64,000 bases of DNA from contig NZ_CP030033.1 in assembly GCF_003611035.1 (NCBI RefSeq), positions 3,224,001 to 3,288,000 on the forward strand. The letters run 5' to 3'. The position numbers and the translations under genes are program-made. Below are positions 1 through 64,000 of this stretch, in pieces. Positions within the stretch are counted from its first letter, which is position 1. The number at the start of each line of letters is the position of its first letter. The notes beneath the pieces were generated by a model, which saw only the letters and a list, made by a program, of their open reading frames with translations, was not told the origin of the DNA and searched no databases. The DNA comes from Cryobacterium soli. Lineage in GTDB: Bacteria; Actinomycetota; Actinomycetes; Actinomycetales; Microbacteriaceae.

Positions 1-1241
1 GTGGCGGGATGCTGTGTCTGTTCCGGCTGGTTCCACGGCTTCCGGACGATGCGACCCGCGCTCATTCCCTGTGTGCTGTACCCGGAGACGAGGCGCTGGG
101 CGAGGTCCTCGTAGCCGTCCGTGACGTGACCCCAGTTGTACAGGTCGGCCGCCCGCCCTTGGAGCGCCTTCGCGACCTCCTTGGTGTGGTGCGGGTTGAG
201 CTCCGCATCCTCGATCAACGAGGCGAGCGTGACCGGGTCTCGGAAGTACGCACCGTATGCGCCGAGAACCTCCCGGTTGAACGAGACATCCCAGGCGATC
301 GCCGCCGTACGGGCTCCCATCGCACGCAGGAGCGACGGATTCGTGCCGCCGACCGAGTGTCCGTGCAGGTAACTCACCGAGTGGGCATACAGCTGGTCGA
401 GTTGATCCTGGTCCCACATACTGCCGAGCATCCGTATCCGCGAGTCTCCGGCCAGGGCGGCGATCTTCCGGCCGTAGGCGCCGGCATAGGGCGCAGAACC
501 GACGACGACCAGGGGTAGCGCTGCGCTGCTGCGCCGGTAGCCGTCGATGATCACGTCGACATGGTTCTCTGGTTCGAACCTGGCGACCACGAGGTGATAG
601 CCCTTGGGGGTCAGACCCAGTTCGGCCAGGCGGGTGGCCGGCGGGTCGTGCAGCACCCGGGCGCCGTAGCTGATCAGTTCCGTGGAGATCGCGAATTCGT
701 CGCGGTAGTAGTCGGCGATCCCCTGCGCGTCTGCGATCAAGGCGTCCGCCGATCGCACCGACAGCCGCTCGGCCCAGCGGTAGTAACGGCGCGCGGTACC
801 ACCCCACTTGTCACGCTTCCATTCGAGCCCGTCCACATGCACCGTCGTGGGGATCCCGCGCTGCCGCAGGAACGGGACGAACGGCGCATTCGCCGCGTTG
901 AAGACGAACGCTGCGTCCGGGCGTCGCCTGGTCGTGGCATGGGCCACCGAGAACGCCGTGTGGCTGAGAGTCTCCAGGGCCTTCATGTGCAGCGCCGGAA
1001 GGTGCACGAGCCGCATGCCGAGGTAGTCGGTGGGCGGCCGGACCTCTCCGCGCGTGACGCTCTGCGACCGGCAATAGACGGTGACGGCGTGCCCACGATC
1101 CACCAGGCGGCGTCCGATCTCCTCCACGGCCGTCTCGAAGCCGCCGTAGGCCGCCGGCACCCCTCTGGTTCCGATCATGGCGAGGTGCAGGGCGCGTACG
1201 CTTCCGGCGGAGCTCGGTTCTGTCTCGTTCGATGCAGCCAT
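1..1241 (-). CDS. Glycosyltransferase with DUF1972-type N-terminus (3' end outside window)
   Basis: Reading the minus strand from the ATG at 1241 gives an open frame of about 413 codons with no stop before the window edge, so the gene is incomplete at its C-terminus. After about 20 residues comes MIGTRGVPAAYGGFET, the hallmark start of the DUF1972 group of GT4 glycosyltransferases (rhamnosyltransferase-like enzymes of polysaccharide loci). A central EPENHVDVIIDGY stretch and GHSVGGTNPSLLRAMG resemble the nucleotide-sugar binding half of a GT-B fold. The start lies one base after the stop of the priming transferase, so the two are co-transcribed. A second ATG at 1178 is possible but would remove the first beta strand. 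Its role is probably addition of a sugar to the lipid-linked EPS repeat at the cytoplasmic membrane; donor and acceptor are unknown. Confidence 0.85.
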   Translation of the reverse strand, partial: MAASNETEPSSAGSVRALHLAMIGTRGVPAAYGGFETAVEEIGRRLVDRGHAVTVYCRSQSVTRGEVRPPTDYLGMRLVHLPALHMKALETLSHTAFSVAHATTRRRPDAAFVFNAANAPFVPFLRQRGIPTTVHVDGLEWKRDKWGGTARRYYRWAERLSVRSADALIADAQGIADYYRDEFAISTELISYGARVLHDPPATRLAELGLTPKGYHLVVARFEPENHVDVIIDGYRRSSAALPLVVVGSAPYAGAYGRKIAALAGDSRIRMLGSMWDQDQLDQLYAHSVSYLHGHSVGGTNPSLLRAMGARTAAIAWDVSFNREVLGAYGAYFRDPVTLASLIEDAELNPHHTKEVAKALQGRAADLYNWGHVTDGYEDLAQRLVSGYSTQGMSAGRIVRKPWNQPEQTQHPA

Positions 1242-1242
1242 G

Positions 1243-2844
1243 TCAGTACGCCCCCAGTGGTCGAATGATGATTTTGAAGGTCCGCCAGATGATCATGAGG
1301 TCGCCGGCCAGCGACCAGTTCTCGACGTAGTACAGGTCCAGCCGCACGCTTTCCTCCCAGCTGAGGTCTGAGCGACCGTTCACCTGCCACATGCCGGTGA
1401 GACCTGGCTTGATGTACAGGCGCCTGTGCATGTGCGCCTCGTATTTCTGCACCTCGGCGGGCAGCGGCGGTCGTGGGCCGACGATGCTCATCTGGCCGAC
1501 CACGATGTTCCACAACTGGGGTAACTCGTCGAGGGAGTATTTGCGTAGGATCCGCCCGACCTTGGTGATGCGCGGGTCACTGCGAATCTTGAAGAGCACC
1601 CCCGCGCCCTCGTTCTGGTCGAGCAGACCGGCCAGATCGTCTTCGGCGGTGCGGACCATCGACCTGAACTTGAGCATGTGGAACGGTGCGCCGTTTCGAC
1701 CGGCACGCTCCTGCCGGAACAGGATGGGCCCTGGGCTGTCCAGCTTGACCAGAACCCCGATCACCACGAGAACCGGGCTTACCGCGATCAGCGTCACGGC
1801 GCCCAGGATGATGTCCAGAGCACGCTTGAGGACGTGTTTCGCCCCGTCGTACTGCGGGATCTCCACGTGGATGAGCGGGAGCCCCTCGACCGGCCGGAAG
1901 TGGATGCGGGGACCGGCCACGTCGGTCAGGCGGCTGGACAGCACAAGTTCGGCCGACGTTTTTTCGAGGTCCCAGCCGAGGTTGCGTATGAAGGTGTTTC
2001 CGAGGCTCGGGTGCCCTGCGACGATGACAGCGTCCACCCCCAACGACTGGGCGGCGCTGGCCACGTGCTCGAAATCAGCCACGACGGGAACCAGGTTCCC
2101 TGCCGCGGTGATGCTCATGGCGTTGTCGCCCTCCAGTGCAGCCCCCACCACTTGATAGGCTGCGCCGGACTTGTCGTTGATCTGCCTGACGACGTACTCG
2201 ACATCCTCCCGAGCGCCGACGACGATCGCCCTGGCGAGGTAATGGCCGTAGCGACGCTGCCGGATCAACCACTTGCGCCACAGCCAGCGCTCCAGAATCA
2301 GTGCGGCCACGCCGAGCGGCAGAGCGAAGACGAAATAGGCGCGGGCCGTATCCACCTGCAGCAGTAGAAACGCGATGGCCAGCATGCCGAAGGCCAGAGC
2401 GCTCGCGTTGATCACGAGCTTGTATTCGGTCGCGCCGACCCCGACGACCCTGGCGTCGCGGGTGGGGAAGGTGGCGAGGGTGATGATCCAGGTGATCGCG
2501 ACGATCCCCGTGAGGGCCCAATACGAGAGGGGGATCCGCGCGGCATCGGCGATCGGGTTGACGATAGCGAAGCGCGCGAGGAACGCGACGGTGACGGCGG
2601 AGCCGATCACGGCGGCATCGGTGAGGATCAGCCTGGCGCGATACTGCCGCGCCCAGGCCGCCCCGGAGAGTCCGCTGACGGCGGGAGCCGACGAGATCGC
2701 GGGGATCGCGTCGGCCGGAGCGATTCCGGCGGGCGGATCCGCCGTCAGAGAGCCGGTAGCCACCGGCCCGACCAGGCGCAACGGTGCCCGGTACCCGGCC
2801 GGCATCTCCGCTGCCAGAGAAGGTCCTGGCTCGGGCGTGCTCAT
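1243..2844 (-). CDS. Polyprenyl glycosylphosphotransferase (EPS priming sugar transferase)
   Basis: This 533-residue membrane enzyme probably transfers a sugar-1-phosphate from a nucleotide sugar to undecaprenyl phosphate, the first step of repeat-unit assembly. Residues about 70-190 hold four or five hydrophobic segments, 200-310 form a Rossmann-like CoA-binding-type region, and a further hydrophobic segment at 341-366 leads into the bacterial sugar transferase domain (about 338-527). Within that domain are KFRSM (392-396), SLDELPQLWN (437-446) and GPRP (456-459), the usual conserved blocks. Length and layout match the WbaP/CpsE family. The ATG at 2844 follows a GGAGAG ribosome-binding sequence. 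It heads the leftward operon that continues into the truncated glycosyltransferase. Sugar specificity (glucose, galactose or another) cannot be read from sequence alone. Confidence 0.92.
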   Translation of the reverse strand: MSTPEPGPSLAAEMPAGYRAPLRLVGPVATGSLTADPPAGIAPADAIPAISSAPAVSGLSGAAWARQYRARLILTDAAVIGSAVTVAFLARFAIVNPIADAARIPLSYWALTGIVAITWIITLATFPTRDARVVGVGATEYKLVINASALAFGMLAIAFLLLQVDTARAYFVFALPLGVAALILERWLWRKWLIRQRRYGHYLARAIVVGAREDVEYVVRQINDKSGAAYQVVGAALEGDNAMSITAAGNLVPVVADFEHVASAAQSLGVDAVIVAGHPSLGNTFIRNLGWDLEKTSAELVLSSRLTDVAGPRIHFRPVEGLPLIHVEIPQYDGAKHVLKRALDIILGAVTLIAVSPVLVVIGVLVKLDSPGPILFRQERAGRNGAPFHMLKFRSMVRTAEDDLAGLLDQNEGAGVLFKIRSDPRITKVGRILRKYSLDELPQLWNIVVGQMSIVGPRPPLPAEVQKYEAHMHRRLYIKPGLTGMWQVNGRSDLSWEESVRLDLYYVENWSLAGDLMIIWRTFKIIIRPLGAY

Positions 2845-3420
2845 CGGCTACCGGCTCTCCAAGCCGGATTCGGGTAGGCGGAGCGCTGATTCCCGCTACC
2901 GGGTTGGGGCAGCTGGCACTTTCGGGGTCGACCACCAGGCCGACACGTCACTGACGTATTCACAATTGTCCCCTGCATTTCGGGTTACAGGTTCGGGAAG
3001 AGACGAAGCGGGTGGAGCGAACGGCCACTGGGTGCGTGGGCCGGGGATGAGCGTGTTGGAGCGGGCACGGCGGGAGGCGGTGTGGGCCGCTGAAATCGAG
3101 CGGGCCGATGGCGCCGGCCGCGATCGGGAAGGCGCGGATGGTGCGGGTGTGGCAGTAGTGAAGGATTCTCAGCGACTCACGAGGTGAAGATAACCCGAAA
3201 GCCGATCGTGGCGCTGTGACCTGAACAGGGGCCAGCTGAGGTGGCCGGATCGTACCCCCGGTTGGGGGACTGCGGGATGACAGCGGCGGTGGCACTGTGG
3301 GCGGTTGAGCGACCCTCAGATTCGTGGTGCTCGTTCGAACAGGGTGCCGACACCCTGAGCACACGGCATCACCCGCAATCCGCACCCCCAGAGAAAACAC
3401 CCAGAGGCAATGAGGATCAT
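2845..3420. promoter_or_regulatory. Divergent intergenic region of the EPS locus
   Basis: These 576 bases separate the leftward priming-transferase operon from the long rightward EPS operon and must hold at least one promoter for each. No supportable gene is present; the open frames across it lack family features and sensible ribosome-binding sites. The 10-mer TTTCGGGTTA occurs at 2978-2987 and its exact inverse TAACCCGAAA at 3191-3200. I could not assign convincing -35/-10 pairs. Confidence 0.5.
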
Positions 3421-4482
3421 GTGATTGAGAAGCTGCGCGTGGCCGTTATCGGGGCCGGGTATTGGGGGCCCAACCTGGCCCGCAACTTCAGGTCGAGTCC
3501 GGAGTGGGAACTCGCGGCCGTCTGTGACCTCGACCTCGACAGGGCACGGCGGCTCGCTGAGCAAGGGGGCGGGACCAGGGCCGAATCCTCGCTCGCGGCG
3601 GTCCTCGCCGCCGATGACATCGATGCCGTCGCCATCGCGACACCCGCGACGACCCACCACCGCATCACAACAGCAGCCCTGGCGTCGGGCAAGCATGTGC
3701 TTGTCGAGAAGCCGCTCGCCGACACCGTGGAGCACGGCGCGGACATGGTCGGCCGGGCCGCGGCCGGAGGCCTGGTGCTGATGGCGGATCACACGTATTG
3801 CTATACCCCGGCCGTGTTGAAGATGCGGGAACTCATCGAGGAGGGCGCGCTGGGTGACATCCTCTTCATCGACTCCGTGCGAATCAACCTGGGTCTGATC
3901 CAACCCGACGTGGACGTCTTCTGGGACCTCGCCCCGCACGACCTCGCCATCATCGACTTCCTCCTGCCCGGCGGGCTCAGACCGCTGGCGGTATCGGCGG
4001 TCGGTGCCGACCCGCTCAGGTCCGGCAAGGCGTGCGTGGGCTATCTCACCCTTCCGCTGCAGAACGGTGCCATGGCCCATGTGCACGTCAACTGGCTCAG
4101 CCCGACTAAGGTGCGCCAGATGATCATCGGTGGCACACGGCGCACACTCGTGTGGGACGATCTCAATCCACAGCAGCGACTGAGCGTCTACGACCGCGGG
4201 GTCGACCTCGATATCCAGTCGCTGGACGGCGTGGAACGCAGTGCTGCCACGGTCTCCTATCGTCTGGGCGACACCTGGTCTCCGGCCCTGCCGGAGACGG
4301 AGGCGCTGAGATCCATGGTCGACGAATTCGCCGGCGCGATACGGGGCCGCCGGTCGCCGCGCACGGACGGCCGCGCCGGGCTCAGGGTCCTGACGATCCT
4401 GGACGCGGCCAGACGGAGCCTCGCGGAGGACGGTGCCGCGACGGCACCGATCGCGGACCTGGCGCTGGCGGGGAACTCCTGA
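3421..4482 (+). CDS. Gfo/Idh/MocA-family sugar-nucleotide dehydrogenase
   Basis: A 353-residue NAD(P)-dependent oxidoreductase. The N-terminal Rossmann motif VAVIGAGYWG lies at about residues 7-16, the family EKP motif at 96-98 and the catalytic-domain segment WDLAPHD at 168-174. The frame is open upstream, but the GTG at 3421 is preferred: it sits about 5 bases after GAGG and directly before the Rossmann strand. In polysaccharide loci such proteins often oxidise C3 of a UDP-sugar to give a 3-keto sugar for a DegT aminotransferase, as WlbA and GnnA do. The aminotransferases and acyltransferases downstream fit that, but the exact substrate is an inference. Its stop shares one base with the next start (TGATG), so the two are translationally coupled. 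Confidence 0.85.
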   Translation: MIEKLRVAVIGAGYWGPNLARNFRSSPEWELAAVCDLDLDRARRLAEQGGGTRAESSLAAVLAADDIDAVAIATPATTHHRITTAALASGKHVLVEKPLADTVEHGADMVGRAAAGGLVLMADHTYCYTPAVLKMRELIEEGALGDILFIDSVRINLGLIQPDVDVFWDLAPHDLAIIDFLLPGGLRPLAVSAVGADPLRSGKACVGYLTLPLQNGAMAHVHVNWLSPTKVRQMIIGGTRRTLVWDDLNPQQRLSVYDRGVDLDIQSLDGVERSAATVSYRLGDTWSPALPETEALRSMVDEFAGAIRGRRSPRTDGRAGLRVLTILDAARRSLAEDGAATAPIADLALAGNS

Positions 4483-7400
4483 TGGGCGCCGTACGGGGCC
4501 GTGGCCTCACCGGCCGGCTGCGTGCCCTGGTCCTCGCTGTCGTGGTGGGGTCCGGCCTGTTGGTCGCGTTCAGCGCCCCGGCCCAGGCCGCCACGGGCTG
4601 CGCTGCCGCCGCCAACCCGATCACCTGCGAGAACGCGCTCACGGGCACTGCCGCTTCGGTCTGGGATATCGACGGCGCCGGGGACGACAGCATCCAGGGG
4701 TTTTCCACCGATATCAGCGTCAACGTCGGTGGGTCCATCGGATTCAAGATCGACACCAACGCACGCTCGTACACGATCGCGGTCTACCGCACCGGCTGGT
4801 ACCAGGGGCTCGGCGCTCGCAAGATTGCCGACGTGACCCCGTCTGCGACGCTGCCCCAGACCCAGCCACCGTGCCTCACCGATCAGGCGACCGAACTCTA
4901 CGACTGCGGCAACTGGGCGCAATCGGCGTCATGGACCGTGCCCTCCGATGCCGTGTCCGGGGTGTACTTCGCCCTCCTGACGCGCACCGACACCGGCGGC
5001 CAAAGCCACATCACCTTCGTCGTGCGCAACGAGGCCAGCCGTTCCGCAGTGCTGTTCCAAACCTCGGATCCCACCTGGCAGGCGTACAACACCTACGGCG
5101 GCTCCGATTTTTACGAGGGTGCCGCGAACGGCCGGGCGTACAAGATCAGCTACAACCGGCCCGTGGCGACCAGGGACGGCATCGATGGTCGTGACTTCTA
5201 CTTCAGCAACGAATACCCGATGGTGCGATTCCTGGAGAAGAACGGTTATGACGTGTCCTATTTCAGCGGTGTCGATACCGACCGTTTCGGCGCGAGCCTG
5301 AAGAACCACACCGTCTTCCTCTCTGTCGGCCATGACGAGTACTGGTCGGCCGGACAGCGGGCCAACGTCGAGGCCGCCAGGGATGCCGGAGTCAATCTCC
5401 AGTTCCTGTCGGGGAACGAGGTGTACTGGAAAACCCGATACGAGTCGTCGACCGTGGGAACCCAGACCGCCTATCGCACCCTCGTCTCGTATAAGGAAAC
5501 CTGGAGCAACGGCAAGATCGACCCCAGCGCAGCGTGGACGGGGACCTGGCGTGATCCACGGTTCGCCTCCCAGGCCAACGGGGGTGGACGGCCGGAGAAC
5601 CAGCTGACCGGAACCCTCTACCAGTCGAATTTCTCCGACCTGCCGGTCACGGTCTCGGCGGCCGAGGGCAAGTACAGGCTCTGGCGCAACACCAGCCTGG
5701 CGAGCCTCTCCGCGGGTGCGTCGGTGGCTCTCGCCCCACACACCATCGGCTACGAATCGGACGAGGATCTGGACAACGGCTTCAGGCCTGCCGGGCTGAT
5801 CACGCTGTCGACCACGACAGGGGCCGTGCCGGAATACCTCCAGGACTTCGGCAACACGGTCGGTCCCGGAAACACGACCCACCATCTGACTCTGTACCGC
5901 GCGCCGAGTGGCGCCCTCGTGTTCTCGGCGGGGAGCGTCCAATGGACCTGGGGACTCGACCAGACCCACGATGGCGCTGGGGCGGCGGCAGACGTGCGGA
6001 TGCAACAGGCCCAGGTGAACCTGCTGGCCGACATGGGGGCCCAACCGGGTTCCCTGGCGAGCGGCCTCACGGCAGCGACAGCCAGCACGGACAAAACGGC
6101 GCCGACTGCCACCATCACCAGTCCCGCTGCCGGCGCCTCGCTGGCCAACGGTTCCCTGGTGACAGTGACGGGAACCGCGGCCGATTCCGGCGGTGGAGTC
6201 GTCGCCATGGTCGAGGTCTCGTCCGACGGCGGCACCCTGTGGCACCGCGCGACGGGCACCACCTCATGGACCTACTCCTATCTCCAACAGGGTGTCGGAG
6301 CGGCGAGCATCCAGGTGCGCGCTGTAGATGACAGCGCCAACTACGCCGCAACGCCCGTATCGCGCACCGTGACCGCCACCGGGCCCTTCACAGTGTTCGG
6401 GCAGCAGACGCCGGCCCTCCCCGACGCCGGAGACGGCTCCGCCGTCGAGCTGGGGCTGCGCGTCACCGCCAGCCAAAGTGGCTTCATCTCCGGGATCCGG
6501 TTCTACAAGAGTGCGGCGAACACCGGCAGCCACACGGGCTCGCTCTGGAGCGCGGCCGGCGTGCGGTTGGCGACGGTGGCTTTCGCCAACGAAACAGCGT
6601 CGGGGTGGCAGACCGCTGCGTTCACGCCACCCGTTGCCGTGACGGCGGGCACGACCTACGTCGTGTCCTATTCGGCTCCGGCAGGACACTACGCGGCCGC
6701 GGTCGACTATTGGGCGTACCGCGGCAGCCCCGCAGAACCGCTCACGGTCGCCGGTGGGTTCGGCTCGGCCCCTGCCGGGGTGTACAACACCAATATCGGC
6801 GCGTTCCCAACCAGCGATTACCGGCAGAGCAACTACTTCGTCGACGCGGTCTTCACCAACGTCGACAATTCGCCGCTCACTGCGGGCAGCCAGTGGCCGT
6901 TACCCGGGGCCTCGAGTGTGCCGGTGAACAGCACGGTCAGCGCCGTTTTCTCCCGCGACGTCACATCCTCCAGCATCGCCTTCACAGTGAAAGACCAACT
7001 CGGGGCGACGATCAGCGGCACCGTCGGCTACAACGCCGCCACTCGCACGGCCACCTTCACTCCGGTCGCGCCGCTCAGCGGCTTCGTCACGTACTCGGTG
7101 GCCCTGACCGCCACTGCCACCGGTGGCGGCGGCGCGCTCACCTCCGGTGGCACCTGGTCATTCACCACAGTGCGTCCGGCACCCGACGACGGCCTGTGCC
7201 CGTGCAGCCTCTACACGGATGCAACGGTGCCGACGATCCTGCAGGTCTCGGACCAGACCCTCGTCACTCTCGGCGTGCGGTTCTCGAGCTCCGCCGCCGG
7301 TACCATCTCCGGGATTCGCTTCTACAAGAGCGCTGGGAACACCGGCACGCACACCGGGACACTGTGGAACGCCGCAGGCACACAGCTGGCAACGGCGACC

Positions 7401-8447
7401 TTCACGGGGGAGAGCGGCTCCGGGTGGCAGACGGTTGCCTTTGCGACTCCGGTCACCATCGCGGCCGGCACCACCTACGTCGCCTCGTACACCAGCCCGA
7501 CGGGCACCTACTCGGCGACACCAGGCGAATTCAGCGGCTCGGGGATCACTCGCGGGCCGTTGACGGCGGGGAACAGCGCGGGGGCGTATACCTACTCCGC
7601 TGGTTTCCCCGGAGCCCAATCCGGGGCAAGTTACCTGGTGGACGTGGTGTTCAACCGGGCTGCTGACCCGATCACCGTGGTCAGCCTGAGCCCGCCGGAC
7701 GGCGCTATCGAGGTCGACCCGGCGACACCCGTCGCGGTCGAGCTCTCCACCGCGATCGCCCCGGGATACACCCTGGGGGTGACGGCCGCAGCCGCGACGA
7801 TCGCCGGCACGACCGGCCTGTCCGCGGACGGGAAGACCGTGACCTTCACACCCGCACAGGCGCTCCCGGCCGACACCGCCCTCACCGCGACGCTTTCTGG
7901 AGCAACCTCGACCCTGGGGGTGGCTGTGCCCACGCAGAGCTGGAGTTTCCGCACACGGGCCGCCGCCGCTCCCACGAGCTACAGCCTGCTCGGGACGGTC
8001 ACGCCCACGGTGTTGTCCGCCACGGACGATTCGTCCGCCGTCGAACTGGGGATGTCCTTCACCTCATCGCAGGCCGGTGAGATCAGGGCGATCCGGTACT
8101 TCAAGGGCGCGGGCAACACCGGCACCCACACCGGTTCGATCTGGTCGGCGACCGGAGCCAGGCTGGCGACGGTGACGTTCACCGGTGAAACGGCCAGCGG
8201 ATGGCAGACCGCGCAACTCAGCACGCCCGTGGCGATCAGCGCCGGCCAGAGCTACACGGTGTCCTACTTCGCGCCGGTCGGGCACTACTCGTACACGCCG
8301 TCCTATTTCGCCCAGACCCGCACGAGCGGGCCCCTCACGGCGGTGGCGACCACGAACGGGCGCTACGTGTACGCGGCCGGAGGGGGCCTGCCGGTCTACT
8401 CGTGGAACGCCACCAACTACTTCGTCGACGTGGTCTTCGTCCCCTAG
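4482..8447 (+). CDS. Large secreted protein: dimethylformamidase-like domain, Ig-like domains, three DUF4082 modules
   Basis: A 1321-residue exported protein. Residues 1-36 are a signal peptide with cleavage expected after AQA. Residues about 60-540 resemble the large-subunit domain of N,N-dimethylformamidase; HDEYW (284-288) and SGNEVYW (310-316) are the strongest blocks and may hold metal or catalytic residues. A bacterial Ig-like domain follows (about 545-632). Then come three DUF4082 modules at about 636-795, 903-1059 and 1165-1321, each carrying a version of FYKxAxNTGTHTGxLW and ETASGWQT, separated by Big_5-type Ig-like domains. The ATG at 4482 is chosen because it overlaps the upstream stop and starts the signal peptide; earlier codons in the frame lie inside the previous gene. 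It sits inside the EPS operon, so an extracellular role on or with the polymer is inferred. There is no sortase motif or C-terminal membrane anchor. Confidence 0.87.
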   Translation: MGAVRGRGLTGRLRALVLAVVVGSGLLVAFSAPAQAATGCAAAANPITCENALTGTAASVWDIDGAGDDSIQGFSTDISVNVGGSIGFKIDTNARSYTIAVYRTGWYQGLGARKIADVTPSATLPQTQPPCLTDQATELYDCGNWAQSASWTVPSDAVSGVYFALLTRTDTGGQSHITFVVRNEASRSAVLFQTSDPTWQAYNTYGGSDFYEGAANGRAYKISYNRPVATRDGIDGRDFYFSNEYPMVRFLEKNGYDVSYFSGVDTDRFGASLKNHTVFLSVGHDEYWSAGQRANVEAARDAGVNLQFLSGNEVYWKTRYESSTVGTQTAYRTLVSYKETWSNGKIDPSAAWTGTWRDPRFASQANGGGRPENQLTGTLYQSNFSDLPVTVSAAEGKYRLWRNTSLASLSAGASVALAPHTIGYESDEDLDNGFRPAGLITLSTTTGAVPEYLQDFGNTVGPGNTTHHLTLYRAPSGALVFSAGSVQWTWGLDQTHDGAGAAADVRMQQAQVNLLADMGAQPGSLASGLTAATASTDKTAPTATITSPAAGASLANGSLVTVTGTAADSGGGVVAMVEVSSDGGTLWHRATGTTSWTYSYLQQGVGAASIQVRAVDDSANYAATPVSRTVTATGPFTVFGQQTPALPDAGDGSAVELGLRVTASQSGFISGIRFYKSAANTGSHTGSLWSAAGVRLATVAFANETASGWQTAAFTPPVAVTAGTTYVVSYSAPAGHYAAAVDYWAYRGSPAEPLTVAGGFGSAPAGVYNTNIGAFPTSDYRQSNYFVDAVFTNVDNSPLTAGSQWPLPGASSVPVNSTVSAVFSRDVTSSSIAFTVKDQLGATISGTVGYNAATRTATFTPVAPLSGFVTYSVALTATATGGGGALTSGGTWSFTTVRPAPDDGLCPCSLYTDATVPTILQVSDQTLVTLGVRFSSSAAGTISGIRFYKSAGNTGTHTGTLWNAAGTQLATATFTGESGSGWQTVAFATPVTIAAGTTYVASYTSPTGTYSATPGEFSGSGITRGPLTAGNSAGAYTYSAGFPGAQSGASYLVDVVFNRAADPITVVSLSPPDGAIEVDPATPVAVELSTAIAPGYTLGVTAAAATIAGTTGLSADGKTVTFTPAQALPADTALTATLSGATSTLGVAVPTQSWSFRTRAAAAPTSYSLLGTVTPTVLSATDDSSAVELGMSFTSSQAGEIRAIRYFKGAGNTGTHTGSIWSATGARLATVTFTGETASGWQTAQLSTPVAISAGQSYTVSYFAPVGHYSYTPSYFAQTRTSGPLTAVATTNGRYVYAAGGGLPVYSWNATNYFVDVVFVP

Positions 8448-8500
8448 CGGGCGTCGGCTCCTCGCGATCGTCCACATCCGAACCAACCAGGAGTGAAGCT

Positions 8501-9499
8501 ATGAATGAAGTTCAGGGGGCCGCCGTACTGGTGACCGGCGGAGCGGGAACGATCGGGTCGACCATCGTGGACCGGCTGCTCGACGCAGGGGCCGGCCACA
8601 TCGACGTCCTCGACAACCTGGTGCGAGGAAGGCGATCGAACCTGGCCGGCGCACTGGCTTCGGGGCGGGTCACACTCGTCGACGGTGACATTCGGGACCG
8701 GGATCTTGTGCATGACGTCACCAGGGGCAAAGACCTGGTCTTCCATCAGGCCGCCATCCGGATCACGCAGTGCGCCGAAGAACCGCGGCTGGCCCTCGAG
8801 GTTCTCGTCGACGGCACTTTCACCGTCCTGGAGGCCGCGGTCGAGCACAAGGTCGGCAAACTGATCGCCGCGTCGAGCGCGTCAGTGTATGGGCAGGCCG
8901 AGTACTTTCCCACCCCGGAGCAGCATCACCATCACGCGAACGACACACTCTACGGCGCGGCCAAGTCGTTCAACGAGGGGATGCTGCGCAGCTTCAGGGC
9001 GATGTCCGGCCTCGACTTCGTGGCGTTGCGCTACTTCAACGTCTACGGGCCGCGGATGGATGTGCACGGCCTGTATACCGAGGTGCTCGTTCGATGGATG
9101 GAACGTATCGCGGATGGCAAACCGCCCCTGATCTTCGGCGACGGCAGCCAGACCATGGACTTCGTCTTCACCGACGACATCGCCAGGGCCAACCTGCTGG
9201 CCGCGAGCAGCGATGTGGCAGAGGGCGTCTACAACATCGCCAGCGGCAGGGAGACGAGCCTTCTCGAACTGGCCGAAGCCCTGCTCCGGGTGATGGGCTC
9301 AGACCTGGCCGTCGAACACGGACCGGAGCGGGCCGTCAACGGCGTCGCCCGGCGGCTTGCCGACACCACGGCGGCCCGTCGCGATCTCGGTTTCACCGCG
9401 GAGGTGCCCCTCGACGCCGGGCTGCGGCGCTTGGTCGACTGGTGGCGTCCACTGCGCGGCCAGTTGGCGTCGGAACGGTTCGCCGGAGTCGGCGCATGA
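8501..9499 (+). CDS. NAD-dependent sugar epimerase/dehydratase (extended SDR)
   Basis: A 332-residue extended short-chain dehydrogenase. The cofactor motif GGAGTIG is at residues 13-19, the catalytic serine lies in the SSAS segment (125-128), and the active-site pair is Tyr151/Lys155 in YGAAK. It probably epimerises or oxidises a nucleotide sugar (UDP-glucose 4-epimerase or UDP-glucuronate epimerase-like chemistry) to supply the EPS. The ATG at 8501 has AGGAG eight bases upstream; the open frame before it overlaps the preceding gene and is not coding. A 53-base gap after the large secreted protein is the longest within this operon, so a second internal promoter is possible. A histidine run (QHHHH, 141-145) lies near the active-site loop and is unusual. 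Confidence 0.9.
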   Translation: MNEVQGAAVLVTGGAGTIGSTIVDRLLDAGAGHIDVLDNLVRGRRSNLAGALASGRVTLVDGDIRDRDLVHDVTRGKDLVFHQAAIRITQCAEEPRLALEVLVDGTFTVLEAAVEHKVGKLIAASSASVYGQAEYFPTPEQHHHHANDTLYGAAKSFNEGMLRSFRAMSGLDFVALRYFNVYGPRMDVHGLYTEVLVRWMERIADGKPPLIFGDGSQTMDFVFTDDIARANLLAASSDVAEGVYNIASGRETSLLELAEALLRVMGSDLAVEHGPERAVNGVARRLADTTAARRDLGFTAEVPLDAGLRRLVDWWRPLRGQLASERFAGVGA

Positions 9500-10644
9500 A
9501 CCGGATCAATGTCATGAAACCGTGGCTCGGGGCCGAGGAGGTGGCCATGGTGACGGCCGTGATCGAATCCGGCTGGGTCGCGCAGGGCCCGCGCGTCGCG
9601 GCGTTTGAGGAGCAATTCGCCCAAGCCATGGCCGTGCCGTTCGCGGTGGCCACCTCGAACTGCACGACCGCGCTGCACCTCGCGCTCGTGGTGGCCGGGA
9701 TCCAACCAGGCGACGATGTCGTCGTTCCGTCGTTCTCCTTCATCGCGACCGCCAACGCCCCCTCCTACGTCGGCGCGAGGGTCGTGTTCGCCGACGTCGA
9801 CCTGAAGACCGGCAACGTGACCGTGGAGACCATCAGATCAGCCCTGACCGGCGCAACGCGCGCCGTCATCGTGGTCGACCAGGGCGGCGTGCCCGTCGAC
9901 CTCGAACCGATCAGGGCGCTGTGCGATCCGCTCGGGATCATCGTGATCGAGGACGCCGCGTGTGCCGCGGGCTCCGTCTATCAGGGCCGACCGGTCGGCG
10001 CCGGTGCCGATCTCACCGCCTGGTCCTTCCATCCCCGCAAGATCCTCACGACAGGCGAGGGAGGAATGCTCACCACTGCACGGGGCGATTGGGCCGAGCG
10101 GGCCAGGAGACTGCGCGAACACGCCATGAACGTTTCGGCGGACGCCCGGCACGCCTCGGTGCTCGCTCCTGCCGAGGAATACCTTGAGATCGGATTCAAT
10201 TACCGCATGACCGACCTTCAGGCGGCCATCGGGATCGTCCAGCTGAGCCGGCTTCCCCAGGCCGTGAGACGGCGCCGCGAGCTCGCGGCGGGGTACCGGT
10301 CCGCCTTGGGCGGAGTGCCGGGACTGCGCGCGATCACCGATCCAGCCTGGGGGCGGACCAACTACCAGTCATTCTGGGTGGAGGTCACCGACGACTACCC
10401 GGTGGACCGGGATGGCCTCCTCGAGCGACTCGCGGGGGCAGACATCTCGGCCCGGCGCGGAATCATGGCCGCCCACCGGCAGCCTGCCTACGCGAACCGC
10501 GACACCGGGGATGCGGCGCTGCCCGTCACGGAGTACCTCACCGATTCCACGCTGATCCTGCCCCTCTACCACGATCTCACCGCGGCCGACCAGGAGCGCA
10601 TCATCGGCGTGCTCCAGCTGGAAGGGGCGCTGCGCCATGACTGA
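9496..10644 (+). CDS. DegT/DnrJ/EryC1-family aminotransferase
   Basis: A 382-residue PLP-dependent sugar aminotransferase. The PLP-binding lysine is Lys182 in FHPRKILTTGEGG, and the aspartate of IEDAACAAGS (151-160) should pair with the pyridine nitrogen; most relatives have Gln where this protein has Cys156. It would transfer an amino group from glutamate to a keto-sugar nucleotide. The ATG overlaps the epimerase stop by four bases (ATGA), and the acyltransferase that follows overlaps its end by eight bases. That order suggests amination followed directly by N-acylation of the same sugar. Specificity cannot be assigned from sequence; PglE-like or ArnB-like activities are both possible. Confidence 0.9.
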   Translation: MNRINVMKPWLGAEEVAMVTAVIESGWVAQGPRVAAFEEQFAQAMAVPFAVATSNCTTALHLALVVAGIQPGDDVVVPSFSFIATANAPSYVGARVVFADVDLKTGNVTVETIRSALTGATRAVIVVDQGGVPVDLEPIRALCDPLGIIVIEDAACAAGSVYQGRPVGAGADLTAWSFHPRKILTTGEGGMLTTARGDWAERARRLREHAMNVSADARHASVLAPAEEYLEIGFNYRMTDLQAAIGIVQLSRLPQAVRRRRELAAGYRSALGGVPGLRAITDPAWGRTNYQSFWVEVTDDYPVDRDGLLERLAGADISARRGIMAAHRQPAYANRDTGDAALPVTEYLTDSTLILPLYHDLTAADQERIIGVLQLEGALRHD

Positions 10645-11281
10645 GCTGATCCTGATCGGGGCGAGCGGACTGGCCAGGGAGGTCCTCGCCCTGCTGCGTT
10701 CGGCGGGAGATCCGCGCACTCTGGCCATCGTCGACGACGCACCGGCTCGCTGGGGCACCCGGCTGGACGGAGTGCCTGTCGTCGGGCCCGTGGCGGACGT
10801 GCAGGATCGCCCCGAGGCGCAGCTGCTCCTGTGCGTGGGCCAGGGGGCGGTCAGGGCCAGGCTCGCCGGTCGGCTGACCGACGCCGGCGTGCTTCCCGAC
10901 CGTTTCCCGGCGGTCGTGCACACGGGTGTGGACGTACCGGCAGGCTGTCGGATCGGTGCGGGGACGATCGTGCTGGCCGGCACGGTGATCACGGCCGACG
11001 TCACGATCGGTTCCCACGTCGTGGTGATGCCGAATGTGACCCTCACTCACGGGAACCGGATCGGGAGTTTCGCCACCCTCTGCGCGGGGGTGTCGCTGGG
11101 TGGAGACGTGAGGATCGGCACCGCGGCCTACCTGGGCATGAATTCGGCCGTGAGGGAGCAGTCGACGGTGGGGGCGGGCGCCGTCATCGGAATGGGGGCG
11201 GTCGTGGTCACCGATGTGCCGGCCCAGGAAACCTGGCTGGGAGTCCCGGCGCGACACCACATGAGGAGGGTCCTGATATGA
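10637..11281 (+). CDS. NeuD/PglD-type sugar O- or N-acyltransferase
   Basis: A 214-residue protein with a short N-terminal Rossmann-like domain (ILIGASGLAREVL, residues 4-16) followed by a left-handed beta-helix of imperfect hexapeptide repeats (about 90-205), ending in the typical VPARHHMRR tail. This is the architecture of NeuD and PglD, which use acetyl-CoA to acylate amino sugars. It starts within the end of the aminotransferase gene and its stop overlaps the next start (ATGA), so it is strongly coupled to both aminotransferases. Acetylation of the amino group installed by the preceding enzyme is the likeliest job; another short acyl donor cannot be excluded. Confidence 0.88.
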   Translation: MTELILIGASGLAREVLALLRSAGDPRTLAIVDDAPARWGTRLDGVPVVGPVADVQDRPEAQLLLCVGQGAVRARLAGRLTDAGVLPDRFPAVVHTGVDVPAGCRIGAGTIVLAGTVITADVTIGSHVVVMPNVTLTHGNRIGSFATLCAGVSLGGDVRIGTAAYLGMNSAVREQSTVGAGAVIGMGAVVVTDVPAQETWLGVPARHHMRRVLI

Positions 11282-12402
11282 GCATCTTCGAAGCATTACC
11301 GACCGTACAGGGCGTCCCCATGCTCGACCTGGGGATCCAGCACCGGCAGATCGCCGATCGCGTCCGGGACGGCTTCGACCGGGTCCTGTCGGGCACTGGC
11401 TTCATCCAGGGCCCCGAGGTGCACCAATTCGAGGACGAGTTCGCTCGCTACTGCGGAGTCGCCCGGGTCATCGGGGTCGGCAACGGCACCGACGCTCTCG
11501 AACTCGCACTGCGTGCTGCCGGCGTCGGCCCGTCAGATGAGGTCATCGTCCCGGCGAATACGTTCGTGGCAACTGCCGAAGCCGTTGTCAGGGCAGGTGC
11601 GACCCTGCGCCTGGTCGACTGCGACGCCAACTTCCTCCTCGACCCGGCGGCGCTGGACCGTGCGGTGACGAGCCGTACCGCGGCCGTCGTGGCCGTGCAC
11701 CTGTACGGGCAGACCGCGCCGGTCGACGACATCCGTGCGGTGGTCGGACCGGACAGGCTGATCGTCGAGGATGCCGCCCAATCCCAGGGTGCGCTCTACC
11801 ACGGGCGCCGGGCGGGCTCACTGGGTGATGTGGCCGGCACCAGCTTCTACCCGGGCAAGAACCTGGGGGCCTACGGAGACGCCGGTGCCGTCATGACCTC
11901 GTCGACGGAGATAGCCGACCGGGTGCGAATGCTCGCCAACCATGGCGGGCGGACCAAGTACGAGCATCTGGTCGTCGGCACCAATTCGAGGCTGGACAGC
12001 CTGCAGGCGGTTGTCCTCTCCGCGAAGCTCGCCTTCCTGGATGAGTGGAATGCGCAGCGGCGGGCCCTGGCGGAGCGTTACGACGCCCTGATCGACGGCC
12101 TGCCCGGGGTGATCCCGCCACGAACGGTGGCCGGTAACGAACACGTCTACCACCAGTACGTGGTCAGGGTGCCCAACCGGGACACGGTTCTCGCCCACTT
12201 GACCGATGCCGGCATCGGTGCGGGGATCCACTACCCGCATCCGCTGCACATGCTGCCGGCTTTCGCCTCCGCCCACTGGCCCGTCGGGAGCTTTCCGGTC
12301 GCTGAGCAGCTTGCCGGGGAGATCCTGTCCCTGCCGATCTACCCCGGCCTGACCGAGGCGCAACAGGACAGCGTTGTGAGCGTGCTCCGGTCATGCCTGT
12401 AG
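11278..12402 (+). CDS. Second DegT/DnrJ/EryC1-family aminotransferase
   Basis: A 374-residue PLP enzyme with Lys194 in FYPGKNLGAYGDAGAVMT and IVEDAAQSQGA (162-172), the standard family signatures. It resembles the QdtB/FdtB/WlbC branch, which makes 3-amino sugars from 3-keto nucleotide sugars, more than the aminotransferase two genes upstream does. With the Gfo/Idh dehydrogenase at 3421 and the hexapeptide acyltransferase at 27294, it would complete a 3-acylamino-sugar route; that link is inferred. The ATG at 11278 overlaps the previous stop, and the flippase gene begins ten bases before this gene ends. Two DegT enzymes in one operon suggest two differently aminated sugars, or one diamino sugar, in the repeat unit. 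Confidence 0.9.
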   Translation: MSIFEALPTVQGVPMLDLGIQHRQIADRVRDGFDRVLSGTGFIQGPEVHQFEDEFARYCGVARVIGVGNGTDALELALRAAGVGPSDEVIVPANTFVATAEAVVRAGATLRLVDCDANFLLDPAALDRAVTSRTAAVVAVHLYGQTAPVDDIRAVVGPDRLIVEDAAQSQGALYHGRRAGSLGDVAGTSFYPGKNLGAYGDAGAVMTSSTEIADRVRMLANHGGRTKYEHLVVGTNSRLDSLQAVVLSAKLAFLDEWNAQRRALAERYDALIDGLPGVIPPRTVAGNEHVYHQYVVRVPNRDTVLAHLTDAGIGAGIHYPHPLHMLPAFASAHWPVGSFPVAEQLAGEILSLPIYPGLTEAQQDSVVSVLRSCL

Positions 12403-13913
12403 GACCGGCCGCCAGGTCGACTCTCGAGGACAGGGTGCGCAGCGGCGCCCTCTGGGCCGCGGCGAGCACGGTCGGACTGCGGTTCGCGAACATCGCGATC
12501 ATGGCTTTTGTGGCGCGTATCGTGGCGCCGGAGGCCTTCGGCGTTTTCGCGCTCGCGATGGTCGTGCAGGGAGTCGTCGTGAGCCTCGCCGAGCTGGGGG
12601 TGTCGTCGGCGATCCTGCGCTCCGATCTGGATCCTGACACCATCGCGCCCACCATCGCGACCCTGTCGATTGTGACGAGTGCCGGTCTGGCCGCCCTGAT
12701 GGTGATCTTCGCCGAGCCGTTGGCGGCTCTCCTGGGATCTGTGGATGCGGCCGGACCGTTGCGGGTCATGGCCGTCTCGGTCGCTCTGGTCGGCCCGTTC
12801 GCGGTGCCGTCCGCTCAGATCCAACGGGAATTCCGGCAGGACGTCGTCTTCAGGGCAGCGGCGATCGCATTCATCCCCAGCAGTCTCGTACTGGTCGGCC
12901 TCGCGCTGGTTGGTGACGGGGCAATCGCGTTCGCCTGGTCCAGGGTGGCGGCGCAGCTCGTGAGCGGGATCATTCTCAGCGTGACCGTGAAGAAGCGCTA
13001 CTGGCCGGGATTCCGCCCCGATCAACTCCGGATGCTGATCGCCTTCGGCCTCCCGCTCGCCCTTGCCAACCTGCTGAGCCAGGTGCTGCTCAACGTCGAC
13101 TACGTCTTCGTCGGCCGGAACCTGGGGGTGACCGAGACCGGGCTCTATGCTCTGGCCTTCACTATTTGCGCGTGGTCGACCGCCGTGATCGGGTCGGTGC
13201 TGAACGGCATCGTCCAGCCGGCCTTCTCCAAAGTTCGGCACGAACAGGGCGACCTGGCGGATGCCCTCTACCGGGCGACCCAGACAGTGGCACTTGTCGC
13301 CGTGATGATCGGAGCACTCACCCTCGCCCTTGCCGAGCCCTTGATCACCACGGTGTACGGCAGCCAATGGTCTGCTGCCGCCCCCGCACTGGTGGTGTTG
13401 AGCGGATACGGGATCATCTTCGTGATCTGCCTGCTCTTCGCCAACATCATCATCTCCACCGGTCGAACTGCCGCGTTGTTCCTGGTGCAGGTGGTGGCGC
13501 TCGCCGCGCTCCTCCCGGCTATGGCCGCCGGAGTCCAGTGGGGTGGGCTCGTCGGCGTCGGACTCTCGCACATCGTCGTCACGGCCGGGATCACCTTTCC
13601 GCTGTATCTGCTCCTGATCCGCAGGAGCATCGCCCGCGCACCCGGCGTCGTCTTCCGCGCACTGGCGTGGCCGGGACTGGCCGGTGGTGTCGCGGCGGCC
13701 TCGGCGTGGTCGGTGGCATTGACCGTGCCGACCGCGCCGCTGAAGCTACTGATCGGCGGCTGCGTCGGCGCCCTGGTCTACCTCGTCCTGACCGCGCCCC
13801 TGGTCGTCCGGCTGCTCCCGCCCGCCCTCGCCCGGCTGCGCCTCGTTTCAGGGGCGGCGACCCAGCTGGTGCGTCCGGCCGCGTGGGCACAGCGTCGCTG
13901 GGGCAGGGTCTGA
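12393..13913 (+). CDS. Polysaccharide flippase (Wzx-like, MOP superfamily)
   Basis: A 506-residue, strongly hydrophobic protein with about 12 or more membrane helices. It starts SGALWAAASTVGLRFANIAIMAFVARIVAPEAFGVFALAM..., a typical opening for PST-type oligosaccharide transporters in the MATE-like superfamily. It should flip the undecaprenyl-linked repeat unit from the cytoplasmic to the outer face of the membrane, where the O-antigen-polymerase-like protein at 21867 could join units. The gene overlaps the aminotransferase by ten bases and is followed after one base by a glycosyltransferase. The last 35 or so residues are basic and cytoplasmic by the positive-inside rule. Confidence 0.9.
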   Translation: MPVGPAARSTLEDRVRSGALWAAASTVGLRFANIAIMAFVARIVAPEAFGVFALAMVVQGVVVSLAELGVSSAILRSDLDPDTIAPTIATLSIVTSAGLAALMVIFAEPLAALLGSVDAAGPLRVMAVSVALVGPFAVPSAQIQREFRQDVVFRAAAIAFIPSSLVLVGLALVGDGAIAFAWSRVAAQLVSGIILSVTVKKRYWPGFRPDQLRMLIAFGLPLALANLLSQVLLNVDYVFVGRNLGVTETGLYALAFTICAWSTAVIGSVLNGIVQPAFSKVRHEQGDLADALYRATQTVALVAVMIGALTLALAEPLITTVYGSQWSAAAPALVVLSGYGIIFVICLLFANIIISTGRTAALFLVQVVALAALLPAMAAGVQWGGLVGVGLSHIVVTAGITFPLYLLLIRRSIARAPGVVFRALAWPGLAGGVAAASAWSVALTVPTAPLKLLIGGCVGALVYLVLTAPLVVRLLPPALARLRLVSGAATQLVRPAAWAQRRWGRV

Positions 13914-13914
13914 C

Positions 13915-15150
13915 ATGCCCGCCGGAGTGCACCGGCGCGTCCTGGTCCAGGTGATCGGCTTCACCCTGGGAGGACTCCAGGCCAATGCCGTCGACCTGGC
14001 CTGGGCCGGCAGGGAGCACGGCTACGAGTCCGTCCTGATCGCCCCACGCGACACCATGCCCACCGGGCCGTCCCTGCAGGAGGTCGCTGAGGAGCGGGGC
14101 GTCCGGCTGGTGCCGTACGACCGCCCGACGTCGATCCTGGATGGTGCCAGAACGCTCTCTAGGCTGGCGCGCGAACACGGTGCGGACATCGTGCACACCT
14201 ACAGCGGATGGTCCTATCGGGCCGCGTTCTGGGGGCCGTGCCTGGGAGGACGGCGGCCGTTGGTCATGACCAACTACGAGATGGCGGCCATGCCGGGCAC
14301 GTACCGAGCGGCGAATCTGATCGTCGGAACGGGGTACCTGAGGGATGAACTCGCCGGGAGCCAACGAAGGGTGGACCTGATCAGTCCTCCGGTCGATCTC
14401 GACCGGGACAACAGGCGTGCAGTCGACGGGACCGCGTTCATCGCCGAGTGGGGCCTGGACCCACTGCACACCCGGGCTGTGGTGGTGAGCAGGCTCGACG
14501 AAGAGATGAAGGCGAAGAGCGTGGAGGTGATGATCAGAGCGGTCGAGCGCCTCAACCAGCCCGCGCTGGACCTGATCGTTGTCGGTGACGGGAACGCCGG
14601 GGAGCGCCTCCGGCTGGTGGGCCAGGCGGTGAACTCGGCAGTGGGGCGTACTGTGGTGACCTTCACCGGGTCGATGGCCGACCCCAGACCGGCCTACGCC
14701 AGCGCGGATATCGTGTTGGGGATGGGGAGTTCGGCGGCCAGGGGACTCGCGTTCGGTAAACCCCTGGTCGTGGTGGGGGAGCGAGGGCGCGGCGAAGCGT
14801 TCGGCCCGGGAACGGCTGCCGGACTCTTCCGCAGCAGTTTCTGGAGTGACGACGCCCCGGTGGACCCCGTCGCTGACCTGGCCAGCCTGCTCGAGGCGAT
14901 GCTCGACCGTCGCTCCGGATGGGTTGGCCTGGGAGAATTCGGACGGCGCTTTGCCGAGGAGAATTTCGGCCTCACTGCCATGGCCGCCAGGCTGGCCGCG
15001 GTCTATCGGGATGCCGAGGCGAGCTATGGTCTTCGGGCCTGGTGGTCAGAGCGGGACCTGGAAGTGGCGGCGGCGCTCCGGCACCTGCCCTCACACGGTG
15101 GAACTCGCAGGGCCGGCACGCGAGTGCGTGACCGCGTGGACCTGGCATGA
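13915..15150 (+). CDS. Glycosyltransferase family 4 protein
   Basis: A 411-residue GT-B-fold enzyme. The acceptor half begins RRVLVQVIGFTLGGLQANAVDLAWAGREHGYE, with the glycine loop typical of GT4. The donor half has VVVSRLDEEMKAKSVEVMIRAV and a phosphate-binding region ending in SSAARGLAFGKPLVVV. The usual E-x7-E pair is not obvious; SSAARG replaces the common PSxxEG, so activity could differ. It is separated by one base from the flippase stop and overlaps the next glycosyltransferase by four bases. It most likely adds one sugar to the growing lipid-linked repeat; substrate is unknown. Confidence 0.82.
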   Translation: MPAGVHRRVLVQVIGFTLGGLQANAVDLAWAGREHGYESVLIAPRDTMPTGPSLQEVAEERGVRLVPYDRPTSILDGARTLSRLAREHGADIVHTYSGWSYRAAFWGPCLGGRRPLVMTNYEMAAMPGTYRAANLIVGTGYLRDELAGSQRRVDLISPPVDLDRDNRRAVDGTAFIAEWGLDPLHTRAVVVSRLDEEMKAKSVEVMIRAVERLNQPALDLIVVGDGNAGERLRLVGQAVNSAVGRTVVTFTGSMADPRPAYASADIVLGMGSSAARGLAFGKPLVVVGERGRGEAFGPGTAAGLFRSSFWSDDAPVDPVADLASLLEAMLDRRSGWVGLGEFGRRFAEENFGLTAMAARLAAVYRDAEASYGLRAWWSERDLEVAAALRHLPSHGGTRRAGTRVRDRVDLA

Positions 15151-16319
15151 GAATCGCTGTGCTGAACCCGCAGCCAGACCCGCTTTCGTCGAAGAACTGG
15201 TCGGGTACCCCGCGCGGAATCGCGGACGGTCTGGCGGGCCGTGGTGTCGAGGTCGTTCCCATTGGAACGAAACTTCCCCAGGGCCTTCACCAGCTGGTTG
15301 CTGTGGCATCGCGTATCGGTGGTCAGCGGGGAGCCGTGGCCGACCGCACCCCCGTCAGGCAGCGGTCACGGACCTGGGCACTCCGGCGTCACCTTGATGG
15401 AGCGGGCCCGCTGGACGCGATCGTGGCTATGGGCCAGGAGACCTTCGACCTGGCCCGGTTGCGCCGCCCGGGAGTCCCGATCCTCACCTACGACGACACG
15501 ACCCTGCGCCAGATGTGGCAGCACCCCGACTCCGACATCCGTTCGGCCGGCTTTCCGGAGCGGGCCGTCGACCTGTGGTGTGCTCGGCAGCAGGCCTCCA
15601 GTCGTGCTGCTGACCTGTGCTGTGTGAGCACGGAGTGGGCGGCCGGTTCCTTCATCACCGACTACGGCCTCGCGCCGGAACGGGTGCGGGTCGTCGGCAT
15701 CGGTCATCGTCCCCGTGCCAGGGATACGACACAAGCGCGGGACTGGGACACGCCGCGGTTTCTGTTCGTCGGCGTGGACTGGCGGCGCAAGAACGGCGAC
15801 GCCGTGGTGCGGGCCTTCCGCAGGGTGCGACAGACGCACCCCGGAGCGACGTTGGACCTTGTGGGCAATCATCCCCGCGTGGACGAGCCAGGCGTGCGCG
15901 GCCACGGCTTCCTGGCCAGGGAGAACGCGCACTCCCAGGCCCGGCTCGATGCGCTGTTCGCCCGGGCGACAGCATTCGTGCTGCCGAGCCGGTTCGACCC
16001 GGCCGGCATCGCGTACCTGGAAGCAGCCTCGGCCGGTCTCGCGGTGATCGGGACGTCACAGGGCGGCGCCTCCGAGTTGCTCGGGACGGCTGCGATCACC
16101 GTGCATCCCGACGACGACAGCGCGCTGGCCGCAGCCCTGGAACGGATCAGCAGTCCCGCTGAGGCACAGTCCCTGGGTCAACGCGCGGCCGCCATAGCCG
16201 CGCGTTCCCGTTGGGTAGATGTTGCCGACCGGATACTGGCGGCCATCGACCGCTCGCCCGTGCGGATGCGACCGGACCTGACCGGCAGCCCCATGACCGA
16301 GGAGGAGACATCGTGGTGA
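15147..16319 (+). CDS. Glycosyltransferase (GT4-like)
   Basis: A 390-residue putative glycosyltransferase. The N-terminal half (MRIAVLNPQPDPLSSKNWSGTPRGIADGLAGRG) binds the acceptor. The C-terminal half carries RFLFVGVDWRRKNGDAVVRAFRRV and the GT4 donor-site segment LPSRFDPAGIAYLEAASAGLAVIGT, in which Asp and Glu stand at the spacing of the E-x7-E motif. The ATG overlaps the stop of the preceding glycosyltransferase (ATGA), and its own stop overlaps the start of the next (GTGA). It would act at the inner face of the membrane on the lipid-linked oligosaccharide. No specificity can be given. Confidence 0.82.
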   Translation: MRIAVLNPQPDPLSSKNWSGTPRGIADGLAGRGVEVVPIGTKLPQGLHQLVAVASRIGGQRGAVADRTPVRQRSRTWALRRHLDGAGPLDAIVAMGQETFDLARLRRPGVPILTYDDTTLRQMWQHPDSDIRSAGFPERAVDLWCARQQASSRAADLCCVSTEWAAGSFITDYGLAPERVRVVGIGHRPRARDTTQARDWDTPRFLFVGVDWRRKNGDAVVRAFRRVRQTHPGATLDLVGNHPRVDEPGVRGHGFLARENAHSQARLDALFARATAFVLPSRFDPAGIAYLEAASAGLAVIGTSQGGASELLGTAAITVHPDDDSALAAALERISSPAEAQSLGQRAAAIAARSRWVDVADRILAAIDRSPVRMRPDLTGSPMTEEETSW

Positions 16320-17560
16320 AGACCAGGCCAGGCGTCATCGAACTATTCGAACGCACCCGGCGTGCCGGAATCGCCGACACCGGCCGGCGAGCATTGCGGA
16401 GACTCTCCGAACGGATGGATGTGGAGTCGCTCGACTTCCCCCTCCTGACCGAGGACATCGCTGACTCGGCCCGGATGCGCGCTCGCGCGGGCATCGAGGG
16501 GCACAGGGGAGCGGGGCCGCTGACGGTCGGCTGGGTGTGCACCCCGCCGAAGCCCGGGTCGGGCGGCCACACCACGCTGTTCCGCATGGTGGAGGCGTTG
16601 GAAGCAGCGGGGCACCGGTGCGTGATCTTCCTCTACGACCGCCACGGCGGCGACCTGACCCGGCACGCCGCTGTGGTCCGTGAGTACTGGCCGGCGATGA
16701 AGGCGGAGATCAGGGATGCCACCATGGGGCTGGCCGGGGCGGACGCCTACGTGGCCAGTTCCTGGGAGAGTGCGCACGTCGTCGCCGCCAGGGCGACCGG
16801 CCAGGCGGCGCTGTTGTACTTCATCCAGGACTACGAGCCCTTCTTCCACCCGCACGGCACCCTCTATGCGCTCGCGGAGGACAGCTACAGGTTCGGCTTC
16901 CGCAACATCGCCCTCGGGGAACTGGTCTCGCGCCATCTCACTGCCGCCGGTGTCGAGCACGCGGTGGCGCCGTTCGGCTGCGATACCGATGTGTACCACC
17001 TGCTCGGCGGCGCGGCGCCGCGCTCCGGGGTGGTCTACTACACCAAACCGGGCTCGGACCGGCGAGGGTACCTCCTGGGCCGGCTGGCGCTTGAGGAATT
17101 CCACAGTCGCCACCCGGAGGTGCCCGTGCATCTCTACGGGGACGCGGTCGACGACTGGACCATTCCCGTGGTGCAGCACCATCGATTGTCACCGACCGAG
17201 TTGAACCGCCTGTACAACCGGACACTCGCCGGCCTGGCGATCTCGTTCACCAACATCACGCTCGTGGCGGAGGAGATGCTCGCAGCCGGGGCGCTGCCCG
17301 TCGTGACCGAGGTGCCGTATGCGCGGGACGTGCTGCCGAACCCGAACGTAGTCTGGTCGCCGTCCACCCCCGGGGCTCTGGCTGATGCCCTGAGCCGTGC
17401 CGTGGAGCAGTCGGCGGACGTCGGGTCCCGCGCGCTCATCGCCGGCTCCGTGCGTCAAGGGTGGGGGGCCGCGCAAGCCGTCGTCGCCTCGGAGATCGCC
17501 GCCGCCGTCATGGGCCGGTCTGCGGACTCCGCGATGCTGCCCGCACCCGGGCAGTCATGA
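16316..17560 (+). CDS. WsaF-like rhamnosyltransferase-family glycosyltransferase
   Basis: A 414-residue enzyme resembling the WsaF rhamnosyltransferase family. After an N-terminal helical stretch come VGWVCTPPKPGSGGHTTLFRMVEAL, QDYEPFFHPHGTLYALAEDSYRFGF and FGCDTDVYH, followed by YTKPGSDRRGYLLG at the start of the donor half and SFTNITLVAEEMLAAGALPVVTE near the end. The family forms rhamnan linkages in S-layer glycans, but donor choice here is not proven. GTG at 16316 overlaps the previous stop; GTG at 16313 is equally in frame, and a GGAGGAG ribosome-binding sequence at 16301-16307 serves either. This is the last gene of the rightward operon, and a strong hairpin begins at its stop codon. 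Confidence 0.82.
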   Translation: MKTRPGVIELFERTRRAGIADTGRRALRRLSERMDVESLDFPLLTEDIADSARMRARAGIEGHRGAGPLTVGWVCTPPKPGSGGHTTLFRMVEALEAAGHRCVIFLYDRHGGDLTRHAAVVREYWPAMKAEIRDATMGLAGADAYVASSWESAHVVAARATGQAALLYFIQDYEPFFHPHGTLYALAEDSYRFGFRNIALGELVSRHLTAAGVEHAVAPFGCDTDVYHLLGGAAPRSGVVYYTKPGSDRRGYLLGRLALEEFHSRHPEVPVHLYGDAVDDWTIPVVQHHRLSPTELNRLYNRTLAGLAISFTNITLVAEEMLAAGALPVVTEVPYARDVLPNPNVVWSPSTPGALADALSRAVEQSADVGSRALIAGSVRQGWGAAQAVVASEIAAAVMGRSADSAMLPAPGQS

Positions 17561-17600
17561 CAGGTCCCGGCCGTCTGGGAAGACGGCCGGGACCTGTCAT
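17557..17600. terminator. Perfect 20-bp bidirectional terminator hairpin
   Basis: The left arm (17557-17576) and right arm (17581-17600) are exact reverse complements over 20 bases, with a GGGA loop. The hairpin lies between two convergent genes and overlaps the stop codon of the rightward operon. There is no T-run on either side, as is common in high-GC actinobacteria. It should end transcription from both directions. Confidence 0.88.
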
Positions 17601-17616
17601 GCGGAGTGCACGTGAG

Positions 17617-19092
17617 CTACGGGGCGGGAACCGTGGTTCCGTTCTGCCACACGTTGCCGCTCCAGGAGTTGCCGTTGCCCGGGTTGTAGGCAGTGGCGGC
17701 GCCGTATCCGCCGCACTTCGGCCTCAGCTCGGTACCGAAGGTGTTGCCGATGATGTCGACATTGCTGGCCACGATGTCAGCGTCTGAGCCCGCGTACAGG
17801 CAGTAGCCGCCACCGTTGAACAGGTTTCCCTGCACCAGCGCGTTCTGGGTCTGGGAGCCCTGGCTGTACAACGCCAGCGCAGCCGAGAAGTTACCCTGGG
17901 TGCCCGCATCCAGTCGGTTGCCGACGATCGTGAGGTTCTTCGCGCCGATCGCGAGGATGGGCTCGTTGTGGCTGCCGCCGTTGCCGGGGTCGCCGAATAC
18001 GGGAAGATCGTGGATCCAGGAGTTCTTGATCACGACGTTCTGGTCCGCATAGACGCCCTTACCCCAACCGTGGATGTTGCAACCGTCGCAGGTGAAGTCG
18101 TACGAGGCGATCCCTGGACGGTCGCTGTCGGGGGAGGACACACCGGGACCGATGATCTCGACCCGCTGGATCATGGTGTTCGTCGAGCCCTGGAACACCT
18201 CGATCCGTCCGGTGACCTTCGAGTTCTTGATCGTGACGTTGGCCGCACGGACCTGTACTCCGCCGGAGATGTCGCGACCGTCGATGACGGTGCCCGGCGT
18301 GGTGATGTTCAACGCGCCCGACTTCGTGAGGGAGGTGCCGGCCGGCACTCCCGTGGTCGAGGCGCTCGGCCAACCTGAGGCTGCCGGGGTGGTGGGAGCC
18401 GGCGTCGGGGTCGGGGCCGGAACCGCGGTCGGCGCGGGTGAGGGTGCCGGAGCCGGAGCCGGGCTGGTCACCGGGGGCGTGGGAGCCGCGACGGTGGCCG
18501 GGGTGAATTCGACGTCGACGAAGTAGTTCGTGGACTTGTAGGAGCTGGTGGGGAAGCCGCCACCGGAGCCGTAGCGGTACAGGCCGTTCTTGGACGCGGC
18601 CACGGTCAGAGAGCCGCTCTTCTTCGCGGAGGCGAAGTAGTTGCTGGTGTACGCGTACTTGCCCTGTGGTGCGAGGTAGGACACCACGTAGCGCGTAGCG
18701 GCCTTCACCGCCACGGGCTTGGACAGCTTGGCCGTCTGCCATCCGCTGGCAGTCTCGTTGGTGAACGTCACCTTGGCGAGGCTGGTCCCTGTGGAGGACC
18801 ACAGCTGCCCGGTGTGGGTCCCGGTGTTGCCTGCGCCCTTGTAGAACTTGATCGCGGTCACGGAGCCGGCCTGTGCCGAGGTGAACGAGACACCGAGCTC
18901 CACCGCTGACGTGTCGGTCTTCGCCGCGGCTACGGCCGGCTTTTCGGCCGCGAACAGCGTGGTGGGTGATGCTGCGGGGGCTGCCGTCGCAGCCGTCGTG
19001 CCTCCTGCCACCAGGCCGGCGGCCACGATGAGCGCCAGAAGCGATTTTTGGGGCCAGGAGCGGCCCGCCTTGATGGTGCGTTTCTTCTTCAC
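17617..19092 (-). CDS. Secreted DUF4082 protein with predicted right-handed beta-helix domain
   Basis: A protein of about 491 residues. It has a basic N-terminus (KKKRTIKAGRSW), a hydrophobic signal segment and a cleavage region near ATAAPAAS. One DUF4082 module (about residues 50-205) carries FYKGAGNTGTHTGQLW and ETASGWQT, very like the three modules in the protein at 4482. A Pro/Ala/Thr-rich linker (about 205-245) leads to a C-terminal domain with repeated short strands such as NVTIKNSKVTGRI, NVVIKNSWIHDL and NLTIVGNRLDAG, typical of right-handed parallel beta-helices found in pectate-lyase-like and surface proteins. GTG at 19092 follows AAAGG by nine bases; a TTG at 19098 is the alternative. 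Likely an extracellular polysaccharide-binding or modifying protein; enzymatic activity is unproven. Confidence 0.85.
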   Translation of the reverse strand: MKKKRTIKAGRSWPQKSLLALIVAAGLVAGGTTAATAAPAASPTTLFAAEKPAVAAAKTDTSAVELGVSFTSAQAGSVTAIKFYKGAGNTGTHTGQLWSSTGTSLAKVTFTNETASGWQTAKLSKPVAVKAATRYVVSYLAPQGKYAYTSNYFASAKKSGSLTVAASKNGLYRYGSGGGFPTSSYKSTNYFVDVEFTPATVAAPTPPVTSPAPAPAPSPAPTAVPAPTPTPAPTTPAASGWPSASTTGVPAGTSLTKSGALNITTPGTVIDGRDISGGVQVRAANVTIKNSKVTGRIEVFQGSTNTMIQRVEIIGPGVSSPDSDRPGIASYDFTCDGCNIHGWGKGVYADQNVVIKNSWIHDLPVFGDPGNGGSHNEPILAIGAKNLTIVGNRLDAGTQGNFSAALALYSQGSQTQNALVQGNLFNGGGYCLYAGSDADIVASNVDIIGNTFGTELRPKCGGYGAATAYNPGNGNSWSGNVWQNGTTVPAP

Positions 19093-19454
19093 TGCCAATT
19101 ACCTTTCCTTGCGTCCTCGATGGATGGATCGGAGACGCGCCCTCTGGGCGATTGCGCCGGGTCGGGAATTCCCAGCCGGCATTCGCACGACCTTAACCCG
19201 CGGCAAGACCGAATCCCAAACCCGTTTTCACCGATTTCGGCGCCATCGGCAACATGAGCCGGGACGGTTTGGCCACCATTCCCGGCCGGTTGGCAACGGC
19301 CCGTCGAGCAGGACAAGTGAGAAAAAATCACAGGATGCCACGAGAGGATCCACCGGTCAACCCTCTTTTCAAATGAGCTTGGAGGGAGTACTTTCCCCAG
19401 CGCGTATACGCCTGCAACCCAGCTCGGCGGGAGGGTGTTCGAGAGGGGTGAAAA
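19093..19454. promoter_or_regulatory. Divergent intergenic region
   Basis: These 362 bases lie between two divergently read genes (DUF4082/beta-helix protein and Wzz-like protein) and should hold both promoters. A perfect 10-base palindrome, GCGTATACGC, lies at 19402-19411, about 45 bases before the rightward start; it could be an operator or contain a -10 element. I looked for the conserved cores of known c-di-GMP and c-di-AMP riboswitches and saw none. Confidence 0.45.
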
Positions 19455-20132
19455 ATGACCGCAAATCAATTTCTGAGAATCGCAATTCGGCGCTGGTACA
19501 TCGTGCTCCTGTGCGCCGTCCTCACGGTCATCGGCATGCTCATCGCCTCCAGGCCGAATCCGGTGTTCTGGACTCGCGTCAATGTGGTTTTCCTGGCGCC
19601 GACCAGTCTCGACAATCCCAACGCGCTGCGCGACACGACCGAGAACCTGGTGAGCTTCGCGGCCCTGGTCGACCGGCAATACAACGGGAACGCCGCGGTG
19701 CCACGATTCTCGTCGCAGGAGGCCAGGCTCTACGGTGCGGGGGAGCGGGCTGGCTCCGCGGTCTCGTTGCTGAACTCCGGCGGGCAGTGGAACGACTCGT
19801 TCATCCGGCCGGAGCTGACCGTCGAGGTCGTCGGCGACAATGAGGCTGACGTTCTCACGACCCTGGGCCAGATCACGGAACGGATCGACCGGATCGTCGA
19901 CGAGCAGCAGGACGTCGTCGGGGTGTCCGGCGCCGACCGCATCACCACTCTGATGTCGCCGCAAACCGCTGTTGTTTCCTCTGCTCAGGGGAACCGGCTG
20001 CGTGCGCTGGGGGCGATCCTGCTGCTGGGTGCCGGCGCCTGCGTGGTTGCGACGGGTTTCGTCGACCGCCTGCTGCTGCGCCGCGCGGGAAGCCGGCTCT
20101 CCGCAGAAACGGCACGTGTCGAGGTCGACTAG
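19455..20132 (+). CDS. Wzz/chain-length-determinant-like membrane protein (kinase-less)
   Basis: A 225-residue protein with one membrane helix near the N-terminus (about 13-31), an extracytoplasmic domain of about 150 residues and a second helix (about 183-203). This is the two-helix layout of polysaccharide co-polymerases. There is no Walker motif or tyrosine-rich tail, so it lacks the BY-kinase part of CapAB/Wzc systems. A clear AGAGGGG ribosome-binding sequence precedes the ATG. It is transcribed alone, and its stop overlaps by two bases the stop of the convergent GT2 gene. It probably helps set EPS chain length together with the similar protein at 23221; this rests on topology and context. 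Confidence 0.72.
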   Translation: MTANQFLRIAIRRWYIVLLCAVLTVIGMLIASRPNPVFWTRVNVVFLAPTSLDNPNALRDTTENLVSFAALVDRQYNGNAAVPRFSSQEARLYGAGERAGSAVSLLNSGGQWNDSFIRPELTVEVVGDNEADVLTTLGQITERIDRIVDEQQDVVGVSGADRITTLMSPQTAVVSSAQGNRLRALGAILLLGAGACVVATGFVDRLLLRRAGSRLSAETARVEVD

Positions 20133-20983
20133 GCAAGGGTTCCCTCCCTGGAGCTGGAGTCCCGTTCCCAGGCTGGGCCCGGCGCGCGCGCGAACCTCAC
20201 CTGCATCCTCGCCAGCAGGATCACGAAGGCATAGACGACAACGTCACCGGCAGAGCTGGGCCGTCGCCGCAGGAGGGCGGCCAGGTCGCGGATCTGAGCG
20301 CGCTGACCGGTCGAGATCCCGGGGTCCCTGGCTACGTCATCCTGGCTGCGATAGGTACGTCGGAGTATCCGGAGCAGGTCGCCGGTCCGGCGTGGCGCGC
20401 GGACGATCACGGGATCGGTCGGAACGATGATGCGCTCAGTGGGCCCGAACAGGCTGTCGACGAAGAGGTCGTCCGACACGATATCGGGGAACTCGCCGAA
20501 ACGGGCCCGGCCCTCCGCTGACACCGCATACGTGCCCGCACCCCAGAGCACCCGACTGAGAGAGGGCAACTGGGCGCGAACCCGGTACCAACTGCGAACG
20601 ATTCGGCCCGAACCGGAACTGTCGAACTCGAGAGGCGGACGGCCGGCCGGTGCGCCGCCAGGCCCTAAAGCGTCGACGACGGCCAGGGCTGTCGGAGCCG
20701 ACATGACCACATCGGCGTCCAGGTAGATCCGGGGCCCGCTGACGGCTATGGCGTCGCCGGACCGGAGGGCACCGGTCTTCGAGGCCACGGGAAGGTCGAG
20801 GACCGTGACGCCGCGGTGGGTCCGGGCGATCGGTGCGGTCCCGTCGGTGCAGCCGTTGCAGACGACGATCACCTGCAGGGTTCCGGCGGCCAGGACAGGC
20901 TCGAGGGCCTCGAGGCAGCGCCCGATCACGGATTCCTCGTTGTAAGCGGCTATCACGATCGCGCCGGCCGGGTGGTCTGTCAT
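20129..20983 (-). CDS. Glycosyltransferase family 2 protein
   Basis: A 284-residue GT-A enzyme opening with IVIAAYNEESVIGRCLEALEPVL, the GT2 nucleotide-binding start, followed by IYLDADVVMS, whose DAD is the metal-binding DxD triad. A hydrophobic segment near the C-terminus (VVVYAFVILLARMQV) may anchor it to the membrane. The ATG at 20983 overlaps the stop of the upstream GT2 gene (ATGA); an in-frame extension further upstream would run into that gene and is rejected. It is last in the leftward EPS operon. It probably adds a sugar to the lipid-linked repeat; donor unknown. Confidence 0.85.
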   Translation of the reverse strand: MTDHPAGAIVIAAYNEESVIGRCLEALEPVLAAGTLQVIVVCNGCTDGTAPIARTHRGVTVLDLPVASKTGALRSGDAIAVSGPRIYLDADVVMSAPTALAVVDALGPGGAPAGRPPLEFDSSGSGRIVRSWYRVRAQLPSLSRVLWGAGTYAVSAEGRARFGEFPDIVSDDLFVDSLFGPTERIIVPTDPVIVRAPRRTGDLLRILRRTYRSQDDVARDPGISTGQRAQIRDLAALLRRRPSSAGDVVVYAFVILLARMQVRFARAPGPAWERDSSSREGTLA

Positions 20984-21870
20984 GGGGCGCCCCCCGGCAG
21001 CATGGCGCGGGTCGGAGCGGAGAAGAGCGCCCTGAGCGCTAGCCGGGACGACGGTCGCCGCAGCCGGAGCAGGTTGTGGGCGACGGCCACAGCGAAGAAG
21101 GCCGCGCTCGGGACCCGCCCGTGCCATTTCCGGTAGTACCGCACCTTGTTCACCGCGAGTAACGCATCGAGCTCGGCAGAGCTGCCGGAGCCTGCACCCC
21201 GGTGCCGGACGACCGAATGGGGGACGAACTCAATCCGGTAGCCACAGCCGCGGATGCGCCTGGCGTAGTCGGTCTCCTCCGAGTAGAGGAAGAAGCGCGC
21301 CGCATCCCAGTCCCCGACAGCCGCCAGAATCTCAGAGCGAACAACCAGGGCCGCCCCGGTCGCCCAATCCACCGGGCCGGCTGACCGGTAGCTTTCCGGG
21401 TCCCTCAGCATCTCGGCGAGGTAGGCGGGACGGGTCGGCCAATGGTCGCCGAAGACAGCTTCGCCCAGCGACCGAAGTGTTGACGGCTCGCGGCGCAGCG
21501 AGGGTTGTGCCGCGCCGTCGGCGTCAAGGACCAGCGGCACAGCCGCACCCACCCCCGCCGGCGTGCAGGCCTGGGTGAGAGCCGCGAGCGAACCGGGGTC
21601 GAGCTCGAGATCCGGGTTGAGGAAGGCCGTGAAACGGGATGCCGGGGCGCAGTCGAGGGCGAGGTTGAGGCCACCGGAATAGCCCAGATTGGTGCCGCTC
21701 CGCACGATCTCCACCAGGGGATCGTCCGTCGTCAGCTGGTCCTCGCCGTAATTGTCGACGACAACGGCGCGCCAGTCCAGATCGCCGGCCGCGCTGTGCA
21801 CCCCGGCGAGGAGGCGGGGTAGGTCGGCGGCGCTGCGGTAGGCCACAATCAGGATCGCGAGGTCGATCAT
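20980..21870 (-). CDS. Glycosyltransferase family 2 protein (WbbL-like)
   Basis: A 296-residue GT-A protein with ILIVAYRSAADLPRLLAGVH at the start, GYSGGLNLAL, and FLNPDLELDPGSL, where the NPD segment replaces the DxD triad as in WbbL-type rhamnosyltransferases. FFLYSEETDYARRIRGCGYRIEFVP supplies the conserved ED/DW-like region for the catalytic base. The ATG at 21870 overlaps the stop of the polymerase gene upstream, and its stop overlaps the next GT2 start. WbbL-like rhamnosyl transfer is the nearest functional match, inferred from these motifs only. Confidence 0.86.
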   Translation of the reverse strand: MIDLAILIVAYRSAADLPRLLAGVHSAAGDLDWRAVVVDNYGEDQLTTDDPLVEIVRSGTNLGYSGGLNLALDCAPASRFTAFLNPDLELDPGSLAALTQACTPAGVGAAVPLVLDADGAAQPSLRREPSTLRSLGEAVFGDHWPTRPAYLAEMLRDPESYRSAGPVDWATGAALVVRSEILAAVGDWDAARFFLYSEETDYARRIRGCGYRIEFVPHSVVRHRGAGSGSSAELDALLAVNKVRYYRKWHGRVPSAAFFAVAVAHNLLRLRRPSSRLALRALFSAPTRAMLPGGAP

Positions 21871-23219
21871 CCGGTCAGCACCTCCGGCCTGCCCTGGACG
21901 AGGTCACGGACGGGATCCGCCGCCGGGGAGCGGGTGAGCCGCCAATAGGCTCCGCACAACCCGAAGACCAGGACCAGCGTTCCGGCCGATTGCGGGAAAG
22001 ACAGTGCATCGAACAGGCTCAGTGCGACGAGTCCGGCAGTGACGGAGCCGGCCAGGGCGAATCCGAGATCGCCGGAAGCGGTGTGGGCGGACCGGTTCGC
22101 ACCGGTCACGGCGCACACGATCGAGGCCGCACCCACGACGAGGAAGAGGATGAGCCCGACCAGGCCGACCTCGAGCAGGAGGAGGACGTACTGGTTGTCC
22201 AGGATCCGGTACCGGGGCAGAAAGGTGCCCAGCCCACGGCCGACCATCGGGTTGAGTCCGACGAGGTGCCAGAGCAGCGCGAAGCTGTCCGACCGGGAGG
22301 TGACACTGGGGTCGTCGAAAACGGCCAGGAACATGTAGCGCATATTCGTCACGACACGGGGTGAGATGACGTAGACCACGCCCACGATGGCGACAGCGGC
22401 GAGGGCGAGCCGCCAGCGCACCCGTGCAGACCAGGTCGGGATGAGAACTATCAGCCCGGCGAACATCCCGACCAGGGCAGACCTCGATCCGGACAGCGCC
22501 AGGCCGAGGATGATGAGAAGGACGGGCAACCAGCGCCATACGGCCTGACGCTGACGCTCTCGCAGGGCGAGCGTCAGGGCGAGCGGCAGGACCATCGCGA
22601 GCACCATGGCGAACTCCAATGGATGCACGGCGGTGCCGGCCGAGCGGACCAGACCGCCGCGCACTTCGACGGCGGCATAGCCTGTCACAGGCTGCAGCCC
22701 GGGAGTCGGAATGAGGTCGAGCCAGGACGCCTTGGTGAAGAACTGCACGATTCCGAGCGTGGCGAGCACGGCGCCCGCCGTGACCATGCGCCGGGCCAGA
22801 GTGAGGAGCCGCGCAAGGTCGGAGATGCCGTCGTTGGCGATGAACACGATCCCGGCCCAGGCGATCACCCTGATCAGACCGGTATCGGCGACACTGACCT
22901 CGTCGCTCGGGATCGCCCTCGTCATGGCAGAGAGGTAACTGATCAGGACGGCCACGACGAACAGGGAGAAGGCGACCCGCACAGGGGTCGACCGCGAGAG
23001 CGGTCGCGCGCCGAGCTGGACCTGCACGAGGAGCCACAGGATGGCCAGGCCGGCGGCCCACAGGACAGCCAGCGATCCTGCCGTGCCCAGGTTGGCAATC
23101 GAGCGGTTCGACGGAACGGCATACAGCAGCACCACATAGACGGTCAGCATGGTCACCGCGTCGGGGAATCGCTCCGGTCGTGACCGGAGCCGCCCGAGGA
23201 GTGAGTCCTGGGTAGGCAT
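21867..23219 (-). CDS. O-antigen polymerase/ligase-like membrane protein (Wzy-like)
   Basis: A 450-residue integral membrane protein with about 10-12 helices. The periplasm-facing loop with TSRSDSFALLWHLVGLNPMVGRGLGTFLPRYRILDNQYV is the conserved block of the Wzy_C/O-antigen ligase family. In a Gram-positive cell it should act as the polymerase that joins flipped repeat units on the outer face of the membrane. Its place in the leftward operon, between the second Wzz-like protein and the GT2 pair, supports this. One base separates its start from the stop of the Wzz-like gene upstream. Confidence 0.88.
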   Translation of the reverse strand: MPTQDSLLGRLRSRPERFPDAVTMLTVYVVLLYAVPSNRSIANLGTAGSLAVLWAAGLAILWLLVQVQLGARPLSRSTPVRVAFSLFVVAVLISYLSAMTRAIPSDEVSVADTGLIRVIAWAGIVFIANDGISDLARLLTLARRMVTAGAVLATLGIVQFFTKASWLDLIPTPGLQPVTGYAAVEVRGGLVRSAGTAVHPLEFAMVLAMVLPLALTLALRERQRQAVWRWLPVLLIILGLALSGSRSALVGMFAGLIVLIPTWSARVRWRLALAAVAIVGVVYVISPRVVTNMRYMFLAVFDDPSVTSRSDSFALLWHLVGLNPMVGRGLGTFLPRYRILDNQYVLLLLEVGLVGLILFLVVGAASIVCAVTGANRSAHTASGDLGFALAGSVTAGLVALSLFDALSFPQSAGTLVLVFGLCGAYWRLTRSPAADPVRDLVQGRPEVLTG

Positions 23220-23220
23220 G

Positions 23221-23964
23221 TCAGTTCACGAGGGCGGACGGCACGGTGTCCTCGGCTGTGGCGTCGGTGTCGGCGGGGGCCGCTGCAGGCCCGTTCTGCC
23301 GTGCCGGTCCGTCCTTGGCGGTGTGAGTGGGGTCGCGCCGTTGTCGGCGTGGCCGGCGTCCGTCGGGATACCGTGCCGCTAGGCGCCCGTCCCTGCGGAC
23401 GGCCAGAAGCAGGGTGAGGACCACGCCGACCGCGGCGGCCGCGCCCGCCGCCTGGATGCGGTTCTTGGCATCGATGGTGGGTTTCTCGTCCACGGCGACA
23501 GGAGTGATGGTGATCAGGGCGTTTTCGGGCACGGCCAGGCTGGTCTGCAGGGTGAGCAGGGTGTCGGGGGTGAGGCGCGCCGCATCGTTCATCACGGCGA
23601 GGGCGTCTGCCGACGTCGCCCCGGTGCCTTCGATGACGAGTATGGGGCCGCTTGTCGAGGTGTCGGCGAACACCACGAATTCACTGCCCGGGTGGGCGTC
23701 TTCGACAGGCTTGGTGAACTCGTCGGCATTGAGCTTGCGGATGAGGACATCCAGCGCCTGGCCCAGGCCGCCGAGATACAGATACGGGTTCCCTCCCTCG
23801 CCCACCACCAAGGACGGCGGGAGGAGCACGAGGCTCGAACGGGCGACATAGGACACAGGGACCTGTGTGGCCAACCCGGCGCAGAGCCCGGCAGTGACCA
23901 GAAGGCCCCCCAGGACGACCAGCCAGCGCCGGGCCAGAATTGCGGTCAGGTCACGCAGGTTCAT
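23221..23964 (-). CDS. Second Wzz-like membrane protein (kinase-less)
   Basis: A 247-residue protein starting MNLRDLTAILARRWLVVLGGLLVTAGLC, a Wzz-type N-terminal helix after a short cytoplasmic segment. An extracytoplasmic domain follows, then a second helix (about 178-195) and a basic/Pro/Ala-rich cytoplasmic tail of about 50 residues. No ATP-binding motif or tyrosine cluster is present. The ATG at 23964 has AGGAAG upstream and overlaps the end of the asparagine synthase gene by 14 bases; the frame further upstream belongs to that gene. Likely a polysaccharide co-polymerase working with the Wzy-like protein encoded next. Confidence 0.75.
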   Translation of the reverse strand: MNLRDLTAILARRWLVVLGGLLVTAGLCAGLATQVPVSYVARSSLVLLPPSLVVGEGGNPYLYLGGLGQALDVLIRKLNADEFTKPVEDAHPGSEFVVFADTSTSGPILVIEGTGATSADALAVMNDAARLTPDTLLTLQTSLAVPENALITITPVAVDEKPTIDAKNRIQAAGAAAAVGVVLTLLLAVRRDGRLAARYPDGRRPRRQRRDPTHTAKDGPARQNGPAAAPADTDATAEDTVPSALVN

Positions 23965-25855
23965 GATTGTCGACTTCCTCAGTGTTGTTCTGGTGCCGCG
24001 CAGGTCGCGCGGCCTCGGTTGCCGCACCGAAAAACGTCTCGTGCCACACCTCAAGGCTCATGAGCGCCCAGATTCGGCTCTCCTCGTTGAAACGACCGGT
24101 CTCGTGCCGCTGCAACAGAGATGTCACCGCTCTGCGGTCGAGGGTCTCTGCCACGAAGGACCCGGACCCGGTGAGTCTGTCCCACATCGAATCGCGCAGA
24201 TCGGACCTGAACCACTCACGCAACGGAACCCGGAAGCCGGACTTCTTCCGGTCGACGATCTCGGCGGGCAGGTATCGGCGGGCAACTTCCTTGAGCACCC
24301 ATTTGGTGGTGCCGTGGCGCACCTTCATGGACGAGGGCAACCTGAAAGCCAGGTCCACCAGGCGGTGGTCGAGCAAGGGCGGACGGAGCTCGAGGGACGC
24401 GGCCATCGACATCCGGTCACCGCGCTCCAGAAGGTTGTCCGGCAGCCAGCCGTCCAGGTCGCCGAGCAGCATCTGGCGGATGACATCGTCATCGGACACG
24501 CGTGGGAGCCAGGCGCGCGACGGAAGCTCCCCGAGCAACTCGCGGCGCTCGGTGGCGGTGAACGGGGCAAACCAGGTGCGATGCCGTTCCTCCGCAGTCC
24601 CGGCCCCGACAACTCGCAGCGCGATCCTGGCCCTCGACATCCGGTCAGGCAGGCGGTGATCGAGGAACCCCGTCACTCCGGCCCGGACGGGCGCCGGCAG
24701 CCTTCCGGCCGCAGCCACGGCGCGCGCCGCGACGTACTTGGGGTACCCGGCGAACAACTCGTCGCCGCCTTCGCCGGAGAGTACGACGCGAACCGATTCC
24801 CGCGCGGCCTGGGCGAGACGGTAGACGGCGATGTCGGCCGGCTCCGAGACGGGGGCATCTCGGTGATAGGTGAGTTCCGCCCACAGCGACTCGAAATCCT
24901 CTGCGTGCACCATCACCTCCCGGTGCTGCGTGCCGACGTGGTCGCTGACTCTCCGTGCCCAGTGGAGTTCATCGGTGCGCGGGTCGCCGAAGCCTGCCGC
25001 GAAGGTGCGCACCTGCTGATCCGGCGCAAGCTCCGCGACCTTGGCGACGATCAGGCTGCTATCGACCCCGCCGCTGAGATAGGCCCCGACGGGGACATCT
25101 GCGACGAGGGCGGATTGGACCGCGGTTGTGATCATGGCGTCGACGGCGTCGACGGCCGATGCCGCCGTCCAGGTCCCCGGCGGATCGGCCGCGGCAGGAT
25201 GCCAGTAGCGTGTCAGGGTCACCGACCCATCAGCGGTTACCTCGGCGCGGTGGGCGGCGGGGAGTTTCGACACTCCGGCGAAGAGCGTGTCAGGAGCCGG
25301 CACAGAGCGGCCGGCCAGATAGGCGTCCAGGCTGGACAGGTCCACCTCCGGTGAGCGGCCCATCGCCGGGACGAGCGCTTTGATCTCCGACCCGAAGGCC
25401 AGGTGGCTGGGGGTCATCGTGTAGTAGAGCGGGAGAACACCCAAACGGTCTCGAACAAGATGCGTGGTGCCGGAATCCCGGTCATGCAACGCGAAGGCGA
25501 ACTGTCCGACCAGGGACGTGACGAATCCGATGCCGTGGATGCTCACCCCGGCGAGTATGACCTCGGTGTCCCCGTTGGTGCGGAAGGGGTAACGCAAGCC
25601 TTCGCGGAGGGCGCGATAGTTGAAAATCTCGCCATTGAAGCTGATCACCCAGCGTCCCGACGCGCTGGCCATCGGCTGGCGGGAACCGGACAGGTCGATG
25701 ATCGACAAGCGAGTGTGGGCCAACCCGACCGGGCCGTGATGCCAGATCCCATGGTCGTCCGGTCCCCGGTGAGCGAGGGTGCTCCCCATAGCGGTGAGTA
25801 TCGATGCATCGACGACGTGCCCGTCGAATCGTTGAATGCCTGCAATTCCGCACAT
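23951..25855 (-). CDS. asnB: Glutamine-hydrolysing asparagine synthase-like amidotransferase
   Basis: A 634-residue two-domain enzyme. Cys2 (MCGIAGI) is the N-terminal nucleophile of the class II glutaminase domain (residues 2 to about 200), with HRGPDD at 29-34. The synthetase domain has the ATP-binding loop SGGVDSS at 261-267 and the later GEGGDELFAGYPKY. The ATG at 25855 places Cys2 correctly; longer reading would add an unrelated Pro/Gly-rich stretch. Inside an EPS locus such proteins may amidate a uronic acid of the polymer precursor (compare WbpS-type proteins) rather than make asparagine; that is inference. It is five bases downstream of the GT4 gene and overlaps the Wzz-like gene. Confidence 0.9.
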   Translation of the reverse strand: MCGIAGIQRFDGHVVDASILTAMGSTLAHRGPDDHGIWHHGPVGLAHTRLSIIDLSGSRQPMASASGRWVISFNGEIFNYRALREGLRYPFRTNGDTEVILAGVSIHGIGFVTSLVGQFAFALHDRDSGTTHLVRDRLGVLPLYYTMTPSHLAFGSEIKALVPAMGRSPEVDLSSLDAYLAGRSVPAPDTLFAGVSKLPAAHRAEVTADGSVTLTRYWHPAAADPPGTWTAASAVDAVDAMITTAVQSALVADVPVGAYLSGGVDSSLIVAKVAELAPDQQVRTFAAGFGDPRTDELHWARRVSDHVGTQHREVMVHAEDFESLWAELTYHRDAPVSEPADIAVYRLAQAARESVRVVLSGEGGDELFAGYPKYVAARAVAAAGRLPAPVRAGVTGFLDHRLPDRMSRARIALRVVGAGTAEERHRTWFAPFTATERRELLGELPSRAWLPRVSDDDVIRQMLLGDLDGWLPDNLLERGDRMSMAASLELRPPLLDHRLVDLAFRLPSSMKVRHGTTKWVLKEVARRYLPAEIVDRKKSGFRVPLREWFRSDLRDSMWDRLTGSGSFVAETLDRRAVTSLLQRHETGRFNEESRIWALMSLEVWHETFFGAATEAARPARHQNNTEEVDNHEPA

Positions 25856-25860
25856 GGGTG

Positions 25861-27297
25861 CTACTCGAGGACAGTCGTGGTGGTCAGACGGCCCCGGGCA
25901 CCGTGGCCGGGGCGGCCACGGGTGACCAGGAACCGCGTGAACGCCGCCTCGTCGGCAAGGTCGACGACTCTCGAAACGCCCCCAGGGTGGTCCGGGGCCG
26001 AGTGGTCCGGGGCTGAGCGTTCCGGGGCTGAGAACGGCCACTCTCCGGTCCTGGCGGTACCTGCCGGGCGGTGCAGTACCCGGCTGAACACGCCGACGTA
26101 CTCCTTCGCCTGGGCTTGCCAGTCAAGGACCTGTTCGGCGCGGGCCCGTGCGGCTCGTCCGAGCGCCGCCCGTTTGACGGGGTCGTCAAGAAGGCTCTCG
26201 ACCTCGTCCGCGAACGCACCGATGTCCCCTGAGGGCACATACACGGCGGCGTCGCCACCGGACTGTCTCGTTTCCGTCAGGTCGAACGACACCGAGGGCA
26301 ACGCGAACGCCATGTACTCCATGGTCTTGTTCATGGTGGACAGATCGTTGAGCGGGGTGTTCAGGTCCGGTCCGAGGCCGATGTCGGCAGCGCTGAGGTA
26401 TTCGGCGATGGTCTCGGGACCGACCCGTCCCGTGAACGTCACGTAGGGGTCGAGGCCGGCGGCGGTGCACTGTTCGCGCAGGCTCTCAAGGCAGTCCCCG
26501 AAACCCATGATCACGGCACGAAGGTCCAAGCGGCCCCTGACATTCACCAGTTCGTGCACGAGGGTGAGAACCTGGTCGACACCGTCTTGCGGGCCCATGA
26601 TGCCCAGGTAGACCAGCACCGGCCCGGCATGCCGCCGGATGTCGGACGCCGGGTAGACCGGACGCATCGACCGGGTGTCCGGCCCGCTGCGAACCACGGT
26701 GACCGCGTCGGGCCGCATCCCGCCACGACGCACGGCGATCGCGCGGTAGGAAGCGTTCGTCGAGATGACGTGGTCGGCCGTCCTGAAGGTTCGTCGCTCC
26801 AACCAGAGGAGGGCCCGGAGCTGCGCGCGAGCCACCATGGACGACGGCCGGCCGAATCGGGAGAGATAGAGTTCGGGGTTCAGGTCATGGTGGTCGAAGA
26901 CGAACGAGACACCGCGTCGCTTCCACAGCCGGGCGAGGGCCCAGAAGGTGTCCGGCGGGTTGCAGGCCTGGATGACGTCGAATCCGCGCTCCCGCCGGAC
27001 CCGGATGGACAGCAGTGCAGTGCGCACCCAGCAGTAGGCGAATTCGAGCGCGAAACCGACGGCGCCGGTAGCGGCAGGCGGCGGAAGGTACTTGTAGATG
27101 GCGATCCCGTCGATGGTTTGCCTGGCCGGGTCGTGCGGTCCCTTCGGACAGATCACGGACACCGTGTAGCCCTGCGCGGCGAGGGCCTGGCACTCCAGCC
27201 ACACCCTTCGATCGAGGGGCACCGGCAGGTTTTGGACGATGATCAGGACACTCGGTCGCAGCCGTTGCGTCCGAGGGCTCGCAGGTGCGTGGCTCAT
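25861..27297 (-). CDS. Glycosyltransferase family 4 protein with tandem-repeat tail
   Basis: A 478-residue GT-B enzyme. VLIIVQNLPVPLDRRVWLECQALAAQGYTVSVICPKG starts the acceptor domain; VLVYLGIMGPQDGVDQVL and MGFGDCLESL lie in the donor domain. SADIGLGPDLNTPLNDLSTMNKTMEYMAFALPSVSFD is the substrate-binding block, with MNKTMEYM replacing the usual E-x7-E region as in WbuB-like and similar GT4 proteins. Residues about 420-437 contain a five-residue repeat (SAPER/SAPDH/SAPDH), and the tail beyond is unlike other GT4 proteins. The ATG overlaps the stop of the acyltransferase upstream (ATGA). Confidence 0.84.
   Translation of the reverse strand: MSHAPASPRTQRLRPSVLIIVQNLPVPLDRRVWLECQALAAQGYTVSVICPKGPHDPARQTIDGIAIYKYLPPPAATGAVGFALEFAYCWVRTALLSIRVRRERGFDVIQACNPPDTFWALARLWKRRGVSFVFDHHDLNPELYLSRFGRPSSMVARAQLRALLWLERRTFRTADHVISTNASYRAIAVRRGGMRPDAVTVVRSGPDTRSMRPVYPASDIRRHAGPVLVYLGIMGPQDGVDQVLTLVHELVNVRGRLDLRAVIMGFGDCLESLREQCTAAGLDPYVTFTGRVGPETIAEYLSAADIGLGPDLNTPLNDLSTMNKTMEYMAFALPSVSFDLTETRQSGGDAAVYVPSGDIGAFADEVESLLDDPVKRAALGRAARARAEQVLDWQAQAKEYVGVFSRVLHRPAGTARTGEWPFSAPERSAPDHSAPDHPGGVSRVVDLADEAAFTRFLVTRGRPGHGARGRLTTTTVLE
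25987..26031 (-). repeat. Three 15-bp tandem repeats inside the GT4 gene
   Basis: Units at 25987-26001, 26002-26016 and 26017-26031 differ by one or a few bases (plus-strand unit GTGGTCCGGGGCTGA). Being a multiple of three, they add five residues per copy without breaking the frame. The array may vary in copy number between strains. Confidence 0.85.
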
Positions 27298-27878
27298 AGG
27301 AGCGTCAATTTCCCTTCGTGTTCGCGGTACCGTTCCCCGGTCACGGGGCAGGTGTAGGTGTCAGGGCCGTTCGCTTCCAGCGGCACGCCGCTGCGGCCGA
27401 CCCAACCCACCCGCCTGGCCGGTACACCGACCATGAGGGCGAAGTCGGGCACGTCCCTGGTGACGACGGCTCCGGCAGCGATGGTCGCCCAGCGGCCGAT
27501 GGTGAGGGGGGCTATGCAGACGGCCCTGGCGCCGACGGACGCGCCGCTGCGAACGGTCACACCGACCAACACCCAGTCCTCGGCCGACTTCCGCACACCG
27601 GCGACCGTCACCGCCCTCGGGAACTGGTCGTTCGTGAGCACCGCGGCCGGCCCGATGAAGACTCCGTCCTCGAGCAGGGCGGGCTCGTAGACGAGCGCGA
27701 AGTTCTGCACCTTGCAGTTCTTGCCCAGGATGACGCCCGGCCCGATGTAGGAACCGCGGCCGAGAATGCAGCCGGGCCCGACCCTGGCGTACTCCCGCAC
27801 CTGGCTCAGGTGCCAGACCATGCTCCCCGGGCCGATCTCGGCCGTCGGATCGATATCGGCGGTGGCCGAGACCGCCAT
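27294..27878 (-). CDS. Hexapeptide N-acyltransferase (WlbB/WbpD-like)
   Basis: A 194-residue left-handed beta-helix acyltransferase. Residues 8-150 show hexapeptide repeats (IDPTAEIGPGSMVWHLSQVREYARVGPGC...), and NDQFPRAVT with the later CIAPLTIGRWATIAAGAVVTRDVPDFALMVGVPAR matches the WlbB/WbpD group, which acetylates the 3-amino group of UDP-2-acetamido-3-amino-2,3-dideoxy-glucuronate. With the dehydrogenase at 3421 and the DegT enzyme at 11278 it suggests such a diamino sugar, though the genes lie in different operons. The ATG at 27878 is first in the leftward operon, with GGGA upstream; an in-frame GTG at 27890 is possible. Its stop overlaps the GT4 start. Confidence 0.87.
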   Translation of the reverse strand: MAVSATADIDPTAEIGPGSMVWHLSQVREYARVGPGCILGRGSYIGPGVILGKNCKVQNFALVYEPALLEDGVFIGPAAVLTNDQFPRAVTVAGVRKSAEDWVLVGVTVRSGASVGARAVCIAPLTIGRWATIAAGAVVTRDVPDFALMVGVPARRVGWVGRSGVPLEANGPDTYTCPVTGERYREHEGKLTLL

Positions 27879-28229
27879 CAGCGTTCCCACTCGGCTGTGC
27901 CGGCACTGGGGAGGAATGATCGTCGACGGTATCGACCTGGCCAGCACATGCTCACGTGGACTCCTGCAATTCGGGTGTACAGGTATCGGGCGGTTCGAGG
28001 GAGGGCCGTGTGCCCCGAACGCGGGGTGACAAACCCTCACGTCTGTGTTCACGGTGACAGTAGCGTGGTGTCGGCCGACTGCGCTGTGACCCGTCCGGGG
28101 GTGCAGCGCGCTGCGCGGGCGGGGCGGCGAGCGCCGGTATTGCCCCTCGAATGCGGGCCGCCCCGGTTCCCCGACCTGGCTATGCTGCCTTCGCCGACGT
28201 ACCCATGAACCCTGAATCGAGGTCGATGC
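27879..28229. promoter_or_regulatory. Divergent intergenic region at the right edge of the EPS locus
   Basis: These 351 bases separate the leftward EPS operon from the rightward envelope cluster. I see no gene. TATGCT at 28181-28186 fits a rightward -10 hexamer, but no good -35 lies 16-19 bases before it. The promoter of the leftward EPS operon should also be here but could not be pinpointed. Confidence 0.4.
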
Positions 28230-28958
28230 GTGAGCACCAGGAGCAGGCGTCTGAGAGTGGCTGCCGGCGTCGGGGGAGTGGCTCTCCTGGCGGCCGCGGT
28301 GATCGGCATCGCCCTCGCCAACGCGGCGCCAAGCCTGACCGGGCCGAGTGGCGCCGCCCCTTCGGCGGTCGAAGCGCCGGACGCATCCGCCGCGCCGGGC
28401 GGATCGGAGGACGCCTCCGCCGTGCCGGGCGGACCGACGGACGGTGCCCTGCCCGTCATCCCCGGGACGCCGGAGGTGGAACCGCCGGGCGAACCCACCG
28501 CAGATCCGGCAGAGGACCCCGCCTCTGAACTCCCCCCGGCATCTGACGGAGACGATTCGCCTGCCGAGGGGCTGCCGGTGTCTCCGGCGCTGCGGTCGCT
28601 GATCAGCGGGCCTGCGCCCGCGACGGCGACGGCCGAGGGCGCTCTGGTCGACGGGTTCCCGGACGGCATCCCCATCGCAACCCGGTCTTCCGTGGCGACC
28701 TCCGATGTCTCGGTGGAGAAACAACGGGTGCGCGCCTCGCTGACGGCGACCACTCCGGAGGCGGGTGCAGCTGTGCTGGCCGAGTACGACACGGCCTTCG
28801 CAGCGTTCGGCTTCACGCCCTCCGACACGCCTGCCGGCGGCGGATCGACGGCCCGCGCCTACGGCCGCGGCGCTGAGTCGGTCACGGTCACCGTGACCCC
28901 GACCGCCACGGGAGGCAGCGGCTACACGGTCTTGGCGCTCCTCGTGGCCGCAGAATAG
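28230..28958 (+). CDS. Anchored Ala/Pro-rich protein of unknown function
   Basis: A 242-residue protein I do not recognise. The GTG at 28230, with GAGG about eight bases upstream, begins a basic N-terminus and one hydrophobic segment (about residues 10-31) that is either a signal peptide or a membrane anchor. A low-complexity stretch rich in Pro, Ala, Asp, Glu and Gly (about 35-115) follows, then a compact C-terminal domain (about 120-242) with alternating strands ending in VTVTVTPTATGGSGYTVLALLVAAE. This looks like an envelope protein held away from the membrane by a disordered linker. It is 11 bases from the MFS gene, so the two are probably in one operon. Confidence 0.7.
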   Translation: MSTRSRRLRVAAGVGGVALLAAAVIGIALANAAPSLTGPSGAAPSAVEAPDASAAPGGSEDASAVPGGPTDGALPVIPGTPEVEPPGEPTADPAEDPASELPPASDGDDSPAEGLPVSPALRSLISGPAPATATAEGALVDGFPDGIPIATRSSVATSDVSVEKQRVRASLTATTPEAGAAVLAEYDTAFAAFGFTPSDTPAGGGSTARAYGRGAESVTVTVTPTATGGSGYTVLALLVAAE

Positions 28959-28969
28959 GTCTCCGGCCG

Positions 28970-30250
28970 GTGTACATCTCTTTCGCCGATCGCGCCGCCC
29001 GTAAGAATGAACCGGCACGCCGGGGGCCAGACGCCCGGAAGGTGTCCGCGGTGGTGGTCAGTCTCGGCGTCGTCAGCCTGCTGACCGATGTCTCCTCCGA
29101 ATCCGTCGCCGCGATCCTGCCGCTCTATCTCACCGGTGTGCTGGGCCTGTCGACCATCGCCTACGGCTTCATCGACGGAATCTACCAGGGCATCAGCGCC
29201 ATCGTGCGGATCGGCGGCGGCTGGCTGTCCGATCGCACCGACCGGCCCAAGTGGGTTGCGTTCGCCGGTTACGGTATTTCTGCCCTCGCGAGGGTCTGGC
29301 TGCTGGTCGCCAGCGGATTCGCGGCAGTGGTCGGCGTCGTGGCCGTCGACCGACTGGGCAAGGGCATCCGCACAGCGCCGAGGGATGCCATGATCACCGC
29401 AGCGTCCGATCCGGCGATCCTCGGCCGGTCGTTCGGCGTGCACCGGATGCTGGACACCGTCGGCGCGGCGACCGGGCCGTTGTTGGCCTTCCTGATCCTG
29501 CTGCTCATCCCGAATGGCTACGGAACGGTGTTCGCCCTGTCTGCGGCATGTGCACTGCTCGGACTGCTTGTCCTCGGGGTGCTCGTGCCGAACCGGATCC
29601 GTCGCCCACAGCCGGCGGGTGGGGTGGCGGGAACCGCTGAGCGCACGCCGGCCCGCCCACCGTTCCGCTGGCGGAACCTCACCGATCCACGACTCCGTCG
29701 GGTCCTGGTCGTCGCCGGCCTGTTCGGGGTCTGCACCGTGGGTGACGGGTTCATCTACCTGGTGCTGCAGGACAACACCGATTTCGCCGCGGCCTGGTTT
29801 CCGCTCCTCTACGTGGGAACCAACGCTGTCTTCCTGGCCCTGGCAGTTCCGTTGGGCCGGCTCGCCGACCGTTACGGCCGGGCCAGGGTCTTCGTGATCG
29901 GGCACGGCGCCCTGCTCGCCGCCTACCTCTGCGCTCTGGCCCCGCTGGCGGGCGTGCCGCAGACGCTCGTGTGCCTGATATTCCTGGGAGCGTTCTATGC
30001 CGCCACCGACGGAGTGTTGGCCGCCCTGGCCGCCAGTGTGGCTCCGCCCGGCGGCACGGCCAGTGGCCTCGCCGCCGCCCAGACTGTCGTTGCGCTCGCA
30101 CGCTTCCTGGCCTCGACGGTCTTCGGAGTGCTCTGGTTCGCCGTCGGCCCGGCTCTGGCTCTCGCTGTCTTCTCCCTCGCCATCGGCCTGGTCATCCCCG
30201 TGGCCATGTACCTGCTCCGCGGGTCGGCGGGGCAGCGGACCCGCGTATGA
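28970..30250 (+). CDS. MFS transporter
   Basis: A 426-residue membrane protein with about 12 predicted helices. The loop GGWLSDRTDRPKW (after the second or third helix) is the MFS motif A (G-x-L-x-D-R-x-x-R), and DRLGKGIRTAPRDAMI resembles the conserved segment of the MFS group that includes YajR-like and other uncharacterised permeases. A second, weaker motif A (GRLADRYGRARV) opens the C-terminal half. GTG at 28970 is the first usable start; no strong ribosome-binding sequence is seen, so coupling to the gene upstream is likely. Its stop overlaps the next start by four bases. Substrate is unknown; efflux is a guess. Confidence 0.85.
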   Translation: MYISFADRAARKNEPARRGPDARKVSAVVVSLGVVSLLTDVSSESVAAILPLYLTGVLGLSTIAYGFIDGIYQGISAIVRIGGGWLSDRTDRPKWVAFAGYGISALARVWLLVASGFAAVVGVVAVDRLGKGIRTAPRDAMITAASDPAILGRSFGVHRMLDTVGAATGPLLAFLILLLIPNGYGTVFALSAACALLGLLVLGVLVPNRIRRPQPAGGVAGTAERTPARPPFRWRNLTDPRLRRVLVVAGLFGVCTVGDGFIYLVLQDNTDFAAAWFPLLYVGTNAVFLALAVPLGRLADRYGRARVFVIGHGALLAAYLCALAPLAGVPQTLVCLIFLGAFYAATDGVLAALAASVAPPGGTASGLAAAQTVVALARFLASTVFGVLWFAVGPALALAVFSLAIGLVIPVAMYLLRGSAGQRTRV

Positions 30251-31266
30251 GGGTCCAGCGGCTGGTGGTCGCGCTGGCTGCCGTGGTCCTGCTCGGCGGC
30301 GCCGCGGCCTACGGGGCGACGCAGTACGCCGTGTCCCAGGCCGGACGCGCCGCGCCGAGCTCGGTGGACACCGCGGCGTTCGAACCCGGCGATGACTCCC
30401 CCCGCATCGTTTTCCGCAACACGGCCTCGGGCCAGGGCTATGGCTTCGTCGCCTCCGTGCCGCTGGACGACCCAGGCTCGGTGCGGTCGGTGAGCCCGGT
30501 GGCCTGCGACCGGGTTGACGCGACGGCCGGGGCGGAACTCTGCCTGAGTATCGACCGCGGCGTGGTCACCACCTTCACCGCCACGCTGATGGACGATTCC
30601 TGGCAGCCGGTGCGCTCGTGGCCGCTGCCCGGCGTGCCCAGTCGCACCCGTTTCTCGCCGGACGGGACGGAGGTGGCCTTCAGCGCCTTCATCACCGGGG
30701 AATCGTACGCGACCGTCGGCTTCTCGATCGCCACCAGAATCGCGGCCGTCGACGGGGCAGGCGTCGACGACCCGGTGGACCTCGAAGACTTCGCCCTGAC
30801 GGTGGACGGCCAACCGGTGCTGGGCGCAGACCGGAATTTCTGGGGCGTCAGCTTCGTGCCGGACGAGGAAGCGTTCTATGCCACGGCGGCTTCAGGCGGA
30901 CGCACCTGGCTGGTGCGGGGAGACCTGGACACCCGCACCCTGGTGGCCGTGCGGGACAACGCGGAATGTCCCTCCGTGTCGCCGGACGGTCGCCGAGTGG
31001 CCTACAAGACCCGGCCGGCGGGCACGGCAGACGGGTTCTGGGCCATAGCGGTGCTCGATCTGGCGACCGGGGTACAGACGATGCTGCCGGAAACGCGCAG
31101 CGTCGACGACCAGGTGGAGTGGCTGGACGACTCCACCTTGCTCTACGGTCTTCCCCGGGCGGATGCGCCGGGGGACAGCGACGTCTGGTCTGTCGCCGTG
31201 AGCGGAGCGGGCGCGCCGGAGCTGCTCATCGAACACGCTTGGTCGCCCGCCGTCGTGCGTCCCTGA
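30247..31266 (+). CDS. Anchored TolB-like beta-propeller protein
   Basis: A 339-residue protein with an N-terminal hydrophobic signal/anchor (about residues 6-25) and an extracytoplasmic domain. It contains PD40/TolB-type repeats, for example SRTRFSPDGTEVAFSAF, CPSVSPDGRRVAYKT and VDDQVEWLDDSTLLYGL. Such repeats form beta-propellers used for protein or ligand binding. The ATG overlaps the MFS stop (ATGA), so it is co-expressed with the transporter. It might act as an accessory protein of the transporter or as a sensor; no enzymatic motif is visible. It ends 17 bases before the convergent transglutaminase gene, with no obvious terminator between them. Confidence 0.75.
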   Translation: MRVQRLVVALAAVVLLGGAAAYGATQYAVSQAGRAAPSSVDTAAFEPGDDSPRIVFRNTASGQGYGFVASVPLDDPGSVRSVSPVACDRVDATAGAELCLSIDRGVVTTFTATLMDDSWQPVRSWPLPGVPSRTRFSPDGTEVAFSAFITGESYATVGFSIATRIAAVDGAGVDDPVDLEDFALTVDGQPVLGADRNFWGVSFVPDEEAFYATAASGGRTWLVRGDLDTRTLVAVRDNAECPSVSPDGRRVAYKTRPAGTADGFWAIAVLDLATGVQTMLPETRSVDDQVEWLDDSTLLYGLPRADAPGDSDVWSVAVSGAGAPELLIEHAWSPAVVRP

Positions 31267-31283
31267 TCGCCAGGGATGCGCAT

Positions 31284-32075
31284 TCAGGTCAACCGCGCCA
31301 ACTTGGTGACATCGTCGCGGGGCAACGTGTCGGCGACGGCCGTGACGGTGAGCGCGTTCAGAAGCACCGCGGCGCCCGCGGACGAGAGGAACGCCGTGTC
31401 GGCGGCGTCCCGGCCTGTGGCGATCCGCATGAGTGACTGCCGGGGGGCCAGACCCGTCGCATCCACGACCTGCCAGGCGCCGTCGACGTAGGCCTCGGCC
31501 ACGGCATGGAAGTCCATCGGCGACAGCCCGGGGGCGTACACCGAGACGAGGCGGGCGGGCACGTCGTGGGCGCGCAGGAACGCGATGACGAGGTGCGCGT
31601 AGTCCCGACAGACCCCCTGGCGGGCCAGCAGGGTTCGCACCGCGCCATCCGTGGGCAGGCTGGCGCCGGGAACGTAACTCAGGTGCCTGCCCACCCAGGA
31701 CGTGACGGCGTTCAGCAGCGCGATGCCGGTGAGCCCGCGGAACTCGGCCTGGGCGGTCGGCCACAGATGGTCGGACTCGCAATACCGGCTCGGCCGCAGA
31801 TAGCGCACGATGTCGATGTCGCTCACCTCGGCCGCCGCAGACTCACCGCTCACCTCGACGGTGTAGTCGATGTCGATGCGCCCGGCCTGCACCGAGACCA
31901 GTTGCAAGCGGGTGCCGTGCTGGTCGAGGACTTCCCGCCAGGTCAACGGCGTGCCGTCCTGAACGATCGTGAGTAGCTCGGTGGCGCTCGCATCCGCGGC
32001 GACGGCGACGGACAGGACCAGCTCGGCAGGCCCCATGGCCGCAAGCTCGAGATGTGCGGAGGCAGAGCGTGTCAT
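31284..32075 (-). CDS. Transglutaminase-like (papain-fold) protein
   Basis: A 263-residue protein with an N-terminal beta-rich domain (about 1-95) and a transglutaminase-core domain. The catalytic triad is Cys156 (GVCRDYAHL), His190 (MDFHAVAEAYVDG) and Asp205 (WQVVDATG). These cytoplasmic proteins are common in actinobacteria; some act as peptidases or amidases, but the substrate is not known. No signal peptide is present. The ATG at 32075 is chosen because MTRSASAHLEL starts the conserved domain; an in-frame ATG at 32117 would add 14 residues. It stands alone, convergent with the TolB-like gene. Confidence 0.82.
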   Translation of the reverse strand: MTRSASAHLELAAMGPAELVLSVAVAADASATELLTIVQDGTPLTWREVLDQHGTRLQLVSVQAGRIDIDYTVEVSGESAAAEVSDIDIVRYLRPSRYCESDHLWPTAQAEFRGLTGIALLNAVTSWVGRHLSYVPGASLPTDGAVRTLLARQGVCRDYAHLVIAFLRAHDVPARLVSVYAPGLSPMDFHAVAEAYVDGAWQVVDATGLAPRQSLMRIATGRDAADTAFLSSAGAAVLLNALTVTAVADTLPRDDVTKLARLT

Positions 32076-32161
32076 GCCCACATGCTCGCATACATCCGCG
32101 ACCTGCGAGAAAAGCACTGGATTCGGCCCGCTTCGGGGACCTTCTCACGGTTCGCGGGCAC

Positions 32162-32198
32162 AAAAAAGGCCACCTGCGGTAGAAGCCCGCAGATGGCC
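32162..32198 (-). terminator. Rho-independent terminator of the tRNA operon
   Basis: On the minus strand a 12-bp stem (GGCCATCTGCGG with CCGCAGGTGGCC, one T-G pair) with a 7-base loop is followed by six Ts. It begins four bases after the 3' end of tRNA-Phe, as expected for the end of the operon. Confidence 0.92.
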
Positions 32199-32201
32199 AA
32201 G

Positions 32202-32274
32202 TGGCCCCGACCGGCGTCGATCCGGTGACCTTTCGATTTTCAGTCGAACGCTCTACCAACTGAGCTACAGGGCC
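32202..32274 (-). tRNA. tRNA-Phe (anticodon GAA)
   Basis: The minus strand folds as a 73-base cloverleaf: acceptor GGCCCTG/CGGGGCC with discriminator A, D-arm AGCTCAGTTGGTAGAGC, anticodon stem TTCGA/TCGAA around CTGAAAA (anticodon GAA) and a T-arm with GATCGACGCC. CCA is not encoded. It is the last gene of a three-tRNA operon. Confidence 0.95.
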
Positions 32275-32310
32275 AGAAGACGGCTACGTGAGCGCCTTCT
32301 GTAAGGAGAA

Positions 32311-32334
32311 AAGCCCCTTCTTTCGAAAGGGCTT
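32311..32334 (-). other. Hairpin between tRNA-Asp and tRNA-Phe
   Basis: Arms 32311-32320 and 32325-32334 pair over ten bases with one mismatch around a four-base loop; on the minus strand the stem is followed by TTC. It may be a partial terminator or a processing signal that separates tRNA-Asp from tRNA-Phe. Confidence 0.55.
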
Positions 32335-32341
32335 GTCGCCT

Positions 32342-32418
32342 TGGCGACCCTGACCGGACTTGAACCGGCGACCTCCGCCGTGACAGGGCGGCGCGCTAAC
32401 CAACTGCGCTACAGGGCC
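32342..32418 (-). tRNA. tRNA-Asp (anticodon GTC)
   Basis: The minus strand gives a cloverleaf with acceptor GGCCCTG/CAGGGTC (one G-T pair), discriminator G followed by an encoded CCA, anticodon stem CCGCC/GGCGG around CTGTCAC (anticodon GTC) and a GGTTCAAGTCC T-arm. It is the middle gene of the tRNA operon. Confidence 0.95.
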
Positions 32419-32485
32419 AAACTTTGATGCTGTCGTGCTTTCGTGCTGTCTAACTTTTCGTGCCGAGTACAACCTACAGTATGCG

Positions 32486-32558
32486 TAGCCCCAACGGGAT
32501 TCGAACCCGTGTTAACGCCGTGAAAGGGCGCCGTCCTAGGCCGCTAAACGATGGGGCC
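32486..32558 (-). tRNA. tRNA-Glu (anticodon TTC)
   Basis: The minus strand folds with acceptor GGCCCCA/TGGGGCT, discriminator A, anticodon loop CTTTCAC (anticodon TTC) on a five-pair stem with one G-T, and T-arm GGGTTCGAATCCC. CCA is not encoded. It is first in the Glu-Asp-Phe operon, an order common in actinobacteria. Confidence 0.95.
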
Positions 32559-32592
32559 GAACTTCCCGGAAGCTGATGACTTCCGACGCATA

Positions 32593-32622
32593 ACTATAAG
32601 GTGAGATGCGGCCAGAGTTCAA
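32593..32622 (-). promoter_or_regulatory. Sigma-70-type promoter of the tRNA operon
   Basis: Read on the minus strand, TTGAAC (32622-32617) and TATAGT (32598-32593) are separated by 18 bases and match the housekeeping -35 and -10 hexamers. tRNA-Glu starts 34 bases after the -10, which suits a short leader removed by RNase P. Confidence 0.75.
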
Positions 32623-32824
32623 ATCGGCCGAATCCGCCGGGGCCGTCCCGACCTTGAACCTGCCCGTTTGCCGCGGAATTCCGGGCCTCGACGCACGTCC
32701 TACCGAGATGACCTTCGGCGTGTCGCATTCACCGCGCCCGCGAATGGTCGGCGATTCCGGCACCCGGCAGGTTAAGTTTTTTAGTGGACCCGGCCGTTCA
32801 GGCTGGTTTGTTATTGTGACGAGT

Positions 32825-32850
32825 GTTGTCACAGTGACGGATGTGACAAC
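32825..32850 (+). promoter_or_regulatory. Inverted repeat GTTGTCAC-N10-GTGACAAC before the M23 hydrolase gene
   Basis: Exact 8-base arms at 32825-32832 and 32843-32850 flank a 10-base spacer, ending 21 bases before the start codon. The rest of the interval from 32623 holds no supportable gene. The element could be a dimeric repressor site or an mRNA leader stem that affects translation; nothing in the window names the regulator. Confidence 0.55.
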
Positions 32851-32871
32851 AAAAAGCCCGATCGGGGAGTT

Positions 32872-34272
32872 ATGAAGAGTACGGCAACCGTGATCAGTCA
32901 CGGCATTCGCGCCGGCCTGCACCGGATGCGGCCCGCACGGCTGCGACACGCACGCCGCACCCCCGCAACCCGCCGCCGCGCCATGGGACTCACCGGCTTC
33001 GCCGCCGCCCTCACACTTGCGGTCACCCTGGCCAGCCCGATCAGCCCGGCCATGGCCATCGACTACCCGACCTGGGACGAACTGCAGGCTGCCAAGTCGA
33101 ATACCGCCGCGGCCGCCAACCAGGTGACCGAGATTCAGAACCTCATCGCCGGCCTGCAGACCGAAGTCGAACGCACCCGGGCCGAGGCCGAAGCGCGCGG
33201 CCTGGAGCTGCAGGACGCCCAGGAGAAGTTCGACGACGCCAGCCGACGCGCCAGCGATCTGCAGGCCCAGGCCGACGCGAGCAAGACCCAGGCGGATGCC
33301 GCCACCCGCCAGGCCGGTCAGCTCGCCGCTCAGCTCTACCGCACCGGGGGCACCGACCTCAGCGTCAACCTCTTCATCGACGGGCAGGAAAGCGGCGAAG
33401 GCGCCGACGAACTGCTGTCGAAGCTCGGCAGCATGAGCAAGCTCGTCGAACGCAGCACCGACGTCTATGAGCAGGCCCAGACGGCCAACAACACCGCGCA
33501 GTCGCTCGGCGACCAGGCCGCGGTGGCCCAGGCCGAGCGTGAGACCCTGCGCGTCGCCGCGGAGGCCGCTATGGCGGCCGCCCAGGAGGCGGCGGACGCC
33601 GCGAATCAGGCGCTGTCGGAATCCGAAGCGCAGAGCGTCGTGCTCGCGGCCCAACTCCAGTTCATGCAGGACGCAGAGGCCACCACGGCCGCTGCCTACC
33701 AGGCCGGCGTCGTGGAACGGGCGCGCCTGGCCGAGGAAGAGCGCCAGCGCGCGGCCGCCGCAGCGGCGGCAGCGGCAGCCGCCAACCAGTCATCAGGCGG
33801 GGGAGCCACCGGCAGTGCCGGAGCGGGTCTCAGCGGCGGGTCGATCGGCAGCCAGGGCTGGGCCGTCCCGGCGGGCGGACGTATCACCGACGGGTACGGC
33901 GCTCGCGCCGTCATCTGCGGCAGCGGCGGCTGCAGCGGCGGATTCCACTACGGCACCGACATCGGCACGGGCTGCAGCGCCCCCATCTACGCCGCCGCGT
34001 CGGGAACCGTCGTCTATGCGGGCCGCCAAGGCACGTACGGCAACTTCGTGAAGATCAGTCACGGCAACGGTATCGAGACCGGTTACGCCCACATCCGCGA
34101 TGGCGGCATCTTCGTCTCGGTCGGCCAGCGCGTGGACGCAGGGCAGAACATCGCCAGCTCCGGCACGACCGGCGCATCCACCGGGTGTCACCTGCACTTC
34201 GAGGTCTTCAGCGGTGGCAACCGCATCAACGCCGTTCCATTCATGTCCGACAGGGGAGCCCCACTTGGCTGA
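32872..34272 (+). CDS. Secreted coiled-coil M23 (LytM-type) peptidoglycan hydrolase
   Basis: A 466-residue protein. A long basic N-terminus precedes the signal segment, with cleavage near AMA-IDYPTW (about residue 62). Residues about 65-300 are an Ala/Gln/Glu-rich coiled coil, resembling the regulatory hook of PcsB/EnvC-type proteins. An Ala/Gly/Ser linker leads to the M23 domain (about 325-460) with the zinc ligands of HYGTD (His359, Asp363) and HLHF (His440, His442), all present. It should cleave peptide cross-links in the wall, probably at division. The ATG at 32872 follows GGGGAG. The next gene, an NlpC/P60 hydrolase, starts eight bases before this one ends and has the same DYPxWDE opening after its signal peptide. 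Confidence 0.9.
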   Translation: MKSTATVISHGIRAGLHRMRPARLRHARRTPATRRRAMGLTGFAAALTLAVTLASPISPAMAIDYPTWDELQAAKSNTAAAANQVTEIQNLIAGLQTEVERTRAEAEARGLELQDAQEKFDDASRRASDLQAQADASKTQADAATRQAGQLAAQLYRTGGTDLSVNLFIDGQESGEGADELLSKLGSMSKLVERSTDVYEQAQTANNTAQSLGDQAAVAQAERETLRVAAEAAMAAAQEAADAANQALSESEAQSVVLAAQLQFMQDAEATTAAAYQAGVVERARLAEEERQRAAAAAAAAAAANQSSGGGATGSAGAGLSGGSIGSQGWAVPAGGRITDGYGARAVICGSGGCSGGFHYGTDIGTGCSAPIYAAASGTVVYAGRQGTYGNFVKISHGNGIETGYAHIRDGGIFVSVGQRVDAGQNIASSGTTGASTGCHLHFEVFSGGNRINAVPFMSDRGAPLG

Positions 34273-35626
34273 CACCACACCCATCCGCCGTTCACGTCGC
34301 AGCTCGGCCGCGCTGTTGTCCGCCGCGATGATCGGCTCGGTCGCCGCGTCCGTCGGCGTGGTCGCCCCCGCCTTCGCCGATCAGGACTACCCCAGCTGGG
34401 ACGAGGTCGCAAAGGCCAAGGAGAGCGAAGCGGCGAAGGCCACCCAGATCAAGAACCTGACCGGGCTGCTCGAGGGCCTGCAGACCTCGTCTGCCGAAGC
34501 GTCCAGGGGCTCCCAGATGGCCGCGGAGGCCTACCGGGTGGCCCAGGACGACCTCGACGCTGCCACGGCCCGCGAGGAGAGCCTGAACAAGCAGTCCGCT
34601 GTGGCGCAGAAGGCCGCGGACACCTCGAAGATGCGCGCCGGCCTCATCGCCGCGCACCTGGCCAAGACCGGCGCCCAGGACCTCTCGCTGAACCTGTTCC
34701 TGAACGGCAACACCGCCGACGACCTGCTCAGCCAGCTCGGCACGGCCAGCAAGCTCAGCGAGCAGTCCGAAACCATCTATCGGCAGGCCGTTCAGGACAA
34801 GAACACCGCCGAGTCTCTCATCGCGCAAGCTCAGGCCGCCACCGCCGAGCGGAAGCGCCTGAGCGCCGAATCCAAGGACAAGTACGAGTCCGCCACCGAC
34901 GCGGCCCGGAGCGCCCAGTCGGCCCTCGACACCGAGCTGGCGAAGTCGGCCGAGCTGTACGAGCAGCTCGCTCTGCTCAAGGACACCACGGCAGAGGTGG
35001 AGCGCGAGTACCAGACCGGTCTGGATGCCGCGGCCTCGGCCGCGGCGCTGGCCCGGGCTCAGGCCGCCGCAGCGGCCGCGGTCAACAACCCCGCCCAGGG
35101 CGGGTCGGCCCCGGCATCCGGTGGAGCGGCACCGGCCGCGCCCGCTGCTCCGGCTCCCGCTGCGCCCGCGCCCGCTGCACCGGCTGCTCCTGCGCCCGCG
35201 GCCCCGGCCCCGGCCGCGCCAGCGCCGTCGACGCCGTCGGCCCCCAACGCCTCCGCGGTCGAGACCGCGCTGTCGTTCGCCCGCGGCCAGCTCGGCAAGG
35301 CCTACCAACTGGGCGGCTCAGGGCCCGACGTCTGGGATTGCTCTGGGCTCACCAAGGCTGCCTACGCGGCCGCAGGCATCTACATCGGCACGCACTCGGC
35401 CACCAACCAGTACAACACCATGGCCAGTCAGGGCAAGCTCGTGTCGTTCTCGCAGGTGCAGGTCGGCGACCTGGTCTTCTGGGGCTCACCGGGCAACTAC
35501 TATCACGTGGCGATCTATGTCGGCGGTGGGCAGATCCTCGAGGCGCCCGACGTCGGCAAGCCTGTCCGGGTGCACAGCATCTGGTCGGCCGGCGAGGTCG
35601 CGCCCTATGTGGGTCGGCCCAGCTGA
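34265..35626 (+). CDS. Secreted coiled-coil NlpC/P60 peptidoglycan hydrolase
   Basis: A 453-residue protein starting at TTG 34265, six bases after AGGGGAG; the longer open frame upstream lies inside the M23 gene. A signal peptide (about 1-40, VVAPAFA) is followed by DQDYPSWDEVAKAK and a coiled coil (about 45-265). An Ala/Pro linker (about 275-325) leads to the NlpC/P60 domain, with catalytic Cys359 (WDCSGLTK) and His414 (YYHVAIYVG). It should hydrolyse the D-Glu-to-mDap-type bond or its equivalent in stem peptides, like RipA. Overlap with the M23 gene shows co-expression. A bidirectional terminator follows. Confidence 0.91.
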   Translation: MADTTPIRRSRRSSAALLSAAMIGSVAASVGVVAPAFADQDYPSWDEVAKAKESEAAKATQIKNLTGLLEGLQTSSAEASRGSQMAAEAYRVAQDDLDAATAREESLNKQSAVAQKAADTSKMRAGLIAAHLAKTGAQDLSLNLFLNGNTADDLLSQLGTASKLSEQSETIYRQAVQDKNTAESLIAQAQAATAERKRLSAESKDKYESATDAARSAQSALDTELAKSAELYEQLALLKDTTAEVEREYQTGLDAAASAAALARAQAAAAAAVNNPAQGGSAPASGGAAPAAPAAPAPAAPAPAAPAAPAPAAPAPAAPAPSTPSAPNASAVETALSFARGQLGKAYQLGGSGPDVWDCSGLTKAAYAAAGIYIGTHSATNQYNTMASQGKLVSFSQVQVGDLVFWGSPGNYYHVAIYVGGGQILEAPDVGKPVRVHSIWSAGEVAPYVGRPS

Positions 35627-35636
35627 CCTCGGCCCG

Positions 35637-35684
35637 TTAACGACCGAAGCCGCTCCCCGTCAGGGAAGCGGCTTCGGTCGTTAA
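35637..35684. terminator. Bidirectional terminator hairpin between NlpC/P60 gene and ppa
   Basis: Arms 35637-35654 and 35667-35684 are exact reverse complements over 18 bases with a 12-base loop, itself partly able to pair (CCC/GGG). TTAA at both outer ends gives weak T-tracts each way. It lies between convergent genes. Confidence 0.88.
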
Positions 35685-35696
35685 GCGGATGCGGGG

Positions 35697-36188
35697 TCAG
35701 TGACCCTCGTCCACGAGCTTCTTGAGCCCGTCACGCACGATCTGGTCGGCCTCAGCGGCGTCGCCCCAGCCCTCGGTCTTGACCCACTTGTTGGGTTCGA
35801 GGTCCTTGTAGTGCTCGAAGAAGTGCTCGATCTCCTTGCGGGTGTACTCCGGGATGTCGGTGACGTCCTGGATGTGCTCCCAGCGCGGGTCGCCAGCGGG
35901 AACCGCGATGACCTTGGCGTCTGAGCCGCCGTCGTCGGTCATGTTGAACACGCCGACGGGGCGCACGGACACGCCGACGCCGGGGAACAGCGGGAAGTCG
36001 AGCAGCACCAGGACGTCGACGGGGTCGCCGTCCAGGCCCAGGGTGTTCTCGAAGAACCCGTAATCGGTGGGGTACACGAAGCTCGTGTACAGCACCCGGT
36101 CGAGGTAGACCCGACCGGTTTCGTGGTCCACCTCGTACTTGTTGCGGCTACCGCGTGGGATTTCAATGACTGCGTCGTATTCGGCCAT
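35697..36188 (-). CDS. ppa: Inorganic pyrophosphatase (family I)
   Basis: A 163-residue cytoplasmic enzyme that hydrolyses pyrophosphate to phosphate and drives biosynthetic reactions forward. The metal-binding signature is intact as [10 protein letters not shown] (about residues 53-62), and [13 protein letters not shown] and YPTDYGF supply further active-site residues. Length is normal for actinobacterial family I enzymes. AGGGAGAG precedes the ATG. The gene is divergent from tilS with only 45 bases between the starts, so the two promoters must overlap or nearly so. In mycobacteria dacB lies between ppa and tilS; it is absent here. Confidence 0.96.
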
Positions 36189-36233
36189 GGCCGTCTCTCT
36201 CCCTTATTCGAAGTCTGCGGATAACGTTACTGG

Positions 36234-37265
36234 ATGGAGTCCACCCGCCGCCCGCGACTGTCACCGGCCATCGCCGACCTCCGCCGCGCCGTACGGGAGC
36301 TGTTGCCGGAAAGCGGCCTGGTGCTCGTGGGACTGAGCGGCGGGGCGGATTCGCTGGCGCTGGCCGCCGCGACGGCATTCGAGGCGCCGCGGGCCGGGCT
36401 GCGCGCCGGAGCCGTGATCGTCGACCACGGCCTGCAGCCGGGCTCGGCCGGGGTCGCCCTCGCCGCCGCCGCCCAGGCCTCCGGCCTCGGCCTCGACCCG
36501 GTCCTGGTGCAGACGGTCGCCGTGACGGATGCCGACGGCGACGGACCAGAGGCCGCCGCCCGCACCGCACGCTACGCGGCCTTCGACACCGCCCTGGAGC
36601 GGACCGGGGCCACCGCCGTGCTGCTCGGCCACACTCTCGACGACCAGGCCGAGACGGTGCTGCTGGGCATCGCCAGGGGGTCGGGGGCCACGAGCCTGCA
36701 CGGAATGGCGCGGGTCGCCGGACGCTACCGGCGCCCGCTGCTCGGCATCCGCCGCGCCCAGACCCGGCAGGCCTGCCTCGACGCGGGACTCACCGCCTGG
36801 TCCGATCCGCAGAACGTCGACCCCCGGTACGCCAGGGTGCGGGTGCGCGAGAGCGTGCTGCCGCTGCTCGAGACCGAGCTCGGCCCCGGCATCGCCGAGG
36901 CGCTGGCCCGCACCGCCGTGACGCTGCGGGAGGACGCCGCTGCCCTCGACGCACTGGTGCCCGAGTTGCTGGCCGGCGCGGTCACCGTGGGGGAGTCCGG
37001 CACGTCGGTGCGGGTGGCTGCACTGGCCGCCCAGCCGGCCGCCCTGAGGCAGCGGATGATCCGGACGGTGGCCGCCGACGGGTTCGGCGCGGCGCTCGAA
37101 CGGAGCCACACCCTGGCCGTCGCCCGGCTGGTCACGCATTGGCACGGGCAGAAGGCTCTCGACCTGCCAGGCGTTAGAGTGGAAAGGCAGGGGGACATGC
37201 TCTTCTTTTCGGCACCTCGACACACCCAGAACAAAGGACCTTTCCGCTCCCATGGAACCTCGTGA
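36234..37265 (+). CDS. tilS: tRNA(Ile)-lysidine synthetase
   Basis: A 343-residue N-type ATP pyrophosphatase. It attaches lysine to C34 of tRNA-Ile(CAU), changing it to read AUA. The PP-loop SGGADS is at residues 35-40, followed by VDHGLQPGS and [19 protein letters not shown], the family blocks. The C-terminal part is short, as in other actinobacterial TilS proteins. It heads a long rightward operon (hpt, ftsH, folate genes, panC, lysS) and overlaps hpt by 14 bases. Confidence 0.93.
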
Positions 37266-37812
37266 CATTGACGGCGACCTCACCGAAATCCTGATCGAGG
37301 AGGCCGAGATCCGGGCCCGACTGGCCGAGATGTCACGGCAGATCGAAGCGGACTACGCCGGCAAGGACCTGCTCCTGGTGGGCGTGCTCAAGGGCGCGGT
37401 CATGGTCATGGCCGACCTGGCCCGCGAACTCGTGCACCCGGTGACCATGGACTGGATGGCCGTCAGCTCGTACGGCTCCGGCACGCAGTCCAGCGGAGTG
37501 GTGCGCATCCTCAAGGACCTCGACACCGATCTGCACGGCCGTCACGTGCTCATCGTCGAGGACATCATCGACTCCGGCCTCACCCTCTCCTGGCTGATGG
37601 CCAACCTCAATTCGCGCGGCCCCGCCTCGCTGGAGATCTGTGCGCTGCTGCGGAAGCCCGCTGCTGCGCGCGTCGAGATCGACGTGAAATACCTCGGCTT
37701 CGACATCCCCAACCAGTTCGTCGTGGGCTACGGCCTGGACTACGCCGAGAAGTACCGCAACCTGCGCTCGGTCGGGGTGCTCGCACCGCACGTGTACTCC
37801 ACGGGCGAGTAG
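37252..37812 (+). CDS. hpt: Hypoxanthine phosphoribosyltransferase
   Basis: A 186-residue purine salvage enzyme that joins hypoxanthine or guanine to PRPP, giving IMP or GMP. The PRPP-binding loop is [18 protein letters not shown], and [13 protein letters not shown] matches the N-terminal loop of the family. The ATG lies within the end of tilS, with AAAGGA further upstream than usual, so translational coupling is likely. tilS-hpt-ftsH is a widely conserved bacterial gene order. A 74-base gap separates it from ftsH. Confidence 0.95.
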
Positions 37813-37886
37813 CGCCACTTCCCGGGGTACTCCAGTTCCCCTTTGGGCGAACACTCGGTGTTCCCCCAGTGCGGGAGCGGTAGCCT

Positions 37887-39908
37887 GTGACCACCATGAA
37901 CGTCAAGAAACTTCTGCGCGGGCCGCTCCTCTACATCATCCTTGCGGTAATAGCCGTCTGGGTGGGGTCGAGCCTCCTCACCATGTCGGGCTTCCGCGAG
38001 ATCTCCACCCAGCAAGGGTTGGACTTCCTGAAGGACGGCAAGGTCTCCGAGGCCAAGATCGTCGACGGCGACCAGCGCGTCGACCTCACCCTCACCAAGG
38101 CCGATGCCACCTACGGCGAGCAGGTGCAGTTCTACTACGTCGCCCCGCGCGGCGAAGAGGTCGTGAACGCCGTCACGGCCGCTGACCCCAAGGACGGCTT
38201 CACCGACGAGGTGCCCCAGTCCAGCTGGTTCCTCTCGCTGCTGGGCATCCTCCTGCCGGTGCTCCTGATCGGTGCGTTCTTCTGGCTGATGCTCTCCGGC
38301 ATGCAGGGTGGCGGCAACAAGGTCATGCAGTTCGGCAAGTCCAAGGCCAAGCTGGTCTCCAAGGAGACCCCGCAGGTGAGCTTCGCCGATGTCGCCGGAG
38401 CCGACGAGGCCATCGAGGAACTGCAGGAGATCAAGGACTTCCTCAAGGAACCGGCCAAGTTCCAGGCCGTCGGCGCGCGGATCCCCAAGGGTGTGCTGCT
38501 CTACGGCCCTCCCGGAACCGGTAAGACCCTGCTGGCCCGCGCCGTCGCCGGCGAGGCCGGGGTGCCGTTCTACTCCATCTCCGGATCCGACTTCGTCGAG
38601 ATGTTCGTGGGTGTCGGCGCCAGCCGGGTGCGCGACCTGTTCCAACAGGCCAAGGAGAACTCCCCGGCGATCATCTTCGTCGACGAGATCGACGCCGTCG
38701 GCCGCCACCGCGGTGCCGGCATGGGCGGCGGGCACGACGAACGCGAGCAGACCCTCAACCAGCTGCTGGTCGAGATGGACGGCTTCGACGTCAAGACCAA
38801 CGTGATCCTCATCGCGGCGACCAACCGCCCCGACATCCTCGACCCTGCGCTGCTGCGCCCCGGCCGCTTCGACCGGCAGATCGGCGTGGACGCGCCGGAC
38901 ATGCTCGGCCGCAAGCGCATCCTCGAGGTGCACGCCAAGGGCAAGCCCATGGCCGCCGGAGTCGACCTCGAGGTGCTCGCCCGCAAGACGCCCGGCTTCA
39001 CCGGTGCCGACCTGGCCAACGTGCTCAACGAGGCCGCGCTGCTCACCGCGCGCTCGAACGCCCAGCTGATCGACAACCGCGCCCTCGACGAGGCCGTCGA
39101 CCGTGTGATGGCCGGCCCGCAGCGTCGCACCCGCGTCATGCGCGACCAGGAGAAGCTCATCACCGCGTACCACGAAGGCGGACACGCCCTCGTGGCGACG
39201 GCCATGCGCAACACCGACCCGGTCACGAAGATCACCATCCTGCCGCGCGGCCGTGCCCTCGGCTACACGATGGTGATGCCCCTCGAGGACCGCTACTCGG
39301 TGTCACGCAATGAACTGCTCGACCAGCTCGCCTATGCCATGGGCGGTCGAGTCGCGGAGGAGATCATCTTCCACGACCCCACCACGGGCGCGTCGAACGA
39401 CATCGAGAAGGCCACAGCCACGGCCCGCAAGATGGTCACCGAATTCGGCATGAGCTCGGACGTCGGTCCGCTCAAGCTCGGTTCGGCATCCGGCGAGATG
39501 ATGTTCGGCCGCGACATGGGGCACCAGCGCGACTACTCGGAGCGGCTCGCCGAGCGGGTGGACACCGAGGTGCGCCAGCTGCTCGAGAACGCGCACGACG
39601 AGGCGTACACGGTGATCAACGCCAACCGTGCGATCCTCGACGACCTCGCCGCGAAGCTGCTCGAGCACGAGACGCTCGACCAGACCGCCCTGGTGGAGAT
39701 CTTCGCCGGCGTGCAGAAGCTGCCGCCGCGTCCGCAGTGGCTCTCCAGCGACAAGCGTCCGGTCTCCGACCTGCCTCCCATCGCGATGCCCGCGCCGAAG
39801 GCCCCTATTGACGGTGCGGCCGTCGACGGCGGCATCTCCAGCGGCGGCGCCGAGACCGACAAGCCCAAGCGCGCGCCGGCCCGCAAACCCCGCCCCGCGA
39901 CCGCGTAG
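37887..39908 (+). CDS. ftsH: ATP-dependent zinc metalloprotease FtsH
   Basis: A 673-residue membrane protease that degrades unneeded or damaged membrane and cytosolic proteins. Two helices (about 14-32 and 115-136) flank an external domain. The AAA+ domain has Walker A GPPGTGKT (207-214), Walker B IIFVDEID (262-269) and the SRH region [19 protein letters not shown]. The peptidase zinc motif is HEGGH (429-433); most FtsH proteins have HEAGH, but the metal ligands are intact. A Pro/Ala/Lys-rich tail ends the protein. GTG at 37887 lies nine bases after GGGAG; ATG at 37896 is the alternative. Confidence 0.96.
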
Positions 39909-39918
39909 AGCGGCGCCC

Positions 39919-40488
39919 GTGGGAGTCGACCAGCCACGCATCCAGGCGGCCGTCGCCGAGATCCTCGCCGCCATCGGCGAGGATCCCGGGCGGCCCGGTC
40001 TGGAGACCACGCCGGAGCGGGTTGCCTCCGCGTACGCGGAGTTCTTCTCCGGCCTCGGCACCGACCCGCTCGAGCACCTACGGGACAGCGTGCCCGTTGG
40101 GGAGCGCACCGGCGAGCTCGTGCTGCTGCGCGACATAGAGTTCCGGTCCGTCTGCGAACACCACCTGCTGCCCTTCCTCGGCACCGCGCACCTCGCCTAC
40201 CTGCCCGGCGACCGCATCGTGGGCCTGGGCAAGCTCGCCGCCGTGGTGGAGACACTCGCGGCCCGGCCTCAGCTGCAGGAACGGCTCACCGAGGAGATCG
40301 CTGACGCCCTCGAGGCCGGCCTCGCGCCGCGCGGCATCCTCGTTGTTCTCGACGCCAGCCACGGATGTGTCACCACGCGCGGTCCGCGCCAGTCCCGCAG
40401 CTCCACCGTCACCATGGCCAGCCGCGGCGAGCTTGCCCAGCCGGTGGCGCGTTCCGAGATCATGGCCCTCATCGGCGGCTCGCTGTGA
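39919..40488 (+). CDS. folE: GTP cyclohydrolase I
   Basis: A 189-residue enzyme that converts GTP to 7,8-dihydroneopterin triphosphate, the first step of folate synthesis. Zinc ligands and active-site residues are in CEHHLLPF (Cys and His) and HGCVTTRG. ETTPERVASAYAEFFSG is the usual N-terminal block. The GTG at 39919, ten bases after the ftsH stop, gives the usual family length; the open frame upstream lies inside ftsH. It is followed 13 bases later by folP, so folate genes are co-transcribed with ftsH. Confidence 0.95.
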   Translation: MGVDQPRIQAAVAEILAAIGEDPGRPGLETTPERVASAYAEFFSGLGTDPLEHLRDSVPVGERTGELVLLRDIEFRSVCEHHLLPFLGTAHLAYLPGDRIVGLGKLAAVVETLAARPQLQERLTEEIADALEAGLAPRGILVVLDASHGCVTTRGPRQSRSSTVTMASRGELAQPVARSEIMALIGGSL

Positions 40489-40501
40489 CCGGGGCACCGC
40501 G

Positions 40502-41308
40502 GTGACCCTCGTCATGGGTGTGCTCAACGTCACACCGGACTCCTTCAGCGACGGCGGACGCTGGGCCAGCACTGAAGCGGCCGTTCGCCACGCCCTCGAC
40601 CTGCACGCCGACGGCGCCGACCTCATCGATGTCGGCGGCGAGTCCACCCGGCCCGGTGCCGCCCGGGTGACTCCCGAGGTGGAGCAAGGCCGGGTGCTCC
40701 CGGTGATCGCCGAACTGCACCGCCGCGGCATCGTCACGAGTGTCGACACTCTCAACGCCCAGACCGCCGAGCGGGCCGCTGACGCCGGCGCCGACATCAT
40801 CAACGATGTCTCCGGCGGCCTGGGCGACCCCGGCATGGCAGCAGTGGTGGCACGCACCGGGCTCACCTACATCGCCATGCACTGGCGCGGCCATGCCCGC
40901 ACCATGGACACCCTCGCCGTCTACGACGACGTGGTCGCCACGGTCGTCGCCGAACTGACCGACCGGGTCGCCGGGCTCGAAGCGGCCGGCGTCAAGCGCG
41001 GCCAGATCGTCCTCGACCCCGGGTTGGGCTTCAGCAAGGACGCCGAGCAGAACTGGCGCCTGCTCGGCCGGCTGGACGCGTTCTCGGAGCTCGGACTGCC
41101 CGTCATGGTCGGCGCCTCGCGCAAGCGGTTCCTGGCCGCTCTGCTGCCCGATGACGCGCCCATCGTGGACCGCGATCTGCCGACCGCAGTGCTCAGCGTG
41201 CTCGCCGCCCAGGCCGGCATGTGGGCCGTCCGCGTGCACGACGTGGCCGGAACCCGAACCGCCCTTAACGTGCTGGCCCGGGTCGAGTCGGCCAGAATAG
41301 GGTCATGA
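40502..41308 (+). CDS. folP: Dihydropteroate synthase
   Basis: A 268-residue TIM-barrel enzyme that joins p-aminobenzoate to 6-hydroxymethyl-dihydropterin diphosphate; it is the sulfonamide target. VMGVLNVTPDSFSDGG and DLIDVGGESTRPGA are the two signature blocks, with DIINDVSGG and GASRKRFL further on. GTG at 40502 starts just before the first strand; ATG at 40514 would shorten the protein by four residues. Its end overlaps folB (ATGA). Confidence 0.95.
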   Translation: MTLVMGVLNVTPDSFSDGGRWASTEAAVRHALDLHADGADLIDVGGESTRPGAARVTPEVEQGRVLPVIAELHRRGIVTSVDTLNAQTAERAADAGADIINDVSGGLGDPGMAAVVARTGLTYIAMHWRGHARTMDTLAVYDDVVATVVAELTDRVAGLEAAGVKRGQIVLDPGLGFSKDAEQNWRLLGRLDAFSELGLPVMVGASRKRFLAALLPDDAPIVDRDLPTAVLSVLAAQAGMWAVRVHDVAGTRTALNVLARVESARIGS

Positions 41309-41730
41309 GCACCGACTCGATCACCCTCACCGGGCTGCGGATCACCGCCCACCACGGTGTCTTCGACTTCGAACGCGAGAACGGCCAGGAGTTCGTCATC
41401 GACGTCACCGTGTGGCTGGATTTCCGCGCGGCGGCCTCCGGCGACGACCTCGCCCGCACCATCCACTACGGCGAACTAGCCGTCGAGGTGGCGGACGCCG
41501 TGCGGCGCGACCCCGTAGATCTCATCGAGACCCTGGCCGAGCGGATCGCCGACGTGGTTCTCGCGCACGAGGCCGCCGAACGGGTGCGCGTCACGGTGCA
41601 CAAACCGCAGGCGCCCATCGAGATCCCGTTCGCGGATGTCTCGGTTCAGATTGAACGCGCGCAGATTGAACGCACGCAGATCGAACGCGCGCTGCCGGCC
41701 ACGGCCCACTCGGAAGGGAGCCGAGCATGA
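41305..41730 (+). CDS. folB: Dihydroneopterin aldolase
   Basis: A 141-residue enzyme that cleaves dihydroneopterin to 6-hydroxymethyl-dihydropterin. ITLTGLRITAHHGVFDFERENGQEFVIDV is the family start, and the active-site lysine should be in VTVHKPQAPI. The last 25 residues or so are an extension containing QIERA-QIERT-QIERA, made by a 15-bp DNA repeat; this is not part of the usual fold. The start overlaps the folP stop and the stop overlaps folK (ATGA both times). Confidence 0.94.
   Translation: MSTDSITLTGLRITAHHGVFDFERENGQEFVIDVTVWLDFRAAASGDDLARTIHYGELAVEVADAVRRDPVDLIETLAERIADVVLAHEAAERVRVTVHKPQAPIEIPFADVSVQIERAQIERTQIERALPATAHSEGSRA
41647..41691 (+). repeat. Three 15-bp tandem repeats at the 3' end of folB
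   Basis: Units at 41647-41661, 41662-41676 and 41677-41691 (CAGATTGAACGCGCG with single-base changes) encode QIERA/QIERT/QIERA. The frame is kept. This is likely a slippage product in a tolerant C-terminal tail. Confidence 0.9.
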
Positions 41731-42299
41731 CGCGGACCAACGACACGCCGCAGACCGCCGTGCTGGCCCTCGGCAGCAACCTCGGCGACCGGGAGGCCAC
41801 CCTGGCCGCCGCCGTGCGGGAGATCGCCGACCTGACCGGCGCGGAACTCACCGCGATCTCACCCGTGTACGCCTCGGACGCCGTGAAACCCGACGGTGTA
41901 GACCTCGACGCCCCCGGCTACCTCAACCTCGTGGTGAGCCTGCTCTGGTCGGGTGACCCGCACGCCCTGCTCGACGCCGTCAACGACATCGAGAACGCCC
42001 ACGGCCGGGTGCGCGAGGAACGCTGGGGCGACCGCACGCTGGACATCGACCTCATCTGCGTGGGCGACCTGCAGATCGACGACGACAGGCTCACCCTGCC
42101 GCACCCCCACGCCGCCGAGCGCGACTTCGTGCTCGCGCCCTGGGCCGATATCGACCCGGACGCCGAGATCCCCGGCCGCGGCCGGGTCACCGAACTTCTG
42201 GCCGTGGCCGACCGCACCGCCAGGGCGCATCCGGTCTCGGCCAGCACCGACCCCGCCCACACCGAGGTCGCCCCCGGTCTGCAGGAGCCCCGGCCATGA
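41727..42299 (+). CDS. folK: 6-hydroxymethyl-7,8-dihydropterin pyrophosphokinase
   Basis: A 190-residue kinase that transfers pyrophosphate from ATP to hydroxymethyl-dihydropterin, supplying FolP. VLALGSNLGDRE is the N-terminal block, and the HPPK signature is DRTLDIDLICVGD, with the metal-binding aspartates; LPHPHAAERDFVLAPWADIDPD follows. The tail after about residue 165 is poorly conserved. It overlaps folB and the next gene by four bases each, so folE-P-B-K form one translational chain. Confidence 0.95.
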   Translation: MTRTNDTPQTAVLALGSNLGDREATLAAAVREIADLTGAELTAISPVYASDAVKPDGVDLDAPGYLNLVVSLLWSGDPHALLDAVNDIENAHGRVREERWGDRTLDIDLICVGDLQIDDDRLTLPHPHAAERDFVLAPWADIDPDAEIPGRGRVTELLAVADRTARAHPVSASTDPAHTEVAPGLQEPRP

Positions 42300-42787
42300 A
42301 GCGCACCTCGCCCACCCCGCTGATCGCCCTCGGCCTGGTCGGCCTGGTCGTCGGGTTCCTGGCCGAATTGGCGGCCACGGCCTTCAGCGCGCCCATCTTC
42401 GTTCCGCCGCTCACCCTGCCGCTCGCGCTCGTGCTGATCGCGGTGATCCTCGTCGCCCTCGCCTGGCCGATCCGGCAGGCCACCCGGGGCCGCTCCACCC
42501 GGCGGGTCGACCCGTTCCGCGCCATGCGGGTGGCCCTACTGGCCAAGGCATCCAGCTTGAGCGGGTCGCTCCTGCTCGGCGTGGGCCTGGGCATCGTGCT
42601 CTTCATCCTCACCCGCTCGGTGGTACCGGCGGTAACATCGTTGTGGCTCGCAATCGGGATGGCACTCGGCGCGGTGATCCTCCTGGTAGGTGGTCTCGTG
42701 GCGGAACACTTCTGCACACTCCCGCCGGACGACGACCACGATCACGACAACGGGGGACCGAACAATGGTGGAGCAGCCCATGCCTGA
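42296..42787 (+). CDS. DUF3180 membrane protein
   Basis: A 163-residue protein with four predicted membrane helices (about 9-30, 38-60, 85-105 and 115-137) and an acidic His/Asp-rich C-terminal tail (DDDHDHDNGG). This matches the DUF3180 family, which in actinobacteria sits next to folK (Rv3605c in M. tuberculosis). No function is established. The gene overlaps folK and the following PH-domain gene, so it is made together with the folate enzymes; the tail might bind metal ions, which is only a guess. Confidence 0.85.
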   Translation: MKRTSPTPLIALGLVGLVVGFLAELAATAFSAPIFVPPLTLPLALVLIAVILVALAWPIRQATRGRSTRRVDPFRAMRVALLAKASSLSGSLLLGVGLGIVLFILTRSVVPAVTSLWLAIGMALGAVILLVGGLVAEHFCTLPPDDDHDHDNGGPNNGGAAHA

Positions 42788-43316
42788 CAACCTCGGCGGC
42801 GAGATCGCGCCGATGCCGGTTCCGCCGGTCGGGGCACGACTGGACCTCCCCGAGGCCGGCGAGTGGAAGCGCGTGTCGCCCAAGTACGTCATGGTCGAGA
42901 TCGTGGGCACCATCGTGTTCCTGCTCATCGTCTGCGCGGTCACCGGTTTTCTCTGGCTGGTCCTCGAACAGGACTGGGCCCTCTGGGTGGGGGGCGCCGT
43001 CGCCCTCATCACGCTGATCTCCCTCGTGCTCGAGCCCCGCCGGGTGCGCTCGATCGGCTACCAGCTGCGTGCGGACGACCTGCTCTTCCGCCGCGGCATC
43101 ATGTACCAGCGCTTCGTCTCGGTGCCCTATGGCCGCATGCAGCTCGTGGACATCACCCGCGGCCCGGTCGCCCGTCTGCTCGGCCTGGCCGACCTCAAGT
43201 TCGTCACCGCCGCGGCCTCCTCCGGCGTGGCCATCCCCGGCCTGGCCGAGGCGGATGCCGACGCCCTCCGCGACCGTCTCGTGGAGCTGGCCGAGAGCCG
43301 GCGGGCCGGGTTGTGA
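42765..43316 (+). CDS. Bacterial PH-domain (bPH2/DUF304) membrane protein, short
   Basis: A 183-residue protein with two membrane helices (about 50-72 and 76-93) followed by a bPH2 domain: GYQLRADDLLFRRGIMYQRFVSVPYGRMQLVDITRGPVARLLGLADLKFVT. GGGGGA lies seven bases before the ATG at 42765; an ATG at 42780 is a possible alternative. The gene overlaps the DUF3180 gene by 23 bases and its stop overlaps the longer PH-domain gene (GTGA). These two-gene PH pairs are comparable to YdbS/YdbT of Bacillus, which are linked to resistance against some bacteriocins; a role here is unproven. Confidence 0.85.
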   Translation: MVEQPMPDNLGGEIAPMPVPPVGARLDLPEAGEWKRVSPKYVMVEIVGTIVFLLIVCAVTGFLWLVLEQDWALWVGGAVALITLISLVLEPRRVRSIGYQLRADDLLFRRGIMYQRFVSVPYGRMQLVDITRGPVARLLGLADLKFVTAAASSGVAIPGLAEADADALRDRLVELAESRRAGL

Positions 43317-44986
43317 CCTCCCTCGCCGACGGGGACTGGCACCGCCTGCATCCCGCGAGCCCGCTGCTGCGCGGCGGTATCTTCGTCTTCGCCCTGCTCG
43401 GGTTCGTCATCGCCAACTTCCGCGAACGCGTCGTCGACCTGGTCTTCGGCATCCCGCGGGAGTCCGGCGACCCGTTGGACACCATCTACGAGCGCGGCGC
43501 CGTGGGCTGGGCCCTGCTCATCGCCGGCGGCATCCTGGTGGTCATCCTCATCGCCTTCAGCCTCTCCTGGCGGATGCACACCTTCCGGGTGACCGACGAG
43601 TCCGTCGAGGTGCGCAGCGGCATCCTGTTCCGCAGCCACCGGAAGGCCAGGCTCGACCGCATCCAGGGCGTCAACATCGTGCGCCCGCTCATTCCCCGCC
43701 TCTTCGGCGCCGCCAAGCTCGAGGTGAGCGTGGCCGGGCAGGACGCCAACGTGCAACTGGCCTACCTGGGCTCCGCGCTGGCCGACGGGCTGCGCCGCGA
43801 CATCCTGCAGCTGGCCTCCGGCGCCCGGCAACCGCGCGTGGCACCCGGTGAACCCGGCGAGCCCGGCCAGAGCGCTGAGATCGCAGGGGCCGCCGCGGTG
43901 AACGGGCCCGGGCTCCGGCAGGGGCTCGGGGACTACGCCACGGCACGCGTGGGCGAATTCCTCGCGCCGGAGCTGGACCCGGATGCCGCGCCGCCGCAGT
44001 CGGTCGTGCGCATCCCGGTCCTCCGGTTGATCGGGTCGATCGTGTTCAGCGGGTTCACTCTGTTCCTGCTGGTGGGCGTGGTGGCCCTCGTCACCTCGGT
44101 GGTCGTCGGCGGCAGCGAATGGCTGCTCATCGCCATCGTCCCCGGCCTGATCGGCAGCCTCGGTTACTACTTCTCCCGATTCACCAAGTCGTTGCGCTAC
44201 AGCATCGCGGGCACCAGCGACGGGGTGCGGGTGGGCTTCGGCCTGCTCACCACGAGCAACGAGACCCTGCCGCCCGGGCGCATCCACGCCGTGGGCGTGA
44301 ACCAGCCGCTGCTGTGGCGCCCGTTCGGCTGGTGGCAGATCCGTATCAACAAGGCCGGGCACTCCACCAACGAGGGCGCGGCGGGTGCCGCCGCCACGAC
44401 GGTGCTCCCGGTCGGGTCGCTGCGCGACGTCGAACGGGTGCTCGAGCTGATCCTGCCGGCCTTCTCCGACGACGCCCAGCGGGCGCTCATCGGCCGTGGC
44501 CTCACCTCCCGAGGCGGCGACGACGGCTTCCGCAACGCCCCGCGCCGTGCGGCGTGGCTCCGTCCCTTCTCCTGGCGGCGCACCGGGTACGCGGTTGCCG
44601 CCGACGTGGCGCTGCTGCGCCGTGGAGTGCTGGCCAGAGACCTCGTGCTCGTGCCCTTGGCCCGCCTGCAGAGCGTCGGCATCGACCAGGGCCCGATCCG
44701 GCGGCGCCTGCGCCTGGCCACCGCCCGCCTGCACACCGTGGCGGGACCGGTCAGCGCGACCCTCGGCGTGATCGACACCGACGAAGCCGTGCGCCTGTTC
44801 GAGGCCGTCTCCGCCGGCGCCGTCGCCTCGGCGGACTCCGACACCAGCCATCACTGGAGCCGCACAGCGGCGGCTCCGGCCGCCGCCGACCAGCCGGCCG
44901 CCCCGGCCCCCGCCTCTGAAGCGCCGCCCGCCAGCGCGCCGCCCGCCACCACCCCGCTCGGCCCGAGCACCGAGGTGACCTGGTGA
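43313..44986 (+). CDS. Bacterial PH-domain (bPH2/DUF304) membrane protein, long
   Basis: A 557-residue membrane protein with hydrophobic pairs near 20-70 and 235-290 and at least two bPH2 domains: about 80-165 (FRVTDESVEVRSGILFRSHRKARLDRIQGVNIVRPLIPRLFGAAKLEV) and about 410-500 (VAADVALLRRGVLARDLVLVPLARLQSVGIDQGPIRRRLRLAT). A middle segment with TSNETLPPGRIHAVGVNQPLLWRPFGWWQI may be a third. The tail is Ala/Pro-rich. GTG at 43313 overlaps the short PH gene. Architecture resembles YdbT. The two proteins probably form a membrane complex. Confidence 0.83.
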   Translation: MTSLADGDWHRLHPASPLLRGGIFVFALLGFVIANFRERVVDLVFGIPRESGDPLDTIYERGAVGWALLIAGGILVVILIAFSLSWRMHTFRVTDESVEVRSGILFRSHRKARLDRIQGVNIVRPLIPRLFGAAKLEVSVAGQDANVQLAYLGSALADGLRRDILQLASGARQPRVAPGEPGEPGQSAEIAGAAAVNGPGLRQGLGDYATARVGEFLAPELDPDAAPPQSVVRIPVLRLIGSIVFSGFTLFLLVGVVALVTSVVVGGSEWLLIAIVPGLIGSLGYYFSRFTKSLRYSIAGTSDGVRVGFGLLTTSNETLPPGRIHAVGVNQPLLWRPFGWWQIRINKAGHSTNEGAAGAAATTVLPVGSLRDVERVLELILPAFSDDAQRALIGRGLTSRGGDDGFRNAPRRAAWLRPFSWRRTGYAVAADVALLRRGVLARDLVLVPLARLQSVGIDQGPIRRRLRLATARLHTVAGPVSATLGVIDTDEAVRLFEAVSAGAVASADSDTSHHWSRTAAAPAAADQPAAPAPASEAPPASAPPATTPLGPSTEVTW

Positions 44987-45744
44987 GCCAACGCCCCGGT
45001 CGGCTCGGCATCGGCGTCATCGGCGCCGGGCACGTCGGCCCGATCCTCGCCGCGGCCCTCGCGGGGGCCGGACACGCCCTCGTGGGTATCTCCGCCATCT
45101 CCCAGGCCAGCCGCGACCGGGCCGAGGCGATCCTGCCGCAGGTGCCCGTGCTCACGGTGCCCGAGGTCGTGGAGCGCAGCGAACTGGTCATCATCGCCGT
45201 GCCGGACGACCAGCTGGACAGCCTGATCACCGGGCTCGCGGCCACCGGAACCTGGCAGCCCGGCCAGCTCGTGCTGCATACCTCGGCGCGCTACGGCACC
45301 GATGTGCTCCTGCCGGCCCTGCGCGCCGGCGCGATCCCGCTGGCCATCCACCCGGCCATGGCGTTCACGGGGACCAGCCTGGACATCAGCCGGCTGGCCG
45401 ACAGCTACTTCGCCGTCACCGCCCCCGCCCCCGTGCTGCCGATCGGGCAGGCGCTGGTGGTGGAGATGGGCGGCGAACCGGTGATCGTGGCCGAGGCCGA
45501 CCGTGCCGCCTACGCCGAAGCCATCGAGACCGCCACGGCGTTCTCCACCTCGATCGTCGAGCAGTCCACCCGGCTGCTGCAGGGAATCGGCATCGAGCAG
45601 GCCGGCGCTGTGATCGCGCCGCTTGTGCGATCGGCCATCGAGAACGCGCTCACCCGCAACGGAGCGACGCATCCGCTCGACGGCCTCGACACCTTGCCCC
45701 ACCCGTTCGACCTGCCATACCCGTTCGACCCGGAGGACCAGTGA
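44983..45744 (+). CDS. Rossmann-like and DUF2520 domain protein
   Basis: A 253-residue protein with an N-terminal NAD(P)-binding motif GVIGAGHVGPILAAALAGAGH (about 10-30) and a helical C-terminal DUF2520 domain with HPAMAFTG in the joining region. The fold resembles ketopantoate reductase and F420-dependent reductases. In actinobacteria this gene regularly sits just before panC (Rv3603c in M. tuberculosis), so a part in pantoate formation is a reasonable inference. GTG at 44983 overlaps the PH-domain gene and its stop overlaps the panC start. Confidence 0.85.
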   Translation: MSQRPGRLGIGVIGAGHVGPILAAALAGAGHALVGISAISQASRDRAEAILPQVPVLTVPEVVERSELVIIAVPDDQLDSLITGLAATGTWQPGQLVLHTSARYGTDVLLPALRAGAIPLAIHPAMAFTGTSLDISRLADSYFAVTAPAPVLPIGQALVVEMGGEPVIVAEADRAAYAEAIETATAFSTSIVEQSTRLLQGIGIEQAGAVIAPLVRSAIENALTRNGATHPLDGLDTLPHPFDLPYPFDPEDQ

Positions 45745-46622
45745 CCGTGCTCACCAAGCCAGAAGTCATCGACACCATCGATGAGCTGCGGGGCCAACTC
45801 TGCCTCGCCAAACAGAACGTCGCCGCCCAGGGCGGCGACGCCCACGTTGTGCTCGTGCCGACCATGGGCGCCCTGCACGCCGGCCACCGCGCCCTCGTGC
45901 GCCGTGCCGCCGACCTCGGCGCGATCGTCGTGGTCTCCATCTTCGTGAACCCGCTGCAGTTCGGTGTGAACGAAGACCTCGACACCTACCCGCGCACCCT
46001 CGACGCCGATGTGGCGGTGCTGGCCGAGGAGGGCGCCGCGTTCGTGTTCGCACCCACGATTCGCGAGATGTACCCGGACGGAGCGTCCTCCACCCGCGTG
46101 ACCGCCGGCGGGATCGGCAGCCTGTACGAGGGCGCGGCCCGGCCCGGCCACTTCGACGGCATGCTCACGGTGGTGGCGAAGCTGTTCAACATCGTCGAAC
46201 CCGACATCGCCGTGTTCGGCCAGAAGGACGCCCAGCAGGTGTTCCTCGTGGAGCGTATGGTCGCCGACCTCAACCTCCGGCTCGGAATCGAAGTCGTCCC
46301 CACCGTGCGGGAGGAGAACGGCCTGGCCCTGTCCAGCCGCAACCGCAACCTCGACGACCCCGCCCGCGACGCGGCCCGCTCGCTGTCGGTGGGCCTCGCG
46401 GCCGCTGCCGCTGCCGCCTCCGCTGGAGTGCCGGCCGCGATCGTGGCGGCGCACGCGGTCATCGGTGCCCAGCCACTGGTTAAACTGGACTATCTCGTTG
46501 TCGTGCACCCGCACACCTACCTGCCGGTCGCCGACGACTACCGAGGCCCGGCCAGGATGCTGGTCGCCGCGGTGGTCGGCAGCACCCGGCTCATCGACAA
46601 CATCGCACTGGACATCCCCTAA
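45741..46622 (+). CDS. panC: Pantoate--beta-alanine ligase (pantothenate synthetase)
   Basis: A 293-residue enzyme that adenylates pantoate and condenses it with beta-alanine to give pantothenate for coenzyme A. VPTMGALHAGH holds the HIGH-like nucleotide-binding motif; SIFVNPLQFG, FGQKDAQQ and ENGLALSSRN are further conserved blocks. GTG at 45741 overlaps the previous stop (GTGA). panD and coaX, which follow panC in mycobacteria, are missing here; lysS comes next after 55 bases. Confidence 0.95.
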   Translation: MTVLTKPEVIDTIDELRGQLCLAKQNVAAQGGDAHVVLVPTMGALHAGHRALVRRAADLGAIVVVSIFVNPLQFGVNEDLDTYPRTLDADVAVLAEEGAAFVFAPTIREMYPDGASSTRVTAGGIGSLYEGAARPGHFDGMLTVVAKLFNIVEPDIAVFGQKDAQQVFLVERMVADLNLRLGIEVVPTVREENGLALSSRNRNLDDPARDAARSLSVGLAAAAAAASAGVPAAIVAAHAVIGAQPLVKLDYLVVVHPHTYLPVADDYRGPARMLVAAVVGSTRLIDNIALDIP

Positions 46623-46677
46623 CCGCCTTTCCCTGGCGCTGGCCGCGGCCCGCGCACGCCCACCGACGGAGAACCGC

Positions 46678-48228
<1,551 letters not shown>

Positions 48229-48232
48229 CCGC

Positions 48233-48385
48233 ATGATGACTTTTCTGCCCAAGGACGAGCTGAAGCCCGACGACGACGGCGGCAAAAAGGGCCCGTCGAC
48301 CAACCGGATCATGATCTGGATCGTGGTCGGCGGTATCGGCCTCTACCTGCTGGGTTCGGGCATCTGGGGCATTCTCGTCAAGTAA
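48233..48385 (+). CDS. Small membrane protein (50 aa)
   Basis: A 50-codon frame begins four bases after the lysS stop with two ATGs in a row (48233 and 48236). The first half is charged (PKDELKPDDDGGKKG) and the second is one hydrophobic helix (IMIWIVVGGIGLYLLGSGIWGIL) ending in VK. Composition and codon use look coding, and spacing from lysS fits an operon. No function is known; single-span small proteins often regulate a larger membrane partner. Confidence 0.65.
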   Translation: MMTFLPKDELKPDDDGGKKGPSTNRIMIWIVVGGIGLYLLGSGIWGILVK

Positions 48386-48492
48386 CCCCCGGTCCACCTC
48401 GCGAAGTGTGAGAAAAGCACGCAAAAACGGGGAATCCCGGTGCTTAAGTCACAGCTCGCGGATGGGGCGGGGGCGGGACCGCGTAGGCTGGT

Positions 48493-48675
48493 GTGACTAT
48501 GGATGACTTCTGGGCCAACGCACTGTTCTCGCTCGCGCCCACGGTTCTGGTCGGCGTGATCTTCTGGATCATCATGCGTGCCATCATCCGCGCCGACCGC
48601 ACGGAGCGAAACGCCTACGCGCGCATCGAAGCCGAAGAACGGGCCAAGCTCGGCCTCGACAAACCGGCCGGCTAA
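48493..48675 (+). CDS. Small membrane protein (about 60 aa)
   Basis: A 60-residue protein with one hydrophobic helix (about 12-29, LAPTVLVGVIFWIIMRAII) and a charged C-terminal helix (RADRTERNAYARIEAEERAKLG). GTG at 48493 or ATG at 48499 may be the start. It ends two bases before the cardiolipin synthase start, so they are probably co-translated. Small proteins of this layout are frequent in Microbacteriaceae and uncharacterised; a link to lipid synthesis is suggested only by position. Confidence 0.72.
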   Translation: MTMDDFWANALFSLAPTVLVGVIFWIIMRAIIRADRTERNAYARIEAEERAKLGLDKPAG

Positions 48676-48677
48676 GC

Positions 48678-50141
48678 GTGTTCGGCATCGACCTGTCCAC
48701 CATCCTCCTCGTGGTGGCGTTCCTTGTTGACTTCGCGATCCGGGTTGTGGCCATCATCGTGGTCCCGCGCAACCGCAGGCCCACCTCCGGGATGGCCTGG
48801 CTGTTGGCGATCTTCCTGATCCCGTACTTCGGGGCGCTCCTGTTCCTGCTGATCGGCTTCCGCACACTGCCTAAGAAGCGCGTCGAGAAGCAGGCTGAGA
48901 TCAACCAGTTCATCCTCGACAGCACCGAGGGCATGGAACGGGTGACCCGGGAGCACCCGTGGCCGGGCTGGCTGGAGTCGGTGGTGGAGCTCAACCGCAA
49001 TCTCGGCGCCATGCCGTTGGTGGGCGACAACCGGGCCCGTCTGCACGGCAACTACGAAGAGACTCTCGCCGCGATGGCCGCCGACATCGACAGGGCCACC
49101 AAGTACGTGCACGTGGAGTTCTACATCCTCTCCCTCGACCACACCACGGCGGGGTTCTTCGACGCCATGGAGAACGCGGTCAAGCGCGGCGTGACCGTGC
49201 GGGTGCTGATGGACCACATCCAGTCGGCGCGGAAACCCGGATTCAAGCGCACGAAGCGGCGTCTCACGGACTCCGGCGTGAAGTGGGAACTGATGTTGCC
49301 GCTGCAGCCGTTCACGGGCAAGTGGCAGCGACCCGACCTCCGCAACCACCGCAAGCTCGTCATCGTGGACGGGCGGGTCGGGTTCATGGGCTCGCAGAAC
49401 GTGATCGACCGCACGTACAACATGAAGTCCAACATCCGCCGCGGGTTGAAGTGGAAGGATCTCATGGTGCGGCTCGAGGGGCCCATCGTGTCGGGCCTGA
49501 ATGCCATCTTCATCACCGACTGGTACAGCGAGACCAACGAGCTGCTCACCCGCGACATCGAGCCCGTGCACCCGGAGGACATCTCCGACGCCATCGACTG
49601 CCAGGTGGTGCCCAGCGGTCCCGGCTTCGTGGGCGAGAACAACCTGCGTCTCTTCCTCGCGCTGCTCTACTACGCGCAGGAACGCATCGTGATCACGAGC
49701 CCGTACTTCGTGCCCGATGAGTCGATCATGTACGCGATCACCACGGCCGTGCAGCGGGGCCTGCACGTTGAGCTGTTCGTCTCCGAGATCGGCGACCAGG
49801 CCCTCGTCTACCACGCCCAGCGCTCCTACTACGAGGAACTGCTGCGCGCGGGCGTGAAGATCTACATGTACAAGGCGCCGTACGTGCTGCACGCCAAGCA
49901 CTTCACCATCGACGACGACGTGGCGGTGATCGGGTCGAGCAACATGGACATGCGCTCGTTCAGCCTCAACTTCGAGGTGTCCCTGATGGTGCGCGGGCAC
50001 TCCTTCGTGGAGGCGCTGCGTGAGGTGGAAGACGGCTACCGGGCGGACAGCCGGGAGCTCACCCTCGACGAGTGGATGAAGCAGCCGCTGCGGTCGACGA
50101 TCCTGGACAACCTGGCCCGGCTGACCTCGGCCGTTCAGTAG
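48678..50141 (+). CDS. cls: Cardiolipin synthase
   Basis: A 487-residue membrane enzyme that condenses two phosphatidylglycerol molecules to cardiolipin. Two N-terminal helices (about 6-30 and 38-61) are followed by two phospholipase D domains, each with an intact HKD motif: HRKLVIVD (His224, Lys226, Asp231) and HAKHFTID (His405, Lys407, Asp412). SGPGFVGENNL and GSSNMDMRSF are typical neighbours. GTG at 48678 is two bases after the small membrane protein gene. The convergent pirin gene ends six bases away, without a clear terminator. Confidence 0.94.
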   Translation: MFGIDLSTILLVVAFLVDFAIRVVAIIVVPRNRRPTSGMAWLLAIFLIPYFGALLFLLIGFRTLPKKRVEKQAEINQFILDSTEGMERVTREHPWPGWLESVVELNRNLGAMPLVGDNRARLHGNYEETLAAMAADIDRATKYVHVEFYILSLDHTTAGFFDAMENAVKRGVTVRVLMDHIQSARKPGFKRTKRRLTDSGVKWELMLPLQPFTGKWQRPDLRNHRKLVIVDGRVGFMGSQNVIDRTYNMKSNIRRGLKWKDLMVRLEGPIVSGLNAIFITDWYSETNELLTRDIEPVHPEDISDAIDCQVVPSGPGFVGENNLRLFLALLYYAQERIVITSPYFVPDESIMYAITTAVQRGLHVELFVSEIGDQALVYHAQRSYYEELLRAGVKIYMYKAPYVLHAKHFTIDDDVAVIGSSNMDMRSFSLNFEVSLMVRGHSFVEALREVEDGYRADSRELTLDEWMKQPLRSTILDNLARLTSAVQ

Positions 50142-50147
50142 GCGCGT

Positions 50148-51143
50148 TCAGTCCCGGGGCTTCAGCCGCACAGTGGGCAGCGCCGGTGCCGGCAGGGCGG
50201 TGCCGTGGTAGGCGACGTGGCCGAACCGGCCGGCCGCATCCGTTTCGTCGATCACCTCGGTCTGCCACTGGGCCCGCCACGCGGTGATCTCCTCGTGGCT
50301 GCGGCCGATGAAGTTCCACCACATCACGATCTGTTCGCCGAGCGGCTCGCCACCGAGCAGCAGCACGCGGGCGTGGGCCTGGCCGGTGTTCTCCAACCGG
50401 ATGCGCCCGCGCCCGGCGTCGACGAAGCCCAGCTCGTTCTGCCGCACCGGCGTGCCGGCGACCGAGACGGCGCCGGTGTCGACGAGCACCCCGTGCTCGA
50501 AGGAGCTCTGCACGTCCAGGTCGATCCAAGCCCCGGCGGCCAGGTCGAGTTGGGCGCCGACCAGCGGGGTGTCGCCCCGGGCAGCCGCGGTCTGCCCGGC
50601 CAGGCTGCCGATGAACACGTGCAGGGTGACGCCGTTCAGGGTGACGGGGGTGATGACGTGGTTCTCGAAGCGCGGGGCCTGGTGCCGGGTGAGCTCGGGC
50701 AGCGCGATCCACAGCTGCACGCCGTGCAGGGCCGTCGTGGTGGGCGTGGACACCTCGGAGTGGCTGATGCCGGCCCCGGCGGTCATCAGGTTGAGCTCGC
50801 CCGGCCGTACCAGGGCCAGGCTGCCGACGCTGTCGCGGTGCTCGACCTCGCCGGCGAAGAGCCAGCTCGCGGTCTGCAGTCCGGTGTGCGGATGCGGCGG
50901 CACGACCATGCCGCCGGTGACGGAGACGTCGTCTGGGCCGTAGTGGTCCACGAAGCACCAGGCGCCGATCAGGCTGCGCCGGCGCTGGGGGAGCGTGCGG
51001 CGCACCCCCATGGCGCGGGGCCCGCCCAGGGGGACGTCGCGCGGCTCGAGGATGACGACGGGGGCGGACGCCTCGGTCACGGTGCCGAGCGGCGTACTGC
51101 CGTCGCAGAGGAGTTCGGCCGGTTCGGTTTCCAGGTTGCTCAC
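50148..51143 (-). CDS. Pirin family protein
   Basis: A 331-residue bicupin. The N-terminal cupin carries VVPPHPHTGLQTASWLFAGEVEHRDSVG, with the His and Glu residues that bind iron in pirins, and GAGISHSEVS. The C-terminal cupin (about 210-320) has WNFIGRSHEEI. Pirins include quercetinases and redox-sensing co-regulators; the role here cannot be chosen. The start is nine bases downstream of the membrane-protein gene at 51153, so the two probably form a leftward operon. Confidence 0.9.
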   Translation of the reverse strand: MSNLETEPAELLCDGSTPLGTVTEASAPVVILEPRDVPLGGPRAMGVRRTLPQRRRSLIGAWCFVDHYGPDDVSVTGGMVVPPHPHTGLQTASWLFAGEVEHRDSVGSLALVRPGELNLMTAGAGISHSEVSTPTTTALHGVQLWIALPELTRHQAPRFENHVITPVTLNGVTLHVFIGSLAGQTAAARGDTPLVGAQLDLAAGAWIDLDVQSSFEHGVLVDTGAVSVAGTPVRQNELGFVDAGRGRIRLENTGQAHARVLLLGGEPLGEQIVMWWNFIGRSHEEITAWRAQWQTEVIDETDAAGRFGHVAYHGTALPAPALPTVRLKPRD

Positions 51144-51152
51144 CCTCCGACC

Positions 51153-52706
51153 CTAATCCGTGTCGCTCTTGGACGATAACGGTGGCAGAGGCTCGGTGGG
51201 GGCGGTCTGGTTGCGGTCGCCGAGTCCGTCCGGCGGCAGCGGCCTGGTGGATGCGAGGACCTCCTCACGCTGCTCGGACTCGGAGGTGGGCGGCTCGGTC
51301 GGCCCCAGCGGTTCGGGGGCGATTTCGGCCGTAACGGTTCCCGTCGACTCGGTGGGCGGCCGCTGCAGCAGCTCCACGAGGAGCACCGCGAGCAGTGCGA
51401 GCACGGCCGTCCAGATGATCACCGGGGGAGTCAGCGGCCGCCAGAAGATTGCGACGGCGGCAGCGGCCAGACCGATGAGCACGTGAGCGAGCCGGCGGTA
51501 GTGGTAGAGGAAAGCGCCGAACCGACCGGTTGTGACACCGGCATTGGCCGCGGCGAGGCGGAGCCGGGCGGAGGTGTTGACCGTGGTGCGCCGCACGATG
51601 GTGGAGCCGCGGAACGGTCCGGCGAGGTAGGCGACGACGGCCACGGTCACGCCGACCAGGCCCACCGACAGCGCCGTGGCGTTGATGATCGGGACCACCG
51701 CGTCGTAGAGCGCCTGGGCGGTGTCGCTGGGCAGGTAGGCAGGGGCGACCGAGTTGACGAACACGATCCGGCCCACGGCGACGCCCGCCGCCAGCAGCGC
51801 CATCGATGCCGCCAAGGTCAGCCCCGCCCAGATCAGGGCACGCGCCCGGCGCCGGGCCAGCAGGATGCCGATCGCGATCAACCCCAGGCTGACCAGCGGG
51901 AGCACGAAGCCCAGCACGTTCAGCAACTGATATGCGGTGCGCGCCTGCACGAGGGAGTCGGACTGGGCGACCACGATGGTGCGGTTGACGTCGGGGATGT
52001 TCTGCGCCAGCGTGAAGCCCCGATTGACCAGCTCGGTCTTGACCTCGGAGATGATCGGGCCGAGCTGGATGCCGAGTTCGCCGGTGCCGCTGATCACAAG
52101 TGCGGAGGTGGGGTCGCCTTCGAGGGCGGCGACGATCTGGGTCTGGCTCACCCGGACGGCCTGCGCCCAGAGCTGGGCGAACGCATCCGAGGTGACGATG
52201 CTCGACGCGGCCGACCGGATCAGCCCCTGGATGCCCTGCACCGCCGGTTTCTCCAGCAGTGCCAGGGCGTCCTTGGCGCCCTGAGGCAGGTCCAGGCTCT
52301 GCAGACCGGTGAAGAGGTCGCCGGTGATGGACTCGATGTCGACGTTGTCGTTGACCACGGTGACGATCTCGTCGACGAGGTAGGCCTGCACGGCCGGGTC
52401 CTTGGCCAGCGGGGCGAGGGAGGACACCACCTGGTCGGTGTTGTTGACGTACCCCTTGGTCCAGTAGGCCACCACGCTGACCGGGGCCAGGAGCACACCC
52501 ACGGTGATCAGGAGCGCCGCGAAGAACGCCCGCCACCGCGCCCCCGCCCGGTGGTCGGCCGCAGGGCCGGCCTGCGCGCGCAGGCGGGCGTTCTCGGCGG
52601 AGAGCCGGGCGATCTCCTCGGCCGGGTCCGGCGGGGCGCCCGCGCCCCTGGCCGTGCCGGGGGGCGAGCCGTCGGCTTGGGGTGCGAGATTCTGAGTGCC
52701 GTCCAT
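51153..52706 (-). CDS. Multi-pass membrane protein of unknown function
   Basis: A 517-residue protein. An N-terminal cytoplasmic segment with a short coiled-coil-like stretch (EEIARLSAENARLRAQ) precedes helix 1 (about 60-82). A large extracellular domain (about 83-250) follows, then four to five more helices between about 255 and 450, and a Pro/Glu/Ser-rich tail. I do not recognise a functional family beyond this topology. The ATG at 52706 is preceded by AAAGGCGG; the open frame further upstream has poor coding character. Shared operon with pirin. Confidence 0.75.
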   Translation of the reverse strand: MDGTQNLAPQADGSPPGTARGAGAPPDPAEEIARLSAENARLRAQAGPAADHRAGARWRAFFAALLITVGVLLAPVSVVAYWTKGYVNNTDQVVSSLAPLAKDPAVQAYLVDEIVTVVNDNVDIESITGDLFTGLQSLDLPQGAKDALALLEKPAVQGIQGLIRSAASSIVTSDAFAQLWAQAVRVSQTQIVAALEGDPTSALVISGTGELGIQLGPIISEVKTELVNRGFTLAQNIPDVNRTIVVAQSDSLVQARTAYQLLNVLGFVLPLVSLGLIAIGILLARRRARALIWAGLTLAASMALLAAGVAVGRIVFVNSVAPAYLPSDTAQALYDAVVPIINATALSVGLVGVTVAVVAYLAGPFRGSTIVRRTTVNTSARLRLAAANAGVTTGRFGAFLYHYRRLAHVLIGLAAAAVAIFWRPLTPPVIIWTAVLALLAVLLVELLQRPPTESTGTVTAEIAPEPLGPTEPPTSESEQREEVLASTRPLPPDGLGDRNQTAPTEPLPPLSSKSDTD

Positions 52707-52823
52707 GGTGCCGCCGCCTTTCGCCTGCGGTTCTGGGTCGGTTGGTCGCGCTGAACTGGATGCAGCCAGTATTTGCGCACTCCCGAGCCCTCGCAAGGGC
52801 ACCGCACTCGGCGAAGACCGCGG

Positions 52824-53054
52824 TCAGTCGGCCCGCACCAACAGGTCGCCGACCTCGCAGTCCAGCGCCACGCAGACCGCGGCCAGGGTCGAGTAGCGGA
52901 TGGCCTTGGCCCGGTCGTTCTTCAGCACCGACAGGTTCACCACGCTCACCCCGACCAGCTCGCTGAGCCGGGTGAGGGTGAGGCCGCGCTCGACCAACAA
53001 CTCGTCGAGCCGGCAGTGGATGCCGGTGCTCTCGTCGTCGTCGACGGGGGCCAC
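52824..53054 (-). CDS. Small Xre/Cro-type HTH regulator
   Basis: A 76-residue protein with a helix-turn-helix covering CRLDELLVERGLTLTRLSELVGVSVVNLSVLKNDRAKAIRYSTLAAVCVAL and ending EVGDLLV, the YozG-like single-domain form. The GTG at 53054 shares one base with the stop of the DUF2975 gene (TAGTG), so the pair is co-translated. DUF2975/HTH pairs are frequent in Gram-positive bacteria and are thought to act as membrane-modulated regulators. The palindrome before the DUF2975 gene is a likely target, which would make the pair autoregulated. Confidence 0.85.
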   Translation of the reverse strand: MAPVDDDESTGIHCRLDELLVERGLTLTRLSELVGVSVVNLSVLKNDRAKAIRYSTLAAVCVALDCEVGDLLVRAD

Positions 53055-53698
53055 TAGATGAGGCCGTCGGTGTCGCGCTGCATGCGCTGGCCGATCGAGA
53101 TGGCCGCGGCGGCCACAAGGAGCACGAGCCCGGTTCCGGCCGGGCCGAGATCGACCTGGGTGGCCAACGGCCAGAAGCCGTCGACACCGGTGCCGTTCAG
53201 CTCGCCGGCCGCGATCATGCGGCCGAGCCCGCCGAAACCCTGGCCGAGGACCGTTCCCAGGAGCAGGGCGTAGCCGACCAGGGCCACCAGGGCGAACACC
53301 GGGCGGCTGAACGGGCGACGGCGCAGCACACCCCAGCAGAAGTAGGCCACGGTCGCCGAGACGAGAAGCGTCGTCGCCACGGCCGTGGCGCCCTCCAGGG
53401 TGAGCAGGAACCGGGGCAGGGCGCTGAGCCCGGTGACGGTGACCTCGGCCGTGTCGAAGGAGCCGTCCACCAGGCGGGCCGTGCCTCCGGATGCCGCGTC
53501 GGGCAGGGGTGTGTCCGCGAGCAGGGTCACGTCGAAGCGGTCCTGCACGAGCTGGGCCAGCACGGTGACGATGCCGGCCACGGTGGCCAGCAGCCCCCAT
53601 CCGACGGCCCCGACGAGCACGGTCCAGGTGAGCCCGCGGCCGAATCGGCGTTCCCATCGGGCGGTGCGCTCGGTGCGGGTGCGGGTGGTGTTCGTCAT
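53054..53698 (-). CDS. DUF2975 membrane protein
   Basis: A 214-residue protein with four predicted helices: about 26-48, 103-122, 133-152 and 186-205. The loop between helices 1 and 2 (about 50-100) is extracellular. It fits DUF2975 in length, topology and its pairing with a small HTH protein. It may hold or modify the regulator at the membrane; that mechanism is inferred. The ATG at 53698 follows a 240-base region that also contains the clpC promoter on the opposite strand. Confidence 0.82.
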   Translation of the reverse strand: MTNTTRTRTERTARWERRFGRGLTWTVLVGAVGWGLLATVAGIVTVLAQLVQDRFDVTLLADTPLPDAASGGTARLVDGSFDTAEVTVTGLSALPRFLLTLEGATAVATTLLVSATVAYFCWGVLRRRPFSRPVFALVALVGYALLLGTVLGQGFGGLGRMIAAGELNGTGVDGFWPLATQVDLGPAGTGLVLLVAAAAISIGQRMQRDTDGLI

Positions 53699-53719
53699 GG
53701 GATCCTCGTCCTAACGATT

Positions 53720-53751
53720 ATCGATATGTCTTGTGCACTGAACATATCGAT
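53720..53751. promoter_or_regulatory. Palindromic operator candidate before the DUF2975/HTH pair
   Basis: Exact 10-base arms ATCGATATGT (53720-53729) and ACATATCGAT (53742-53751) flank 12 bases, with a further half-match (TGTCGAT) to the right. The site ends 22 bases before the DUF2975 start codon and overlaps where its promoter should be. It is strongly AT-rich for this genome. Binding by the adjacent HTH protein is the simplest explanation. Confidence 0.65.
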
Positions 53752-53940
53752 TGTCGATGTGTTGCGCAAGCGTTTCCGCGGAATCGTCGCGGTGCCGCCG
53801 ACCCGTTTCGCACGTGGCGCGTGACCCCGGGTGTCGGCATCCGTCACGCCCACGGCGAACAGAGGCCCGGTTCGGCGCTCGCGCTGGTTACTCTCTTTGT
53901 ATCGGTGCCATAACCGCCCTGGCGCCAAGGGAGTGTTCAT

Positions 53941-56466
53941 ATGTTTGAGAGATTTACCGACCGAGCTCGTCGTGTCGTCGTCCTGGCCCAGGAAGAGGCC
54001 AAGATGCTCAACCACAACTACATCGGAACCGAGCACATTCTGCTCGGTCTCATCCACGAGGGTGAAGGCGTGGCCGCCAAGGCCCTGGAGAGCCTCGGCA
54101 TCTCCCTGGATGCCGTGCGCGAACAGGTGCAGGACATCATCGGCCAGGGCCAGCAGCAGCCCACCGGGCACATCCCGTTCACGCCTCGTGCCAAGAAGGT
54201 CCTCGAGCTGAGCCTGCGAGAAGCCCTGCAGCTCGGCCACAACTACATCGGAACCGAGCACATCCTGCTCGGGCTCATCCGCGAGGGCGAGGGCGTAGCC
54301 GCCCAGGTGCTGGTCAAGCTCGGCGCCGACCTCAACCGGGTGCGCCAGCAGGTCATCCAGCTCCTTTCCGGCTACCAGGGAAAGGAGCAGGTGCAGGTGG
54401 GCGCGAACGAGACCGCAGCCGGCCCCGCGGGCAGCCAGATTCTCGACCAGTTCGGGCGCAACCTCACGCAGGCGGCGCGCGACAACAAACTCGACCCCGT
54501 CATCGGGCGCGAGAAGGAGATCGAGCGGGTCATGCAGATCCTCTCCCGCCGCTCCAAGAACAACCCCGTGCTCATCGGTGAACCCGGAGTCGGCAAGACC
54601 GCCGTCGTCGAGGGCCTCGCCCAGGCGATCGTCAAGGGCGATGTGCCTGAGACGCTCAAGGACAAGCAGCTCTACTCGCTCGACCTCGGCTCGCTGATCG
54701 CGGGCAGCCGCTACCGCGGTGACTTCGAAGAACGCCTGAAAAAGGTCACCAAGGAGATCCGCACCCGCGGCGACATCATCGTGTTCATCGACGAGATCCA
54801 CACCCTCGTCGGTGCGGGTGCCGCCGAGGGCGCCATCGACGCGGCCTCGATCCTCAAGCCGCTGCTCGCCCGTGGCGAACTGCAGACCATCGGTGCGACC
54901 ACGCTCGATGAGTACCGCAAGCATTTCGAGAAGGATGCCGCGCTCGAGCGCCGCTTCCAGCCCATCCAGGTGAACGAGCCGTCGCTGCCGCACACCATCA
55001 ACATCCTCAAGGGTCTGCGCGACCGGTACGAGGCGCACCACAAGGTCTCCATCACCGATGGCGCCCTCGTGGCCGCGGCCAACCTCGCCGACCGCTACGT
55101 CTCCGACCGGTTCCTGCCCGACAAGGCCATCGACCTGATCGACGAGGCCGGCGCACGCCTCCGCCTCTCGATCCTCTCGAGCCCGCCGGAGCTGCGCGAG
55201 TTCGACGAGAAGATCGCCGTGGTCCGCGCCGCCAAGGAGACCGCGATCGAGGACCAGGACTTCGAGAAGGCAGCGGGACTCCGCGACGAGGAGAAGAACC
55301 TCCTCGGCGAGCGTCTGCGCCTGGAGAAGAAGTGGAAGTCCGGCGACGTCAAGACCACCGCCGTGGTCGACGAAGGCCTGATCGCGGAGGTTCTGGCGCA
55401 GGCCACCGGCATCCCCGTGTTCAAGCTCACCGAGGAAGAGTCCTCGCGGCTCGTCTTCATGGAGAAGGCACTGCACCAGCGCGTCATCGGTCAGGAAGAG
55501 GCCATCTCGGCGCTCGCCAAGACCATCCGTCGCACCCGTGCAGGCCTGAAGGACCCCAAGCGTCCGAGCGGTTCGTTCATCTTCGCCGGCCCCACCGGTG
55601 TCGGCAAGACCGAGCTGGCCAAGGCGCTAGCCGAGTTCCTCTTCGACGACGAGGCCGCCATGATCTCGCTCGACATGAGTGAGTACGGCGAGAAGCACAC
55701 CGTCTCCCGCCTGTTCGGTGCGCCCCCCGGGTTCGTGGGCTTCGAAGAGGGCGGTCAGCTCACCGAGAAGGTGCGCCGCAAGCCGTTCTCCGTGGTGCTG
55801 TTCGACGAGATCGAGAAGGCTCACCCCGACATCTTCAACTCGCTCCTCCAGATTCTGGAAGAGGGCCGGTTGACGGATGGCCAGGGTCGCGTGATCGACT
55901 TCAAGAACACCGTCATCATCATGACCACCAACCTCGGCACGAGGGACATCAGCGGTTCGCCGGTCGGTTTCCAGCTCGAGGGTGACACGTCTACCAGCTA
56001 CGACCGGATGCGCGGAAAGGTGAACGAGGAGCTCAAGAAGCACTTCAAGCCCGAGTTCCTCAACCGCGTCGATGAGATCATCGTCTTCCCGCAGCTGTCC
56101 AAGCCTGAACTTCTGCAGATCGTGGACCTGTTCGTCAAGCGCCTGGGCGACCGGCTGCTCGACCGCGACATGACCATCGACCTGACCCTCGCGGTGAAGG
56201 AACACCTCATCGAGGTGGGCTTCGACCCCGCCCTGGGCGCCCGGCCGCTGCGTCGCGCGATCCAGCGTGAGGTGGAGGACCGTCTGAGCGAGAAGATCCT
56301 GCACGGCGAGCTCAACTCGGGCGACCACGTGCACGTGGACTTCGTCGACGGGGAGTACGTGTTCACCACGACGAACCGCAACGAGGCCGTCTCGGTGGGC
56401 ATCAACGCCGCCGCGGGCGTGGGCACCGGTCCGGGCACGCCCGACCTGGCCATCACGAGCGACTAG
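53941..56466 (+). CDS. clpC: ATP-dependent Clp protease ATPase subunit ClpC
   Basis: An 841-residue AAA+ unfoldase that feeds substrates to ClpP. Two N-terminal Clp repeats contain the near-identical segments [20 protein letters not shown] and [23 protein letters not shown]-1 has Walker A GEPGVGKT (213-220), a UVR-type linker lies at about 420-460, and AAA-2 has GPTGVGKT (550-557). The length and the start [20 protein letters not shown] are standard for actinobacterial ClpC. ATG at 53941 is clear. CGC-ACGTG-GCG at 53809-53819 has the CGC-N5-GCG spacing of ClgR sites, though its centre does not match well. A terminator follows. Confidence 0.97.
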
Positions 56467-56477
56467 CACCACCCTGA

Positions 56478-56510
56478 GGAACGGCCCGGCGGATTCCGCC
56501 GGGCCGTTCC
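56478..56510 (+). terminator. clpC terminator
   Basis: A perfect 15-bp GC-rich stem (56478-56492 with 56496-56510) with a three-base ATT loop begins 12 bases after the clpC stop and is followed by CTTGTT. Confidence 0.9.
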
Positions 56511-56594
56511 CTTGTTAACCCGGCCCAGACGTCGCCCTAGACTGGACCTTTCAGTAAAATCAACGGCCCGAAGCGGCCAGGAGAGTGGGCGGAC

Positions 56595-57107
56595 GTGACA
56601 GAGCAGGGTTTCACGGTCCGTCGGGCCCGCACGAGCGATGTGCCGCTCATCCAGGACCTCGTCGAACCGCTCGTCCAGCAGCGCATCCTGCTCGGCAAGG
56701 ACCGAGTGGTCTTCTACGAGGCCGTGCAGGAATTCCGAGTCGTCGAAGACGCCGACGGTGCCCTGGTGGGCTGTGGTGCGCTGCACGTCATGTGGGAGGA
56801 CCTCGGCGAGGTGCGCACCCTCGCGGTGTCGCAGGACTGGCTCGGCCGCGGGGTGGGCCACGCCCTGCTCGACCGGCTCGAAGCGGACGCTCGTGAGCTC
56901 GGGCTCAGCCGGTTGTTCTGCCTCACCTTCGAGGTGGGCTTCTTCACCCGGCACGGCTTCCTCGACATGGGCACCGAAACCGTCGACCCGCACGTCTACG
57001 CCGAGCTCGTGCGCTCTCCCGACGAGGGTGTCGCCGAGTTCCTCGACCTCGCACGCGTGAAGCCCAACACTCTCGGCAACACCCGGATGCTCAAGCGCCT
57101 GACCTGA
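56595..57107 (+). CDS. argA: Amino-acid N-acetyltransferase (N-acetylglutamate synthase, GNAT type)
   Basis: A 170-residue GNAT enzyme close to the short actinobacterial N-acetylglutamate synthases (Rv2747 type), which start arginine synthesis by acetylating glutamate from acetyl-CoA. VRTLAVSQDWLGRGVGHALLDRL holds the acetyl-CoA-binding QxxGxG-like loop, and GFFTRHGFLDMG is the C-terminal GNAT block. GTG at 56595 has AGGAGAG about nine bases upstream. It stands alone after the clpC terminator, away from other arginine genes. Confidence 0.86.
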   Translation: MTEQGFTVRRARTSDVPLIQDLVEPLVQQRILLGKDRVVFYEAVQEFRVVEDADGALVGCGALHVMWEDLGEVRTLAVSQDWLGRGVGHALLDRLEADARELGLSRLFCLTFEVGFFTRHGFLDMGTETVDPHVYAELVRSPDEGVAEFLDLARVKPNTLGNTRMLKRLT

Positions 57108-57387
57108 CATCCGCTCAGATGTGCGCCGAGGGATCTTTTTTCTGCTCATCTGAGCAATTGGATCTCTGGTAACCAACCGGACACAGTCGGTCGTTAAGCT
57201 CACCGGACAGCACTTCCCGGCCGACTGGCCTCGGGTGTGCGCTGCCCGCCTCGGTGTGTGCGGCGCGCCCGAACGCCTGCTCGGTGTGCTGTGTGCGGAA
57301 CCCGAATTCCACCCCTGTACGACCTGCTGCCCTGCTGCCCTGCACCCTGTTCATTCAGTCGTTCATCGCAATCACCAGGAGTCTTCA
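57108..57387 (+). promoter_or_regulatory. Intergenic region before the nuclease gene
   Basis: These 280 bases hold no gene. GCTCAGATG (57113-57121) and CATCTGAGC (57147-57155) are exact inverses; within the second, TGCTCA-TC-TGAGCA can form its own hairpin. A run of six Ts lies between them, so this may be the terminator zone of the acetyltransferase gene. Just before the nuclease ribosome-binding site, GTTCATTCAGTC (57349) and GTTCATCGCAAT (57361) form a 12-base direct repeat reminiscent of actinobacterial PhoP boxes. Confidence 0.5.
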
Positions 57388-60162
57388 ATGTCGTTCGCCC
57401 CACCCCGCCCGCTCCGGCTGGCCCTCGCCTCGGTGCTCGGAGCGTGCCTGGCACTTGCCCCGCTCGTGGCGGTCCCTGCCCAGGCCAGCACCGCCGGCAC
57501 CGGAGTCGTGATCAACGAGGCCTACCTCAGCGGCGGCAGCGCCGGCGCCGCCTTCAGCAACAAGTTCGTGGAGCTGTACAACCCCACCAGCGCCCCCATC
57601 GACCTGTCCTCCTGGTCGCTGCAGTACCGCAAGGCGAGTGGCGTGATCACCGACAACCCCGCCGCCGTCGCGCTGACCGGAACCATCCCCGCCAACGGGT
57701 ACTTCCTCGTCTCCGGCGGGTCCAACGACGTCAACGGTGCCGCGCTGCCCACCCCCGACCAGGTCTCCACTCTCAACCCCAGCGGCACCAGCGGCACCCT
57801 GATCCTTGCTGACTCCACCTCTGCCCTGAGCCTGGAGGCCGGTGACGCGGCCAACAACACCGCTGTCATCGACCTGGTCGGCTACGGCTCCTCCCTCACC
57901 TTCGAGGGCGCCGTCGCCCCGGCTCCGTCATCCACCACCGATGTCAGGTCGCTGAACCGCACCACGTTCGCCGACACCGACAACAACGCCGCCGACATCA
58001 GCCTGTCGGCGAGCATCACGCCCACCAACGCGGCCGGCCAGACGGCGGCCACCCCCACCCCGCCGCCCACCGACACGCCCGAACCCACCACCCCGCCGAC
58101 GGACACCACCGCGATCAGTGCCATCCAGGGCACCGGCGACACCAGCCCGCTGGTTGGCAGCACCGTGAAGACCGTCGGCGTCGTCACCGCCGCCTACCCC
58201 GTCGGCGGGTTCGCCGGCTTCTACCTGCAGACGCCGGGCACCGGAGGCAGCAGCACCGATGCGGCCTCGCACGGCATCTTCGTGTACACCAAGACCCTGG
58301 TGAGCCCGGTCGCGGTCGGCGACTACGTGAGCGTCGTCGGGGCCGTCAGCGAGTACTACGGCCTCACCCAGCTGACCATCGGCACCCTGGCCGACATCAC
58401 AGCCCTCGACGACAGCGGCATCACCGCCCCCGTCGCCAGCGAGCTGCGGTTGCCGAGCACCGACGCCGAGCGGGAACGTCTCGAAGGCATGCTCGTCAGC
58501 CCGGTCGGCGACTTCACGGTCACCAACAACTACACCACCAACCAGTACGCCGAGATCGGCCTCGCGGCTGGCACCACGCCCCTGGTCAACCCCACCGTGA
58601 CCGACCGTCCCGGCAGCGCCGGCTACACGGCAGCCGTGGCCGCGAACGCCGCGCGGGCGATCACCCTCGACGACGGCGCCAGCACCAACTACCTCAGCTC
58701 CAGCAACCAGGACAGGCCGGTTCCCTACCTGTCCACCGAGGCCCCCGTGCGCATCGGCGCGGCCGTCACCTTCACCCGGCCGGTGATCCTGGACTACCGC
58801 AACTCCGCCTGGAAGCTCCAGCCGCGAGAAGCCCTGGTGCCGGCCAACGCCGCCACCGTGCAGCCGGCCACATTCGCCGACACCCGCACGACCGCTCCAG
58901 AGGACGTGGGCGGCGACATCCGCCTGGGCACCTTCAACGTGCTCAACTACTTCTCCACCACCGGCGATACCCTCACCGGCTGCAGCTTCTACACCGACCG
59001 CGCTGGCGCCGACATCACCGTGCGCAGCGGATGCGACGCCCGCGGCGCCGCCGACCAGGCGAACTTCCTGCGCCAGCAGGCCAAGATCGTCGCGGCCATC
59101 AACGCCCTCGACGCGCAGGTCGTCTCGCTCGAGGAGATCGAGAACTCCGCCGTGTTCGGCAAGGACCGCGACACCGCGCTGGCCACCCTCGTGGCCGCGT
59201 TGAATGCCGATCTCGGCCAGGACACCTGGGCGTACGTGCCGTCCCCGACGGTTCTCCCGGCCAACGAGGACGTCATCCGCACCGCCTTCATCTACCAGAA
59301 GGCCGCGGTCGAGACCGTGGGCGCGTCGACCATCCTCACCGGCTCCGCCGCGTTCAGCAACGCCCGCCAGCCGCTCGCGCAGGCCTTCCAGCTGGTCGGC
59401 GACACCGGCAGCCGATTCCTCACCATCGTCAACCACTTCAAGTCGAAGGGGTCAGGCACGGGCGTGGACGCCGACATGGGCGACGGTCAGGGCGCGTCCA
59501 ACGCCTCCCGCGTGAACCAGGCGAGAGCCCTGGTGGCCTTCGCCGACACTATGTCGGCCCAGACCGGGATCGACCGGGTGTTCCTCACCGGCGACTTCAA
59601 CGCCTACGACCAGGAAGACCCGATCACCGTGATCACTGACGCCGGCTACCTCAACCAGGAGGCCAAGAGCGGCGAGTACACCTACGCCTACGACGGTTCG
59701 GTCGGCTCCCTCGACCACGTCTTCGCGTCGGCCGCGGCGGATGCCGCCGTGGCGGCCGTGGACGTGTGGAACATCAACTCGGTCGAATCGGTGGCCCTCG
59801 AGTACAGCCGGTACAACTCGAACGTCACCGACTTCTACGTCGCCGACCCGTACCGCTCGTCCGACCACGACCCCGTCGTGCTCGGCCTGAACCTGGCGAC
59901 CCCGACCGAGCCGGCACCGGAGCCCACCACCCCGGCACCGGCTGCCCCGGCACCGGCCATCCCGGCCCCGACCATGCCGGCGTCAACCCCGGCCGGAGTG
60001 CCGGAGACTCTCGCCGGAAAATCCAGCGCGGGCGGCCTGGCGAGCACGGGTGTTGAGCCGCTGCCCGTTCTGGGCGGAGCCATGCTCCTGCTGTTGCTCG
60101 GCTCCCTGCTGACGGGCACCGTACTCGCTCGCCGGCGCCGCAGCACCGTCCCGGGCGCCTGA
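57388..60162 (+). CDS. Wall-anchored extracellular nuclease (lamin-tail plus endonuclease/exonuclease/phosphatase domains)
   Basis: A 924-residue ExeM/NucH-like protein. The signal peptide (1-33) ends PAQA. A lamin-tail domain (about 35-150) begins VVINEAYLSGGSAGAAFSNKFVELYNP. After a Pro/Thr linker (about 225-245) comes an OB-like DNA-binding region (about 245-400), then the nuclease domain (about 510-830) with LGTFNVLNYF, SLEEIENS, NHFKSKG, LTGDFNAYDQEDP and SSDHDPVV, which include the catalytic Glu, Asp and His residues. LASTG (884-888), a hydrophobic helix and RRRR form an LAxTG-type sorting signal. AGGAG precedes the ATG. It should degrade external DNA/RNA for nutrients. The 5'-nucleotidase downstream could process its products. 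Confidence 0.92.
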   Translation: MSFAPPRPLRLALASVLGACLALAPLVAVPAQASTAGTGVVINEAYLSGGSAGAAFSNKFVELYNPTSAPIDLSSWSLQYRKASGVITDNPAAVALTGTIPANGYFLVSGGSNDVNGAALPTPDQVSTLNPSGTSGTLILADSTSALSLEAGDAANNTAVIDLVGYGSSLTFEGAVAPAPSSTTDVRSLNRTTFADTDNNAADISLSASITPTNAAGQTAATPTPPPTDTPEPTTPPTDTTAISAIQGTGDTSPLVGSTVKTVGVVTAAYPVGGFAGFYLQTPGTGGSSTDAASHGIFVYTKTLVSPVAVGDYVSVVGAVSEYYGLTQLTIGTLADITALDDSGITAPVASELRLPSTDAERERLEGMLVSPVGDFTVTNNYTTNQYAEIGLAAGTTPLVNPTVTDRPGSAGYTAAVAANAARAITLDDGASTNYLSSSNQDRPVPYLSTEAPVRIGAAVTFTRPVILDYRNSAWKLQPREALVPANAATVQPATFADTRTTAPEDVGGDIRLGTFNVLNYFSTTGDTLTGCSFYTDRAGADITVRSGCDARGAADQANFLRQQAKIVAAINALDAQVVSLEEIENSAVFGKDRDTALATLVAALNADLGQDTWAYVPSPTVLPANEDVIRTAFIYQKAAVETVGASTILTGSAAFSNARQPLAQAFQLVGDTGSRFLTIVNHFKSKGSGTGVDADMGDGQGASNASRVNQARALVAFADTMSAQTGIDRVFLTGDFNAYDQEDPITVITDAGYLNQEAKSGEYTYAYDGSVGSLDHVFASAAADAAVAAVDVWNINSVESVALEYSRYNSNVTDFYVADPYRSSDHDPVVLGLNLATPTEPAPEPTTPAPAAPAPAIPAPTMPASTPAGVPETLAGKSSAGGLASTGVEPLPVLGGAMLLLLLGSLLTGTVLARRRRSTVPGA

Positions 60163-60185
60163 CCGGCGCTCACTCCCATCCACGG

Positions 60186-60212
60186 GCGGGCGCTGGTCTC
60201 AGCAGCGCCCGC
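60186..60212 (+). terminator. Hairpin after the nuclease gene
   Basis: A perfect 10-bp stem (60186-60195 with 60203-60212) with a 7-base loop begins 24 bases after the nuclease stop. There is no T-run. It may end or attenuate transcription before the 5'-nucleotidase gene. Confidence 0.65.
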
Positions 60213-60222
60213 TCCACCCCCC

Positions 60223-60261
60223 GTCATCCCGCGTCCCGTCATCCCGTCATCCCGTCATCAC
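60223..60261 (+). repeat. 8-bp direct repeats (GTCATCCC) before the 5'-nucleotidase gene
   Basis: GTCATCCC occurs at 60223-60230, 60238-60245 and 60246-60253, followed directly by GTCATCAC at 60254-60261. The last three units are in tandem. The block ends 23 bases before the start codon and could be a direct-repeat operator or a slippage repeat. Confidence 0.7.
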
Positions 60262-60284
60262 AGGTTCCTATCTCGAGGAGAACA

Positions 60285-62777
60285 ATGTCGCTCACTACGT
60301 CCCGCCCGCTCAGGCTGGCCTTCGCCGCAATGATCGGAGCGTGCCTCGTGGCCGCTCCCGTCGTGGCAGTACCGGCGCTCGCTGCGCCGCAAGCTCCGGT
60401 GCAGCTGAACCTGCTGAACATCAACGACTTTCACGGGCGTATCGACGCCAACACCGTGAAGTTCGCCGGAACCGTCGAGACGCTGCGCGCCCAGCACCCC
60501 GACAGCACCCTGGTCCTCTCGGACGGTGACAACATCGGCGCTTCGCTGTATGCCTCTGCGTCGCAGAAGGATACCCCGACCATCGATGTGCTCAACGCCC
60601 TCGAACTGTCGGTCTCCGCCGTCGGCAACCACGAGTTCGACCAGGGCTTCGCCGACCTCACCGGCCGGGTCTCCGACGAGGCCGACTTCGACTACCTCGG
60701 GGCTAACGTCTACCTCGCCGGCACCGAGGACCCCGCCCTGCAGGAATACACGATCCGGGAGGTGCAGGGCGTGAAGGTCGCCATCATCGGCACCGTCACC
60801 GAGGAGACCCCCACCCTGGTCTCGCCCAACGGCATCTCAACCCTGAGCTTCGGCGACCCCGTCGACGCGGTCAACCGGGTCGCCGCCCAGCTCACCGACG
60901 GCGATGCCGAGAACGGCGAGGCCGACGTGATCATCGCGGAGTACCACGAGGGTGCCGGATCCGGCACGGTGGAGAACGCCACCCTCGAGCAGGAACTCGC
61001 CCTCACCGACAGCGCGTTCGCGAAGATCGTGACGCAGACCTCTGCCGCCGTCGACGCCATCTTCACCGGTCACACCCACAAGCAGTACGCCTGGAACGCC
61101 CAAGTTCCCGGCGCCGCGCCGGGCGTGACCCGCCCTGTGCTGCAGACCGGCAGCTACGGCGAGAACGTCGGCCAGGTCGTGCTCAGCTACGACCCTGACA
61201 CCCAGAGCACCAGCACGGTCACCAATCAGAACGTCTCACGCAGCACCGACGACGACGCCGACCTGGTGAACGCATTCCCGCGCGTGGCCACGGTCAAGTC
61301 CATCACGGATGCCGCGCTCGCCCAGGCGGCAGTCACCGGTAGCGTCGCGGTCGGATCGATCACCGCGCCGATCACCCGCGCGTCAATCGACGGCGCCGCC
61401 CCAGTGGTCGAAGACCGGTCAGCCCCGTCGACGCTCGGTACCCTGGTGGCGAACTCGCTGCGCGCCTCCCTATCCGACCCGCTCAAGGGCGGCGCCGAGA
61501 TCGGCGTTGTGAACCCCGGCGGCATGCGCGCCGATCTCTCCACCACGCCGGACGCGGAGGTCAGCTTCGCCGAGGCCAACGCGGTGCTGCCGTTCCTGAA
61601 CAACCTGTGGACCACCACGCTCACCGGCGCCCAGTTCAAGACGGCTCTCGAGCAGCAGTGGCAGCGTGACGACGAAGGCGCCGTGCCCAGTCGCGCGTAC
61701 CTGCAGCTTGGCCTCTCCGACAACGTGAACTATACGTTCGACGCGACCCGCGCCGAGGGTGACCGCATCACCGGCATCTGGATCGACGGCGACCCCATCG
61801 ACCTCGCCCGCGGTTACCGGATCGGCTCGTTCAACTTCCTGCTCACCGGCGGCGACAACTTCCGGATCTTCGCGCAGGGCACCGACACCCGGGACTCCGG
61901 TCTGATCGACCGGGACGCCTGGATCTCCTACATCACCGACAACAGCCCGCTGTCACCGTCGTTCGCGGCCCGCCAGGCCTCCGTCACCGGTCTGCCGGCC
62001 ACGGCCGTCAAGCCCGGCGACAGCGTCAGCTTCTCCGTCTCGCAGCTGAACCTCACCTCCACCGGCGCGCCGAAGAACAGCCAGCTCACCGTGGCCTGGG
62101 ACGAAAGCAGCACGACCTTCGCTCCGGCATCCGTTGACGCCAACGGCGCCGCCACCGTCACCGTCACGGTGCCGGCCGACGCCGCCGCCAGCAGCGTCCT
62201 CACCCTGACGGCCAAGGAATCCGGCACCGTCGTGCGGGTGCCCCTCGCGGTCACCGCAGCGGTACCGACCCCGACCCCGACGCCCGCTCCGACGACGGAA
62301 CCGACCCCGCTGCCGACGACGGGACCGTCGGCACCGGCCACAGCGCCCACGGCTGCCGCCGAGTCCGCGCTGACGGCGGCCCTCAAGGGCACCATCGCGC
62401 TGTCCGACTCCACCGTGGCGCCCGGCGACACCATCACCATCGCCGTGGGCACCGCCTTCGCCGGTCAGTACGTCTCCGCCTGGGTACGGTCCACGCCGGT
62501 CAACCTCGATGGATGGAAGCAGGTCAGCGCCGCGGGCACCATCACAGCCGCCCTGCCGACCGACTTGGCCGCGGGAACCCACCGCATCATCGTGCAGGAC
62601 GCCTCCGGTGCCGTGATCGGCTGGACCGAGATCACGGTCGCCACGGCCGGCACCACCGCGACGGGCCTGGCGAACACCGGGCTCGAGGCCGGCCCCTGGC
62701 TGGCCGGCGGCCTGCTGATGCTCGTGCTCGGTGGCGTGCTGCTGCAGCGTCGTCGCCGGGTTTCGATGGAATCGTAA
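60285..62777 (+). CDS. Wall-anchored metallophosphatase/5'-nucleotidase
   Basis: An 830-residue UshA/YfkN-like enzyme that removes phosphate from extracellular nucleotides. The signal peptide (1-33) ends PALA. The metallophosphatase domain has NDFHG (47-51), SDGDNIGAS (79-87), GNHEFD (114-119) and GHTH (262-265), so all main metal-binding blocks are present. The C-terminal 5'-nucleotidase domain (about 345-555) has VVNPGGMRADL-like and NFLLTGGDNF segments. Ig-like and linker regions follow, then LANTG (795-799), a helix and RRRR for sortase anchoring. GAGGAG precedes the ATG. With the nuclease upstream it suggests a nucleic-acid scavenging pair. Confidence 0.93.
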   Translation: MSLTTSRPLRLAFAAMIGACLVAAPVVAVPALAAPQAPVQLNLLNINDFHGRIDANTVKFAGTVETLRAQHPDSTLVLSDGDNIGASLYASASQKDTPTIDVLNALELSVSAVGNHEFDQGFADLTGRVSDEADFDYLGANVYLAGTEDPALQEYTIREVQGVKVAIIGTVTEETPTLVSPNGISTLSFGDPVDAVNRVAAQLTDGDAENGEADVIIAEYHEGAGSGTVENATLEQELALTDSAFAKIVTQTSAAVDAIFTGHTHKQYAWNAQVPGAAPGVTRPVLQTGSYGENVGQVVLSYDPDTQSTSTVTNQNVSRSTDDDADLVNAFPRVATVKSITDAALAQAAVTGSVAVGSITAPITRASIDGAAPVVEDRSAPSTLGTLVANSLRASLSDPLKGGAEIGVVNPGGMRADLSTTPDAEVSFAEANAVLPFLNNLWTTTLTGAQFKTALEQQWQRDDEGAVPSRAYLQLGLSDNVNYTFDATRAEGDRITGIWIDGDPIDLARGYRIGSFNFLLTGGDNFRIFAQGTDTRDSGLIDRDAWISYITDNSPLSPSFAARQASVTGLPATAVKPGDSVSFSVSQLNLTSTGAPKNSQLTVAWDESSTTFAPASVDANGAATVTVTVPADAAASSVLTLTAKESGTVVRVPLAVTAAVPTPTPTPAPTTEPTPLPTTGPSAPATAPTAAAESALTAALKGTIALSDSTVAPGDTITIAVGTAFAGQYVSAWVRSTPVNLDGWKQVSAAGTITAALPTDLAAGTHRIIVQDASGAVIGWTEITVATAGTTATGLANTGLEAGPWLAGGLLMLVLGGVLLQRRRRVSMES

Positions 62778-62793
62778 CCGACACGCAGGACAT

Positions 62794-62810
62794 TACCGGC
62801 GGCGCCGGTA
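62794..62810 (+). terminator. Short hairpin after the 5'-nucleotidase gene
   Basis: TACCGGC (62794-62800) and GCCGGTA (62804-62810) form a perfect 7-bp stem with a three-base loop, 17 bases after the stop. No T-run follows, so it is at best a weak terminator. Confidence 0.4.
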
Positions 62811-62830
62811 GACCTCGCTAGCCTGGAACC

Positions 62831-63466
62831 ATGTCGACGACCAAGCCCCCCGTCGGCCCCCAGGCCAGCGCCGTCTACCGGCGCCGTCGTCTTGTCGTGG
62901 GCCTTGGTCTGCTCGCTGTGCTGCTCATCATCGTGCTCATCTTCGTGCGGCCCGGCAGCGGCGGCGACCAGGTGGCCCCTCCCGTCCCGGCGGCGACCGG
63001 CACCGCGACCGACCCGGCCGCCGACACCGACCCTGCCGCCGAGGCCCCAACCGCCGGTGCCGCGTGCGACCCGGCGAATGTCGTCGTCGAGGCCATCACC
63101 GATGCGGGCTCCTACGACCCAGGTGACGAGCCCCGGCTCTCCCTGCGCGTCACCAACACCGGCACCATCTCGTGCACCCTGAACGCCGGCACCTCCACCC
63201 AGGTGTTCACCATCACCAGCGGGGCGGATGTGTACTGGACCTCCACGGACTGCCAGACCGACCCGGCCGACGCCGAAGTCACCCTCGAGCCGGGCGTCGC
63301 GGTGAGCACCAAGACCCCGGTCACCTGGGACCGCACCCGGTCGAGCCCGGAGACCTGCGAGATCACCGACCGGGAGCCCGTCCCCGGCGAGGGCGCCTCG
63401 TACTACCTCTCGGTGAGCGTGGGCGGGGTCACCTCTGCCAGCCCCACCCAGTTCCTGCTGAACTGA
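62831..63466 (+). CDS. Membrane-anchored protein of unknown function
   Basis: A 211-residue protein with a short basic N-terminus (YRRRR), one membrane helix (about 21-38), a Thr/Ala/Asp/Pro-rich linker (about 48-75) and a C-terminal beta-rich domain (about 78-211). The domain has four cysteines (CDP, SCTL, DCQT, ETCE) that could form two disulfides outside the cell. SLRVTNTGTISCTLNAGTSTQVFTI resembles an Ig-like or DUF4232-type sandwich, but I cannot place it in a family. ATG at 62831 fits the helix position. Confidence 0.72.
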   Translation: MSTTKPPVGPQASAVYRRRRLVVGLGLLAVLLIIVLIFVRPGSGGDQVAPPVPAATGTATDPAADTDPAAEAPTAGAACDPANVVVEAITDAGSYDPGDEPRLSLRVTNTGTISCTLNAGTSTQVFTITSGADVYWTSTDCQTDPADAEVTLEPGVAVSTKTPVTWDRTRSSPETCEITDREPVPGEGASYYLSVSVGGVTSASPTQFLLN

Positions 63467-63557
63467 GCCGGCCCTCCGCACCCGCGAGGAGTATCCGCCC
63501 GCGCGTTCGCTGCCGGCTGAGCCGCGAGGTGGGCCCCGCTCGGGCGCGGATGATTGA

Positions 63558-63977
63558 ATGGAACACGTGACAGACGCAACCCCGGACACCCGCTCAGACG
63601 CCCTTGCCACCGCCCTGGCCAAGCAGGACGTGGCCGCCGTGGCCTATGCCCTCCGCAACGACGTGGTGATCGTGCCCCAACTCGTGGTCAACGGCACCGC
63701 CGAGCAGGTGCGAGTCTTCGGCCGTGAGGGCAGCGACAAGCGGATGCTGCTGCTCTTCTCCTCCGGTGAGAACTACGCCCAGATGATCCCCGACGAGGTG
63801 AACCCGCAGGTGATGGTGGGCGACGCGCAGTGGCTGCGCGAGTTCCTCACTGTGCACAGCAATACCCTCGAGATGGTGTTCTTCGACATCGCCGGCCCGC
63901 ACGTGATGCAGGCGGCCCCCGCCGACCTGCTCAAGGCGCTCGGACCGATCGGCGACGACAGCGGCCCGACCGCTTGA
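63558..63977 (+). CDS. SseB-like protein
   Basis: A 139-residue cytoplasmic protein. RSDALATALAKQDVAAVAYALRNDVVIVPQLV followed by FSSGENYAQMIPDEVNPQVMVGDAQWLREFL resembles the SseB N-terminal domain. Family members are widespread in actinobacteria, and their biochemical role is unclear. ATG at 63558 or GTG at 63567 may be the start; neither has a strong ribosome-binding sequence. No signal peptide or membrane helix is present. The 23 bases that follow to the window end show nothing. Confidence 0.75.
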   Translation: MEHVTDATPDTRSDALATALAKQDVAAVAYALRNDVVIVPQLVVNGTAEQVRVFGREGSDKRMLLLFSSGENYAQMIPDEVNPQVMVGDAQWLREFLTVHSNTLEMVFFDIAGPHVMQAAPADLLKALGPIGDDSGPTA

Positions 63978-64000
63978 GTCCCGCCTGCTCATGTGCCGCG

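Follow-up and report, generated by a model that had tools for sequence, protein, structure and literature searches.

The question raised by this locus is why a gene cluster for a surface polysaccharide should also encode two exported proteins that share the domain DUF4082, and what these proteins would do to the polymer made beside them. The window, a stretch of 64,000 nucleotides of the Cryobacterium soli genome, was scanned with Pfam and NCBIfam, and the genome, a single contig of 4,385,465 bases (4.4 Mb), was searched for DUF4082 (PF13313). Positions 1243-29905 of the window proved to be a Wzx/Wzy-type polysaccharide locus containing a PF02397 sugar transferase, a Gfo/Idh dehydrogenase, an SDR protein, two DegT aminotransferases, a NeuD-type acetyltransferase, Wzx, six glycosyltransferases, a Wzy_C protein and the two DUF4082 proteins (Table 1). 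The assignments made in the sequence-only reading for Gfo/Idh, SDR, DegT, NeuD-type acetyltransferase, DegT, Wzx, two GT4 and a WsaF-like glycosyltransferase were upheld, and Pfam together with the genome-wide search agreed with its placement of two exported proteins in one polysaccharide locus, with three DUF4082 modules in the 4482 gene and one in the 17617 gene.

The start of the 4482 gene, which encodes a DMFA2 catalytic domain followed by the three modules, overlaps the stop codon of the Gfo/Idh gene (TGATG at 4480-4484), indicating that the gene lies inside the operon. A 21-bp inverted repeat sits between the convergent transcripts and is a probable bidirectional terminator; a scan for terminators consisting of a stem plus T-run returned 0 sites. 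The two DUF4082 genes had been described as facing the same terminator, which holds insofar as the repeat separates the convergent units, but the 4482 gene does not adjoin it, its operon ending there 9 kb downstream. For the 17617 gene, the GTG start at 19092 has better ribosome-site spacing by eye than the TTG at 19098.

Table 1. Features of the polysaccharide locus (window positions).
Feature	Position	Strand	Evidence
Sugar transferase PF02397, probable polymer-initiating enzyme	1243..2844	-	Pfam
Gfo/Idh sugar-nucleotide dehydrogenase, cassette marker	3421..4482	+	Pfam, NCBIfam, phylogenetic profile
Signal peptide - DMFA2_C - Big_7 - DUF4082 - Big_5 - DUF4082 - Big_5 - DUF4082, 1321 aa, secreted (predicted)	4482..8447	+	Pfam
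DMFA2_C catalytic domain PF20254, residues 98-495	4773..5966	+	Pfam
DUF4082 module 1	6405..6842	+	PF13313 genome-wide search
DUF4082 module 2	7224..7634	+	PF13313 genome-wide search
DUF4082 module 3	7998..8426	+	PF13313 genome-wide search
SDR, epimerase/dehydratase type, cassette member	8498..9499	+	Pfam, NCBIfam
DegT aminotransferase 1, closest solved structure TlmJ, ArnB type	9493..10644	+	Pfam, structure-sequence match
NeuD/PglB/VioB-type acetyltransferase	10637..11281	+	above TIGR03570 cut-off
DegT aminotransferase 2, closest solved 2oga 'Transaminase', QdtB; WbpE next	11272..12402	+	Pfam, structure-sequence match
Wzx-type flippase PF13440	12393..13913	+	Pfam
Glycosyltransferase, GT4	13915..15150	+	Pfam
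Glycosyltransferase, GT4	15147..16319	+	Pfam
Glycosyltransferase, WsaF-like	16316..17560	+	Pfam
Perfect 21-bp inverted repeat, two arms	17556..17576 / 17581..17601	none	repeat search
DUF4082 + right-handed beta-helix protein, secreted (predicted)	17617..19092 (GTG) or ..19098 (TTG)	-	Pfam, homologues, model
DUF4082 module 4	18517..18945	-	PF13313 genome-wide search; model
Second locus half: GT2, GT2, Wzy_C (PF04932), Wzz-like by eye (Pfam-less), asparagine synthase, GT4	20129..27297	-	
Wzy_C protein PF04932	21867..23219	-	Pfam

The whole genome yielded only four DUF4082 matches, all in the two locus proteins, with scores of 158.7-188.9 bits against the PF13313 cut-off of 28.4; taken per protein, the three stretches of the 4482 product scored 470 bits and the single stretch of the 17617 product had an E value of 4e-55. 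The four modules are 44-61% identical to one another, for which their earlier description as near-matching is too strong. The best counterpart of each module in the other genomes of the genus reaches 69-85% identity, and the divergence of the four modules is therefore older than that of the genomes compared. The shared blocks FYKxAGNTGTHTGxLW and ETASGWQT had been taken to indicate one common binding partner. An alignment of 62 sequences from across the phylum has these blocks as its consensus, and patterns for them matched 55 and 72 of 99 modules, respectively. The blocks are a signature of the DUF4082 family that does not in itself point to a single ligand, and the argument from shared motifs was dropped.

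A PF02397 gene was located within 25 kb of a DUF4082 gene in 20 of 28 genomes (25 of 45 genes) compared with 1.2 of 28 genomes expected under random placement, the distance having been chosen after the first results and 15 of the 28 genomes belonging to one genus. The linkage was present in 6 of 13 genera. As a rough control, Big_5-only genes of the same genomes were near a PF02397 transferase in 2 of 22 cases, most Big_5 matches lying inside DUF4082 proteins and leaving just 22 independent control genes. The results strongly support the enrichment of DUF4082 genes near polysaccharide loci anticipated by the sequence-only reading, whose refuting outcome did not occur, and the survey narrowed the link to one amino-sugar cassette. 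PF02397 transferases are present in all 22 DUF4082-negative members of the genus that were searched; thus, the link is to the cassette and not to the polysaccharide locus as such.

With the Gfo/Idh dehydrogenase as marker, DUF4082 was present in 17 and the dehydrogenase orthologue in 19 of 60 relatives. Both were found in 16 genomes, DUF4082 alone in one (G008), the dehydrogenase alone in three (G014, G025 and G028) and neither in 40 (Fisher 1e-10), so that the dehydrogenase occurs in 16 of 17 genomes with DUF4082 and 3 of the 43 others. Among 396 genomes of the phylum, both were present in 10, DUF4082 alone in three (G144, G213 and G229), the marker alone in three and neither in 380 (Fisher 3e-15), where the dehydrogenase was scored present at 55% identity or above (16 further genomes had weaker matches of 37-49%) and DUF4082 matches under the cut-off in G152, G295, G307 and G403 were scored absent. 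On an rpoB tree built from part of that one gene with branch support unweighed, and entered by 37 of 39 genomes (G027 and G029 had no match), DUF4082 underwent at least 8 and the marker at least 9 state changes, the states agreed in 32 of 37 genomes, and 0 of 3000 simulations of independent evolution reached the observed correlation of 0.74. The association of DUF4082 with the marker therefore extends beyond shared ancestry on this tree. The DMFA2 domain, present in 23 of 57 genomes of the genus, was kept out of the association tests. The DMFA2-DUF4082 gene lies hundreds of kilobases from the marker in G016 and G017. Overall, a functional coupling of DUF4082 proteins with the cassette is very highly probable.

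The spread of this arrangement was followed in named genomes by way of the best 79 loci of at least 545 DUF4082 relatives, a selection that is not a random sample. Proteins of the form DMFA2 - Big - DUF4082(n) from Actinomycetota and Rhizobiales predominate among the best 79, which also include loci of two planctomycetes and a Hymenobacter. In 35 of the 79, five being Rhizobium, the stretch around the DUF4082 gene contains two or more cassette genes. Five further loci (Microvirga, two Bradyrhizobium, Singulisphaera and Xylanimicrobium) have the dehydrogenase farther along the same contig, as checked by identical overlap; both aminotransferases and the SDR accompany it in Microvirga and Singulisphaera, and it stands alone in one Bradyrhizobium (L130). 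No linked cassette was seen in the stretches examined for the remaining 39 of the best 79 loci, L116 having a single cassette gene. A relative of the dehydrogenase was detected in 44 of 46 genomes searched, picked from the 79 loci without L103, repeats of Nocardioides and Arthrobacter and short contigs, the exceptions being Nonomuraea (L109) and Hymenobacter (L143). The stretches around the dehydrogenase overlap the DUF4082 locus in 7 of 17 cases and do not in 10. Since the dehydrogenases of Rhizobiales and Singulisphaera are 43-48% identical to the marker, their mere presence is weak evidence and it is the physical linkage that counts. The cassette is found near a DUF4082 gene in Actinomycetota, Rhizobiales and a planctomycete.

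The product of the Gfo/Idh gene resembles UDP-GlcNAc 3-dehydrogenase, scoring 150.8 bits against NF040723, below the cut-off of 450 for that model. As in the WbpB/WbpE/WbpD-type 2,3-diacetamido pathway, a Gfo/Idh dehydrogenase, a WbpE/QdtB-like aminotransferase and an acetyltransferase neighbour one another, whereas the cassette here adds the SDR and a second, ArnB/TlmJ-like aminotransferase. In that pathway WbpB and WbpD are the dehydrogenase and the acetyltransferase. WbpA and WbpI belong to the same 2,3-diacetamido sugar pathway, and neither was seen within the cassette. Judged by sequence, the cassette would suit the synthesis of a 2,3-diacetamido sugar with an additional 4-amino step, and the genes beside those for DUF4082 appear to serve the production of N-acylated amino sugars, with an amino-sugar-rich polymer as the predicted product of the locus. 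A triacetamido sugar is known in Psychrobacter and ManNAc3NAcA is present in a teichuronic-acid-like polymer of Streptomyces, according to passages of PMC8040287 and PMC13274773, respectively.

The DMFA2_C domain of the 4482 product, a protein with a Sec-type signal peptide as judged by eye, was recognised with 337.9 bits (cut-off 27, E 1.3e-100). A search of the PDB with the whole protein gave no match at E 1, and neither DUF4082 protein was over any NCBIfam cut-off. A profile of 33 DMFA2 domains matched 8huy, an N-acetyl-(R)-beta-phenylalanine acylase (E 1.6e-12), and 6lvb, an N,N-dimethylformamidase (E 1e-8). Excerpts of the report on the latter enzyme, DMFase, list Y399, Y440 and E521 as iron ligands and give H519 and N547 active-site roles as well, the His being essential; the small subunit is needed for activity, and DMFase itself is inactive on acetamide, which counts against de-N-acylation (PMC7686228). 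Counted along the alignments, Y202, Y211, H284, E286 and N312 of the window protein align with Y399, Y440, H519, E521 and N547, with the equivalence of Y399 and Y202 resting on a weak sub-alignment of 1.9 bits. All five residues are kept in 99 of 99 DMFA2 domains, which makes an active iron amidohydrolase the probable identity of the domain. The intact residues bear out the earlier label 'dimethylformamidase-like', and the conserved iron site argues for a polymer-modifying enzyme, which goes beyond the 'decoration' of the polymer first proposed. The catalytic domain is homologous to those of 6lvb and 8huy, and for 6lvb the iron ligands and the His and Asn positions are also aligned; the window enzyme differs in its predicted secretion, its DUF4082 and Ig-like modules and its place in a polysaccharide operon. 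When 8000 candidates were scored, 7627 were DMFA2 relatives and DUF4082 was present in 118 of the 120 entries listed, under a length filter that leaves out short DMFA2-only proteins.

De-N-acylation would be the simplest reaction for an enzyme whose gene is surrounded by others apparently devoted to N-acylated amino sugars, and of which a solved relative takes its name from an N-acetyl substrate; the chances that the DMFA2 protein de-N-acylates the polymer are judged to be even. No NodB-type (CE4) Pfam domain was among the matches at E 0.001 in either DUF4082 protein. Nothing in the literature searched, which left subscription journals mostly outside, joined 'dimethylformamidase' with 'exopolysaccharide' or 'phenylalanine acylase' with 'dimethylformamidase'; 'PF13313' was absent from it and 'DUF4082' was named in one paper only, in a table row.

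Apart from the Ig-like domains, DUF4082 is the sole recognised non-catalytic domain of both proteins. Predicted structures cover module 4 and the beta-helix domain. The model of module 4 is a beta-sandwich (mean pLDDT 97) that in structural comparison resembles the lectin-like domain of Cwp84, parts of phage fibres and capsids, PHR domains and domains of polymer esterases, the overall fold being common to the model, the Cwp84 domain and PHR domains. A sequence search for a solved DUF4082 structure gave no convincing match; WD40-type designed proteins were rejected as spurious relatives, with i-Evalues of 43 and above per repeat. The likeness to the Cwp84 domain (PF18560, 4ci7) is one of predicted fold, with matches at the sequence level weak and confined to 3 of 62 modules (best 3e-4); the window protein scored 20.5 bits against the Lectin_like model PF18560, under the cut-off of 27, and carbohydrate binding by Cwp84 is itself a proposal. 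In the relative P0098, a like beta-helix is joined to a known cell-wall-binding domain in place of DUF4082. Polymer binding is plausible in view of this exchange, the non-catalytic status of the domain and the resemblance of its fold to surface- and polymer-binding domains. It is rather likely that DUF4082 is a module binding surface polymers, and plausible that it binds the polymer made by this locus.

Alternatively, DUF4082 may be a general structural or adhesive module and the proteins matrix scaffolds or adhesins, in which case DMFA2 would act on another amide, for example N-acetyl groups of peptidoglycan or wall polymers, and the coupling would stem from a single surface island being gained and lost instead of from the recognition of one polymer. 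In favour of this, a DUF4082-like fold is found in PHR domains and viral capsid proteins, the motifs are conserved family-wide, precomputed annotations join DUF4082 to fn3 (PF00041), PF16656 or Big domains, and some genomes with DUF4082 lack the cassette marker. However, the association persists without adjacency (G016, G017 and G059), which would not be expected from hitch-hiking on an island alone, and three phyla show it; this explanation is considered rather unlikely.

The beta-helix protein consists of DUF4082, a Pro-rich linker and the beta-helix, for which the model (pLDDT 87) has a right-handed beta-helix fold; it has conserved HD and SHN positions. The structural matches include alginate lyase, the alginate epimerase AlgG, the Vibrio polysaccharide lyase RbmB and many others, among them the adhesin PfbA and NosD, and are non-specific. 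The closest functional analogue of the pair would be Agd3 with Ega3. According to passages of PMC7229062, Agd3 is a CE18 deacetylase with a CBM87 and Ega3 a GH114-type enzyme of the galactosaminogalactan cluster; agd3 adjoins ega3 in A. fumigatus, and relatives of the two are repeatedly found together in polysaccharide operons of bacteria. As far as those passages go, the likeness is that a biosynthetic cluster encodes a polymer de-N-acetylase that depends on a metal and bears a binding module, often beside a second polymer-active enzyme, the activity in the window being predicted. The window differs in its DMFA2 catalytic domain with a predicted iron site, in DUF4082 as the binding module and in the cassette-specific association, making this an analogy of function only.

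The precedent could also be read as dispersal, in which the pair releases or remodels the coat, the de-N-acylase exposing sites and the beta-helix protein cutting the chain in the manner of Agd3 and Ega3. The lyase and epimerase matches and the pairing described in PMC7229062 are consistent with such a role, but the non-specific matches extend to PfbA and NosD, and no second DUF4082 gene was seen in many of the DMFA2-DUF4082 stretches fetched; dispersal is considered improbable. It is about equally improbable that the DMFA2 enzyme serves to obtain nitrogen or acyl groups by scavenging amides outside the cell, with the locus as a mere secretion context. That the solved relatives are named for DMF and N-acetyl-beta-phenylalanine would suit a scavenger, whereas a protein predicted to be secreted, with three DUF4082 modules and a stop/start overlap in a biosynthetic operon, that tracks the cassette would not. 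The possibility that two DUF4082 genes merely happen to be in the locus, by chance or as an annotation artefact, found no supporting point and is virtually eliminated by the confinement of all four modules of the genome to this locus, the linkage in 20 genomes against 1.2 expected and the scarcity of Big_5-only genes near the transferase.

The reading favoured here, with a probability of roughly 0.5, is that the Wzx/Wzy route of this locus would yield a polymer rich in amino sugars, on which the two co-encoded secreted proteins would act outside the cell. The DMFA2 iron(III) amidohydrolase would strip acyl groups (acetyl, possibly formyl) from the N-acylated amino sugars of the polymer, to which its three beta-sandwich modules of DUF4082, borne on an Ig-like stalk, would hold it, and the beta-helix protein, held by one DUF4082, would probably serve the same polymer as a lyase, hydrolase, epimerase or scaffold. 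The anatomy, the intact active-site residues, the predicted fold and the genomic coupling across phyla are computed; from them we infer the binding to the locus polymer, the de-N-acylation and the action of the beta-helix. The pairing repeated in three phyla suggests a candidate dedicated polymer-trimming system; the appearance of a dedicated system noted earlier is upheld, as is the enrichment. More tentatively, DMFA2-DUF4082 proteins may represent a new class of secreted iron(III) polysaccharide de-N-acylase with two Tyr and one Glu as ligands and DUF4082 a new polymer-binding family, dedicated to polymers of one conserved di-/triamino-sugar cassette, the enzyme and cassette having moved together across Actinomycetota, Pseudomonadota and Planctomycetota.

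If this reading is true, DUF4082 would gain a job, and an iron active site known from solvent degradation would extend to polymer modification, with a de-N-acylase chemistry unlike that generally known for NodB-type or CE18 enzymes. The marker cassette would also single out a polymer that can be purified. According to passages of PMC7229062, loss of Agd3 impairs deacetylation and biofilm formation in Aspergillus, and an analogous enzyme could therefore matter for matrix building in many soil and cold-living bacteria.

Three relatives' genomes (G014, G025 and G028; stretches L055-L059) carry the Gfo/Idh dehydrogenase gene that marks the amino-sugar cassette in the absence of DUF4082. By eye, other exported-looking proteins are encoded close to the cassette, of 449-451 aa in G014 and G028 and of 492 aa in G025, the end of the latter presumably resembling GH16. 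It is as if another enzyme stands in for the DUF4082 protein at the cassette in these genomes.

In the genomes G016 and G017 the DMFA2-DUF4082 gene, encoding the predicted secreted amidohydrolase, lies 216 kb and 715 kb, respectively, from the cassette marker, although a second DUF4082 gene remains in the locus. In the Actinoplanes and Paractinoplanes stretches L120, L124, L141 and L149, a second long ORF (1380-1722 aa) with DUF4082 and without DMFA2 directly follows the DMFA2-DUF4082 gene. In Actinoplanes sandaracinus, whose DMFA2-DUF4082 gene is in L124, contig coordinates place all five cassette genes (stretch L203) ∼29 kb away from that gene, and two partial matches to the beta-helix gene are located in between; the two stretches are non-overlapping and their placement on one contig is presumed from the identical length of their contigs.

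The remaining genes of the window considered here are listed in the table. The asparagine synthase-like protein possibly amidates a uronic acid of the polymer. Relatives of the 327-aa protein are present in the stretches fetched around several Arthrobacter and Paenarthrobacter DMFA2-DUF4082 loci.

Other genes within and outside the polysaccharide locus
Feature	Window position	Strand	Location	Pfam
Asparagine synthase-like gene	23951-26041	-	inside	PF00733
327-aa protein	28922-29905	-	inside	no match
Large protein, lamin-tail domain and Exo_endo_phos	57235-60162	+	outside	
Large 5'-nucleotidase-type phosphoesterase	60285-62777	+	outside	

The precomputed matches of DUF4082 proteins P0017, P0020, P0025 and others include PF08005 (PHR), in agreement with the fold match of DUF4082 to the PHR domains of MYCBP2 and BTBD2; PHR and DUF4082 may therefore be remotely related.
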